A stretch of DNA of 64,000 bases from Romanomermis culicivorax. Taxonomy: Eukaryota > Nematoda > Enoplea > Mermithida > Mermithidae. A model generated the notes under the pieces. That model was not told the origin of the DNA, ran no database searches, and worked only from the letters and a program-made list of their open reading frames with translations. The translations under genes and the position numbers were made by a program. Of the stretch, positions 1 through 64,000 are shown piece by piece (position 1 is the stretch's first letter; the number at the start of each line of letters is the position of its first letter). The stretch is taken from contig CAWUHX010000082.1 in the NCBI GenBank assembly GCA_963922205.1, positions 310,001 through 374,000 of the forward strand. Reading direction: 5' to 3'.

Positions 1-50
1 CAGATCGGACTAAATGCTAAAATGTTCTTAATTTATTCTTTCTTTTTTAG

Positions 51-256
51 AATCGTCAGCGAAAAGCGAAAATGTCAAGGGGTAAACGGCAGCGGCAATG
101 ATCAAGAAAAACGCCAAGGTAAGTTGAAAGGAAAATCATAGTCTCCCAACGAAAATATATTTCTTTCCAGGTTCCAAAGGTCGCAAAAGCCGGACGGAAA
201 AGACGACGTTTTACCAGCGACCCTACGACGAAATTGGGAGCAGAGAAGAAAAGCAG
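51..256 (+). CDS. Two internal exons of an unrecognised plus-strand gene (partial)
   Basis: Two candidate exons, 51-118 and 171-256, each sit between clean splice sites: a pyrimidine-rich tract ending in AG at 49-50, GTAAGT after 118, TTTCTTTCCAG ending at 170, and GTAAGC after 256. In one frame both are open and the junction is in phase: exon one is 68 nt (1 + 22 codons + 1) and exon two is 86 nt (2 + 28 codons). The encoded peptide is rich in Lys, Arg, Glu and Gln, with a central SKGRKSRTEK and then FYQRPYDEIGSREEKQ. I do not recognise the family. A possible short terminal exon follows the AG at about 356-357, giving a few codons and then TAA, but that is weak. The gene would run toward INTS2, tail to tail with it. 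The splice-phase agreement is the main support; no homology supports it. Confidence 0.45.
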
Positions 257-1083
257 GTAAGCCAAATTTATTAGGAAAGAGATGAAGTAATTTTAACATA
301 CAAAACAAGCATATTTATATAAATAAAAAGACATAAAAACTAACATAAAAACTAGGCATTGACGTCATAAAGTAACATAATATTAGATCATAATCTAAGT
401 AGGCGTAGTCGTAGAAAGAGTTGCATGACGTAAGGCGAAAATCTTGACGCAGTGTCTACAGTAGGATCGGATAACGTAGGTTTGCCTGTTGCGTGTGCGA
501 ATGGGGGAGAGTCGTTGTTTACTGTAGGTTTCTTAATTATCGATCGATTTAGAGCGCTCTCACAGAGGTGCATGGAATGCACCAAAAAAAGCCATGTACC
601 TGTGAAGCACATTTTGGTGGAAGTTTATAGCTAAAGGGCGTACTGTAGCCCACGTGCATAAGGAAATAATAATGCAATAAAACGAAACACAAAATGCATG
701 AACAAATATGAAAAACGAAAACTAAATGCACGTGCAGAGAATAATAAACAAAATGAACGGAAAACAAATGAGTTGTAAACAAAAATGTGAAAAAATAAGA
801 TATCAACATGATGTGGATCACGTGACGTTGGAGAAATTGAGTCGCACGTGACAAGTGCATAAAACTTTTTACTATTTGATGTTTTGAGATTCACTCTTTT
901 GAGAATTGCTAATTTGAAACTCCGCTGTTTTGAGAATCGTCATATCGAGACTTCGCTGTAATGAGAAAGGCTGTTTTTTGACTTGGCTTTGAGAAACGCT
1001 GTATTGAGACTTCGCTGTAATGAGAATTGCTGTCTTGAGTTTCACTGTATTGGGGACACGCCATGAGGAATACGGGAAAAAAT
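257..1083. other. Intergenic stretch between the left-edge gene and the INTS2 3' end
   Basis: No convincing coding sequence. The only structure I see is the imperfect tandem array at 884-1065, listed separately. The rest is AT-rich unique-looking DNA. Confidence 0.5.
884..1065. repeat. Imperfect minisatellite
   Basis: Variants of TTGAGACTTCGCTGTAATGA and GAGAATTGCTG recur about five to seven times with irregular spacing of roughly 20-40 bp. The array lies just beyond the INTS2 stop codon, so it could fall in the INTS2 3' UTR. Confidence 0.6.
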
Positions 1084-4000
1084 TCAAAGTTTAATAGATA
1101 ATATGTCGGTAGAAGTACCATGCCTGAACCAGCCATTCATTTTCTTCAAAATTCTTTCTTCTATGCACAAATCTCTTTCAACTTGGTAAATAATTCTTCG
1201 CTTTTTAGCGTTTTCTGTTTTGTAGTCTAAATCCGTATGAAAACAAAGTTCGTCGGCCGGGTTGGTGGGTGCTAATGTCAAAAATTGTGAATTTAACCTC
1301 GTTTTTAAATATTGAGCCGTTTGCACGAATAATTTCAAAATTTTGGCCATCAAAGGTGGTAAAATTTTAGCGAACCGACACAAGGAATCGAAAACGGCGT
1401 CAAAAAACGCAACAGCTTCTTCACCAGGTAACACTGAAATTTTGGAAAAATACGTAAAAATCATGGAACAAAGGATACTGAAACCTAAATTCAAACACGC
1501 ATACAAATAGGACGGAAAAAAGCAAAAAGATCACTCTAGAATAAAACGAGGACCAAAATTTAGACTTTTAGCCCTTAATCAGCCCTGCACTCAAAAAATA
1601 TTAGATTGTCATGTTTTGGACCTTTTTAAAGCTGTTAATTGCACTTGAGATTTAGAATTATCAATAGATAATGAGAATTCTTTGTCTCACATTCTTGAAC
1701 AGGTTCAAAAATTCATGACCAATGAATCTTAAGATATTCATAGAAAAGTGAGACGTGAAACAGAGTAACCCAACACATATTTGGGAATTGTGGTTAACGT
1801 GTTGTATCAGTAGGGTTCCGTTTTGACCACATTATTTTTTCACATATAATTCATCTAATAGCGTGTTTCTCACTGCTACGACAACGCCAGATCCTGAGAA
1901 CGTGGTACTTTACTTGCATATTCAGAATTTTTTTCAAAATTATTCTCATTGTAAATAATGAAATCACAAAACAGCCTACATATTTCGAATCCCGTTGAAA
2001 ATATTTTTCTGAAAATATCTTGAAAAATACCTCTGGAATAAAATTACAGCAAAAACCCCACTCGAAAATATTTCGAGTGCACGGCCAAAACTGGGGTCAA
2101 TAAGGCACGGATTTTAAGGGTCAAATGTCTGATTAAATGTTCTTTATACCTTTCCCAAAAAATCTGTTTTATCCTCCCTACTTCGAAATGCGCGGCAGAA
2201 TCACGATTCACGAGTCGTTCACATTAAACTTTAAATATGCAGACTTTACATCCTACCATTCATCAATTTAAGTTCTAAATTTGTTTTTAGTTTTGCATAC
2301 ACGGTAATTTTGGAACTATTATTCTATGCAGGACAGATTTATCTGCAAATAGAAAAATTGGAACTTTTAAAGTCAACAAAAACCTGTTCTAATTCCCGTT
2401 TCAGTATTCTATGGACTGATTTTACTGAAAAATTCACATGCATTTCCACTGAAACTGCTTTTATTTCATGGGGGAGGGGCACTGCTCAGCTTTAGCAAAC
2501 ATTTTCTGCATTCACCTGTCATCAATGTTTCAACGACATCGACGCAAAGTTTGGCGCAAGAATATGCTTTGGGGATAGTAAACTGTTCACAAATATGCGA
2601 CACTAAAGCCATGGCAAAAATCTATAAAGGAAAAAATAGCACTTGAATGAAACCTGAGAGAGAAATACATCATTAAGATTGTGGTAAGAACAGTTGGAGA
2701 TTTAAATATAATAATGCGATTTTTAGATAGTCGCTTTTTCGAGGCAATGATGATTAGAATCAAATTTCTGACCTCACACAAGAGTATTCAAGAATTTCAT
2801 AAGGTGCATCTTGCGTGAACGGGATTGAACTTGAAACTTGATGTTCACATTGCATCGTATACTTGTTTGAATTCCCTAGTCAACTTATGAAAAAGTAGTA
2901 CCCATTTCACATCGTCGAAGCTGATGTAAGATAGTCCGCAAAAATACACTTAGATGCGAAACATAATAATTTTACCTCATGATTGAAAATCTAATGAGCA
3001 ATTGTACTTCAGTCAATATATGTTTCGAATATTTTCAATAAAGCCTTAATTTATGGGAAACTTTAAATTAGCCCTTTGTTCAATGCCTGCTGGTCTTGAG
3101 TAATGTACGCAATGAACGACGCGTGGTTAAATAGCATTTGGGTAACGCGGTTGAACGCTAACGTGAATTTTCTACACAATGTACTACCTTTTTCGAATGA
3201 TCGGGCTGACTCAGAATTTCGTGCACGAAATCCAGACAAATATGGATCGACGGGATGCATGATGTGGTCATCGGTAAAAGTTCTTCCGGATACCCCTAGA
3301 AAATAAATATTCGGTTGAAAAAACAAGCCCGTATGCAATTTAGAGTTTAGAAAATCGACGGGAAACATTTATAATGGCAACAGTGAAATGAATAACCAAA
3401 AATTATGAAATATTAAGAAGGCAAAATTTTAAACGTCATGCACGTATTAATGAGGTGGGGTATGAGCAACAACAATCACGAACAGGGCTTATCGTTATTC
3501 CGGGAGACAACCTGAACTGACCAGAATGGAAAAATTTCACCAAAAGTAATGAACAAAAAATTTTCTATACAAGACATACCTGTAGTTGGGGTGATAGGGT
3601 TTTTTTTGTACATGACCCATTTGCACATGTACAAACGACAGCCAATATTTCATTTGTACAATTTGTACATAGCAAAAATAAGTATAAATAAGCAACCTGG
3701 GTTCCTCTATGTCACGGCTAAAGACTAATAACCAAATCATTGTAATTTTCAAATTTTATTTATAACTACAAAAAAATTCATTAAAATTGGCCAAAAAATT
3801 GAAATTTTCGAGTTTCAAGTCTAATTTACAAGCATTGTGGAACAATTTGTCTAGAAAACTACCCATTAGCATAATGAATTTGCATTAGATGATAAACCGA
3901 TGGTTTAGTCCTCCATGATGATAAGTGAAAGCCCAAAAAAATGTTAATCTTTCCGGCGCAAAGCAAAGCACCGGAAAATTTTTTTGTGTGTTGACATTCG

Positions 4001-7000
4001 GCGACGCTGGAAAATCAATTTTCCAAACATTTATTTCAAGAATTAGATTCGAAGTTAGTGTTCAAAAGTCGTAATTTTTAGAATTTTACTATTTGAAACA
4101 TTTTTAAACCAGTAATTTATTCACCAACTCTCATGGACTTGGCCGAAAAGATATCAGTGGAAGAGTAGAAATTTCCGAAAACTACTTACATGAAGTTCCC
4201 AAATTAATTTTACGTCAAGAAAGAAATAATTGCTTCAAAAAGTTTACAGACTTGACGTATTGATCTTTCTCAAGAGATGTTCCAATGAAAAACTGGGAGT
4301 CTTCATTAAATATTAAGATAAAATATTGAAGATTACCACTTAAAACATGAGATAATACGTTTGAGATGATGAAAACTATTATACATTAAATGATAGGTGA
4401 GGGTAGGCATTCTGGAAGCCGCATCTCAGCTAGGCAATACATAATAATGACTATTAAAGTGACAACCGGCGCGAAGAGCCGGAAAATTTTGAGATTATGA
4501 ACTTCTAAAATGCACCAAAATGCATATTTTCTGTACAACCTTATCTTCAAAATTTTTTTCCCTAAATGGGAAAAGTACCGTTTGTACATGTACAAATGAT
4601 TACCTCAATTCCGTTTGCCCCAAAAAATTTTCATTTGCCTCCGGCAAAAAAAAGCACCAGGGGTGATTGATTGGGGAAGGGCCTCCCAAAAATTTCCAAA
4701 AGGATAGGCAGTTATCGACGACTTTCCTCCTATTGACCGCTACCCACCTCAGCCGGCCAGAAATTGACCAAAAATCTTTATTTTTTGCTCTGAAATGACA
4801 TTCTTGGAGCAGAAATCGGCTAAAAAGCGAATTTTTTCGGCGCTTCGCGCAGAAATAATACTCAGTATCACTTAAAGCAAAGATCCATTGATCACGGCGT
4901 GTTTTGTCCATTTTTGGTCGAAAAAACGTAATTTTTGAGAACTTACTGACCGTCTCTCCCAAAACTTTGGAAACGTCGGTACTCTTTCTCCTTCCATTAA
5001 AAATGGTTTTTATGGCGCATCCAAAGGTATGACAAATACGGACATGTTTTGAATAGAGAGTAAGATTCAATATCATGTGTAGGACTTCGTTTTGAAGTCG
5101 CGTAACCAGGACGATTATCAAAGTCATGATTATGGAATCGATACAAGATTCAGAACTGAACATAAACCGTCAAAGAAATATCGATTTTCCGAGATACACT
5201 GGCTGAAAACTGAAAAAACCTCAACTCGTTGAAAATGATATTCTATATATATGCATAATTTCAAGATCTGATATTCAACCATTAGCACTGCTGAGTAAGA
5301 ATTTACTTCACGTGAAGTCCTCGAAATTAAATTTTCAAGGGCTCGTTAAGGGAGATGTATGGAGAAAAGTCTCCAGGTGGAAGAGCCTAGAAGAAAAATT
5401 TAGCCGAAAAATTTTTCTTCAAACACATCAATTTAGGTGGGAAACTTGACTTTTTGGTCACTTTTTGTCGCTTATCTCAAATTTCAGTCAGAGGTAAATG
5501 ACCGTTTTACAAAGTCCAGACGGGAGTATTTGGAGTCTCAGATAGATGAGTTTACCTCCTTTACCTCCTACATTTGTGCATCTATGATGGCGAAGCAAAA
5601 TCTGCAGTGGTGAACGAGTCATTTCAGCCCAAAACTAACAAGCCAAATGAGTCATTCTTTCTCAATGTGAATCATTTTCAGGAACTCAGTCCCATATCTC
5701 TACCATACATGTGACGGAACTCCGAACTCTAAAGGTTAATAAAGCGACGTTTTTGTGGGTGAGGTCATCAACTGACCAAAATCATAGGGGAAAAAAGGAA
5801 AAAAGATTTTTCGCACAAGAAATCCAAAAAGACGGTTCAAAAAGTAGTAATTTTTGCTTAAAAACCATTAAAATATTTATTTATGGCATGGAGCGTCGAA
5901 AAAGTTAGTGTTTTTGACCATTTTCTGTTCAAAAATGACCATTTTCTACAAAAAACCTCAATGGGGGGCATACCTGTAAGACCTCCGACCAGTTGGGGGA
6001 GGGGGGGGGGTAAATCCGAAATTTTGGGGGGGGGGGGGGGTAGGAAAAAGTCGAAATTTTTCCCAAAAAAGGCCAAAAAACATACACTTTTTGGCAAATT
6101 TTTTAAATCTTTTCCCAACTGGGGGGGGGGGTAAATGATTTTGGGTACTGGGTTGGCCAAGTTGGGGGGGGGGGTCCCCCCCAACCCTCCCCCCAAGTAC
6201 AGGTATGATGGGGGGCGTGGGCGCCCCCCCCCCCATTGAGGTAGTGTGCACACAGTGTATCGCATAAAATCGACATTTTCTAGGGCTATTTAGTGAAAAA
6301 AATTTAGTCCACCCTCATGAAAAAATCCTGCGCACGGCCCTGATATGTATGATCTCTATCAAAACTCAATGTATTTTCAACGTACTTGAAAATGAACCAG
6401 TTTTATCAGCATGGGGTCTTCGATGAAAACTTGATGCAAATGCGAACAAATCATCCGTCGAATTTCGCGTAAAGCATTCAATTCACAACCATTACTCTAA
6501 AAAGGTCGAATTCTTTATGACGATCAGAAGAATTTAATGCAGGTTTAGAAGTTGCTTACTTGCTCCCATTTTTGCGGTAAACAAGTTTCCAACAAAATTT
6601 GTAAAGCCGCTGATTCTCGAGCGCCGATCAAAGCTCTGATTAACTCTTCGCATTCGACTTCCGATTGGGGATTTTTAGGTTGAAATTGAAAAAACTTTTG
6701 GTGCATCGTCTGTCGACCGACGCTCAAAAAGCACTTTAAAATCCGCAAGACTTTGGTCAATAAGGTCGGTTTTCTAAAAACATAAGCGAGTTTATAATGC
6801 CAATGAAAGATGTATAAAACTGTGAACTTCATCTATTTTGTGATTTCTACCTTTTCTTTCTTGATGCTGCTCTCATCACGTCGAAACATGGATATTTTTA
6901 TTGTTGCTGCTCAAACGTTCTTACTTCTGAGGAGAATTACGCTTCACAACTTCCGCCTACATGTTATGAAAGAATACTCGTTACCGTCCCTCTCGATCAA

Positions 7001-10000
7001 ACTGAAATTTCTTGATTCACATTTTTTGCTCTGAAAATTCGATTCTTCTCTTCAACTCAAATAGTCGTATGACTTATATGATTAAAATTTCAACAGGGAA
7101 TATGGAAAAACTCAATTTATTTATTAAGCTTTGCAAAATATGGTTGGTTCAACTCAAGTTGAATTCTCTTGTCTGCTTTTTCCGATGATACTTGTTTTGA
7201 TATCGAAATTTCAGCGTTTAATGAAACACTGGTCCATGATAAATACCAGTAGGATTAAGCACTTCAGCCAGCATCGATTTACCTGAAAACCATACGGTGA
7301 CATTTCAAAATAATTAGTGGATCCTCGCACAAATCGTCATAAGTCAACTTCCGATAAAACGAATTATTTTTCGACGGTAACAAATATTTTATCGTCAATA
7401 CGTACAATTTTAGCGGATGAATTTTTTCCAATCGGTCGAATAGCTTCCCATATGTGTCGATCAACGACAAATTTTGCGCCGCTGTGATCAAGTTTTCCTT
7501 CTTTCCTTCGTCGAAATCGATTCCAAAAATTTCAGGTATTTTACAGCAAAAGATATTCAAAAATTCGTTGAAATTATCGTTGAGGTAAAATTTTTCGTTA
7601 AACAATATTCTGTTCAATGATTTATTGGAATTTCCATCATCATTGTTGCCTGTAACAATGACGTAGAAATTTCATTTATGGACTAGAAAATGTCAATGAA
7701 ACCTACACGCAGTCAGAATATTAACGGCTGATTTATCATCGAAATTTTCAAGCCAAATACCGTCGCAACTGGAGACCAACTGTTCGATCGAAATGTCGTT
7801 CAGAAATACGTGAGGGAATTGGTTTGTTATTAACCTTGAGATAGAAAAAAATATGATTAAAGAATAGTATTTTTGAGAAGGGTCAATGTAATTGTGAAAT
7901 ATCCCTAATTTTTATCAATATTTCACTACGACTGTTGGAATGCAACGCGACAAGATCAAAAGTCTTTGCTCATTTGAGTAAAAGCAATTTCCTTCTGTAT
8001 TTGTTTTTCTTTCAAACATCAAAATTGAAAATCCTACATATTTTCGATCACAAAGGGATCGACAAAGACCGGAACGGCCTGATGAAACTCACCTAATGAA
8101 ACTACCGTAAATAGCCAAAAAGTCGGTAACATGAGATTCAACGTAGGTATAATAATAATATATGGGAATATTTTCGAAAATCTTAGCGATAGATTTCAAA
8201 TACGTTCGATTTTTGTCTACAAATTCGAAACATGTATAATAACTTTTTCCATGGCGAAGTTTTCACACATTACCGAGCGTTTTAGAATTAGTGATCAAAC
8301 ATTCTTCGTAAAATAAAGCGTAATAGAATAACAAGATGCGACAAGCGATAAATTTTTCTTCGAATACGTTAACATTTTCACCGAAAAATTCCTAAAATGG
8401 AAATAATGTTGGATATTTTTTAAAAATAGGAAATCATAACATCTTCTAACGGAGATATCTTTATCGTCCAAAATAGATCCGCATTGTTCGTTCCATTTTA
8501 CTGAAATAGTGACGTAAGCCTCCAGCAGCGCATGTACCATTGGATGTATTGGCAGAGAGCATTCTTTGAGCTGCTCCAATATCCATGCCTGAAGGTCAAG
8601 TGGAAATCGAAAAAAATCGAGAATTGAAAAAGCGATGTTCAGGTTGAGTTACACTTGACTTACGGGAAATAATTCTAGAACTGATAGCAAATATTACTAT
8701 AACAGACACGGCATAACTATAGAATCGGGGACCCGTACTTTCTACAGGAACGGTTAAGCATATAGTCGGATAGTAAAGGGGGCGTGGTTAGATATCAGAC
8801 ATTACCTAGCACTTTTTAACGCGACGATAGTCAAAGAGCCGCGTTTAAAAAGCTGTTGAACGACCAAAGCATATCCTGTTATGCCTCTTAAGACAGATGA
8901 TTATCTTAATAACCTCAAACAAAAGCGCGTCCAGTTTCTAAACGCCTAATTTGCATAATTAATCTGAAGATTTTTCCACTAATTTTATATTAATTTGTTT
9001 GTATAATAGGCGAGTTTTGCAATTTTTACTGATGGAATGAGTATTTTCTGCATTTAAACCGTACAACCAGGCCTGTAGGCAGGAGGTTAGTTTTTTTCAA
9101 GTCAAGTCAGAAAAAAGAAAATCAAGTCAGAAATGCCAATTTTACGGTAAATTGAGTGAAAAAATGTGAAAAGTAAGGGTGCAGTACCCACATTTTGTGC
9201 GCTGTATTCCCAATGAAGAAAGAGCCGATTGTATGCCATTGCTATATCAGAGGTAGGAGCAGGCCTGTAGGCAGGGGGATTGGGGACCATGACTGCCCCG
9301 AAATGTTTCACGTAGAGTTAAAAAATGGGTTTTTTCCCTTCAAGAAAAAGTCAAGTCAAGGTTGTTGATTGAAAAAAGATTGGTTGATGCAAACGAAAAT
9401 ATATATCAAGGGACGTAAAAATATCTATCTGATCAGAAAAAATGACTGAACAGTTTTTCTTCACATCATAGAAAGCAGCGCACAATGCAGATGCTTTTCT
9501 TTATATACTTTCTGTTTATTAATCTCCCACGCCATGACTAACCATTTCCGCCTGCAAGAATTTCCTGCACGACTTCAGAACTTCACAATACATTATTTAG
9601 CTTCATTTATTTGAAAAAACTTTAAAGGTCTAAAAAATTGACAGAATTGTCCTGGCAAAGACAGTATTGATCTGCATTTGAGAAATGAAAATTTGAATTT
9701 GTTTGTGACGAATCGAAATTAATTAAATTTCATAATTTTGTTGTAATAAAATTTCTTAAAGAGTAGGCAAAAAGTGCTAGGTACCCAATGAAAAGAGTAC
9801 ACTAAAAATAGAAGCAGACTGGCTGATATTTAACCACGTCCCCTTCGATAACCGCCTATATGCTCAACCGTTGCTGTAGAAAGTACGGGTTCCTGATTTT
9901 ATAGTTATGCCACAGACACAGCTACGTGGCACAAAAATAAATATTTCCACAACGTCAAGAAAAATTCTCAATTTCACTCGTTTTGATAATTTTTAGAATT

Positions 10001-13000
10001 AATCATACATGTAATTGGGGGGAAGTGCTATGGGACCCCCCCCCCCAGAAATCGTCGACCATATGGCTAGCCATTGGGCGACCGCCCCCCCAGGATTTTC
10101 CAATCCTATGGCAGCCATAGGGTAGCCCTAGGGACTCCCATACTTTTGGTCGGAAAAATGTCAATTTTTGAACAAAAAATGGTCAAAAAAATAAATTTTT
10201 CGCGCCATAAATACATTTTTTAGACAAAAATAACTATTTTTTTGAACTGTTTTTCGGACTTTTTTCGTGAAAAAATCGAATTTTTTTTCCTTGAGAGACC
10301 CCTTCCCCCGAAATTTTGGGAATTACTGACCCCGGGCCCAAAAAAAGTGGCCCAACCCCCAGACCTCGGAGCTCCGTTACATGTATGAAATTAATTACTC
10401 CTTTTTTTAATAGATTACGCATTAAAATCATATACGTATATTTTTTCAAATTTTGTTACATAACTATACCTTAATGTCAATTTTATGTTTCGTGAAAATC
10501 TTGCTGTTCAACAAGTGATGGATACAGTGAATAGGTAGATTGCCTGGAGAATGCTTATTCAATTGCTTCGTAACGGGTAACTGGATGGCACATTGCGCAA
10601 TAATCTGAAAAGAAGCAATATACAATTCTGATAATTCAGATTTTTATGCTGAATCTATTTTGTGATATTTTTGTGATTCTTACTTTGTTTTTAACTAGAA
10701 ACATTAAAATAGGGTAATAACGACAGCAAATCAAAAGAAACGGCAGAGTTAGCATCAATAATTTATAATTGCGTATACTCGTCGTATAGCAAAGATTTTT
10801 AAAAGAGAATATAGTCAGACCAATAAGCAGATGGCATCGGGCTCAGTATCCAAATGTTGAGACACCCCCAATCCGTAAGAATTGAGAAAAAAAAACATTT
10901 TTGGACTTTTTTAGGAAAATTTTAAAAATTCTTGGGGTTATTTTTGACCCCCTCCTGGTTTTGGAAAAGGTGGGTATCCCCACCCCACAAATTTTGGAAT
11001 TACCCGATCTAACCGCCCTGAGGTCTTACAGGATGGTGGCAACGTGACATATAGTCATCAATAAGGATAAAATTCTCACATTTTCGGGATATATATCATT
11101 CGTGAAAATCGTTTTAAAACGCGTCAACTGAACGGACTTTGCTTGATATTTGAATCCGACAACGTTCGAAACAATTTGAGACAAGGTCGATAATTGATTC
11201 GAATGAAAATTTATCGCAATCAACAGGAGAAATTTGGAGTAATTTTCAGGAAAACTATACATAGAAATTAAATATTATAGATAAACGCATTCATAAACGA
11301 GAAATGATACTTGATGAACCGATTTTCTTCATTGGCCAAATTTTTAAGGTACATCGTCGCTTTTTCGTACTCGTGGTTTTGATTACTGCTAAAAATAAAG
11401 ACATGGGCATAATTGCGAGTAAGAACGATTAAAAAATAACAAACTTTGGAGGAAATGACAATAAATAACAAAGTTGCATTATGATGAATTTTGCAGTCGT
11501 TGGTGATGGAGCAAATGGACATTGCGTTACAAATTCAGCGAATAACCTGAGTTCGTCGTCGGAGAACCTGGAAAATTCCGTTTAGTAATGTAAAAAAAAA
11601 TCATGGATTTGTCAATCAATAAAATATAAATACATTCCCAATAAAAAGTGTCAGAAATTAACGAGAATCAAACAAACGGTTTCATCATTCACCTCTATTT
11701 TTGGTGTTTACCTGAGTTTAAATTCTCAATTTCTGTTTTTTCTCGATGAACAATTTTTTATATGAATAAAAATTATATCCAACAAACGAAATTTTTTAGA
11801 ACTTACTTAACATTTGCCACGCCCCTCAATCCACAAATTAGTCTTAGAACATTGATACTCAAAACGACATCTCTTTCCGGGTCATTGGGAATGCTTTGTA
11901 CATAATCGATCAAACTATTTTTGAATAAATACCAACAAGTCGCAGACAACGATTTTTCGTGATTCTAAAACGAACAGTACGCAAAAATTAGCTATGTGAT
12001 TACAGAGTGATTAAATATTTGTTACTTTTTGACATTGTAGAACGAATTGTAGCAAATAATGTTTAGACGAGACATCTTTCCGAAAAATGCAAGTATTGAA
12101 AGTAGAAACGAAATCGTGAATCAGCTCGGACGAAGAAGCGAGGGCAAAACACAGGCCAGCCAATTTTCTTTCGGAGATCTGTAAAATGCATTACTGGGTT
12201 GAAAAAAGAAGATAATGACAAAAGGACTGGTATAGCGAACCACTCCACAAAATTGACGTTCACCCCCCTAAATGATGGAACCTCTTACAGATATGACACC
12301 AAATCAGGCTTAAGCTAACACTATCAACTCAGAATCACTGCGCACAAATATCTAGGATTGTATAAAGCTGCTTACACATTTGTTCATCAAACAGTTTTTA
12401 AAGTCCGGTTTCAAACGGCACAATTTCATCAAGGCGTCAAATCTTTTTCTGGAAACAAAATTTTCTTCTTCGACAATACTTCCATTTTCGATTAAACGAT
12501 CAACAACTGAAATATTCAACATTTCTTACAAAGAAAAAGCTCACAGTTTTGGCAAACATTTATTTTAATTTCGATTTATAATCAATTTTAGATTTTTCTA
12601 TTTACATTAGTAAATACCAAAACTTTGAAATTCATGTAAAAATCATCGATTGCAATTATACAAATTTTTGGCACTATTGATTGATACCTTTAGTGATTTG
12701 ATCCGGAAAATTTGCCATCAAGCGTTCAATAGCCGACGGTCCATAATTATAACGTAACAGGCATTCGCATATTTGCCCCAGGTTATAAATAGACGAAAGC
12801 GAAGAACATCCCAAACATAAAATCAAACAAATTTCTTCGAAGCAGGCCAAGTTATCCAAATATTCGAATTTCCGACTCGAAACGTGATTCTGATCATTTT
12901 TTTCGTCCAGTTGTAATTTTATGAATGATAACTCGGAGAATAAAGTTCTAAATTTGGTTTCTACAGTGGCTGAGGAGGCGTCGAAAGCTTCGGAAATGCC

Positions 13001-13757
13001 TTTGAAAGATTTATGTGTTGATAACTCAACAGATATGAAGAGTTGGAAAACGCAGGGATAAAATAAAAAATAATATCAAGAAAATTTTGTTCGATAAAAG
13101 ACTAATACAAAAATGGTTGAGCGATTTTTGTGGTATGTATTTCCGATCTGTTCAGTATGAGGAGACAAAACGGTGAGTAAAAATCAAAAAGCTGAACCTA
13201 GATCACAGAATCTAGTCAAATTCTAGACAAATTAATGTTTGGCATTGATCGCTAACTTAACACATAATTACATATTTATGGTGAAAAATGTCTGCTGCTC
13301 TTTCGAAAAAAACATTTCGACAACGCGATTCGGGACTAGAGAACAGATTTGTAGGGCAGGGAATAGGGAATAACTCACTCGAAGAACCAACCTCTGGTTT
13401 ACGAATTGAATTTCCATTCGCCAATAAATTTTTGCGTTTCAACTGCAAATCTTTGCGTAAATCGGTTTCAATTTGTTTGAAATCGGCGGCCATATACTGC
13501 CAAAATTTATTACCATTTTTTAAAGTCAATAATTTGCATAAGATTTTCGTTTTGTTCCTTTTATCGCAGTCGTTACGTTCAGGGCAAAGAGTCAATCGAG
13601 TTAGGTAAGGTAAAAATACGGTTAAAGATTTATCGCTCGTTGAAATTAGAAAGTCTATATCGCGCAGATCCGATGACGCAAGTGCAGATGAGTCGATCAT
13701 ATGAATTCTAGAAAATAGTACTACGTCAACTTCCGGAGGGAAAGTAGCGTCCATTCC
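1084..13757 (-). CDS. INTS2: Integrator complex subunit 2, about 19 coding exons
   Basis: INTS2 is a scaffold subunit of the nuclear Integrator complex, which cleaves snRNA 3' ends and promoter-proximal Pol II transcripts. Exons on the minus strand, 5' to 3': 13757-13392 (ATG at 13754), 13024-12688, 12506-12376, 12178-12026, 11964-11807, 11567-11445, 11388-11311, 11254-11080, 10604-10470, 8588-8451, 8391-8274, 8216-8093, 7834-7707, 7649-7283, 6773-6560, 6496-6386, 3295-3188, 2621-2516, 1433-1084 (TGA). All but the first junction have GT and AG sites and matching phases. The order follows human INTS2 throughout. Diagnostic matches are AINFHSNQLSTLSQIVSNVV, LPIHCIHHLLNSKIFTKHKI, EDPLIILKCHRMVF, ARESAALQILLETCLP, IKLVHFQ followed by GYPEELLP, and IPSIHICLDFVHEILSQP. 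The first exon/intron boundary is uncertain: the in-phase donor is the weak GTTGGT at 13391-13386, while a better GTGAGT at 13378-13373 would shift the frame. The acceptor three bases before the ATG implies an upstream 5' UTR exon not located. Several introns carry mobile elements. No disabling mutation seen. Confidence 0.96.
3745..4625 (+). mobile_element. hAT-like MITE family R, copy 1 (degraded), in an INTS2 intron
   Basis: This stretch aligns through most of its length with the complete copy at 23029-24043. Shared blocks are the GACGCTGGAAAATCAATTTT segment, the GACTTGACGTATTGATCTTT segment, and the two internal hairpins of the CCGGCGCGAAGCGCCGG type (here degenerate at about 3953 and about 4467). 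Both ends are eroded, so no target duplication is visible. It lies in the 3.1-kb intron between the exons at 6386 and 3295, antisense to INTS2. Confidence 0.75.
4626..5700. other. INTS2 intron, no further feature resolved
   Basis: A long minus-strand reading frame at 4600-5163 looks at first like an exon, but the true exon for that part of INTS2 is 6496-6386. The stretch contains G- and A-rich segments resembling the ends of family R and is probably old repeat. Confidence 0.4.
5701..6262 (+). repeat. G-run-rich intronic repeat
   Basis: The stretch opens with CATGTGACGGAACTCCGAAC and continues with runs such as GACCATTTTCTGTTCAAAAA. It ends in a cluster of very long G tracts (about 5997-6240), with up to about 18 G in a row, plus C tracts. 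A related copy in the opposite orientation lies at 10010-10390 in another INTS2 intron. The Pro- and Gly-rich reading frames across it are by-products of the G runs. Such tracts can form G-quadruplexes in DNA or in the INTS2 pre-mRNA. No transposase or TIR recognised. Confidence 0.65.
8710..9911. mobile_element. Non-autonomous element with ~105-140 bp terminal inverted repeats
   Basis: The left end, starting GGCATAACTATAGAATCGGG and running to about 8814, is repeated in inverted orientation at about 9771-9911 (ending near TATAGTTATGCC). Both arms share GTACTTTCTACAG, the CGGTTRAGCATATAG block, GTGGTTARATATCAG and a CTAGCAC inner end. The right arm is longer because of an internal insertion. 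The interior has no coding capacity but holds two direct copies of CAGGCCTGTAGGCAGG, at about 9069 and about 9261. It sits in the INTS2 intron between exons 10604-10470 and 8588-8451. A clear target duplication was not found, so the superfamily is undetermined. Confidence 0.75.
10010..10390 (-). repeat. Second copy of the G-run intronic repeat, inverted
   Basis: It ends on the plus strand with CTCGGAGCTCCGTTACATG, the complement of the start of the 5701 copy. It shares the TTTTTGACCATTTTTTGTTC block on the minus strand and carries C runs at about 10038-10046 and elsewhere. Together with 5701-6262 it forms a widely spaced inverted pair within one pre-mRNA. Confidence 0.6.
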
Positions 13758-14154
13758 TGTAAAAAATAAGAAGTAAATTCATACAGTAGATCAGTCTAGC
13801 TGAAAACTGCGCCTGACAATATGATTGTTCTCAGCGAGACTTTTTTCCTCATGCTTTCGTCCGCATCGTGCGGAAATGACTCAAATTTTTTCTCTGTTTT
13901 TTTAGGGAATATCAGATTTTTTAGAATTTTTAGGGAATACCAGATTTTTTAGAAAACAGTGCCAGATCGATTTCAAATAATGCCAGATTTTCAATGCTAG
14001 ACATAATGAGAAAAAACTCTTTCTAAATATAAAAATCACAAAATTGATACCACAATAGAAAATTTATCCAATAATTTGCATATAACAGAAGCTCTGAATA
14101 TTTAAATGTCAACAAGATTCATAAAATCAACTTCGGAGTAAGCATCACTATAGC
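13758..14154. other. INTS2 upstream region
   Basis: This should hold the INTS2 promoter or a 5' UTR intron. I see a polypyrimidine acceptor (TTTTTTACAG) directly at the first coding exon and a short direct repeat of AGGGAATAYCAGATTTTTTAG at about 13907-13955. No TATA box or initiator can be assigned. Confidence 0.35.
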
Positions 14155-14311
14155 CGCTGTTTTTTCCCCAAATAATGCTTCCTGAAGAAAAAAATGTGGA
14201 AAAGGGAAAAAAATTCTGGGCTCTTTCAACATTTGGGGAACAAATTTTGGGGATCAGATACAGAAAAGATGCATTTTGGCGCATTTTAGAAAATAATCAT
14301 TATTATGTATT

Positions 14312-16274
14312 ATTTTTTTACCCTAAAATATTAAGGTACTTTTAAGAGGATTATCTTATTATTCGACGAAATTAGCTTGATCAATTATTTTCGTGGCAAC
14401 GTCATTTAGTTCCCTACCTGAAATTATTTTATAACTACGTTAACCAGGGTCTAAATAATAGGCAAGAAATCTCAGTCCTAAGACAAAATGATAAATTATT
14501 AACAGAAACTGAAGACATCCTAGAAGCTTTCAATAATTTTTTCTCTTCAGTCTTCACAAAAGATAATAGAATTGAGACTGGTTTAAATTTTAATTCAAAT
14601 AAAAATAGGTTAGCAGAAATAAGAATTTCAGATGATGATATTTTGCTTCAAATTAGAAGATTTAAAAATTCAAATTCGGTGGGACCTGATGGCTTACCAA
14701 TAATAATATTTAAAAGATTAGCCAATTATTTAGTCCATCCATTAACAAAAATTTTCAATATTTCTGTACTGACTGGGCGCCTTCCTAGCATCTGGAAAAT
14801 GGCTCATGTGACTCCAGTTTTGAAGAAAGGGATCACGAGTGAAAGTTCCAACTATCGGCCTGTATCTTTAACTTGCGTTTGTTGTAGGATTCTTGGAAAA
14901 ATCACAAAAGCTCAAGTGACCAACTTTCTTGCTGTAAATAATTGTATTTCTGATCGTCAGTTTGGTTTTGTGAAGAAAAGATCCTGCGAAACCCAGCTTT
15001 TACTGTTCTCTAAATACTTAATTGATAACATTGACAAAAAAAAGGGCAGTTGATGTAATATATTTGGATTTTTCTAAAGCCTTTGACACAGTACCACATT
15101 CAAAGCTCATTGCAAAAGTGGAAAAATATGGTCTCAAGGGAAATTTATTGTCATGGATTACCGATTTTCTTCATAATAGACAACAAAGAGTTAAGTTAAA
15201 AAACACCTTATCTACTTCTCAAAATGTAACAAGTGGTGTCCCGCAGGGCAGTGTTTTGGGTCCTTTACTATTCCTTTTATATGTCAATGATATAGATAAC
15301 CTACCACGATCACCTGAAGTAAGCCTGTTTTTGTTCGCTGATGATATAAAAATCTTTAGCTGTACTGAAAACAGTGGGGACCTCCAAAAATTTCTAGAAT
15401 CCATTGTCAGATGGTCTGAAATTTCTCAACTAACTCTCTCTACTTCCAAAAGTAAGGTAATGCATTTTGGATTTGATAACAAAATGAAGAAATACAAAAT
15501 TGACGATAGAATAATTGAGGATACTGACAATTATGTTAAAGATCTTGGTATTTTTTAACCAAAAATTTTAAATTTGATGAACACATAGGCCATATTATAA
15601 AGAATGCTTACTACAGATTATATCTTATATTTCGTCGATTTGTAAGCAAAGATAAATTTTTACTGACTAATGAATACAAAACATACGTCAGACCTATTCT
15701 GGAATATGCAACTACCATCTGGTCACCCCACTCAACTAAGAACATCAGAGCCATTGAAAAAGTACAGAAATACTTCATAAAAAGGGTTCTCAACTATCCT
15801 GAGATTTCTTATAATGATCGTTTAACTGTATTAAAGTTAGAGAAACTTGAAAGTAGAAGGCGTTTGAATGACTTGGTTATGTTATATAAGATAATAAACC
15901 ATGAAGTAGACGTAAAATTGAGTGATTTCTGCACCATTACACATTCTCAGACCCGATCCAACCACAATTGGAAGTTAAAAACATATATTCCAAGGACTGA
16001 TATTAAGAAATACTTCTTTACTAGTAGAGTTATTCCTATTTGGAATAAACTTCCTGAATCGATAATAACATCTAGAAACAGTAAAATTTTTCGCTCTAAA
16101 CTGGATAAGTTCAATTTTGGTCAACTGTAAGAGCTATATGCCTTTTTGACCAAGCACAGCATATTCGTAAATGTACTGCATATTCATTCTGTGTTTAATT
16201 AACTTATTCGTTTATTTTATTATATTCTCCTAATATTGCTTAGTGTCGTTGCAAATAAAATCATCATCATCATC
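14312..16274 (+). mobile_element. 5'-truncated non-LTR retrotransposon (CR1/jockey-like LINE)
   Basis: The insertion is flanked by the 10-bp duplication ATTATGTATT at 14302-14311 and 16275-16284, inside the same MITE sequence on both sides. It ends in a short (ATC)n tail, a 3' end type known for some CR1/L2-group LINEs. It encodes the reverse transcriptase part of ORF2; the endonuclease part is missing. The class (target duplication, truncated 5' end, microsatellite tail, RT) is clear, the clade is not. Confidence 0.9.
14580..16130 (+). pseudogene. LINE reverse transcriptase ORF2 fragment with two frameshifts
   Basis: Three reading frames tile one RT. The piece at 14643-15053 has SVGPDGLPIIIFKRL and the SSNYRPVSLT motif. 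The piece at 15022-15558 has YLDFSKAFDTVPHSKL, SGVPQGSVLGPLLFLLYVND and the catalytic FADDIKIF. A third piece, from about 15560 to 16130, has the C-terminal YVRPILEYATTIWSP and the usual tail with RVIPIWNKLP. The first break is near an A run at about 15037-15045, the second near 15556. Catalytic residues are present but the frame is broken, so the copy is dead. No host gene lies nearby in sense orientation. Confidence 0.9.
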
Positions 16275-17268
16275 ATTATGTATTTTAAATTAATTAATAA
16301 ATAAATAAATTAATACATTATTATGTATTATTATGTACTTTAAAAGATGCCCAGGCGCGGCTTTTAAAATGTCTACCTTCACTTATCACTTAATCTCTTA
16401 TAGTTTTCATCATCTTAAAAGTATTATCTCATGTTTTAATTGGCAATCTTCAATATTTTATCTTGATATTTAATGAAGATTCACAGTTTTCATTGAACAT
16501 TTCTTGAGAAAGATCAATACTTACGTTAAGTCTCTAAGCTTTTTGAAGCGATTATTTCTTTCCTAATGCAAAATCAATTCAAAAGCTTCATGGAAGTAGT
16601 TTTCGAAAATTTAAACTCTTCTTACTTATATTTTTATGGTCAAGTTCATCAGAGTTTACAAATGAATTACTGGTTTTAGAATTTTTCAAATAATAACATT
16701 CTATAAATTACGAATTTTTAACAGAAAATTCGAATTCAATTCTAGAAATATGTTCCGAAAATTGATTTTCCAGCGTCCTAGAATGTCAACAGCCAAAAAA
16801 ATCTCGTTTGAAATCTCACATGTCATCATGGAGGAGTTGACCGTCAATTCATTATCCAATGCAAAGTCATTATGCTCTTGGATAGTTTAGGGGAAGATTT
16901 GTTTCACAATGCTTGTAAATTAGACTTCGAACTCGAAAATTTTAATTTTTCCTCAAAAAAGAATAAAGCGTCTATAAGCATATTTAAGCGAAAAAAACGT
17001 CTAGGGGAATATGGGGAAATAAATTTTTGATCCCTTTCGCCATTTGGGGAAATAGCTCAAGGGAAAAAACAGTGACTTCAAAAACCCAAATTTTTCCGCC
17101 AAAAAACCTCAAAAAAACCTCAATCGTTCCAAAAAAAACCAGAAAATTTTGAAAATCCGTAGAAAAACCCCAATTTTTGAAAACATAGAATAAATTTAAT
17201 TCATATATAGCTAAAAAATAAATCAAACATAAGTTTATTAAGAATCAACAACTTTATTCAGCCGCTAG

Positions 17269-17590
17269 CTAAGGAATTTCATCTTCATCATCACATTCAG
17301 CTGATTGCTGCAGCAAACTCTTTAAATGATCATACATGCCTGACGTAAATTTTTTCAACATAGGTTTTGTTACAGTAAAAAAGTTACAACTTTCATTCCT
17401 TAAAGCCAAGCCATATCGCACACATAGAATACTGTCCGAGAACACTGTCAGAAAATTGTGGGTTTCAAACTTCAAAGATCAAACTAGATTAAACATGTAT
17501 GTTTTGACTTTGAAAAGATTCACAAATTTAGTTAGAAGCTTCTTAAATGAAGCCCAAGACTCAGCTTGCAGTGCCTGCACAAATGCAACA
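17269..17590 (-). pseudogene. Remnant of an unrecognised coding sequence
   Basis: Two minus-strand frames look protein-like. One, about 17590-17478, includes FVQALQAESWASFKKLLTKF. The other, about 17463-17269, ends in an acidic DDEDEIP followed by TAG and includes RYGLALRNESCNFFTVTKP. They are in different frames, as in a decayed gene or transposase tail. No family recognised, and the neighbours are all repeats. Confidence 0.3.
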
Positions 17591-18221
17591 TAAAATCTCT
17601 AACTTATAAGCCTCCTAATCCTTATTCTAATCCATACTTAGTGATTTTTTTCTGCGCGGAGCAAAATTTTTTCCATATTTCCCGAAGTCGTTTTTTCACT
17701 TAAAAATGCTTATAGATTCTTTATTTATGTGTTTTTGAACTTTTTAAAACCTTCTGATGTTTTTAGAGCCGTTAATTTATCAAAATTGAGGGAAAAAATT
17801 AAATTTTCGACTTTCATCCAGGTCTAATCTACAAGAATGTGGAGCGAATTTTCCAGCAAACTATCTAGGAGCACACTGACTTTGAATTACATGAGAAATA
17901 GATGCTTAAGACCTTTATGATGTAAAGTGAGAGGCCGAAAAAAGATATTAACCTTTCCGGTGCTAGGCGCCGGAAAATTTTTTGGGCACTGACATTCTGC
18001 AACGCTGGAAAATCAATTTTCCGAAAATTTATTTCAAGAATTAGATTCGGATTTTGTGTTCAAAAGCTGTAATTTCTAGAATTTTATTATTTGAATAATT
18101 TCAAAACAGTAATTTATTCGTAAACTCTCACGAACTTGACTGGAAAGAAATGAGTAAGAGGGGTAGAAATTTCCGAAAACTACTTCCATGAAGCTTTTGA
18201 ATTGATTTCACATTAAGAAAC

Positions 18222-20038
18222 ACTATAGATACATCGTAAACAATGCCTATAAGAGGTCTACTTTAATTTTCAAGACGTCGAATATTAGAATACTGTAGTT
18301 CAGTATGGAATCCACATTTTTTAGCAGACATAAGCTACATCGAAAATAATCAACGTAGATTTACCAGAAAGATTTTTGGTCATAAATCAGGTTTGTCCTA
18401 TGAAATGAAAAATATTTATTGCTGTTACACAAAACAAAAACGAAAGAAAAATGCATAGTGAAATACATAATACAATGTCATATAAAGAATAAGATTAGTA
18501 AATCGACTCGCAAGTAATGTAAATATTTTAATAAATAGAAAAATCATGCAGCAATAGGGTGCAAAGGTTACTTGAAAAGTAACAACTTACATGCACCCCC
18601 CAATTCGATTATCAAAGTTTAGAAGTTTAATTTTTTCTTTGAAACTGTGCAAATTGGGAGAATTAACGATATCAAAAGATAAAGAGTTCCAGACATTAGT
18701 ATAATGGTTTAAAAAATCAAACTGGCAAGCAGTAGTATGAACTGACTTTATCGTCAATCTTAGATCATGATTACGACGCGTATTGTTGTTGTTTATACAG
18801 AAAAAGTCATCAGGATTTAGAATTGTTTTTTTGTGGATTATGTTGTACATGGTACAGAGGGCAGATTCTAATCTACGAATATCAAGCTTGCGTAGACCTA
18901 GCCTTTGAAGTCTATCTTCATAGGAAAAACCTGATTTATGACCAAAAATCTTTCTGGTAAATCTACGTTGAACATTTTCAATGTAGCTTATGTCTGCTAA
19001 AAAATGTGGATTCCATACTGAACTACAGTATTCTAATATTGGACGTACATAAGTAACGAAAGCCTTTGCTAGAGTATTTTTCTCACCGGAGACGAAAGAC
19101 TTGAGAATTAATGTAGACCTATTATAGGCATTTTTTACGATGCATCTATAGTGTTCTTTAAACTTCATATTAGGAGATATAAGAATTCCCAAATCTTTAA
19201 CATAACTTGCGTTTGATGGGAGATGTTGGTAACAAAGTGTATATTGACAAGATGGGTTTTTTGCACCTAAATACAAGACATAACTCTTTGTAGTAGATAT
19301 AGGTAATTGCCAAGCAGTAGACCAATTTGAAAGAGTATCAAGGTCTTGTTGAAGAATCATAAAATTTGTTGATACATTGAAAATTTTTAGATCATCTGCA
19401 AAAAGAAAAATTTCACTTTTGATATTGTCAATAATGTCATTTATGTACAAAAGAAACAAGGTTGGACCTAACACTACCTTGGGGCACACCACTAGACACT
19501 TTGAGCTTTGTTTGAAGATAGACTTCAAAGGCTAGGTCTACGCAAGCTTGATATTAGTAGATTGGAATCTGCCCTCTGTACCATGTACAACGTAATCCAC
19601 AAAAAAACAATTCTAAATCCTGATGACTTTTTCTGTATAAACAACAACAATACGCGTCGTAATCATGATCTAAGATTGACAATAAAGTCAGTTCATACTA
19701 CTGCTTGCCAATTTGATTTTTTAACCGTTATATTAATGTCTGGAACTCTTTATATTTTGATATCGTTAATTCTCCCAGTTTGCACACTTTCGAAGAAAAA
19801 ATTTAACTTCTAAACTTTGATAATCGAATTGGGGGGTGCATGTAAAATGTTACTTTTCAAGTAACCTTTGCACCGTATTGCTGCATGATTTTTCTATTTC
19901 TTAAAATATTTACATTTCTTGCGAGTCGATTTACTAATCTTATTCTTTATATGACATTATATTATGTATTTCACTTTGCATTTTTCTTTCGTTTTGTTTT
20001 GTGTAACAGCAATAAATATTTTTCAATTTCAATTTCAA
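18222..20038 (+). mobile_element. LINE copy on the plus strand, split by an inverted LINE of the same family
   Basis: The plus-strand copy is in two halves, 18222-18402 and 19508-20038. The left half encodes the region around SSVWNPHFLADISYIEN up to GLSYE. The right half resumes at the next residue with DRLQRLGLRKLDI and continues to the 3' end, with a tail of TTTCAA repeats. The left half also lacks about 20 codons present in the minus-strand copy. The two halves joined at the same codon show that the central 18403-19507 segment was inserted later. Confidence 0.85.
18403..19507 (-). mobile_element. 5'-truncated LINE inserted into its own relative
   Basis: The minus-strand copy contains the RT C-terminal half. 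Recognisable are LGPTLFLLYINDIIDNI, the catalytic FLFADDLKIF, YVRPILEYCSSVWNPHF and a tail ending IGGCM at 18587, then a 3' UTR to about 18403. It is truncated just upstream of the conserved GVPQGS motif, where a 2-base loss shifts the frame. A short candidate duplication (TGAA) flanks it. It belongs to the same family as the plus-strand copy: the 3' ends align closely. Confidence 0.88.
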
Positions 20039-20464
20039 AGGAATAGTCGCTTCAAGAAGTTTAGAGACTTGACGTATTAATCTTTGTCAAAAAATGTGTC
20101 AAGGAAAAAAATGTGAATCTTCATTAAATTTCAAGATAAAATATTGAAGATTACCAATTGAATCAAACATAAGATAATATACGTTCGATGAAAATTATTA
20201 TATAGATAAAGTGATAAGTGAAGGTAGACATGCTAAAAGCCGCGCCTGATCTAGGCAATACATAATAATGTTTATGGAAGTTATAACTGGCGCGAAGTGC
20301 CGGAAAACTTTGAGATTATGACCTTCTAAAATGCACCAAAATGCATTTTTTCCGTATCAGAAACCCAATTTTTTTTCCAAATGGAGAAAGATGGGGAAAG
20401 AGCCCCGATTTTGCTTACTTTTCTGAAATTTTTTCCAAAAAACGATTTGGGGGGAAAAACACTG

Positions 20465-22288
20465 CCTGCTACAATAGAATAATAGTGAATATAGTGAAAA
20501 TGCAAATTAAATGCGTAATTCAATGCTAAATTTGAACGAATTTATAGTTTTTTACTAGGCATTTTAAAATCCTAAGATAAGAAAAATTATTGATTTTAAA
20601 GGTTCAGAATCAATGACTGACACATTATAGAAGAATATGTGATCGAACACAGGACTCAAACAATTATGCACGAGAGCAGAAATCACCAAAAAAAAATTTT
20701 GCACAAAGCCTAAAAATTCTGCATTGTGTAGGAAAAAACACCGTCCATACTTATAATAAGCCTGCTTAGTTGAAAGCTAAAAGGTAGACTTCAATCCCAA
20801 CGTGAATTCTTGGTTGAGTTTGATGATAATGATCGAGAGTAAGAGGGTCAGGGTTGGAAAAGATGGGTTTTGAGTTTCTTGGATTTTAATCACCAAATTT
20901 TGGATTTTTTGGTTTACGTCTACAACAACGAAAAATGGAAAAGAAAAAGAAGAAAAAATGTTTGCAAAATTTTTTCATTTATTTTGTTATAAACTTAGAT
21001 TATAAAACTTTTAAATGATTTATTATACTTAAGAGCATCGTACATATTAGGCCATTTCAAACTTGTTTCTGCCCAAAAAGTTGCACTTTTTGAAAACTAA
21101 ATTTTTAGTGGCTCATCGGCAGAAATAGTCATAAGTTTTTCGTGTTATTTTAATAGAATTTTAAGTGCATTTGATTAATTTGTATGTATCTAATCATGTT
21201 TCAAATATGTAGTTCCTATGGCGCTTATAAAGTTTAGTGCTGGAACTTATATACATTATATAGAATATACACATAAATAAATTGTGCCTAAGCCAGAGCC
21301 TAAGCCTTAGCCCAATGGTAAGACTAATGCTGATTGCCCAAGCAACAATCAATTGAATGAAGGTCTCACCAGTCGATAAGTATCAGTTGTGACTACCTGG
21401 CCTGGCACTAAACTTGACTAGTGCCATTCATACTAATGTCTTGAAATGAGTGAAAAATAAAACTCACATCACATTAAACTATAAGACCCACAATAAACCG
21501 AAGAAACCCCAGCAAAAAGCTAATAAAATCCAAAAGTTCAAATTTTGAGAAACTGTTTATTCAATCACTGAAAAAATTTGCGGTGTGCACTCCGCCGCAA
21601 ACATGTCAACAGAGTATTTTTACACCAAACCAACGTGTTTTTCCCCAAAACGTTTATTTTGGAGGAAAAAATTGGAAAAAAACGGAAATATTTTTAGCAC
21701 TATTAACCAAATGAGGAAATAGTTTTCAGATAACTTCCCCTAGATCATTTTTAACTTAAATGCACTTTAATAAGGGAAAATTGTTACTTTTGGCCGCTTC
21801 GCGGTATTATATAAAACACCAAATAAATTAGCACACGTTGTTTTTATGTACCTCAAGCGATTTATCAAATTTCAATGTGTTTCAGTGCTTTTATATCCTA
21901 AATTCATTCAGTTTTACTATTACTTTGGCGAATCAATTTTAGGGTCTGAAAAACTTTTTGGAAAAAAACACGCTGCACCAAAAGCCACAATTCAGTAATT
22001 AAGCCAAAAATATGCAAATTCGATTGTAAATTACACAAACTGGCCACACCATTCCATCAATATTGATTTTTTCAATTTCATCACGATTTTTTTCTTTTTT
22101 TATACAATAATTCTCCATCAAGCACACAAAATTCAAACAAGCCAATTCGTTGAAAAACCCCTGAAACCTTAAGAATAAAAATAAAAAACCCCAAAAAAAC
22201 CCTGAAATAAAAAACCCCTAGAAAAACCTCAACGCCCTCAAAAAACCCCTAGATTTGGGGAAAAACCCCTAACTTGGCAACACTGTTA
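20465..22288. other. Repeat-rich intergenic DNA without a recognisable gene
   Basis: AT-rich. A few GCCTAA-type hexamers occur at about 21290-21320, and A/C-rich stretches of the AACCCCTAGAAAAACC type occur at about 22150-22280. No supported coding sequence. Confidence 0.5.
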
Positions 22289-22564
22289 AGGCCCTATCAT
22301 ACTTCACCGCGCGGTAGCGCCCGGCGCCGGTTGTTCTATTCATACTAAAAAGCAGCGCCGCGCGCTTCCGCCTTTGAAGTATGAATAGGTTTTTGTAATT
22401 TTTGCGGCGCCGCGCGGCGCCCCAGGTTTCAGCTAAACCAATACACATTTTTCGAGAAGAGCAAAATCCAAAAGTAAAAAAGCGGCGCCGCGTGGCGCAG
22501 CCTGTTAGTATGAATAAGACAACCGGCGCCGCGCGGCGCCGCGCGGTGAAGTATGACAGGGCCT
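22289..22564. mobile_element. GC-rich MITE, copy 1
   Basis: 276 bp bounded by the inverted repeat AGGCCCTATCATACTTCACC at the left and the complement of AGGCCCTGTCATACTTCACC at the right. The interior is filled with CGCGCGG and GCGGCGCCGCGC motifs and is largely self-complementary. A second copy lies at 55197-55452 with the same middle (CAATACACATTTTTYGAGAA). The target duplication is not resolved. Short reading frames here are artefacts of the GC-rich repeats. Confidence 0.9.
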
Positions 22565-22955
22565 TGTTCACATACCGTGGTGAAAGTTAACTTGTTTATA
22601 TCTTGAGAGTTTTTCTTGCGCTACGACATTGCAGATCATATCTATTCGCTATGACTGCTGAGTCAGCAACAATTACGCCAATCGAGTCTAACAAACAATC
22701 AATCTGTCGACTGAGTCTGATCAACACTCGAATTTATCCCAAGTTCTGACGTATAGAATTTGATGTAAGCTAGACAGTTACGTCTTTGTTGTCTCTGGAA
22801 GAGTACTTATTTTACTGTATGCCTCTCAAGTGCGCACCACAAAGCATTACGGACGGAGCGGGATCTGTCATCAATTTGATTAGTGAAAAAATTTCATACG
22901 TTCAATTTGATTGGTCGAGAAGTTTTACTCTACTCCTTCCTAACCGTGAGTCCAA

Positions 22956-23015
22956 GCCTAAGCCTATGCCTAAGCCTAAGCTTAAGCCTAAACCTAAGAC
23001 TATACCTAATCCTAG
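22956..23015. repeat. Degenerate (GCCTAA)n hexamer array
   Basis: Ten consecutive 6-bp units are GCCTAA or one- to three-base variants. It directly precedes the target duplication of the MITE at 23029. The complement, TTAGGC, is the telomere repeat of nematodes such as Caenorhabditis and Ascaris. Here it is short and internal, so it is at most an interstitial array. The motif AGCCTAAGCC also occurs at about 33900 and in a looser form at about 21292. Confidence 0.8.
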
Positions 23016-23028
23016 CCTTAGTCTCACC

Positions 23029-24043
23029 CACTGTTTTTTTTTCCCCCGGGCCTTTTCCCCAAATGGGGAAAGGGATCAAAATTTTTTTCCCCATTTTCCC
23101 GAAGTCGTTTTTTTCGCTTAAAAATGCTCACAGACGCTTTATTTACGTGTTTTTGGGCTTTTTCAAGCCTTCTGGTGTTTTTAGACCCGTTAATTCATCA
23201 AAATTGAGGAAAAAATTGAAATTTTCGAGTTCAAAGCTTAATCTACAAGCATTGGAACAAACTTTCAAGCAAACTATCCAAAAGCATAATGACTTTGAAT
23301 TACATGAGAAATCGATGGTTAAGTCCTCTATGTTGACAAGCGAGAACCTAAAAGGGATGCTAATCTTTCCGGCGCGAAGCGCCGGAAAAATTTTTTGGGT
23401 ATTGATATTCTGCGACGCTGGAAAATCAATTTTCCGAACGTTTATTTCAAGAAGTAGATTTGAATTTTGTGTTCAAAAGTCATAATTTCTAGAATTTTAC
23501 TTGAAAAATTTTAAAACCAGTATAATTTATTTGTAAACTCTCATACTTGGTCGAAAATATATGAGTAAGCGGAGTATAAATTTCCGAAAGATATTTCCAT
23601 GAAGCATTTAAATCGATTTTACGTTAAAAAAGAAATAATTGCATCAAAAAGCTTAGAGACTTGACGTATTGATCTTTCTCAAAAGGAAAAAATACGAATC
23701 TTCATTAAATATCATGTTAAAATATTGAAGATTACCAATGAAACATGAGATAATACGTTCAAGATGATGAAAACTAATATAGATAATATGATAAATGAAA
23801 GTAGACATGCTAAAAGCCGCGCCAGGGGTTAGTAATGCATAATAATGATTATTAAAGTTATAATCGGCGCGAAGCGCCGGAAAATTTTGAGATTATGACC
23901 TTCTAAAATGCACCAAAATGCATCTTTTCTGTATCCGATCCCCAAAATTTTCTTCCCCAAATGGGGGAAAGAGCCCAAAATTTTTTTCCCCTTTCCGAAT
24001 TTTTTTTCCCGAAAAAGCACGATTTGGGGAAAAAAAAACAGTG
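23029..24043 (+). mobile_element. hAT-like MITE family R, complete copy with 8-bp target duplication
   Basis: 1,015 bp from CACTGTTTTTTTTTCCCC to the inverted GGGGAAAAAAAAACAGTG. It is flanked by perfect 8-bp duplications GTCTCACC at 23021-23028 and 24044-24051, the length generated by hAT-superfamily transposases. There is no transposase. Two near-palindromic hairpins, CCGGCGCGAAGCGCCGG at about 23369 and its relative at about 23866, are conserved between copies. It is the reference for the degraded copies at 3745, 14155, 17640 and related fragments at about 24165, 25430, 34265, 34704 and 35060. The superfamily assignment rests on the duplication length and is tentative. Confidence 0.88.
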
Positions 24044-24051
24044 GTCTCACC

Positions 24052-25505
24052 GTTTTTTTCCTCAAATGGGGTCCTTTGAGGAAAAAATTTCGAAATGAGG
24101 AAAAAAAATTTGGAGAATTCCAAACCGAAAAATGCGTTTTGGTGGACTAAAAGGGTCATAATCCCAACATTTTCCGGCGCTTCGCGCCGGTCACGGGTAC
24201 AACCATCATCGAAATTTTATAAAATATGATTGAGGTTAATATCCTGAATTTATTTTTACGGTAAGCTTTTTAATTTTCTTAGCTCGAAATTTCAGAATAT
24301 AAATGTGACAACAATAATAAAATTTTATACAGATCATTTGGGCATACTGTAGGTTAACAAAGAGAAGAGCTTTTGAGTGGCTCATTTTTACGTGACTTGA
24401 CATCGCTCGTACATAAATATGTATCTATCATGCAAGCGAGAATAGTATATATAATAAGACCCATTTGCTGTAGTTATAGCTCGCAGACAGGTTTGAAAAG
24501 CAAAAATTGGAAACATCAGAAATGTCTATGTGTGGCCCTAAAGTGCAGTTTGTAATATTAATAACATGTAATAATCTATCAATTTAAAACCCTCTTATCG
24601 AAAACGGTACGCTTAAAAATTGTGTCATTTCAACTTTTCTGTGCATATATGTATATATGTGATGCATTGAAACAATTCTGTAATTGATTTCTTTCGAGTT
24701 TTGATTACTTACATTGTGTTTGTGTATTGTACATTTCTCTTTATTTGTAATTTTTCTTCTTTTCCTTGAATTTACCCCTTACATATCTCATGCTCTGTTC
24801 CATTTTTTTCTTATGTTCTTCACTCATGGTTCCTTTCTTATGTGCCCACTATTACTGTATTTCTATTGCTACAATAGGGATTTCCTACAGCATAAAATAA
24901 TGAGGCTTCCGATAAGATTAATACTTCTAGCTGCCATTTTATGGCTCCCTAACTAGTCTTAGATGATACAGGGAGCTTCCAGCAGTTTTTTACATAGTTA
25001 TTTTTATGTACCAAACATTCTAAAGAATTAAACCAGAAAAAAACCACTAAAGAACCATAGAAAAACCAAAAAAACCACCAAAAAACCAAAAAGTCGAAAT
25101 TTCAAAAGTTTGGTTTTTGCCAACCCTGATTAGCATATCTACTTCGACTTACTAATTAATGCTCAGCAGTTTCTTCCAATCAAGTTAGCTCGTTTCATTT
25201 TCTAATCGTTAACAGTAAATTATATCGCCCAATATTTAGATTTTTCATCAATTTTCTCAATTTTTTTCTCGATGTTTGGAATTTTTTAAACGTCTGCAAC
25301 CTGAACATTTGCGTTTATTGAAGATGGAAATTGAAGACATCAATCTAGACTGCGATTTTAGAACTTCTGTTTATGAATATCTGTTGTAGAGATTTATTTT
25401 CCAGCGTTTTAGAATATGAAAACTGAAAAATTTTTCCGGTGCTGCGCGCCGGAGTGGGAAACAAATTGTACTTCATCAGTCGGATTTCAATTTATTTCCC
25501 AACGT
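24052..25505. other. Repeat fragments and AT-rich DNA left of element A
   Basis: Immediately right of the MITE is a related fragment with another hairpin (CCGGCGCTTCGCGCCGG at about 24174), as if the MITE had landed in an older relative. The remainder has no supported gene. At about 25430 the hairpin motif recurs just before element A. Confidence 0.5.
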
Positions 25506-25509
25506 TGTG

Positions 25510-26086
25510 TGTTGTGGTGTGCCGATCGACTACAGCAAGCTCGTCAGCTTTTCAAAGTGATTCGCAAGAATGCATTGTTTCGGAGCTCAAAGTTGTTCAA
25601 AGTTGTCCGAAGGTTTACAACATCAAAGATTACACTCGCAGCAAGATTGTGATAAAGTCAGTTCTTGTTTTGTTGGTCTTAGTGAGCAGTCGGTTTGTGA
25701 TTGGCTCTGAGCATCGCTAGTAAATCGAAAACTGAGCATGTGTTCTAGGTTGAGTCAAACTATTTGGAAAATAGTTTGAGTAAGCGAGTGAAACTCCTGA
25801 GCGATTAAGTTAGCGCGACGCGAGTTTCGGCATCCGAAAACCTTTGGCGACCTGAGCGAAGATCCCTGGATAATTGACACAGCGCTCTCTATGAGCCCGT
25901 CAATCTCCTGCGTTGGACTATCGTTGCGTTGATTTCGTAAAACACTCCGAGTGTTTTGTCTATAGCGTTCAGCACGCTCTCCTACGTTCCGTACATCTCT
26001 TCTAAACGCGCAATAAATCGTCGAGCTACACAGCTAAATTCTCTTCTGCGTCGTCATCTATTCTCTTCAATTTCTCACGCACGACA
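25510..26086 (+). repeat. 5' LTR of element A (577 bp)
   Basis: Starts TGTTGTGGTGTGCC and ends CACGCACGACA, i.e. TG...CA. It matches 32898-33522 almost base for base. The 3' copy is 48 bp longer owing to repeats of AACTCTCTACGA-type units at about 33270-33330. Confidence 0.95.
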
Positions 26087-26090
26087 TAAT

Positions 26091-26112
26091 TTGGTGACCG
26101 TACCAGCTTGTC
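26091..26112 (+). other. Primer binding site of element A
   Basis: Four to five bases after the 5' LTR the sequence TTGGTGACCGTACCAGC begins. TGG is the usual start of a tRNA-complementary PBS. Element B has nearly the same sequence at the equivalent place. The priming tRNA was not identified. Confidence 0.65.
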
Positions 26113-26161
26113 TAAAGGTTGAGGAAATGCCGAAATTTGTGAAAAATCGAAAATCCGAAAA

Positions 26162-28223
26162 ATGGAGGAAAACCGCACGCTTCGCTCTACTGCGCTCGGT
26201 TACGAAAAAGGTTTCTATAAGAAACTAGCGAATCCCGATAATCTAGAAATCGAAAATTTCGATTGCCAAAATGCAAATCTACCGCTTCTCTACGAAGCAG
26301 ATAAGCGTAATTTCGATCTACCAGAAACATCCGCTCCGCTAAAAACGCGAAAAACTTCACGATCTCTATCTCCGAAAATCGTCGAAAACCGAAAATTCAA
26401 CTTTTTAAAACCGAAACCGAAAGAGACCGAAACTCGAAAAATCTTCGATAATGATGCGTATATCGACGTAATGCAAAAATGTGATGCAGAAATGATAAAT
26501 TTTTGTAGCGACGCTACTAACGCGTTAAGCGAAATCGTAACTATAGCGACTCAACAACGACAACTTCTCGATGAGTTTAAAACCGAAATCGAAGCAATGA
26601 GAGCTCAGAAAGAAGAGCTATTGAAACCGAATGTTCCTGAAATCGAAAATATCGCGAGACCTACCAGCTCTTACGCTCAGTCTCTTGAAATCGACAAAAC
26701 CGAAAAACGTCACTAGCGATCGAAAAAGTCAACTTAGTTTTCGAGGTATAATCGATGACGATGATGATCTGATCATCCCGACTCAAACGTTTGACCGCTC
26801 TAACGCGCTGAAAGCGCTAAACTCTCAGATAAATTTTCCGTCTATCCCACCTTCTCAGGTGCATAGATCTTTCGCCGATGATGAAACGAGGATTAAGACT
26901 ATCTGTAAAAAGATAGCGCCGCAAAAACTAGATAATTCGACCCGAAATCAGCAAGTTTTGAAATTCTTCATTGCACTCGAAAACGAGTTCAGCCTTGATG
27001 CGTCTGAGTATGTGAAACTTCACACATTGCGTCGCTTGACTTGCGATGGTGCCCTGAACACCATAAGAGATGTCCGATCCTATGATGAAGCGAAACAGAT
27101 TTTGATGTGTATGAATGCACCGAATTGTGACCAAGATACGCTCCAATGCGAGCTCCAGTCTATCGCTCCGTTTGAAACCAAAGATCCGTCAGCTTTCTTA
27201 AATCGAATCAGTACCTACGTACATCTACTGTACTATGACAGAAGCGCTCAGTATCGCCATAGAAAAGTTATTACAACTTTTCTTTGGAAAATGCCGGAAA
27301 TTTACAGAGTCTCGATTGACGCGAGTACTCTAGAAATGATCACTGACTTAGCTATAGCCGTTGCCAAAGTTCAGAAAATCCAAAGAGCGAATAAACAGTC
27401 AACTGTTAGAGTAGAACAACCTATACTGGTTAATACACTCGAAAATCGGTCGGAAGAGCAACCAGCTCAGTCGCGTTTCAGAGACGATTCGAAATCTCGA
27501 TTCAGAGATAACTCTCAATCCCGAAACAGAGACGACTCTAGACAGCGAAATAGCGTGAGGTTTCAAGAAAATTCGACTCTAACAAAGACGATAGAATTGG
27601 AAGAAAGCATAAAACGAGTCCTAGAAAAGTTCGGAATCCGAGAAAATTCGCAAAACGCTAATAATTTCGAAAATCGAAGATCGCGATTTGATCGCGCGAC
27701 TAGTCCCAACTTTCGGAATAGAGAAAACATTCCTGTACGGGATTTCTCTCAGAATCATAACTTTCAACGAAATCAGTCACGTGAACGACCGGTAAAATAT
27801 TGCACCTATCATGGTCAGTGTAAACACGACAGCTCCGAATGCTATCAATTGAAACCACAGGCTTCTCAGCCTCGGCAATATCAACCGAATCATCAATGGC
27901 AAAATAACCATAATTGCCGTCCTCGTTTTCAACAAACTACGCGTAACTACACGCTCAATCAGAATCAAAATTTCGACCGAAATAACCGATTTTTCAATCG
28001 CGATAATCGAAACTATCAGAGAGATGTTGCAAACATTTCTCTCTGCGATTCCGAATCCCGACAAGAAAAGATAATCGAGAAGCACTACTACTATCCGATG
28101 AATAACTCACAGTCTATACAGACAGCTAACTTCTCCGAAATCTTCGCAACAAGTTTTGCCATCAGAAACCAAAACTGTGTCCAACTCACCTTAAACTTTC
28201 GTTCCAATGAAACCGACAACTAG
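26162..28223 (+). pseudogene. gag: gag of element A (one frameshift)
   Basis: Two overlapping frames, 26162-26716 and 26631-28223, make up one structural protein. The frame changes near 26700. The second part has the capsid-like region, then a repetitive Arg/Asp/Ser/Asn-rich stretch with RFRDDSKSRFRD-type repeats. A zinc knuckle of the form C-x2-H-x4-H-x4-C (CTYHGQCKHDSSEC) replaces the usual CCHC, and an Asn/Arg-rich tail follows. Gag overlaps the protease frame by 17 nt in a different frame, compatible with frameshifting or re-initiation. Confidence 0.85.
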
Positions 28224-28707
28224 TACAGCAAATATGCTTGAACCGACAGAAGCTTCTAAAGCTACAAACTTCTTTGTTGCTCCTGGAATCACAGATTTCA
28301 CAATCGAAAAACCTACTGAACCCTGGATCGCGAGATCTAGCGTGTGTCGAATCGAAGAATGTTCGCAAAAAGATATCAAACTTCTGAGCTTATACGCTCC
28401 TACTCGTGCTTTTCATATGGATGCCGAAATCAGAAAAACCAAAACGAAAGCTTTGATCGATACCGGTGCTCAATGTTCAGTCATTTCCTCATGTCTAGCT
28501 CAACGCTCTTTGGGGATTGACTATGATACTTTGGAAACATCCGCGCAGATAAAAGTAGCCGATGGTGCTATCGTCGATGCCAGAGGTCCGATAATCTTCA
28601 AAATCAGTTCATCTTTTGGAACGCATCTAGTACGATGCTGGATTCTACCTACCGCAGGAGAGCAATGCGTCCTAGGAACCGATTTCTTAGTGCATCCAAG
28701 CGTTTGA
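28207..28707 (+). CDS. pro: Aspartic protease domain of element A
   Basis: Contains the retropepsin active site ALIDTGAQCSVIS (DTG) and the downstream flap and second-half motif CVLGTDFL. It cleaves the Gag-Pol polyprotein. A TGA at 28705-28707 closes this part. The same frame continues, with a further TAG at 28894-28896, into the RT frame at 28981, so protease and pol were one ORF. Confidence 0.85.
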   Translation: MKPTTSTANMLEPTEASKATNFFVAPGITDFTIEKPTEPWIARSSVCRIEECSQKDIKLLSLYAPTRAFHMDAEIRKTKTKALIDTGAQCSVISSCLAQRSLGIDYDTLETSAQIKVADGAIVDARGPIIFKISSSFGTHLVRCWILPTAGEQCVLGTDFLVHPSV

Positions 28708-28980
28708 GCTGTAATAAACTTTCGCGAAAATTTCATCAGAATCGGAGACGTTCAACAAGAACTAAACCTAGTTTTGAAACCGATTGAAAAAGCACCCTAT
28801 AATGAAGTATTTTCAAATACTTCTACTGGACAAAGTCAAACGCAAATCATGAAAATCGACAGATCGCTACCGATTTTGAATATCTCATCATGCTAGGTAG
28901 AACCGAATTGTCAGACTTGGGTAAATGGGAAAGTCTTCCCTTTCACAAATGAAAGCTTCAAAAGCATTATAGTTCAACCC

Positions 28981-31900
28981 GTGAACTTCGGAAAAGAAAA
29001 CTGTGAATATCCGATCGAACTAGCGATAATCAACATAACCGAGGGCAAATGTCCACTATTATTCGTCAATAATAGTGCGAACAGTATCCATCTGCAACCT
29101 AACCAGCTCATCGCTGAAGTTAAATTCAAACTCGAAGAATCGAAAATGACCGTCGCGTCGCTAAGTGATCACGAAGAAGACTATGAGCCAGCAACGTTGA
29201 TTAAAAATCAGTCAACTATGTCGGAAGATGAAAAACTTCAACACGCTCTCGAAAAAATGACCGAAAAGTCGAATATCGACATTGAAGATAGAAAAATCGC
29301 TATCGAAGTCTTCAAGCAGTATCATGATGTTTTCAGTCTCCCTGGAGATCAGCCTACTCTCACTCACGAGTTAACGGTCTCTATAGACACCGGTGATGCA
29401 AAACCAGTCGCGAAACACTACTATCATGCGCCGATTGAACAAAGACCAATGGTTCGTCAGAAAATCCAAGAAATGCTAGAAAAAGGCCTCATCGAACCTT
29501 CGCGATCACCATGGGCAGCGCCTATGTTTCTGGTAACGAAAAAAAATGGAAGTTGGCGACCCGTAGTCGATTATAGAAGTATAAATGAAGTTACACCTAG
29601 CGATAAGTTTCCGATCCAGAGAATCGATGACTATCTAGATGCTTTAGGCAATGCAAGATTTTTCTTAACTCTAGACTTAAAAGCAGGGTACTGGCAAATC
29701 CCTTTAGACATCGCTTCACGCGATAAAACTACTTTCGTCAGTCAAGAAGGCTTGTTTCGATTCAAAGTTCTACCTTTCGGTTTGAAAAATGCTCCCGCAG
29801 AATTTCAAAGACTAATGGAACGGATCTTGCATCCATACATCTGGAAAATCTGTTTGGTCTACATCAACGATATCATAGTCTTTTCGCAAACGTATAACGA
29901 TCATCTAGCACACATCCAACTGATCTTTGATGCTCTCCGTGACGCGAATCTAACGCTAAGACCAGATAAATGCGATTTCGTGCCGAAACAAGTAAAATTT
30001 CTTGGTCATTTGCTAAGGGAAAATGGAATCTCGCCTGATCCCGAAAAGGTCTCCGGGATCGTAAACTATGAAATGCCAAAAACGGTAAAAGATCTTCAAA
30101 GTTTTTTGGGCCTTGTCCAATGGTGTAGACGATTCATACCGAATCTTGCCACTCTTTCGCGACTGCTCTATCAACTACTACGAAAAAATGCGAAATATGA
30201 GATAAGCGAAGAACATCGTACAGCTTTTAACGAGATTAAAACATCTCTAACCTCAACTCCTTTTTTGCGATATCCTATATATAACGACGAAAAATCGAAA
30301 TTCATCATTCAAACTGATGCTAGTACAACTGCTGTCGGTGCGATTTTGTATCAAGAAAACGAAAATGATCAATGGGTCATCGCTTACAACAGTAGAGTTC
30401 TGTCTGACGTAGAAACCAGATACAGTACGACTGAGCGCGAATGTCTCGCAATTGTAGAAGATTTCCGATGGTACAAACACTATGTCTATGGTCAAAAAGT
30501 AACGGTCAGAACTGATCATAAGCCTTTGCAATGGATCAAAGAAGAAAAACATCAAAATTCGCGACTTCAGAACTTCGCAATAAAGCTACAAGACTACGAC
30601 TATCGCATTGAATATGTGAAAGGTAAAGAAAACGCTTGCGCTGATTTTCTATCACGAAATGAGCCACGCGCTAAAGTAAAGCCAAAGACTAGCGAAGAAG
30701 TAACGAATGAAATATTCAGACCAACATTTCGCGAAGGGAAAAAGACTGTCGTAGCGGCCATAACAAGGTCAATGACGCAAAAAGAAGAAAGAAATAAATT
30801 GCCGAAGTTCGAAGAAGATTTCCAACAGCCTGAGAAACGGCTAATAACTATAGAATCGCCGGAAGAAATCAGAGAAGCTCAAAGGAAAGATCCGTACATC
30901 GCAAAGTTGATAAAAGTCTTAGAACAAAACCAAATCTCTACGATTTCATCTGCTTTCCATACCGAAAACGAAATAGTGTACCGAACATCGAAACAAGCTA
31001 ACACAGCTTCCGCGATAGTAGTTCCGACTACTTTGATTGAAAGTGTTTTGTATCAATTCCACAGGGCGAAGATTTTGAGCCATCAAGGTCATAGACGTAC
31101 TACAGCAATGATTCGTCAGCATTTCTGGTGGCCGAAAATGGAAGATTCGATAATAAAGTGGATCAAAACATGTAAAACATGTCAACAAACAACTTCTCAG
31201 TTGTCAAAACCTCCCCCGTTGATGCCGATTCAACCAAAATATTCATTTGAAATTGTCGCGACCGACATAGTAAACATATCCCCTTTGGGTGAGAAAAGAT
31301 CATACGTCATCGTATTTCAAGACTACTTCACTAAATGGGAAATTTCTCATTTGATTCCGGATCAAAAAGCAGCCACTATAGTCGAAAGTTTCGTAAACAA
31401 CGTAGTTTTGGTTCATGGCAGCCCAAAACATCTACTATCAGATCAGGGTTCAGGATTCACTTCAAACTTGATGAAAGACATCGCGAAACTTCTAAAAGTT
31501 CAGAAAATTAATACCACTGCGTATCACCCGCAATGTAATGGAATGGTAGAAAGATTCAATCAAACGTTGATTTTGCAACTCAAAAAATTCACCGCTGAAG
31601 ATCCCGACAATTGGGAACGGTATTTACCTTTCGCAACATTCGCCTATAACACTGTTCCTCACACAGCTACACACTTTTCTCCATTTCGACTTTTGCGAGG
31701 GTACAAACCCAGAATCGCTATAGATTTTGACTGCGCGAAAAGTCTAACGTTACCGCTAAACTACGATGCGTATCAGTACATCTTCACGCAAGCGCAACTA
31801 TCGCTATACAACGAAGTTTCCGAAAACTTAAAAAACGCGTCCGAATCGCATAAACGATACTTCAATAAGAAAGCGAAAGACCAAAAATACGATCTAAATG

Positions 31901-32150
31901 ATCTCATACTGTTGCTTAACAACAAAAAAGCAACTAAATCGACAAAGACTACATCGGACCCTTCGTAGTGGTCGGAAATTCCGAAATCTCGAAAAACGTC
32001 ATAACGATGGATAGTTTAGATTGTCCCGGACAATGTCAGAAAGTCTCACTTTCTCGCGTAAAGCCGTATTTGCCTCGAACGGCATTCGAAATTTTTAACG
32101 CGCAAGTCAGTGGTCCTCCACAACTGACTAGTCACGCCCTACTGCATTGA
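28981..32150 (+). pseudogene. pol: pol of element A: RT, RNase H, integrase
   Basis: The main frame 28981-31968 has RT (about residues 140-320: [44 protein letters not shown]). The RT active site reads YINDIIVF instead of Y-x-DD; the AAC codon is at 29866-29868. RNase H follows ([27 protein letters not shown]). Integrase has an HHCC zinc region ([16 protein letters not shown]) and the DDE residues in [18 protein letters not shown] and [10 protein letters not shown]. Close to 31925 the frame shifts into 31968-32150, which holds the C-terminal DNA-binding region. The Asp-to-Asn change alone should abolish RT activity. Confidence 0.9.
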
Positions 32151-32884
32151 GACTGAATTTTGTATTGTTCGTAAAATATTTATTTTCTACTTCGAAATCG
32201 ATTAATTTTTATATATTCCGTTTTCTGTTTCATCTTCACCATTTTGATCGTTTTGAACTAACGTGTAACAGTCTTTCACTGACTAAAGGTAGCGTATGGC
32301 TGATTTGCGAGCTGCGATAAAAATTCCGTTTCGAAACATGCTTTCGTGTAATCTACTGGGTGGCAAAGAAACCACGACATCGTAAACATTTCAAATTTTT
32401 CTACGTCTCATCCGTATCGCCGAGATTTCTTCTACAGTTTGGTATTGATTCGCTCAATACTTTTCGAATTTCGAGTTTCAAAGACTTCGCCAGAAGCTTT
32501 ATATACGTTTCTCTACGAAACTTAAAGCTTGCATCCGCTGCAAACTTTCCGATCTGATGCCTCCGTGGCTAAAGATTCCGTTTTAAAACACTGAGGCCTC
32601 CGCGGCTAAAGACTCCGGTCATCAGAATAAAGACTCCAGTCATCAGAATAAAGACTCTGGTCTTTCGGCTCGAAATCCAGCCTTGGCGATATGTTCTGTA
32701 GAAAAAAAATTTTTTTTTTTTGTTCCATATAGGAAAAAATGCCGCCGTTGTTTCAAAGTATCTGATAGCTGCCGAAGTCGAATGAAAAGGTCCGCCAAAG
32801 AAAGAAAGATCCTCTACATCCAAAGAAAAAAACCCTTCATTCCCGAAGAGAGAAAATTCGAATCGCTTGAGGCGATTTACATCG

Positions 32885-33522
32885 AAAGGGGGAGGAGTGT
32901 TGTGGTGTGCCGATCGACTACAGCAAGCTCGTCAGCTTTTCAAAGTGATTCGCAAGAATGCATTGTTTCGGAGCTCAAAGTTGTTCAAAGTTGTCCGAAG
33001 GTTTACAACATCAAAGATTACACTCGCAGCAAGATTGTGATAAAGTCAGTTCTTGTTTTGTTGGTCTTAGTGAGCAGTCGGTTTGTGATTGGCTCTGAGC
33101 ATCGCTAGTAAATCGAAAACTGAGTGTGTGTTCTAGGTTGAGTCAAACTATTTGGAAAATAGTTTGAGTAAGCGAGTGAAACTCCTAAGCGATTAAGTTA
33201 GTGTGACGCGAGTTTCGGCATCCGAAAACCTTTGGCGACCTGAGCGAAGATCCCTGGATAATTGACACAGCCCGACTCTCTACGAGCCACAAACACAACT
33301 CTCTACGATAATTGACACAACTCTCTACGAGCCCGTCAATCTCCTGCGTTCGACTATCGTTGCGTTGATTTCGTAAAACACTCAGAGTGTTTCGTCTATA
33401 GCGTTCCGCACGCTCTCCTACGTTCCGTACGTCTCTTCTAAACGCGCGATAAATCGTCGAGCTACACAGCTAAATTCTCTTCTGCGTCGTCATCTATTCT
33501 CTTCAATTTCTCACGCACGACA
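32885..33522 (+). repeat. Polypurine tract and 3' LTR of element A
   Basis: GAAAGGGGGAGGAG at 32884-32897 is the plus-strand primer site, directly followed by the 3' LTR (32898-33522, 625 bp). About 700 bp between the end of pol and the PPT is non-coding. Confidence 0.93.
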
Positions 33523-33526
33523 TGTG

Positions 33527-35100
33527 AAGGTTCAATTTCCAGCGTTTTAGAAAAATGATTCTAATGAGAGCCATATAGCGGATAAATTCCTGAGAACTCT
33601 ATCGTTATTCGTTAACATGCTTCACCCGCTCCTGTAGAACACCAATATATTCTTCATGAGCTCATTTTGGCTAATATAACTAGAATTTTCTCAATTTTTT
33701 CTCATTTCTACAGGTTTCTGACTCCAAATACCAACAAAATTCTTGGGTGTGCTCCTAAAATGCATAAAAAAGCATCCGTAGCCACATTATAGGCGTTTTT
33801 AAAAATGTGGAAAATTTTTGGAGAATGGGGAAAAAAATTTTGGGTCCGGTTCTCATGTGGAAAAAATCTTCGAGGAAAAAAACGGTGCTTAGCCCAAACG
33901 TAAACCTAAGCCTAAGCCAGAAAATTTGCCAGAAACAACTGTTAAAATCAATAAATTTTTTCGACCAATCAAAATGATGACAGATCTCGCTTCGTAATGC
34001 TTTCTAGTGTTATCATCAGGGTTTTTTTGCCCAGGCCAGGTTGCAATGTGCAACTTGGGAAAAAAATTTAGTTGCACAGATAAATTTTTGGTTGCTCACT
34101 CTAAAATCCATAAATTTGCTTAAATTTATCGGAAAACCCATCGCAAACTAGTTTTCTTGTAATTTCATTCAATCCGCGTCAGTTTTAGGCATTTAAAACT
34201 CAATTTTTTGAATTTTGGAGAGAAAATGGAAAGATTAATATAACTAGACTATAGTAATGTGTTCGGCGCGTAGCGCCGAAAATTTTTTCAGGATTTCAAT
34301 ATTCTAGAATGCTGGGAAATGAATCTTTTCAAAATTTCACCTTTTATTTCCAAGCAGACAGACGGTTTGATTTCTCAGTGAATTAGATGAATTTTCAGTC
34401 GGACAAACTAAAATTCAAAAACTAGCAACTAGCGACAAAGAATTTGGATCAAAAATTTCTAGCATTGTCTCACACTCAAAATGTTTTAATCACATGAAGG
34501 TCAAAGTTTTCATGACGATCGCAAAAAAATTTGAGAAAATGACCGAAAAAAATGTAAGTTTTCATCAGATTCGTCAAAAAGCAATACAGAATCAAACATT
34601 TATCCATAACATGTTGATAACTAGAAGTTAAAAGGCACTAACTAGAATGACCTTTTCTAACCGCGCACTAGAATATTATAAAAAATTATGAATGAATTGA
34701 AACCCGGCGCGAAGCGCCAGAAAATTTTCACTTTTTTCCATTTTAGAACGCGTAAAAATGCATCTCCGGACAGAAAACCCTATAACCTAATCAAAAGAGC
34801 AGTCAGCCCTCAGGTTGCACTGTGCAACTTGGCAGAAGAAATTTGGTTGCTGTGTGCAAAAAAACCCCTGGTTACCATACCAGATTGGCCGGAAACCGGC
34901 TCATATTGGCCGGTTTTTGATGTGCTTTCCGGTTTTTTTCTTGGTCGGTTTTGATGGCCGGTATTTCTATGGCTTGACCGATTTTTGGCCGGTTTGTATT
35001 TGAGGTTTTAAAATCGGGAAGGTGCCTGCTTATGCATTTTGGAATGTCAAAACCCCAAAATTTTCCGGCGCTTCGCGTCGATAATGATTATTTTGATCAT
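33527..35100. repeat. Degraded family-R-like repeats with GGCCGGTTT tandem motif
   Basis: Hairpin variants lie at about 34264, 34704 and 35063, and there are stretches of GGGGAAAAAATTTTGGG. A duplicated GTTGCAMTGTGCAACTTGG occurs at about 34029 and about 34815. An irregular TGGCCGGTTTT repeat runs at about 34888-35000. A short AGCCTAAGCC run occurs at about 33907. No gene. Confidence 0.55.
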
Positions 35101-38100
35101 TGTTTGCTATAATCCAGCTCAAGGGCGATTGTACGTATGTCTACTTTACTTACTAGTTAGCTGCATTCAATAGTTGTTTTGTTACCACCGTCTCATCTCG
35201 TAATCACTTACCTTTGATATTGCATTTGACGAAAATAAAGATTTTTCCGATTTTTTCACAAAATTATTTTGCGCTCTTCACAAATTTTTGAACTTTTTGA
35301 ACATAATATTTTTATATTCGGCAAATGATTGAAACATGATCAGTTTGAGACAGTGACGACAGGTATTGCTGATTGAAATGAATAATCCAAATTTCTAGTT
35401 GGTTAGCAGGTTGAAAACATCCGCACATTGCAAAAGCATGAACACCATTAGACCAGAAAAATCAAATTTTAAATCATGAAATCAGTCTTAAAAAATTTAT
35501 ATGTAGTAGTACTATGATTCTTTATTTTGGCTAAGCACAGATATGTCAGCTGTCGAATTTGCATGCGTTTTTCGCGCTTTGGTATTTTGTTCCTGTTATT
35601 ATGAATTTTGATAAATTCTTATCATAATCTGACTCAAAAATCGAAAAAAATTTTTTATCTATCTTTGATAAATTACTGACTTCAGGAGCATGAATGCATT
35701 CAGAAAAACTCAAAAATGTATAAAATAAAGCACATTCTGTGCGAAAAACATTGGTATGTATTCATTCTTATGATGTAGTTGTTTTCATTGCAAGATAAGG
35801 CCGACTTGTTGATTGATAAGCCAAATTTGTGTTTCTTAACTTCAAAACCATCTGTCTCTGGCTAAGGTTTGGTAAGTGTAATAGCATTTATACTCAATTA
35901 GCACTCAATTGTTTTAGCGCATCTATAGTTTCAAGTTGATGATTGGTATAGCGTTATCATTGATGAACATCAAGAAGCATTTTAAAAGCTTACTATTAAT
36001 TACGATGTCCAGATTACTGAGAGCTGGTAATGCAGTGAGATTTGTTGTTCTGATCGAAAAACTGCTAAAGCATAATACTCTTATGAGAAATACCTTGTGT
36101 AACATTTATTTCTTTTTACATGACAGAATTAAAACGAATTTCAGGAAATTTATTTTCGTTGCTTTGAGAATTTTCCATGTGAGTAACAGTGCACTTCAAA
36201 AATGCGTTCAAGAATAAGAATAGAAATATTAGTCGCAACGTCATTACAAAAGAGAAAAGAAGAAACATTAGTAAAAGACATGAATGAAGCCAATAGCGGT
36301 TTGGAATGAAGCGGTCTGCAAATGAATCAGAAACTATAAATGTCATATAAGAATTTCATATTCTGTGGTGCATGATCAAAAAAACAGTGAATTTGAATTT
36401 GTCAAAAACCTATTTTTTCCGGTTAAGCTTTAAATATTCTATCATTATTGGCTAAAACTGTACACTGAGAGTGTCTGTGACAAATGTTGACTCCTGCTCA
36501 TAAAAAAATTTTTCGTTGTCACGTGTGGTTAAGTTGTTGTGTGATCTAGTAGTCGACTGCATGATGGCGTATAAGTCTTCTAACTTCAAATCAGTTTTTC
36601 GAGAAGATATTCTATATAACATGACAATATGGTTTAAGGTTCTCGTTTTTCAAAAGTAGTGTAGTTACAGAATAGCTAGTCTATCGGGATAATAATAATT
36701 CGAGAAGTTTATGACACACTTAAGAAATATTTTTGTACTTTTTCAACAGTTTTAATATTAGCATGTAAAAGTCTGAGATGAACTTAACACACTTGAGTTA
36801 AATAAGAAAACATTGTTACTAACAAAACTTTTGGAAATATGATGAAATAAAAAATACGCATTTTTTACTATTGTACTGATATTTCATTGAGTTTCTGATA
36901 ACATTACACTCAAATCTTTGATTTGATTTTCCGTTTTGAGCAGAAGTTTACCATTAATCCTGTATCCGTATTGCAAATTATTATTGCCGAAATGCAGTTG
37001 ATGACAGATTTATTTGAAATTCTGCTGAACATTTAGCTAGTACTAGATTCAGAGTACATTATGTTGTATATACTTTAAATTATCCGCCTGTAAGGAATTC
37101 AATATCATCAGCAAAGATAAGTATTTTAACACTAATTTAGTCTTTCCACAAAAGAGCAATGTCGTTTATGTATAGAGAAGCAATAAAACAGGTCCTAAAA
37201 TCTTCCTTGATGTCCTTAAAAGTGCATCACTCAAAACGTTATGTCAATGCAATAGGTATTCGTTACTCTAACACCTGAACTCAAACAGCAGCTATATTAG
37301 CTTTTTTGAATAAAAACGTGTTTTAAAACAATCTTTATTATTCGGGAAAAAATGTGAATGCTTTATGCAATTGTAGAAAAAAGTTGTGCAAAAAACAAGT
37401 CATTCTCGGCACAAAGAAGCTGTCAGAGTTGAAACAGAATTAGTCAAAGAAAAATAGACAGCTGCATCTTGAAACGAATAAGTGTAACAGATGAAACTGA
37501 ATTGTTGAAAAATAAGCGCTGTGATACCAAAGAAAATTTATTTTCAAAAAATTGTTGCGCTTACAAATCGCAGAATCGAAAATAGTGTTGAAATATTTTG
37601 AAATTAAGTTCATAGAATTTTTTATTATCGTGTCTGCTTTATAATGTTATATGTGTTTACAGCTTCTGGTCAGCACTAGGCAATGACAGGCGTTCTTACT
37701 CGTCAAAGAATCTCGATTTTTAGTTGATGGTCTAATCTCTGAATTCTAATTACTTTTTTCAGTCCAAAACTTATTTGATTTGTGTTGTTTTGTCCAACTT
37801 CATGAAAAATAATTGATTTATAGCTGATAATTTTGGTTTAATAGTTTTTTGGCGGCGTCATCTAGCTGATTAAAAACATCAGCACATTGCTCAGGTATGA
37901 TGTAGGAATTATCAATTTTTTGATGAAAAAAAACTGAAAAACATGGAAAAGTCAGCGAATTTCACTTCAGAAAAATGCTAGACAGTGGACACCCTGCCAA
38001 GGGGTTTTTATGGCACCCCCTCACTTACACGCATGTATCACATTATTCACTCCTTAATGAATTTTTCGTATAGACCTCAAAACTGAATCTTCTCGCTCGA

Positions 38101-38416
38101 GCATAACAAATACTAAGCCTCTGCGCGCTTAGTAGTTGTTTTCCGTCGTTTTTATTTCTGGTTTATTAAGCTATCATAAACCATTGCTTTAGTAGATTTA
38201 TGTGCTGTGTTCCCACTTCGCAGAATTTTCCTCTTACCTTGAATTCTTCTGATGTAGTTTTTTTTCTGAGCATTATTTCATTTTATTGTTCAAATGGGTG
38301 AAGAATAAAAACATTGGTTTCTTAATATTTCAGCCATTATTCAAATATAGTTCATTTCAACTATATATTATTTATTTATTAATTAATATATATCGTATTT
38401 CATATTCACTATAAAA
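35101..38416. other. Intergenic region upstream of AK1
   Basis: AT-rich, without supported genes except the LINE fragment at 37080-37260. The AK1 promoter should be in the last kilobase. A TTTATTTATTAATTAATATA stretch lies about 50 bp before the AK1 start codon. Confidence 0.5.
37080..37260 (-). pseudogene. Short fragment of a LINE reverse transcriptase
   Basis: On the minus strand a degraded RT segment is readable: the ILGPVLLLLYINDIAL motif followed about 25 codons later by IFADDIEF, with a stop in between. It resembles the LINEs at 14312 and 18403 but is much shorter. Confidence 0.75.
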
Positions 38417-39771
38417 ATGGTAAGTTATGCGACGCAGTAGTCCTTCAAATTTCGAAAATTGAATGTTTAATCAATGTTTAGGCTTCCGATCCGAAAATTG
38501 AATTGGCTGCTTTAAAATCGAAAAAGTTACCTATCATTTTTATTGTTGGTAAGTTTTGTTGGTCTCTGTTATGCTAAAATTATCATTTTTCTATTTCTAA
38601 TGTTTTTTTCAATGACGTTGAATTTGTACCCAATCAGCTTTCATTCTCGGGAATGAGTTTTTAATGGAACTGCGTCTGATATTTCAGGCGGTCCCGGTTC
38701 TGGCAAAGGCACCCAATGTGAAAAACTGTCGCAAAAGTACCATTTTAAACATCTAAGTTCGGGTGATTTATTACGCGACGAAGTTAAAAGTGGCAAACCC
38801 CGTGGCGCTGAATTAGACAAAATGATGAAGGCCGGTCAACTTGTTCCATTGGTAAATTTCATTATTAGGTAACTAGAATAGTAGTAAATAAATATTGGGC
38901 CAAATTTTCAGGAAACTGTATTGGAATTGGTCAAAGAAGCTATGGTCAAAAGCAAAGACGCTAAAGGATTTTTGATCGATGGCTACCCGCGCGATGTCGT
39001 CCAAGGACAAAAATTTGAAGCCGAAGTAAGAAAGAAGATCCTTTTTTTCTATATATTGATTTTCTATCGGTGGTTTTCGTTTCTTTCATTATCTGAACAA
39101 ATTTTTCTATTACTATTACACGCACATCACATTTCACTTTCAGATTTGGGAATGCAGTTTAGTCGTATATTTCGACGTTTCGGACGCCACGATGACCAAA
39201 CGCTTATTGGGCCGCGCTATCACCAGCGGACGTATAGACGACAACGAAGAAACGATTAAAAAACGCTTGGTCACTTTTCATAGCCAAACAAAACCGGTGG
39301 TCGATTATTACGATCAAAAGAAGAAATTAGTCACGGTGAGAAAATTCCTGTTTTATATTTGAATGTCAGCTCTTACGTTATTTACTCAAATCAAAAAATT
39401 TAATCTGCTCCCAGGTTTTTCTTCGGATACCATAGGCCTCGGAAAACAAATCTAATTTTAAAGCTGAAAATCATATTTTTCTTTCTCAAAAGGTCGTCTT
39501 TTCTAATTGTAATTTGAAAAATATTATTCGAAAAAGTTTCATTGTATTCACACGATTAGGAAGATGGAATCGAAAATCTATCGATCATATTCATAGTTAT
39601 CTAAGTATAAAATATCTATTCATACGGAACCAAATTTTCGTTTATAAAATTTCAATTCACATTGTTTTCATTTCCTCTTTTCTCTTTTTGCAGATAAAAG
39701 CGGAAGGAACAGTAGAAGAAATTTTCAAGGAAGCCTGCGCTGCTGTTGATAAAAAACTAGGCTCTCATTAG
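38417..39771 (+). CDS. AK1: Adenylate kinase isoenzyme 1, six coding exons
   Basis: Cytosolic AK1 interconverts ATP + AMP and 2 ADP. Exons: 38417-38419 (only the ATG), 38482-38548, 38688-38851, 38912-39025, 39144-39335, 39694-39771 (TAG). All introns are GT-AG and all phases agree, giving 205 residues, close to the roughly 194 of vertebrate AK1. Visible motifs are the P-loop [11 protein letters not shown] at about residues 25-35, the AMP-binding [12 protein letters not shown], the signature [14 protein letters not shown], and the lid-region arginines in [22 protein letters not shown]. The protein ends [10 protein letters not shown]. The gene looks intact. A single-codon first exon is unusual but gives the standard start MASDPK. 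Confidence 0.97.
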
Positions 39772-39940
39772 CAAAGTTCCTCGGCTCTACGTGAATAGCG
39801 CGTTTTTTAGCAATCTATTGTTGAAAAACTAGTTGATAGATTGTTTTGTTTTTCGTTGATTTTAGCGTAAAACGTGTGTTGCGTTTCCAATGCTTTGTTA
39901 TTCCAGAAATTTATTTACTTACTGAGTCTCGGTTGGGTGA

Positions 39941-39946
39941 AATAAA
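39941..39946 (+). promoter_or_regulatory. Polyadenylation signal of AK1
   Basis: AATAAA 170 bp after the AK1 stop codon, the only canonical hexamer close by on this strand. Confidence 0.6.
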
Positions 39947-40172
39947 TATTTTGTATCACTGGTGAGTTGTAGTAATATAAAAGTGGTAGTGATGGGCTGT
40001 AAAAGATTAGTGGAAGTAACGAACGTCGTGCGTCGTATTGCTAATTTTTATTTTTGGTTATCGAATGTCTTGGCACTACGAACATTTTCTTGAAATGCGT
40101 CCAAATAATAAATGTGCAGTCTGTCACGTGTCGCACGTCCGTACATCACCCCTTCGTACCGGTCGCAACACC

Positions 40173-40243
40173 GGCTCGGTAGTTCAAATGGAAGAACGCT
40201 GGACTTTAGTCGCAGAGACCCGGGTTCGAATCCTGGACGAGCA
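40173..40243 (+). tRNA. tRNA-like domain in the left LTR of the miniature element
   Basis: About 71 nt. It has an acceptor-like pairing GCTCG/CGAGC, an A box TAGTTCAAATGG matching TRGYNNARNNG, a D arm GTTC/GAAC, and a T arm with B box GGTTCGAATCC (40223-40233). The anticodon arm has mismatches at the loop-proximal pairs, and the loop CTTTAGT would place TTA at the anticodon. I treat it as a tRNA-derived pol III promoter module rather than a functional tRNA. Confidence 0.6.
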
Positions 40244-40446
40244 TTATTTTTCGAAAACGGTATTTGGCGATGGTTACGATGACAACGCGTTTACCCATTT
40301 ACGTGTCATGGCGAGGCTTGGATTGGTCCCACAATGGTGGGCCGCAGAACCTGCATCTTCAACGGACGAGGTCGTCCTTCTTTCAAGGGGGGGAATGTCA
40401 CGTGTCGCATGTCCGTACATCACCCCTTCGTACCAGTCGCAACACC

Positions 40447-40517
40447 GGCTCGGTAGTTCAAATGGAAGAAAGCTGGACTATAGTCGCAGAGACCCGGGTT
40501 CGAATCCCGGACAAGCA
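40447..40517 (+). tRNA. tRNA-like domain in the right LTR of the miniature element
   Basis: Same module as at 40173, with intact A and B boxes and a better paired T stem (CCGGG/CCCGG). The D arm is GTTC/GAAA and the loop CTATAGT. The acceptor pairing is weaker (ACAAGCA). Confidence 0.55.
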
Positions 40518-40582
40518 TTATTTTTCGAAAACGGTGTTTGGCGATGGTTACGATGACAACGCGTTTACCTATTTACATGTCA

Positions 40583-40799
40583 AGTCTGTTTTTATTGAAA
40601 TGCTTGTTAATTTAAGAGTAGAAAGCAAGTACTATTTTGTATTTTCGTCATTTTGTTCTGAGCCATATATCGCATAAGACTGAAAGATTGTGAGCCTACC
40701 GAACTAACCCTCAAAATTTTTTGAGTCAAAAATTCTACAGTAAAACTTTTATGTAAACGACTTTGAGAGTAAACTAATTTTTTGTCATGTTTCCATTTA
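40583..40799 (+). repeat. Dispersed repeat D, copy 1
   Basis: Shares AGTCTGT, AAGCAAGTACT, TCGCATA and TTGTGAGCCTA blocks, then a CAGTAAAA.TTTT.TGTAA.CGACTTT block, in the same order as 55462-55690. The first part also recurs at 53576-53665. The miniature element lies at its left end and element B at its right end. Confidence 0.65.
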
Positions 40800-40803
40800 C
40801 AAG

Positions 40804-41621
40804 TGTAACGACCAGATTTGTGTGAAGCACTTTACTTTAAACAATAGCGTTACGGCGGGAACGGCAATAACGGAACGGGGGCGTGGGCGGTATTACGGGG
40901 CGATATGGCTGCAATGATCGACGGCTGCTTGAGACGTCGATACGACAATACGACAACGATAAACGCGGCGAGTACACACGGCTTAACTGCTTCCGAATAA
41001 AAATGAGACTCGCTCTCAGTATAAACACGCTTGCAAATACGAGGCGCGGAAGTCGAAAATTGAAAATTACAATAATAATAAAATCACGCTTTGCTTCTTT
41101 TTTTATACGACGTTTTTGGCCACTCCCTGGGCGTCGCCGGAGGTCGTGCTTCTGTCCATCTTCTTCCGCCAATCGTCGCTTCCTGCTATGCTTTTTATGC
41201 TTTCTTAGTTACACCTTTCTAATGTTTTCCTGGTACTGTATGCTTTTCGTGCTTCGCTTGCTTTCTACGGTGGGCTTAGCCACACCTTTGTGCTTCTGTG
41301 CATGCTTCCTGTATCGGTTTCCCTGTATACACATGTTTTGTGGGGCCGCCGCTACCGTTACACATGAGACTACTGTCTGGCGGGGCTTCTACGCATTTTA
41401 CTGTGTGCAGGTGTTGTTTACGATTTTTACGGGGGATTACGGTAGCTGTGGAATGTGTAGTTTAGTGTAGGTTCTAGGGGACCAGCTGCCGTTTGTGCAA
41501 ATTAATTGGGGCATCTTAATTGGGCTACCGGGGTGTGAATGGATCAAAATAAAGTACTTCACGTAATTTTATAGGAATGTTTGGGTGTGAATCCCAGACA
41601 CCCTTGAGACGATAAAATACG
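40804..41621 (-). repeat. Element B left (3') LTR, outer part
   Basis: Matches 52556-53380 of the right LTR. Homology stops after GATAAAATACG at 41621, where element C begins. The remainder of the LTR resumes at 45027-45065. 41 bp present in the right LTR (53381-53421) are missing here. Confidence 0.92.
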
Positions 41622-41645
41622 CCGCAAGCCGTCGCCTTCTACCGG

Positions 41646-42190
41646 TTGCGAACATGTCGTCAACAGCGAGATGAAACGGCGACGGAATTCCTTAGCCGCT
41701 TACGAACTTTACAAGCAGAATGCAAATACGAAAATTTTAACGCCGACGTAGACCTCGCTTATATGCTGGCTCAAAATTGTTATTCGCCGGAAGTACCAAA
41801 GCGGCTATTCTCATCGCCGATTGTCAGCCTCGATGCTTTTATCAAAATCATGCAAGCCGTCGAAAATGCAGAAAGTTCCACCGCCATCGTCCGCGGAGAA
41901 AAGCCAGTCAACGCTGTGCGAGAGGACCAATGACGCAATCGATCGCCAACCCAATCAAAGCGAACATCATCGCCGGCTTGAGCAATGCACAACTGCAGAG
42001 GCTGCGGATCGTCGCTACATGCTTACTTGTCCGATGAGTGCAAAGCGAGAGGTCAAAAGTGCAACAATTGCGGACGCATGGGACATTTCGGAAAATGGTG
42101 CGAACAACGTCGTCGTGAAAAATCAGCGTGGGGATTTAGCGAGTCGAAAGATCAAAACAAATCCGTGCGTCAGATCCACATGCGAAGTAT
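41646..42190 (+). pseudogene. gag: gag remnant of element C
   Basis: The frame 41646-41933 encodes the end of the capsid-like region (ETATEFLSRLRTLQAECKY, then NCYSPEVPKRL). The frame changes, and from 41985 the nucleocapsid follows with a zinc knuckle of C-x2-C-x4-H-x4-C type (CNNCGRMGHFGKWC). The start of gag is missing at the truncation point. Confidence 0.8.
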
Positions 42191-43655
42191 AGTGTCATCA
42201 TCATCAATGGCATACCAATGTACGTTCCATGTCACGCATCCGAATGGCAAAGATTGTTACCTCAATGGCATTGTCGATTCCGGTGCCAAAGCCTCATTGG
42301 TTCCATATGGTGCTTTTAAAAAGTGGATCAATGGGCACTTAGAACAATCGAATGCGGAATTGTACAACTTCGATGGGTCCCGTATCAGTGGTCTTCGCGG
42401 ACAATTTACAGCAACCGTCGAGTACAACAATCGAAGGGCGAAGTTACCGTTACTCGTTTTGGATACAATCAAAACGGCAATGTCGGGCGTGGACACGATC
42501 GAAGCTCTCCGTCTTGTAATCGATGGAAGCCCCCCTTTTATCAACGCCATCCAAAATAATAATATCGCCAATGCTCCGAAAATCGCAATGACATCGGATG
42601 AGCATTGCGTCGCAGTGACAGTGGATTTGCACTGTGATAATAATACCACCATTCAAGTCCAAGCAATCAAACCGCTCCCGAAAATAGTTGATGAACTTCC
42701 ACAACTTGTCGCAGACGGTATTGGCAAATTTCCCGATTACAAACATGGGATCATATTGTCGCAGAATGCTTTACCAGTCGCTCGAGCTGCCCGTCCGGTA
42801 CTGATTAGCCGACGTGCCGCAGTCGAAGCTGAAATCGAACAAATGGTCAAAGACGATATTTGGGAACAAGTCAACGGCCCGAGTCAATGGGCATTGAACC
42901 TTGTTACAGTTCCAAAAGCTGACCGCAAAATTCGAATTACAACCAACTTTTCGCCACTCAACAAATTCGTTATTCCCGATCGTCACCCATTGCCGCCTAT
43001 TGGGGATTTGTATTTACAACTTCAAGGTGCGACAATTTTTTCGAAGCTCGATTTAGCGAAGGGGTATTTCCACATCCAGTTGGCACCCGAATCTCACTCG
43101 CTTACGACAACAATTACGCCTTATGGTTTGTACCAATACAAACGCTTGCCGATGGGATTGACTGATGCCGTGTCCGTATTTCAACGTCTGGTCTCACAAA
43201 CATTGTTAGGCTGCGATGGTTGCATATCGTATCTCGACGATATATTGATATTTGGTTCAACATCGAATCAACACGACGATCGTTTACGAGTCGTTTTACA
43301 AAGGTTGGCCGACAAAGATTTCCGATTGAACATTGCGAAATGCCGCTTTTTGGTTGACAACGTCCCGTTCTTCGGACACCAAATATCAGCATCAGGAATC
43401 AAGCCGGATGCATCAAGCCTCGATGCGATTCGAAAAGCGCCGATTCCGAAATCGATCACTGATGTGCGAAGTTTCCTCGGTTCGATCAATTATTTACGTG
43501 AATCCTTGCCCCATTTAGCCAACCATGCCGAACGATTGCAACAATTGACCCGAACGTCAGAGCAATCGAAGTTCGAGTGGAATGACCAAAGCACCGCCGC
43601 ATTCGAAAAATTAAAGTCGTTACTTACGAACGATTTGCAATTGGCCTTCGAAAAT
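42190..43655 (+). pseudogene. pol: Protease and RT of element C
   Basis: The frame from 41985 runs on to 43763. The protease has GIVDSGAKASLVPYGAFKKW (DSG). RT has TNFSPLNKFVIPDRHPLPP, FSKLDLAKGYFHIQL and the intact catalytic YLDDILIF, then the thumb region with SFLGSINYLRESLPHLANHA. After about 43650 the RT frame runs on by chance into integrase DNA in the wrong frame, because the RNase H segment has been deleted. Confidence 0.88.
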
Positions 43656-44602
43656 CATTATTGGCGAAGTCACACAATGGACATCCCGGTATTGTTCGAG
43701 CAAAAGCGAAGTTACGTGAAACATATTGGTGGCCTCGAATTACCTCCGATATTGAAGAAATGATTCGACATTGTCAAGGATGTCAAAATTCCGTGAAATC
43801 AAATCCAAAAACCAATATTCCAACCGATCCGCTGCCGTTACCTACAACGCCATGGGAAAAGATGGCGATCGATGTTACCGGTCCATTTGCAATGACAAAT
43901 TATCAAAATCGATTCGCGATTGTAGTCATTGATTACCTGTCTGGCTACCCCGAAGTGCGATTGTGTCCCGATCACAATGTTACAACGACAATCGAATTTT
44001 TGACTGAATTATTTGCTCGTTACGGCAATCCCTCGATTATTGTCTCCGACAATGGGCCTGAGTATAGATCAACTGCGTTCGAAGAATTTTTGTCGAGCCA
44101 CGATATTTTGCATTATCAAACCCCAGTTTACCATCCACAAGCGAATGGCAAGGTTGAAGTATTCAATCGATCGTTGAAATTTCACGCTCAAACGTTAGCC
44201 GCTTCGCAAACACCTTTTCCGATGGGCATCACCCAACTATTAGCACGATATCGAGCAGAACGTCCAGCACTCCATATATTGTCACCGGCGGAAATTATGT
44301 TTAATCGACGCCCGCGATTAGCATTCAAACCCGGAATCACGGAACAAGAAGCCGCCGGAATAAAAGAACCAGCAAAGAAAAAGAAACCGAAGGGACGACA
44401 CATCCATTTTAAAGAAGAGGGAGCACTGGAACTCGATCCGATTAATCAACGCCCAGCGCCGCTTTACAAAATTGGTGACGAAGTCCGCGTTAAAAGACCA
44501 TCGACCATGATACCCAAAGGACAATCCCTGTATTCCGACGTCCTCACTGTCGTCAAAGTGTTGGGCGATTACGTATTCGAACTACCCAATGGTAATACAT
44601 AG
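43650..44602 (+). CDS. Integrase of element C
   Basis: The frame starts just after the deletion junction with LLAKSHNGHPGIVRAK, the zinc HH part, then CQGCQ (CC). The catalytic core has MAIDVTGPFAM (Asp), IIVSDNGPEYRS (Asp) and ANGKVEVFNRSL (Glu). A Lys-rich linker and a C-terminal domain ending ELPNGNT follow. Catalytic residues are intact, but without a start or an intact polyprotein it cannot be made normally. Confidence 0.88.
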
Positions 44603-44751
44603 AGCGCTCATCGTATGCGGCCTTATTATCCACCGGCAACTATAAACTTACCGTTGAACACTGCCAAACCCCTAATCAAGCATCGACGTCGCTCTACGCG
44701 ATCAACCCGTGGCTGACCGCCATGTCGATATTCTCCCCAATGAAACAATAT

Positions 44752-45026
44752 TAAAAAGGGGACAGTGATATGAACGCGGGTTATGTAAATTTGTGTAGTA
44801 TTTTTGCGTATACATAGCTTCCTTTATTGGCGTCACTTTTTCTCGCCTGTTTTTGTGTTATGCAAATAGATGGCCTATATATAGTCCGGCCATCTTTGTG
44901 TTTCTCATTGTATCCTTTCGCCCTTCATTGATCATTGACTGTTTATTATTGTCGTCCGAATAAAGTGTATTATTTACGATAGTTGGTCACCAGTATTTGA
45001 ATTTGCATACTCGACCACACTTATCA
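44752..45026 (+). repeat. PPT and 3' LTR of element C (261 bp)
   Basis: AAAAAGGGGACAG ends at 44765. The LTR 44766-45026 begins TGATATGAAC and ends CTTATCA, giving the inverted termini TGATA/TATCA. It contains AATAAAG at about 44961 as a likely polyadenylation signal. Confidence 0.85.
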
Positions 45027-45065
45027 GCTATATATTTACAGTACTGCTTTAGCAGGTAGGTTACA

Positions 45066-45078
45066 TTTCCCTCCTTCC
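45066..45078 (-). other. Polypurine tract of element B
   Basis: On the minus strand GGAAGGAGGGAAA directly precedes TGTAAC of the 3' LTR, as expected for plus-strand priming. Confidence 0.85.
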
Positions 45079-45096
45079 AGAGTTGAACGTCCTCGT

Positions 45097-46305
45097 TCAA
45101 GGCTTCCGAGGGTGAAGAGGGGTGGGGGCAGTTTCGATAGGTGCTTTCCGAAGGTAGAAAGGGGTTGTCTCCTTGACATGTACCATAAATGTAATATTCT
45201 TATGGGGGTGTTTGAGTGTAACCTTGAGGTACATGAAATTTGTAACTGTATAGGGCCCGTTTTGGCGAGGGAGGAATTTTGGAGTCAACCCTTGTTTACA
45301 GGAATGGTTTTTGTAAAGAATAAGATCACCTGCCTTGTAATGTATGTTCTGAGCATGCTTGTTATACTGACGGGTATAGTGGTCTTGGGCTTTTTGTAAA
45401 CTTTTCTGCATGGTTGAGAGTGCCTCTGTAAAATGCGATTTTACACGAAGGGGGTAATCATCTAAATCAACCATGTACGACCTGAGGAAAAAATTTAAGG
45501 TTGCATCTGATGGCAGATTAGCTTGCCTACCGTGGAGTAATTCAAATGGGGGATACGAGGTACTATCATTCTTATGAATGTTGATCGAAAAAACGGCATA
45601 GGGCAGATAAGTATCCCAATCAGTGTGATTTGAATTGATGTACACGCAGATATGGGTGGCTAAAGTTTGGTTGCAACGCTCAACTTCCCCATTGGCAATG
45701 GGATGGTATGGGGTGGTATGAATTTTCTGGGTATTGCATAAGCTAGTGATTCGTGAGAAGAGATTGGATACAAAATCGGAGCCACGATCACAATGGATGA
45801 TTTTTGGGGACCCATGACGGCAAACAATTTTGGTTACGAATAATTTGGCGATAGTGGCTGCAGTGATGTCAGGGGTCGGGAATGCCTCCACATACTTGGT
45901 AAAATAATCGATGAAAATGACAATGAATCGGTTGCCATCTCGAGTGAGGGGTAACGGCCCCATGCAATCAACACCGACTCTATCAAATGGGCCAGTCGGC
46001 TGAATCGGTACTAGATTCCCATGTACTTTGTGCGGGAGGGCTTTTTGTGTCTGGCATGGGTGGCAAGTTTTGCAGTACCGTTTGATATCATGGCTCATTT
46101 GGGGCCAAAAATATTTTTGTCTGAGCAAGTGTAAAGTTTTCCGGGCAGCAAAATGACCTGTGAATTTGCTGTCATGATGTGAGGCGATGAGATGCTGGAC
46201 TTGCGACTTGGGAATGTATAGTTTTGCCTGTTTGTCAACTATACGGAAGTGGATGTTTTGATGCACTGCAAATTTGATCATAGTAAGGGGGGTGTTTTTT
46301 GGCGA
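45097..46305 (-). CDS. Integrase of element B
   Basis: Zinc region HHDSKFTGHFAARKT and CKTCHPCQ. Catalytic residues are in GVDCMGPLPL (Asp), IIHCDRGSDFVSNLF (Asp) and ANGEVERCNQTL (Glu). A C-terminal domain with YKAGDLILYKNHSCKQGL follows. The frame differs from RT-RNase H by one shift at about 46290-46312. All catalytic residues are present. It ends 32 bp before the 3' LTR, so no gene fits downstream, where errantiviruses normally carry env. Confidence 0.9.
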   Translation of the reverse strand, partial: SPKNTPLTMIKFAVHQNIHFRIVDKQAKLYIPKSQVQHLIASHHDSKFTGHFAARKTLHLLRQKYFWPQMSHDIKRYCKTCHPCQTQKALPHKVHGNLVPIQPTGPFDRVGVDCMGPLPLTRDGNRFIVIFIDYFTKYVEAFPTPDITAATIAKLFVTKIVCRHGSPKIIHCDRGSDFVSNLFSRITSLCNTQKIHTTPYHPIANGEVERCNQTLATHICVYINSNHTDWDTYLPYAVFSINIHKNDSTSYPPFELLHGRQANLPSDATLNFFLRSYMVDLDDYPLRVKSHFTEALSTMQKSLQKAQDHYTRQYNKHAQNIHYKAGDLILYKNHSCKQGLTPKFLPRQNGPYTVTNFMYLKVTLKHPHKNITFMVHVKETTPFYLRKAPIETAPTPLHPRKP

Positions 46306-46307
46306 TT

Positions 46308-47780
46308 TTAGCTACTTTTGACAGTTGGGTCAGTGCGTTGGAGTTCGGCAAAATTTTTCTGTTGCTCTTCTTGTTCAGTTGCTTCGGTCTCAAGAACAGA
46401 ATTTATGGTTGATATTTCAGGGCGGGTTTCTAGTTGCTCAATATCAAAGGATTGCTTCGCTGTCTGTGAGGGGAATCGAGAAACAGCATCTGCATTGCGG
46501 TTAGCAGTGCCTTTCTTAGGTCGAATGTCGAGTTGAATACCGGAGAGGGCTATTCCCCAACGGGCAATGGGAGGGGACGGGTTTTCCTTTTGTAAGACTG
46601 CCTGAACTGCTGTATGGTCAGTGTGTACAATAACATGTTGCTGGAAGAGGTAGGGGCGGAAATACTTGACAAACTCTACTACTGCAAGGGTTTCCAACTC
46701 AGTTATGGGGTAGCTGCGTTCTGTGGGTTTTAGTGTGCGGCTCCCAAAAGCAATGGGGCGATCCTGACCTTTACTGTCTAGCTGACTGAGAATGGTGCCG
46801 ATTCCGAGTTTTGAGGCGTCAGTTTGCAGAATAAACGGTTTGGTGAAGTCTGGATGCTGCAATATTGGGGCATGAATTAACAATTCTTTTAGTTTAGTGA
46901 ATGCGTTTTGCTGTTCAGGGCCCCAGGAAACTTCGGAATTCTTTTTGAGTAGGGCTGTTAGGGGGCTAGATATTTGGGAGCAGTTCAGAATGAACCTACA
47001 ATAATAAGAGGGTAGACCAAGGAATGATTTGACTTCTTTTGAGCTTTTGGGTGTGGGTATGTCATAAATGGACTGTACCTTATGGGGATCTGGTGAAATG
47101 CCTTGCTGAGAAAGGACGTGGCCTATGTATTGGACTTGGGGCTGACAGAATTTGCATTTGTGTATATTTAGTTTAAGGCCTGCTTGTGAGAATCGGGCAA
47201 GGATAGTGTCTAAACGTTCCAGCATTTGGGCATGGGAGTCTGCGAAAACTAAAACATTGTCGAGATAGACAAGGCATGTGTTCCATTGTAATCCCGAAAG
47301 AATAACATCCATTAGCCTTTGGAATGTGGCTGGGGCGTTGGTGAGACTGAAGGGGAGGTAATTGAATTGATACTGGCCGGCTGAGCAATTAAAGGCCGTT
47401 TTTTCTCTGTCTGCTTGTGCTATGGGGATGGTATAATATGCATTGGATTGATCGAGGGACGTAAAATATTTCATTCCACGTAGGGTGTCTAGAATTCCGT
47501 CTATGTGGGGCAAGGGGTATCTATCTTTTTTGGTGACTTTATTGAGACCTCTAAAATCAATGCATAAACGATGGCCTCCATCTTTTTTGGGGACTAAAAC
47601 TGCGTTGGTACACCATGGGCAATTACTTTGGCTTATGACACCTGCTGCTGCGAGTTGCTCAACTTCTGCTTGTATGATTTGCTTTTCTTTTGGGGAAGTC
47701 CGATAAAGGTGCCTGCGTACAGGTTGGGAGCCATTGGTGTCATATGTATGTGAAACGAGGGTGGTTCTACCTATGTCCAT
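46308..47780 (-). pseudogene. pol: RT and RNase H of element B (substituted active site)
   Basis: RT motifs: KKDGGHRLCIDFRGLNKVT, FTSLDQSNAYYTIPI, FSLTNAPATFQRLM. The active site is YLDNVLVF instead of YLDD; the AAT codon is at 47256-47258. Note SLDQSNAYY at motif A. RNase H is recognisable by FILQTDASKLGIGTILSQ and HTDHTAVQAVLQ. A TAA at 47781-47783 separates it from the protease in the same frame. Confidence 0.9.
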
Positions 47781-48800
47781 TTAGGATTTAGCATATAATG
47801 TAGGATACTTCGATAGGGCGCGTAGGAGTTGCATTTTCTCGGTTTCTGTGAGGTCACTGGAGGTTAAATTAACATTTTCTTTTAACCATGTGAATGTATC
47901 AAAACCGTTGGGCTGGTTTTGCATGGAAGGGGTTACATTAGCAGGAGCATTTTGTTTCGGGATATAACAGGAGACTGTACTAATGCATGTTCCAGGGTAA
48001 AGAATTTGGGCTGTTTCTTGTGTGTTTAGGACCGATATGCATATGCGACTGTTTTGGTTTTCAGAGACACAGGCTGCAAAATGGACTTTGGGATTCTGTT
48101 TGGGTTTCAGAGTAAACTCAAGCTGCTTAACTTGTAGGTACGATTTGGGCAAGGGGACAGTAAATTCAGTGACTGTACGGGGTGGTAATTCTAATTTTTC
48201 GTCTAGATAGGTTCCACCACGGGTCAAAAGGGGGCTATATTCTAGGCCATCACAGGGTAGTATGACATTACCAAACTTCACCTGAGATTTTTGATTGTTG
48301 ATAGTGTATTCCAAAAATCGACTGAGAAAGTTTTTGCTAAGAAGGATGTCTGCTGTGCAATCTTTTTGGACATGGACCATTATTGTTTCCTGGATAGTTT
48401 GGGCTGTTACTGTGACAAAAGTAGTCCCTACAAAATGAATCGGGAGATTATTTGCTGCTTTTGCTTGGACTAGCGGGGGTTTCATGTCTAACTGTAAAAA
48501 TGGAGCGATCCGTGAATCAATGAGTGAGTAGACTGCACCAGTGTCAATCATGCCTTTTGTGATTAATTTGCCGTTAAGTGTGATTGGAATATGAGGAGTA
48601 TGCTTCTCGGGTACATTTTGGGGTGGCTTGGTTGATGCAGATTGATGAATTTGATTAATGAGTTCAATTGCAGGAGTTCGGGGGGTATCAATATCGACAA
48701 GGACGTATTTCTGCTGGGTTTGTGCCACACGACGATTAGCTAATACTAAGAGAGCATGGCCGAATGATGGCCGAATGGCCTCATGTAAATGTCTGTTGTT
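47781..48800 (-). CDS. pro: Aspartic protease region of element B
   Basis: The active site lies in GMIDTGAVYSLIDSRIAP, with the second-half region DILLSKNFLSRFLEY. The frame is open from directly behind the stop of the envelope ORF (TAA, 48801-48803), in the same frame, so there is no separate upstream signal. No ATG is placed at the start: the open stretch begins HLHEAIRPSFGHALL before VAQTQQKYVLVDID. It precedes RT in the same frame. Confidence 0.85.
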   Translation of the reverse strand, partial: NNRHLHEAIRPSFGHALLVLANRRVAQTQQKYVLVDIDTPRTPAIELINQIHQSASTKPPQNVPEKHTPHIPITLNGKLITKGMIDTGAVYSLIDSRIAPFLQLDMKPPLVQAKAANNLPIHFVGTTFVTVTAQTIQETIMVHVQKDCTADILLSKNFLSRFLEYTINNQKSQVKFGNVILPCDGLEYSPLLTRGGTYLDEKLELPPRTVTEFTVPLPKSYLQVKQLEFTLKPKQNPKVHFAACVSENQNSRICISVLNTQETAQILYPGTCISTVSCYIPKQNAPANVTPSMQNQPNGFDTFTWLKENVNLTSSDLTETEKMQLLRALSKYPTLYAKS

Positions 48801-50501
48801 TTATGGTATTTCGTATGCATGTTCATTTGTGGCATGATGCTTGGGGGAGGGGAAGTATTTTCGAAGAATGAGAAAAGAATAAAAGACACCTGCAATAACT
48901 ACAGTAATAACAGCTAGATTAATAATGACTTGCAGGGGTCCTTTGAGCAAATTGTTTAATCCCTCCGTGAGGCTCTGGGTGGTACCCGTTATTACATGTT
49001 CTATGCCTTGACTGGCGCCAGAGAGGGTATTTCGGAATGCTTGGCCAGTGCCTGAGATCATATTGTAAACTGTATCTGAGTTAAGGGACATTTGGGCGGT
49101 GTAATTGACGAGTTTTTTAACAATGTTTTCGAATGTGTGAGTTTTGTAAATGTATTGTTTCAAAAAGAGTAAGTTGGTTGAAATAGTTGCAAGTTGATCA
49201 TGAAAAATGGCGGGTGTATTAAAATGGAAAAGGGAAAAATTTTGGTTCCAGAATATTTCTAAGGGTAAATTTGTGACATGCGGGGATCCTGTTTCACTGA
49301 CCCATGTATTATTCTGTTTGTAGAGGGCTACATGCATATGATGGCAGTCAACTGTTTGTGAAAAAGGGGTCAAATCGTTGCCTCCTGGACTCGAAAACAT
49401 GAGCTCGGTTCCCTAGAATGGGCAAAAGTTTGTAGCATGTTTGGTTGATTTTATGGTTGTAAAAGACTTTAGATGCATTTACCTGCTTGCAGTGCCAGAC
49501 TGTGAGGGCTTCTCCTGTGAATTCTGCTATGATGTCGGTTTGTTGTAGGAATGCACGTACTCCAAGGGTTGCATGAAGGCGTAAAATTTGCCATACCAGA
49601 TCAAGGTGATGCTGTGCCTGTCTGCATAATTCACTCCATACGTTTTTGAAATATTGAATTTCGAATTCCTGGATTTTGTCTGCTAGATAGTTTAGTTTCG
49701 CGTTAATGGGTTCAAAATCATCAAAATCGTAGAGTGTAGTATGGGTTTCTTGGTTTTTGGGGTTAAAAATGTGTTACGATGTGGGGTGCTTTTGTCTAAT
49801 TGTACAATAATGCCTTGTTCGGTTAGAATGCTGTCTTGGATTTCTGGGCAATTAGGGTTCGAAAAGAGTGTGTTTTTAACCGAGAATGCACCTTGTAGCT
49901 CTTCTATTATCATGTGGGTTTGTGTGAGTTTGATGGGATGTGTGTTTTTGTATTCGAAAGGGCATAAGTTTTCGAATGCTGTTTCATTCCAGATAATGGA
50001 TCCGTCAGCTGTGACACAATGACCTGATGTCGGTTTGCATGACCCCAGGTCACCTAATGTACCTGTCATAGATTTTCCATTCCATGATGCTATTTGTCCT
50101 ATTTCTATGATGACGTTAGTGACCGAGGTACAGTGGTCTGTGCAACACCATGTGTATTTTACGCTTAGGGAGTTATTTGTTGACCAAAATCCGGGTTGGG
50201 TTTTGTATAATTTTTGACCGTTGTGTTCTTTGTCTATAACGATTGCCTTACAAACCTGTGGGGTTAGATTTTGCATTTTGGTTTGGTCGAAGACAATACT
50301 TTTTGAGCCAAAAAATCTTGTATTAGTACAAATTTTGCGTTTGCGAACACTGCATTTGTATGCGTCTGTTATGTGAGGTTTAGTGGAGGGGATATAGATT
50401 TTTCCGAATGTCTGTACCGGTTTGTCTACTGTGGAAGGGGACATGCATGATACAAGTTTTGGTATGCTGACTGAGTGACCGCTCAATGAAGTTCCACACA
50501 T
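48801..50501 (-). pseudogene. env: Envelope-like glycoprotein of element B, between gag and protease (broken)
   Basis: A type I membrane glycoprotein is suggested. The ORF 50501-49692 is rich in Cys and Asn-glycosylation sites (for example CCTDHC, CKPTSGHC and an IIWNETAFENLCPF stretch). The ORF 49400-48801 is more Cys-poor, has a single membrane span at about 48940-48870 (LAVITVVIAGVFYSFLIL) and a short tail. Both are in one frame. The segment between them is open in another frame, so two compensating indels, near 49692-49745 and near 49370-49430, break the copy. The Cys and Trp pattern faintly recalls glycoproteins of negative-strand RNA viruses such as chuviruses; I cannot confirm a family. 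Its location upstream of protease is the notable point. Confidence 0.75.
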
Positions 50502-51098
50502 CTAAAATTGGGCACTACACGATGTGGGGATTATTATGCATAAAAATATACAATACAACGGCCAATATAGTGTTTTAGTGGAGGCGGCAGGGCACTGTAT
50601 GTTTTTGTTCTGGCCAGTTTGGCATGGCGGTTTTTGATGTTGTTCAGGTTCATGCTGAGGGGGTGGCCGGTTTCCAATCTGAACGGTCTGTAAAATTTTA
50701 GAAGTTGAGTCATGGGATAGGGTTTGGACTTGCTTACTTGCGGGGGTCGGTAGCAGTGTTTGGCGGGGTTGGAATTGGTAGGGTTCGGGGGTCAGGCCGT
50801 GTAAAAGAGACAATAAGTTGCGGCCTGCTTTCGATGGAGTTTCGGGGGCGGTGGGCGACTTGGTGTCTTGCTTGAGGGGGATCTTGTGGCCTGCGGGGAT
50901 GGTGGGCGGCGATTTTTCGATTTTTGTGGCTTCAGGCATGAGGGGTGGTGACATGGCGCACCAATCTGGTATGCCCAGGTCGAGGATGTATTTGTCACTA
51001 CGGCGGTGGGTAGTGGGCATAATGGTTCCTAAAGTAGTCTGAGGGCCGTTAGTTATGGCGGGTAATTTTGAGTAAAATGTGGGGTCATCAATGTCCAT
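50502..51098 (-). CDS. Proline-rich leader with terminal hydrophobic segment, upstream of the envelope
   Basis: 198 residues, starting MDIDDPTFYSKL and rich in Pro, Gln, Lys and Thr. It ends in a hydrophobic stretch, YWPLYCIFLCIIIPTSCSA, that looks like a signal peptide or signal anchor. It is followed by a TAG (50502-50504) immediately next to an in-frame ATG that opens the envelope ORF. The ATG overlaps the end of gag by about 45 nt in another frame. Most likely this is the N-terminal part of the envelope precursor, with the TAG as a nonsense mutation. A separate small protein with stop-start coupling is an alternative. Confidence 0.65.
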   Translation of the reverse strand: MDIDDPTFYSKLPAITNGPQTTLGTIMPTTHRRSDKYILDLGIPDWCAMSPPLMPEATKIEKSPPTIPAGHKIPLKQDTKSPTAPETPSKAGRNLLSLLHGLTPEPYQFQPRQTLLPTPASKQVQTLSHDSTSKILQTVQIGNRPPPQHEPEQHQKPPCQTGQNKNIQCPAASTKTLYWPLYCIFLCIIIPTSCSAQF

Positions 51099-52312
51099 GA
51101 GGGGTTGGGGTTGCCTGTACTCAATGCAATTTTGAATATTACGACTCCGTTGATTTGGACAGTACCTGCTTGTATGACTTCCCAGCTTGCATATAAAACA
51201 TTGGAAATTTGAGTAGGATTTGAAAGGCAGTTATCAGATCTATGTCCTGTTTGGGAGCAGTGGATGCATCGGCTTTTACAATTGCGTGTACTGTGATTAT
51301 TACGGAAACAAATTTCACATGATTTTCAGGTGCCTACTGATTTACAATTATGAGCTATGTGTCCAATTGGTCCACACTGGAAGCACGTGGGTTGCCTAGG
51401 GGTGGTATGGTTCCTGTAAGCATTATTCCTACTGTAAGTGTTGTTACTGAAATTGTTGTAGCTACTCTGTTGTGGGGGTTGGTGTTCTTGTTTGATCTGC
51501 AATTGTAAATCTTTCACTTGTTGTTCTAACTGATGCAAAAGATCCTGTTGGTCTGTATTTTTGGTTAGGGAAAAGATGGGTTCGGGTTTTGGGGGTATAA
51601 AGGGAAGGGCGTTAGATTTTAACTCATTTCTAAGGATTTGCTGTTCAATGTAAGCTGCTTCATCTGACATTTCTTTTAGATTTGCGAACCTTCTATACTT
51701 AATTGCTTCCCTGATTTCGTTTTGCATGCCTTCTACAAAGAGGGGTTCTATGATCATTTCTCGTGCATCTGTGTTAAAGTTAGGGTAGGCGAGGGTTGTG
51801 AGGTGTTCTAGATCAAACAAGAATTCAGTTACTGTTTCTGATCGCTTTTGTTTTCTCTCGCGTAAGAATTGTTGATGTAGCTCATTATCTCTATTGTTTG
51901 GGAAAAATGCCTGTAGTGCGACTTTATACTGCTCGTATGTGTGGGGAGGGTTTTCGGAATTGGCTAAGCTTTTGAATTTTGCTAACGCGGCTCCTCCTAA
52001 ATGAATTTCTAAACATGCCAATTTTAACTGTACGTCTGTATCTTTCATGCCTTGGAGTGCCATGAATTGTTCTAATCTTTTGTTCCATTCACCAAAATGT
52101 TGGGTCACGCCGCCCGTGAATACTGTAGATTTCATGTAGAAATTATTTGCCATGTTATTAGGAATGTTTGCTGTTCTTAGATCGTCTATTAGGGTAGGGT
52201 TTACTGTATTCTGATTCAATTGTGTGCGCAGAGTACGAAAATGTTCTGAAAATAGATCGTTTATCTGTTCTCTGACAATTTCTCCTAAATGATCTTGCGT
52301 TTGGTGGGTCAT
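51053..52312 (-). pseudogene. gag: gag of element B (one internal stop)
   Basis: 419 codons in one frame with a TGA at 51326-51328. The capsid-like part has FTGGVTQHFGEWNKRLEQFM and LFDLEHLTTLAYPNFNTDAR, with a Gln-rich coiled segment (QQDLLHQLEQQVKDLQLQIK). Three CCHC zinc knuckles follow: CFQCGPIGHIAHNC before the TGA, CEICFRNNHSTRNC and CIHCSQTGHRSDNC after it. Three knuckles are unusual for Ty3/gypsy Gag, which typically has one or two. The last codons overlap the leader ORF. Confidence 0.88.
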
Positions 52313-52324
52313 TCTTGGTTTACA

Positions 52325-52555
52325 CTAGGATTTCTGCTTAAATGCTTCAATTTTTGCTTCACGCTGTATTCGTTTAAATATATCGCTTAATGTTTCATTG
52401 GAGGGGATTTCCAGTTTGCTTTCTACGAATACTGTCTTACTGTAGGACATGACTACTACTGTATTATCTAATGCTTCTAAATCCCCGGATAAGAGTATAC
52501 CTAATTGGGGGCAGGGAGTTCCAGTGGTTAACAGTACGGTACAGTCACCAAAATA
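52325..52555 (-). other. Leader of element B with PBS and a short upstream ORF
   Basis: Directly after the 5' LTR the minus strand reads TATTTTGGTGACTGTACC, a PBS-like sequence nearly identical to that of element A. A short ORF with an ATG at about 52450 (MSYSKTVFVESKLEIP...) ends at TAG 52325-52327, in frame with and just before the gag ATG. It could be a lost N-terminal extension of Gag or an upstream ORF. Confidence 0.6.
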
Positions 52556-53460
52556 TGTAAGGACCAGATTTGTGTGAAGCACTTTACTTTGACCAATGGT
52601 GTTATGGCTGGAATGGCTATAACGGAACGGGGGCGCGGGCGGTTATACCGGGCGATATGGCTACAATGATCGATGGCTGCTTGAGATGTCGATACGACAA
52701 TACGACAAAGATAAATGATAAACGTGGCGAGTACACACGGCTTAACTGCTTCCGAATAAAAATGTGACTCGCTCTCAGTATAAAAACGCTTGCAAATAGG
52801 GGGCGGGGAAGTCGAAAATTGAAAATTACAATAATAATAAAATCAAGCTTTGCTTCTCTTTTTATACGACGTTTTTGGCCACTCCCTGGGCGTGGCGGGA
52901 GGTCGTTCTTCTGTCCATCTTCTTCCGCCAATCGTCGCTTCCTACTACGCTTTTTATGCTTTCTTAGTTACGCCTTTCTAATGCTTTCCTGGTACTGTAT
53001 GCCTTTTGTGCTTCGCTTGCTTTCTACGGTGGGCTTAGCCACACCTTTGTGCTTCTGTGCATGCTTCCTGTATCAGTTTCCCTGTATACACATGTTTTGT
53101 GGGGCCGCCGCTACCGTTACACTTGAGACTACTGTCTGGCGGGGCTTCTACATATTTTACTGTGTGCAGGTGTTGTTTACGATTTTTAGGGGGGATTACG
53201 GTAGCTGTGGAATGTGTAGTTTAGTGTAGGTTCTAGGGGACCAGCTGCCGTTTGTGCAAATTAATTGGGGCATCTTAATTGGGCTACCGGGGTGTGAACG
53301 GATCAAAATAAAGTACTTCACGTAATTTTATAGGAATGTTTGGGTGTGAATCCCAGACACCCTCGAGACGATAAAATACGAAAATGAATAATATTTAATA
53401 AATGTTTATCACATACAGTATGCTATATATTTACAGTACTGCTTTAGCAGGTACGTTACA
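52556..53460 (-). repeat. Right (5') LTR of element B (905 bp)
   Basis: Complete LTR, TGTAAG...GTTACA on the plus strand. It matches the split left LTR closely, including the GGGGATTACGGTAGCTGTGG block, and drives minus-strand transcription. Plus-strand reading frames in it are shadows. Confidence 0.93.
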
Positions 53461-53464
53461 CAAG

Positions 53465-54616
53465 CATTTCATACAAAACACAATGGAACTGATATTTTCT
53501 GGGATTGATCTTCAACTATCGTGGTAGCCATAAACCTACCTTAAAATCCATCGATTAACAGTTACAACGACAGCACTATAGTCTGTTTTACTTGACATGC
53601 TTCCAAATAATGAAAGTGGAAAGCAAGTACTATTTCAGATTTGCACGATTTTCTGATAAACCGTATACCAAAGGGGACTTGAAAAAAAATCGGGATCCCA
53701 TCCTGAAAAAAAGTCAAGATGGGTCTGCAGAACAAAGGCGTTGTTCCTCATCCGACGTTTATATATACAGGAACCCTCCAAAGTGAATTTCTGAGGTCAC
53801 GACTTGCTGGCGAAGGGCGCCCTTGGTTTTTACGGGGGGTGGCAGAGGGAGGGGGAATCCAATGGACATATTCGTTTTTCATAAAAGTTATTTGTCGAGA
53901 TTTTCCAGGAAACGTCAAAAATGCTTGTTTTTCATCCGAAATGCAGTAAATCTGGAAAATAATCGAAGCCTTGGACTTTGTCGGCTGTTCGAAAGCCCTT
54001 ATCATCTGCTCAGATAAGGAATAAAATTTTTTTCTGAAATTTTCGCGATGCATCTTGAAAAATGTTGTGCATCGTGTTCGAAGGTAACGATTTCCTTCAA
54101 GGGATAAATTTTTCCATGTGGTAACAAAGTTACAATTTTTTCAAATGGCTCTTCTCGTGTTCCGTACATAATAGTGAGGGTTATTTGAGTAGGCTTATAA
54201 ATTTTCAGTCTTATATGGTCTAGATCGAAATGATAAAAATATGAAGTACAGCACTTTTCATTTGTAATATTTACAAGCACAGTTCAAGAAAATTAAATTA
54301 TCAAAGGACTGAAGAAACCGATGAGTGCACTCAATTAAGCTAAAAATTCTTCAGCAAGGACTTTTTTATGTGGTTTTCAGGGCAGTAGTAATAAATTTTA
54401 TCTTCATAATTTGTAGAAGTCTTATAAAAAAGTCAACTTTCGTCGATATATAGTTTGTTTGGACCGTGTGAAAGCTAATAAAGAATACTTTATACAAGAA
54501 ATATTGGTTACTGCAATTAAAAATCCGAATCTACAGTATAGTTTCACTGGTATTAGAAAGGAAATATATTCCTGATCAATGGCACTTGATTATCATTCTT
54601 TCTTTTTGGAGAAAAA
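53465..54616. other. Intergenic DNA between element B and CBFA2T
   Basis: A fragment of repeat D lies at 53576-53665. No supported gene. The 3' UTR of the CBFA2T gene should occupy the right part; I found no canonical AATAAA on the minus strand within the nearest 500 bp. Confidence 0.45.
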
Positions 54617-57600
54617 TCAAACGCTCCGGGCCGCTGCTCTATCCGATGGAATTCTGTTCCTTTTCCAAGGCGACTCTTCTGTTTCTCCATTCGCCGACGT
54701 GACGTTGTTTTCTTCCTGATCTTTGACGTCATGCTGAGGATCAACTTGGAAAAATTTCCGGAATTCGATCAGAGCTGCCGCTGCCGCAGTCGACGGGGAG
54801 TGGCGCGTGGCGCCCGACAGTTGAGGCTTGGAAATTGCTGTGTGAGTTGCGGTGGTTCCTTGATTGTTAGACGTCGATTTGGGCGACAAAAGTAACGAAC
54901 TGGTGGACGCAGACGGCTGGATTGTAGACGTGGGAATTTCCGTACCGCCGTTCACCGTCGTCGTCGGAGATGTTGCAGCTGTCGCTTGCGCCATTTTACC
55001 GCAGTCGACCCGGTGCCGGTTCCAATCTTTGTGTTGGCAGAAGACGCCGCAATAACGGGCGCAGCCGCAGCCACTGCACGTTTGGCCAGCTTTGCGACCG
55101 CAGTTCCAACAATTCTGGAGAGAAAAGACGAAACATCAAAGTTTATTTTTCATGTGGTATTGGGTCGTCAGGAAATAGCCGATTAGAGCAGGCTTAAGGC
55201 CCTGTCATACTTCACCGCGCGGTACCGCCTTTGAAGTATGAATAGGTTTTTGTAAATTTTGCGGCGCCGCGCGGCGCCCCATCAGGTTTCAACTGAACCA
55301 ATACACATTTTTTGAGAAGAGCAAAATCCAAAAGTAAAAAAGCGGCGCCGTGCGGCGACAAGCCACCGCGCGGTACCGCGCAGCGCCGCGCGGCGCCACC
55401 TGTTAGTATGAATAGGACAACCGGCACCGCGCGGTGAAGTATGACAGGGCCTCTACTCTATACTACAGTCTGTCTTTCTTTGATTGTAAATGAAAAATTC
55501 GAACGCAAGTACTCATTTTTTTACCATTTCCTGCTGAACCGTTTGTCGTTTGTCGCATAGGACTAGACGTTTGTGAGCCTAGTCAATAACGGTTACTTTT
55601 TTGAGCAAAAAACTCAGCAGTAAAAGTTTTTTGTAACCGACTTTAAGACGGTACTAATTGTTTTTTGTCTTACAACTTACAAGCAAAAAAACACGATATA
55701 TAAAAAGTGATATAAGGTTTCGATTCAGATCGCATAGGCATAGAGTAGGATAGGAGGAAAGTTGTAATCGATCAAATATACCCTGCTCTCAACAAAAATT
55801 TGCCAAAAGCCGCGTTTCCTTTTTCAAGGAAATTTTTAACGCTCGCATACCCGTCCGTGAATTTTAAGTCTCTCAATTCTAATGCATGCTTCTGAAACAT
55901 GTCATCACAAACAATGAAAATTCCTTGAACAGTTCTTGTTTCGTTTATTCCTCATTGGCGCACTCTTGATCTTTTCGATGAAAAATAACCATAGGCAACT
56001 TTTCAGAAAAATGTGAATTAATGAAAACTTTTTTGCTACAAACATTAAGCTGTACTATTTTTATAGAATAAAGTGAAAATTGGCACGAAAAAGCGGTCGT
56101 TCAATGTAATATGCCTGCACGTCGAATTGCACTCTTAAATGAAATTTCACAGGCCATCCTGGGGAACGCAACCTGGATGCTCTAGATAGACTGAATGAGG
56201 TACTACAAGCTTCAGCATACATGTAGTAGCACTGAACCGTACAGGTAATATGGTTTAGCACAAACGCGCATTCAAGTATATCAAGGGCGTGCTGGGGCCA
56301 ATGGGTCTGCACGGAACGTTCCCGAGGAGGATTAAACGGCAATCGGATTAAACGGCGCCGGGCCGGGTCTGTCGTATCTCCTCGGAAACGTTCCGTGCAG
56401 ACCCATTGGCCCCGGCTATTGTGTCTCACTTTGGCGCCCGTCTTACTGATGCCCGTCTCACTTTGACGCCCATCTCACTTTGGCGCCCGTCTCATTTTGG
56501 CGTCCAACGTCGTAGGCGCCAAAGTGAGACTGTTGTCTTACTTTGGCGCCCGTCTCACTTTAGCGCTCGTCTCACTTCGGCGCCCATTATAATGACTTTT
56601 CTTGGATGTCCTAACTTGGCGTCCATCTCACATTGGCGCCCGTCTCACTTTGGCGCCTGTCTCACTTTGGCGCCCTATCATAGTCTGCTTTTCGGCATTC
56701 ACGCTGATCATTTATTTGGGTGAATCCCCAATCCACGAAGGTCCTGTTTTCCCAAAATTCCTCATTCCCCGATGAATGCTTCAAAGCTTTTTCTCGAAAG
56801 TCCCTATTCCTCAAAATTGTCAAAGCCCGTTTCCCTAAAAGTAGACGAATAGACGAAGGCTATTTTTAAATTGCATTTTGTAAATTGCTAATTTTCCTTG
56901 AGAACATTGTAAATTGTAGGATTTCACACCAAATTCGCAGGGTTATAAAAATTAGTGAAAAATTAGAAAAAAATAAAGTCATTTCACGTTTGATACGCTT
57001 AGCTTCAACTTCGGATCGGGTAAGGCGCACAAGGTGGATTGTGACCGTGATCCGGATTTGACACGAACTGTAGCATGACCTATGGGATTCCCATGACTGT
57101 TGCAAGAAACGCATTCGAAGCACATGACTTCACCATCGATGTCCAATCGTTTAACTTTTTTCTTTTTGAACAAATAAAAAAGATCCGGATTAACTGTACT
57201 TTCACGAACCAACATTGACATTTGACAATACAAAGACACGATAAAGCCGGCTTCCTTGAAATCAGCCATTTTAGTTTCATGAAAAGTGTTTTTATTGGAT
57301 AAAGTTTAGCAGGGTAACTGATTGTTATATTTCACCATTTAGAGAGCGAGAGAGAGAGAGAGAGAGATATTCAGGGTGACCTGAGCTATTTATCATGCAA
57401 AACTGCGCGTAAAATTTGCACGGATGAAGACACGTCGCTTGTTTATTAGGACATACAATGCGCCAAAGTGAGACGGGCGCCAAAGTGAGACGCAGCTTGG
57501 GCGCCAAAGTGAGACGAGGCGCCAAAATGAGATGGGCGCCAAAGTGAGACGGGCGCCAAAGTGAGACTGTACCGTTTAATCCCACCACAGCTCCGCCAAC

Positions 57601-60600
57601 TTCCCATACTTCAATACGCGTATATTCTTAACCATGCTACCGGTACAGTCTAGTATTACAACTCATAAATTATACCATTTGTGTTTGTCGGACACATTTT
57701 AAGCTAATCAATTATATCTACTTCAAATACGGTAAACGGGATATGGATCATATGCAGATTTGTCAGAAAAAATAATTCAAAGTAGAGGATCATGTTTTTA
57801 TGGAGCTATGATGCGGTAGAATTTATTATCGATAGTGCACTTTATGTTGGAAACTTCAGGATTGTGACTTCAATCAGGAGGCAATTTATCCTCCCGATTG
57901 AAGTCAAAAGTCTTCAACCCTAGACGGACCTTGGGATGCCAAAAGTTTGTCCGAAAAACCGATACGGATCGGAATGTTGCAATTCAGATTGAGCACATGC
58001 CGAAAAAATCGTTCAGTAAACACAACGATTCATTAAGGCCGACTGACTGGTGTCATTGCTAGAAAAATAAGAAATCCTAAAGAAACATCAAATCGACGGG
58101 CTTAGAGTATGGCGTACCTCGCACAAAATTTTTTTCTTCATTGAACTGTTGTTGTGTCAAGTATTCAAAACTTGCATATGCAAATTATTCCCTAATACCA
58201 CTTTTATTTTTCGCAATTTTCAAGATTTTTGAGTGCGGTTTTCCTCAATAGATTAAACAGGGGTTTGGAAAAATATGAGAAATCGCCGATCCAACTGTTA
58301 GCTCTAATACAGTGTGCTACCAAAACTTAAAAAAATTTACGCTTGATAAATTTTCCTTTTGAGTGTTAAATCTCAGGGTTGGTCGAACAAAATCGAACCT
58401 TATTTCGCTACAACATGTATCATCTATTTGGCCAACTGCAACCAAAAAACTTAGAGCTACACGATCAAAGCTCTTTGGCCATTTTTAGCATACGTAAATC
58501 AAACCCTAGTTTTAGATGCCATTTATATAACGTTTTTGCTTCAAATTTTCATTATAGTCTTGATAAAATCTCGAAAATATTTCATGCAATTTTTTTAAAC
58601 GACAATATTGGAATGTGGCTTTCAAATGGTTGGTTCAAAGGTTTTCTGAACATTTAGTTCCACTGCAATATGCTATGAAATTTAGAAAATTAATTTTTTG
58701 TACTGGACAAACTTTTATGTTTGACACAACAACTCATCACTTGGCAATACAAAATCGAACCTCGTAGACTTTACACGAGAAAAATAAGAGATTAACGATA
58801 AATGTTGCTTGACCAATGCTAGCAGACATTAATCAAACTAAATACGAAAAATTATCAATGTGCCTTAGATTAATTTTTTTATTATGGCATGTGAACGTAG
58901 TATTCAAAACGAAAAATTTAGCATAACTTCAGTTAAATGAAAAATACTGTTTATGAAAAATGTCCTGAAAGATATAGAGCACCATAAATAATTGGTTTAG
59001 TTGAAATATTTCAATTGTCAAAGCAGTCTGAGTGAATCGAAGTTTGTTGCCAGTGCAATGATTCTCCCGCACTGGGTGGTAGTTGCTCACTGACTGCAGA
59101 GCCTTGCGATCTGCTGCAACAGTGCAGTGTCGTCACATTCTCCCCTAAGGAAGACTGAGAGCCTTATTAATTACATTGTCTTTATGAAAAGGCAAGCAAG
59201 GTGCTTCCTAATTCGGTCACGATATGTGATGGTTTTTGCACACTGAGAAGTACCTCTTCTACCATCAGCTGCACAGCTCTGCGTGGAGGGCTGCGTGGTC
59301 GGTGGTGGGGCGGCCACCACTGTTACACAACGATAACAGTTTATTCTACTTAGATTGGAGCACCTTTAGCATTTCTTCTGTCTGACTATCTCCAATCTAA
59401 ACGAGTTTCTCAAGGTAACAAATACAAAATTCCAAAAAATGGTTACTTTTGTTAAGATGTTTTTCCGAGGTATATTGAGACGCGCATCAATTCTTCTAAT
59501 CATTCTGTACTCGTAAATTCTATGATCACAGAAAAATTCTGACTTTCAAAGTTTACCTCGACGCTGTCTTCTTGCACTCGACTTTCAGCCAACATTTTCT
59601 CCATTTTCGCCTTTTCGTTCGCAATGGCCACAGCAGCTTTCTGCTCGGCGGCCAGAACAGCCCTTTGTAATTCGGCCACCGCAGCGCTTTTCACTTCGTT
59701 GACCACAGCGTCTATGAATATTGGTGAAATAGCGAAATTAGAACAATCATGCGAGAGAAAATCAAATTTAAAAGCTCTTTTGCATACCTGCTTTTTGCTT
59801 AAGTTGAGCGATTTTCTGGTCCGATTGCTCTCTTTGTCGTTGTTGGCTTTGCTGTTGGCATTTCTCGCCCCAAAGTTGCGCCAATTTGGCTCGTTGATGC
59901 ACAGATAACATAGCATGACGCAACTTGTCTAATGTGCTTGTCATATTGGAGAAAAGCTGAAATTTTTTGCTAGTTCTTAAGTGATGTCGACTATAGTTCA
60001 TTTAAAAAAAAAGACGCAAAGCAAGACGCGCAGGTAGGGAAGAAAACACGAGCGACCCCGCATGTCGTCAAACATTTTTTGTTTAAAAATGCTGGAAATC
60101 TGATCAGAGGTTACTCAAGAAAATCATGTTACCCATTCAGTTTCGATCGTTGCGTTGACGAAAACAAAATTTGTGTGCAAACGGCTAATCTGTACTATGC
60201 TTGCGTTGTCTAAGCTTTGATATCGGCATAGTTAGAGCCTGAATGGGTTGACTTCACCCAGATAGGCATTTCATCCTAACAGAATAGTGACCTTTCAGGG
60301 CGTGCAGCATTTTTTCCCCAAAAAGCTCGTTTAAAGCTACTTCAAAAAAATTATTCAGAATTTTGTAACCAATTTTGACGGAGTTACGAGTGGTTAATGT
60401 TTGATAAAGCTTGGTCCCTAGATTTTCCTTTCTACTGATTTGTGGTGGAGACTGATTTGCATGGAAGGTGGCCAATGATGGTTACATTTTTGCTCCCATG
60501 TTGCAGCATAGGCTTATGGTCCCCCAAATTTTTAGCTCCATTTAGCTTTTTAGCTCCACCGTTTGGTTTGGTGGAAAATTATAAAAGCTAAAAATAGTAC

Positions 60601-62574
60601 TTGCTTTCAAGTTATATTTTATATTTGAGAAAAAGAGACTTCTGTAGCTCGGTGGATTGAATAATTCAAAAACTTGTGATTAATGATTGTACTTGTTTAG
60701 AGTGTCCCCAAGAAAGTCCCCGGCACAGATTTCTTCAAAAATATTGAACGCCAGAACCATGCTTCTGGCTGGGGTGAGATAGGGCAAAACCCAGTAGGCT
60801 GATCAAAGACGCACGAATACCACGGGAAAAGAATTCCATTACCTAATCGTAAATGGTGGAACAAAAAACGGTCCGCCTATAAGGTCAACAGACGGCTGGG
60901 CTATATAATTCTTTCGTCAGATAATCTATCTAATCTATAGCCCATTTAGTTTAAAATGACAGCGCAGCGAAACCCAAAAAAGTACGTCCAATGTGGAACA
61001 CGATTCTCACTTAGAGGAAAACTTTATACAGTAGAAAAATGCTAAATTTTTTTACAAGAGTGGGAAACGCAAAATAGTCATCGAAAAAACATCATGCTTA
61101 TTCACTCTTCATTTGGAGAGATCTACGTCGATACTAGAGTGCTAATCGATAAATTTTGACCACTTAATGGTTATTTAAATTTCAATTTTAATTTTTAAAA
61201 TTTAAATTTTAAGCTGTTCTCTTGCTGCTCATTGACGAAAAATTTTTCCTGATCACAGCAATAACCTTACTCTACTCCATTCATTTTGAAATGAACAATG
61301 CAACGATGTTGCAGCAAACCTTTAGCTCAAAATTCATTTTCTCTATTCAATAAATTTTTCCTTTACGATACAGACTCCTTGACGACCAGTCTTTTCAATC
61401 ATTCCAAAATTATCGAAATTGATTTTCCGATCTCCGGTACGGCTGCGTCAACTGAAACTCCGACTACTGCATCATAATTTCAAGATGAATGGAGTATAGT
61501 TTCTCGTATTGAACTTGCTTTCATGGGATCGCTACATCGATCATTTCAAAATGAATGGATTATAGTTTTTCAGTGAAAAACGTCATATCTAAATACGCGA
61601 TATACCTCTCGAGCAGCGCTCAATCTTAATAAACCATTGTCTTTTGATGTCCATTTTTTGGAAAATTAGGCAATTAGCAGTAATCGGTTATTGTAGAATA
61701 AAATTTTTGTAAAATGCATCAACGGCTGAACAGTTTATTTCTGGTTTCTGAGCTACAATCATCAATTTGGAGAATCAGAAGCGAAGGTGTTGTTTCTAGA
61801 AAGATATGCAACTCTTTATGCTCCTTTAACTAAGATCTGCAGAACGATCCTAGATTCGATAAAAACTAATTAAAATCAAATCTCCACGATTTCTTTGAGC
61901 ATTTTTCATCCGGAACGGGACTCCTCAAGGGTATTTCATCTTAATCATCTACTTTTCTAGCATATGCTAACAAATAACCAATCGAAAATAACAAAAATGA
62001 GTAATTTTGCATCACGCCATAAAAAAAAGTTCATCGATTTCTAGGATGAATGGGGCCTTTCTTCTCTATTATCTCCTATAAATGCTTACCGTTTCAACCT
62101 GTGCCCAATGTTCGTCATTTGGCGACATCAGTTCTGTTTTATTGTTCCCCATTTTCAACAAACTTCCCGCGCTATCACCGTCCATTTTTGGCGACGTCAT
62201 GGCGGTCGATACGTTGGAGGCATTGTTCGACGTCGCCGAGGCTATATTGAACAGGTGCAGCGGTTGTTGCATGGCGCTCGATGTGTTATTTGAAGATACG
62301 AGTTGAGGGGCGCCCGCGGATCCGGCGTTATGTTTAGCGGCGCCGTAAGTTTGGCCAGCGACGAGACCACTACCACTGCCATTGATATTGGTGGAGCCGA
62401 ACGTCGACGGCATCAGTTGCTGCAACACGTCCATATCGGTCGGGGCGTTGTTGAAGCTGACAGTTTTCGATGCTTGAGGCATTCTTAAAAATTGGGAAAA
62501 AATTGAAGACCTGATAGGAATAAAATACTTACTGACTGCCAATGTTTCCTGTGTTAGAACATTCAGGTGTAGAC
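54617..62574 (-). CDS. CBFA2T/RUNX1T1 (ETO/MTG; fly nervy) co-repressor, 3' five exons
   Basis: ETO-family proteins are nuclear co-repressor scaffolds that link transcription factors to HDAC complexes. Exons on the minus strand: 62574-62533, 62483-62090, 59956-59788, 59711-59557, 55114-54617 (TGA). All are bounded by AG and GT and in phase. The junction 62090/59956 rebuilds the NHR2 oligomerisation helix (DEHWAQVET, then [17 protein letters not shown]). The exon at 59711 encodes NHR3 ([18 protein letters not shown]). The last exon opens with the MYND zinc finger ([16 protein letters not shown], then [13 protein letters not shown]) with all eight ligands. A Ser/Thr-rich tail ends RAAARSV. The exon at 62483 is a low-complexity Ser/Asn/Gly linker. 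NHR1 (TAFH) must lie beyond the right edge. The 4.4-kb intron before the MYND exon is full of mobile elements. Confidence 0.95.
55197..55452. mobile_element. GC-rich MITE, copy 2, in a CBFA2T intron
   Basis: 256 bp with termini AGGCCCTGTCATACTTCACC and its exact complement. The body matches 22289-22564 with small rearrangements of the GCGGCGCC blocks. It lies 83 bp upstream of the MYND exon's acceptor, so it sits very close to the branch-point region. Confidence 0.9.
55462..55690 (+). repeat. Dispersed repeat D, copy 2
   Basis: Aligns in block order with 40583-40799 (CAGTCTGT, GCAAGTACT, TCGCATAGGACTAGACG, TTGTGAGCCTA, AGTAAAAGTTTTTTGTAACC). Confidence 0.6.
56294..56413. repeat. Large imperfect palindrome, 36-bp arms
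   Basis: The left arm 56294-56329 and right arm 56378-56413 are inverted copies with about one mismatch (GGGGCCAATGGGTCTGCACG...). They surround a 48-bp loop with two copies of GGATTAAACGG. Confidence 0.9.
56345..57582. mobile_element. Foldback-like element with tandem-repeat arms
   Basis: The left arm at about 56420-56690 holds roughly a dozen irregular copies of CTCACTTTGGCGCCCGT. The right arm at about 57461-57570 holds about six copies of the complement, GGCGCCAAAGTGAGAC. The outer ends carry GGATTAAACGG and CCGTTTAATCC, in inverted orientation. Tandem-repeat inverted arms around a unique core are the layout of foldback (FB) elements. The core holds the reading frame at 56979-57269. The element lies in the CBFA2T intron. 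Confidence 0.65.
56979..57269 (-). CDS. Unrecognised 96-residue ORF in the core of the foldback-like element
   Basis: An ATG-initiated frame: [20 protein letters not shown], then a Lys-rich [20 protein letters not shown], a [12 protein letters not shown] segment with Cys/His spacing, and a C-terminus ending [10 protein letters not shown] (GA)n microsatellite lies upstream at about 57344-57367. The composition looks protein-like rather than random, but I do not recognise it. It could be a captured gene fragment, a small host gene or an intronic exon on the same strand as CBFA2T. Confidence 0.35.
   Translation of the reverse strand: MADFKEAGFIVSLYCQMSMLVRESTVNPDLFYLFKKKKVKRLDIDGEVMCFECVSCNSHGNPIGHATVRVKSGSRSQSTLCALPDPKLKLSVSNVK
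57583..59556. other. CBFA2T intron, unique-looking, with a GC-richer island
   Basis: Mostly AT-rich without genes. About 59040-59400 is distinctly GC-richer (CGTCACATTCTCCCC, GGGCGGCCACCACTGTTACA, and a duplicated TAGATTGGAG / CTCCAATCTA inverted pair). It may be a remnant of an LTR or of a DNA transposon, unresolved. Confidence 0.4.
59957..62089. other. CBFA2T intron with a small inverted-repeat element
   Basis: CCATTCATTTTGAAATGA (about 61278) and its exact complement (about 61534) are about 250 bp apart, with further ATGAATGGAGTATAG copies between. This suggests a decayed MITE. No coding sequence. Confidence 0.45.
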
Positions 62575-64000
62575 CTGAAATGATAAGAGTTGTGCGGAAT
62601 AATGAAACACGGACATGTATTTTAAATCTAATTAACACCAGAAATTTGCACAAGAGCGCCGGAGAATCGAAACTTCGCCAGTGCCATCATCCAAAGATAG
62701 ATTATTTGGAAAAAAGGTACAAATTGACCATCATGCAGGATTCACGACAGCTTTGAAGCTATTGCTTGCTTGATCAGAACTTCCAACAGTCTTGTTGTAA
62801 CTGGAGTGACTGTTTGAGTCTTGAATTAGCCTTGTTGTTTCCCCAGTGCCTTTCACACTTCAACAGTTAGCCCTGACAGCCTGGGGCCCAATGGTTAAGC
62901 ATAGGTTTTGAGTGCAACGATTAACTATGAGGAGCAGGTGCAGGCAAACGGGCGGATGCGAGACGCACTGGTAGATGCTGACTGAACCAGGGAGCGAGCG
63001 GGTGCGGGACGGGGGGGGGGGGATAACGAACAGGAGTATTACAAGTGCATGATAGATGGACAAAAATTATCGTCAGCTCTGTGATTCGGAAGGAAAGAAT
63101 GTTAGTCTGGGGTACAACGCTTAAAAATAGGGGTGTGGGCCAGGCGCATGGGTTCTCAACTATGTTTTCCCCTTGACTCATTCAAACCCCAAAAATGCTC
63201 CTTTGACATTACAAAAGGTGATCAAGAACCCAATAGTGATCCCGAGCTATGGGTTCTGAATTCATCAATGGTCATGTGACGATTCAGATCCGAGATAAAA
63301 AAATAATATCATTCTACCGCCTTATGGGATCTTGACTACGACGAGTTTTTATTGTTTAGTCAAAACTACACATGTTTGTTAAAAAACTCGTAGCTTTTTT
63401 TGAGTAGTAGATCCCTGTGGTTGTCAAAATAAATAGATAAATGAGAGCATTGTAGGTTCCACAGAAAAATTGCAATATACTATTTTTCATAAATTGTTTC
63501 TATTTTCTGCATGATTTTTCGCATTTACTACCTATCTTTGCCGTATTTTCGACAACTTTAGACTATTTCCCGCCCGAATTCACCTTTTTTGTCATTTTTC
63601 AATTTAAAAGCGTTTTGCGCAAAACAGACAAGAGATAATGCATGTCGCGTCTCTACTCGGCACCATGCTTATGTGGGTCTCGGATGAAAGGCTGCTGAAT
63701 ACATAGAGCGAGAATGCAACATTTTGAAGTTTTCAGCAATGCTTTGAAACTCGATAAATTATTGAAATGTGTGCCATTTGCAGTATTATCTTCTGAAATG
63801 TTCAGCAGGAGAATGGTGAATTTAAAAAAAATTCATGCAGGCATAGAGGTATTAATCTTGTTCATTCCAAAATCTTGTCGCCAGACAGTAGTCCGTGAAA
63901 AAAACGCCTAGGTACATCATCAACATTTTGGCCGTACTCACTCTTCGAGAACGCCATTCGACATTCCATTCATTATAACACATTTACTTTGGAATGACAG
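62575..64000. other. CBFA2T intron to the right edge
   Basis: No exon of the TAFH/NHR1 region found. A 12-G run lies at about 63011-63022. Otherwise AT-rich, no feature supported. Confidence 0.4.

What the first reader, a model, noticed from the sequence alone, without database searches (positions are those of the whole stretch)
45066..52555. LTR provirus with envelope-like gene between gag and pol
Seen directly: on the minus strand, inside one LTR pair with one PBS, one PPT and a shared CAAG target duplication, the order is gag (three CCHC knuckles), Pro-rich leader with hydrophobic end, Cys-rich glycoprotein with one C-terminal membrane span, protease, RT, RNase H, integrase. Integrase ends 32 bp before the 3' LTR, so no env can sit downstream. 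Known env-bearing Ty3/gypsy, Belpao and retroviral genomes place env after pol. This arrangement would be a new genome plan, or a recombinant that still integrated as a unit.
Basis: partly seen in the sequence, partly recalled or inferred. Interest (0 to 1): 0.92.

Follow-up and report, generated by a model that had tools for sequence, protein, structure and literature searches.

The report
Retrovirus-like element with Env before Pol
A decayed retrovirus-like element carries its cell-entry protein before, rather than after, its replication enzymes, and a related sequence in public data shows the entry protein joined directly to the enzymes, so this looks like an inherited but rare genome plan rather than an accident.

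Summary
Window 45066-52555 is the internal region between two LTRs (94% alike) with TG..CA ends and a CAAG duplication; the minus-strand order is gag, leader, envelope, PR, RT, RNase H, IN, and IN stops 31 nt before the LTR. The envelope is a mononegavirus/chuvirus-type fusion glycoprotein (Pfam PF24664, E 8e-9 in piece B). It is not a one-off: database protein P0125 is one uninterrupted frame Env-membrane span-PR-RT-RNase H, colinear with the three window Env pieces and sharing 16 of 16 aligned cysteines; P0123 has a membrane span just before PR in one frame through IN. Both fall with the window in a nine-row RT clade supported 100/100. Env-Pol fusion is thus probably ancestral to a compact Ty3/Gypsy clade. 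Not wholly new: planarian Burro elements were reported in 2019 with a mononegavirus-like env in frame between gag and pol (PMC6431247). The window copy is broken in gag, env and pol. Other copies in its own genome could not be searched. Likely mechanism, inferred: Pol made as the cytosolic tail of a membrane-anchored Env.

The parts
52556..53460 (-). 5' LTR (905 bp), TGTA..TACA ends
   Evidence: direct repeat with 40804-45065
40804..45065 (-). 3' LTR, split by inserted DNA (3,357 bp longer than the 5' LTR; holds a + strand gypsy fragment)
40800..40803 (.). target site duplication CAAG (left)
53461..53464 (.). target site duplication CAAG (right)
52516..52555 (-). primer-binding-site region, TATTT then TGGTGACTGTACC; tRNA not identified
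45066..45078 (-). polypurine tract GGAAGGAGGGAAA
51329..52324 (-). gag, open frame to TGA at 51326-51328; Retrotrans_gag (E 5e-5, 23.9 bits, just under the 24.1-bit cut-off) and first CCHC knuckle
51056..51325 (-). gag frame after the TGA, CCHC knuckles 2 and 3
50505..51230 (-). Pro-rich leader frame ending in a signal-peptide-like hydrophobic stretch; frame is -1 relative to gag; followed by TAG
49695..50501 (-). Env piece A (N-terminal ectodomain), 36% identical to P0125 residues 11-247, 12 of 12 aligned Cys shared
49351..49773 (-). Env piece B, Monjiviricetes_fusion PF24664 positions 298-411, E 8.1e-9; 50% identical to P0125 269-368
48804..49412 (-). Env piece C, PF24664 positions 408-460 (E 0.0017, under the cut-off), membrane span and short tail; 40.5% identical to P0125 371-565
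47784..48800 (-). aspartic protease (gag-asp_proteas E 9e-6, 26.6 bits, under the 28.2-bit cut-off) and PR-RT linker; first Met of the frame at residue 84, catalytic DTG at 86
46311..47780 (-). reverse transcriptase and RNase H
   Evidence: RVT_1 E 9.8e-34, RT_RNaseH_2 E 1.8e-37; best PDB match Ty3 Gag-Pol E 4.4e-84
45100..46311 (-). integrase (H2C2 zinc domain, rve core, GPY/F-type motif)

Best explanation
A decayed provirus of a compact Ty3/Gypsy (Metaviridae-type) clade whose inherited genome plan is gag, then one long frame leader/signal-Env-membrane span-PR-RT-RNase H-IN. Shown: the order in the window, the LTR unit, the Env family, and uninterrupted Env-PR-RT-RNase H (P0125) and membrane span-PR-RT-RNase H-IN (P0123) frames in two relatives of the same RT clade. 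Inferred: the polyprotein enters the secretory membrane through the hydrophobic end of the leader, so that Env faces out and Pol hangs on the cytosolic side as the tail of Env; Gag gathers it at the membrane, and PR cuts Pol free in the particle. Env would allow spread between cells. Not shown: how the Env-Pol frame is reached from gag (a -1 shift, splicing or another route).
For: LTRs, CAAG duplication, no room after IN. PF24664 hits in consecutive profile positions in Env pieces B and C. P0125: PF24664 E 4.8e-17 at 272-437, PR 635-726, RT 968-1128, RNase H to 1318 in one frame; colinear matches of the three Env pieces, protease and RT pieces, 16 of 16 aligned Cys shared. P0123: membrane span at 37-55, PR 100-190, RT, RNase H, IN in one frame. 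Of 75 retrieved proteins with over 250 residues before RT, 7 had a hydrophobic peak at the threshold used; the two strongest are P0125 (2.67) and P0123 (2.35), both before PR; the other 5 have best scores of 1.74-1.98 and I judge them, by eye, not to be membrane spans. RT clade of nine rows 100/100. In the window, no Met precedes PR in its frame until two residues before DTG, which disfavours independent initiation at an ATG.
Against: The window copy has a stop between Env and Pol, so fusion is not seen in this copy and the stop could be a real recoding site. P0125 and P0123 are unnamed database proteins (source tag jgi) whose contigs I could not read as DNA; P0125 ends before IN, P0123 lacks the Env ectodomain, gag was seen in neither. 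P0123's segment before PR was placed by its membrane span and position only; it has no BLAST match to the window Env pieces. No slippery heptamer in gag phase in 51056-51325 (0 of 3 heptamers). The leader's hydrophobic end does not reach the 19-residue threshold and no signal-peptide predictor was run. PDB sequence search of P0125 residues 1-551 gave no match at E 1. Fold model of Env piece A useless (pLDDT 29.8). A protein search with Env piece B found nothing (5 candidates, none at E 0.01).
Confidence: 0.8

Rival explanations
1. Compact relative of the planarian Burro elements: the same ancestral env capture between gag and PR, with Burro having grown giant later. (Compatible with the best explanation; it differs on origin and novelty.)
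For: Same position and same broad Env source (mononegavirus-like fusion glycoprotein) are described for Burro.
Against: Internal region 7.5 kb against up to 25 kb; no BIR, MATH, ankyrin, BCL2 or dUTPase domain in the Pfam scan of nine pieces. No Burro sequence was at hand, so common descent was not tested.
Confidence: 0.35
2. Env and Pol are made separately: the stop at 48801-48803 is real, Env comes from a spliced or recoded message, and the fusion in P0125 and P0123 is a lineage-specific change.
For: TAA present in the window copy; leader frame is -1 relative to gag.
Against: P0125, which branches first in the clade, and P0123 have no stop there; no Met before PR in the window frame until residue 84; this copy has other stops and frame changes that look like damage.
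Confidence: 0.15
3. One-off rearrangement or nested capture of an endogenous glycoprotein fragment in this copy.
For: The locus is rich in nested elements.
Against: Independent relative with the same order in one frame.
Confidence: 0.03
4. The putative env is a Gag extension.
For: Only its place after gag.
Against: PF24664 match above the curated cut-off (34.4 against 27 bits), membrane span, 16 shared Cys.
Confidence: 0.01

Closest known systems
Burro / GYPSM1 giant gypsy-like retrotransposons of planarians (PMC6431247, section 7 read)
   Same: Env between gag and PR; env similar to mononegavirus fusion glycoproteins; [quoted passage not shown]
   Different: Up to 25 kb internal region and a 4,873-aa ORF1 with extra domains (BIR, MATH, ankyrin, BCL2, dUTPase-like) not found here by Pfam; Gag is the N-terminus of the same ORF1, whereas here gag and leader/Env lie in different frames
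Errantivirus (gypsy and kin), insect Ty3/Gypsy with env
   Same: Ty3/Gypsy with an acquired envelope gene
   Different: Env after pol (recalled) and of another source (a likely baculovirus origin is stated in a passage of PMC12440569)
Anakin, BEL/Pao with chuvirus glycoprotein (PMC7642597, passages)
   Same: Envelope of negative-strand RNA virus type captured by an LTR element
   Different: BEL/Pao pol; [quoted passage not shown]
Lokiretroviruses (as described in PMC9040795, passages)
   Same: Env similar to Mononegavirales fusion glycoproteins
   Different: Retrovirus relatives with dual RNase H

Membership tests
Ty3/Gypsy (Metaviridae) LTR element | Pol order PR-RT-RNase H-IN | tested here: met
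Ty3/Gypsy (Metaviridae) LTR element | RT closest to Ty3 among solved structures | tested here: met
   Ty3 Gag-Pol 7q5b E 4.4e-84, best of 205 distinct sequences matched (60 shown)
Ty3/Gypsy (Metaviridae) LTR element | GPY/F motif in IN, CCHC Gag, TG..CA LTRs | tested here: met
Ty3/Gypsy (Metaviridae) LTR element | RT placed in a named Ty3/Gypsy clade | not testable with these tools
   tree has few named rows and no reference clade set
Monjiviricetes-type fusion glycoprotein | Pfam PF24664 above curated cut-off | tested here: met
   34.4 bits (cut-off 27) for Env piece B, 61.6 bits for P0125; piece C 16.8 bits, under it, and piece A no match
Monjiviricetes-type fusion glycoprotein | class III fold | tested here: inconclusive
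   only sub-threshold Glycoprotein_B hints (E 0.51 to a solved gB), no PDB sequence match for P0125, model of piece A failed
Burro giant gypsy element | env between gag and PR | tested here: met
   Burro
Burro giant gypsy element | giant internal region with BIR, MATH, ankyrin, BCL2 or dUTPase-like domains | tested here: not met
   7,490-bp internal region; Pfam scan of nine pieces
Burro giant gypsy element | RT or Env descent shared with Burro | not testable with these tools
   no Burro sequence retrieved
Errantivirus | env downstream of pol | tested here: not met
   31 nt between IN stop and LTR
Retroviridae | dual RNase H (tether plus new domain) | tested here: inconclusive
   Pfam found one RNase H region after RT; no dedicated test made

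The most novel reading that the evidence does not exclude
A retrovirus-like clade in which Pol is made as the cytosolic tail of a membrane-anchored class III Env, so that the enzymes are packaged through Env and the membrane rather than as Gag-Pol; protease release would then also trim the Env tail, linking particle maturation to Env.
Probability: 0.4. Interest if true: 0.88.

Novelty: new variant of a known kind. Interest (0 to 1): 0.66.

Why it matters
Retroviruses and env-bearing LTR elements are taught as gag-pol-env, with Pol delivered by Gag-Pol fusion (foamy viruses excepted; recalled). A compact clade with Env fused in front of Pol suggests that the order reported for the giant Burro elements is not a quirk of gigantism, gives a tractable-size example, and raises a testable question: can the polymerase reach the particle as part of the envelope protein? 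It is also a case of negative-strand RNA virus type glycoprotein in a Ty3/Gypsy element; a 2023 survey (PMC10084718, passages) reported no clear evidence of Jingchuvirales glycoprotein capture by Gypsy elements in arthropods.

Tried and rejected
Gag extension: rejected by PF24664 and the membrane span. One-off rearrangement: rejected by P0125. IMG/VR matches L001-L007 to Env piece B (37% over 58 residues, 34.7 bits) were judged chance: of the eight window pieces only piece B matched them at E 0.01 and P0125's Env did not match them at E 0.1. IMG/VR scans with the RT piece, RT alignment A2, P0125 and P0123 gave no relative. The one prokaryote genome scan with A2 gave nine contigs with 33-42% RT identity, lower than the clade's 51-64%, but not put in the tree; P0125's Env gave one weak match there (L010, E 0.03), taken as chance. 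Protein search with Env piece B: nothing. Slippery-site search: 0 of 3 heptamers in phase. Fold of Env piece A failed, so no fold search was run and the second fold job was not used. NCBIfam gave nothing for the three Env pieces; PHROGs nothing for gag. Host not identified: Rfam and ARAGORN gave one odd tRNA-like hit only. The protein searches list the best 120 of 2,291 and 3,767 matches; the 227 distinct proteins so listed are all that I could examine. In the tree I used 72 rows: 9 close rows (eight clade members plus P0004), 10 rows chosen mostly because they bear a name, 50 of the other proteins with an RT alignment over 380 residues (25 in rank order, 25 at random), and 3 window rows; the rest of the 227 were left out. 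Literature: 10 answered searches; six papers opened (PMC12440569, PMC10309623, PMC6431247, PMC9040795, PMC10084718, PMC7642597), one section of PMC6431247 read and otherwise outline or passages only; the rest were seen as listings. Only Burro showed env between gag and pol in what I saw; most subscription papers are not held.
Full report
Observation. Window 45066-52555 is bounded by two LTRs in direct repeat: 52556-53460 (905 bp) and 40804-45065, the latter longer by 3,357 bp because other DNA is inserted in it. The outer ends are TG..CA and CAAG stands on both outer sides. LTR divergence is 41 mismatches in 818 compared sites, so this is probably not a fresh insertion. A purine tract precedes the 3' LTR and a TGG-starting stretch follows the 5' LTR by 5 nt; I could not name the tRNA.

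Gene order on the minus strand. Gag (Retrotrans_gag E 5e-5, 23.9 bits, just under the cut-off of 24.1; three CCHC knuckles with a TGA between the first and the second), a Pro-rich leader frame with a hydrophobic end (13-residue mean 2.2 on the Kyte-Doolittle scale, but no peak at the 19-residue threshold), three Env pieces, protease, RT, RNase H, integrase. IN stops 31 nt before the LTR. The leader frame, which is also that of Env pieces A and C, PR and RT, stands at -1 relative to gag, but no slippery heptamer lies in gag phase in the stretch examined (0 of 3).

What the Env is. Env piece B matches Pfam Monjiviricetes_fusion at positions 298-411 (34.4 bits, cut-off 27) and piece C carries on at 408-460 (16.8 bits, under the cut-off), as expected of one protein split by a frame change. 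Sub-threshold matches of piece B to Glycoprotein_B and the bornavirus G family point the same way, as does a non-significant match to a solved gB (E 0.51). Piece C has one strong membrane span near its C-terminus. Piece A has no Pfam match at E 1. The fold itself was not shown: the model of piece A has pLDDT 29.8 and P0125's Env (residues 1-551) finds no PDB sequence at E 1.

Is it a family trait? The RT piece found close relatives, all unnamed entries with source tags jgi or lgn (I take these for metagenome or read-archive assemblies), and a second search with P0003's RT reached longer proteins. P0125 (1,424 aa, contig of 6,278 bp) is one frame with PF24664 at 272-437 (E 4.8e-17), protease at 635-726, RT at 968-1128 and RNase H to 1318. 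The window pieces match it in order: A 11-247 (36%), B 269-368 (50%), C 371-565 (40.5%), protease piece 575-904 (30%), RT from 909 (52%). All 16 cysteines of the aligned Env stretches are shared; 200 residue shuffles of P0125's first 600 residues reach at most 25.0 bits against 118-183 observed. P0123 (1,270 aa, contig of 7,955 bp) begins with a stretch holding a membrane span (37-55) followed in one frame by PR, RT, RNase H and IN; its short N-terminal part shows no BLAST match to the window Env pieces, so its reading as an Env end rests on span and position. Of 75 retrieved proteins with more than 250 residues before RT, seven have a hydrophobic peak at the threshold; the other five peaks are weaker (1.74-1.98) and I judge them not to be spans. 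The RT tree of 72 rows unites the window with P0001, P0002, P0003, P0006, P0067, P0123, P0125 and P0142 at 100/100, with P0125 branching first at weaker support (90/46 for the other eight). Only the window, P0125 and P0123 tell us about Env position; the other six rows do not reach upstream of PR.

How it works. Because P0125 lacks a stop between Env and PR, and because in the window the frame after the TAA has no Met until two residues before the catalytic DTG, the simplest reading is an Env-Pol polyprotein. With a signal-like stretch before Env and one membrane span after it, type I topology would put Pol on the cytosolic side. Packaging of Pol through Env is my inference; so is the claim that the stops in the window copy are damage. 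The copy is broken in gag, Env, PR/RT and RT/IN and has YLDN in the RT box, so it is unlikely to make a working virus.

What is known. The review of giant transposons (PMC6431247; [quoted passage not shown] Our element shares that order and broad Env source, but is compact and lacks Burro's extra domains in the Pfam scan. Common descent with Burro was not tested. Other captures of such glycoproteins, Anakin and lokiretroviruses, are in other lineages. My searches showed no further case in what I saw, within an open-access library only.

Limits. The host was not identified, the window's own genome could not be searched, and the relatives are known only as proteins. The gag part of the plan is shown only in the window copy.

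Noticed in passing
25509-33523: A second Ty3/Gypsy element on the + strand with LTR-like repeats 97-99% alike (25509-26087 and 32897-33523) and gag, PR, RT, RNase H, IN frames; RT 37% identical to the finding's; P0125's Env matches nothing there at E 0.1.
   Followed up: partly
41752-44599: A + strand gypsy fragment (zinc knuckle, PR, RT, IN frames) nested in the 3' LTR of the finding's element.
   Followed up: partly
40173-40244: tRNA-like hit with an odd TTA anticodon, inside the first of two 187-bp repeat copies 274 bp apart (40122-40308, 40396-40582).
   Followed up: no
56421-57568: Arrays of a short unit near GGCGCCAAAGTGAGACG in opposite orientations, about 0.8-1 kb apart.
   Followed up: no
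14376-16127 and 18590-19531: Frames resembling non-LTR retrotransposon reverse transcriptase (recalled resemblance from the frames, not searched).
   Followed up: no
38888-39768 and 54620-55135: Possible host gene fragments resembling adenylate kinase and a MYND zinc finger protein (recalled resemblance from the frames, not searched), which would suggest an animal host.
   Followed up: no
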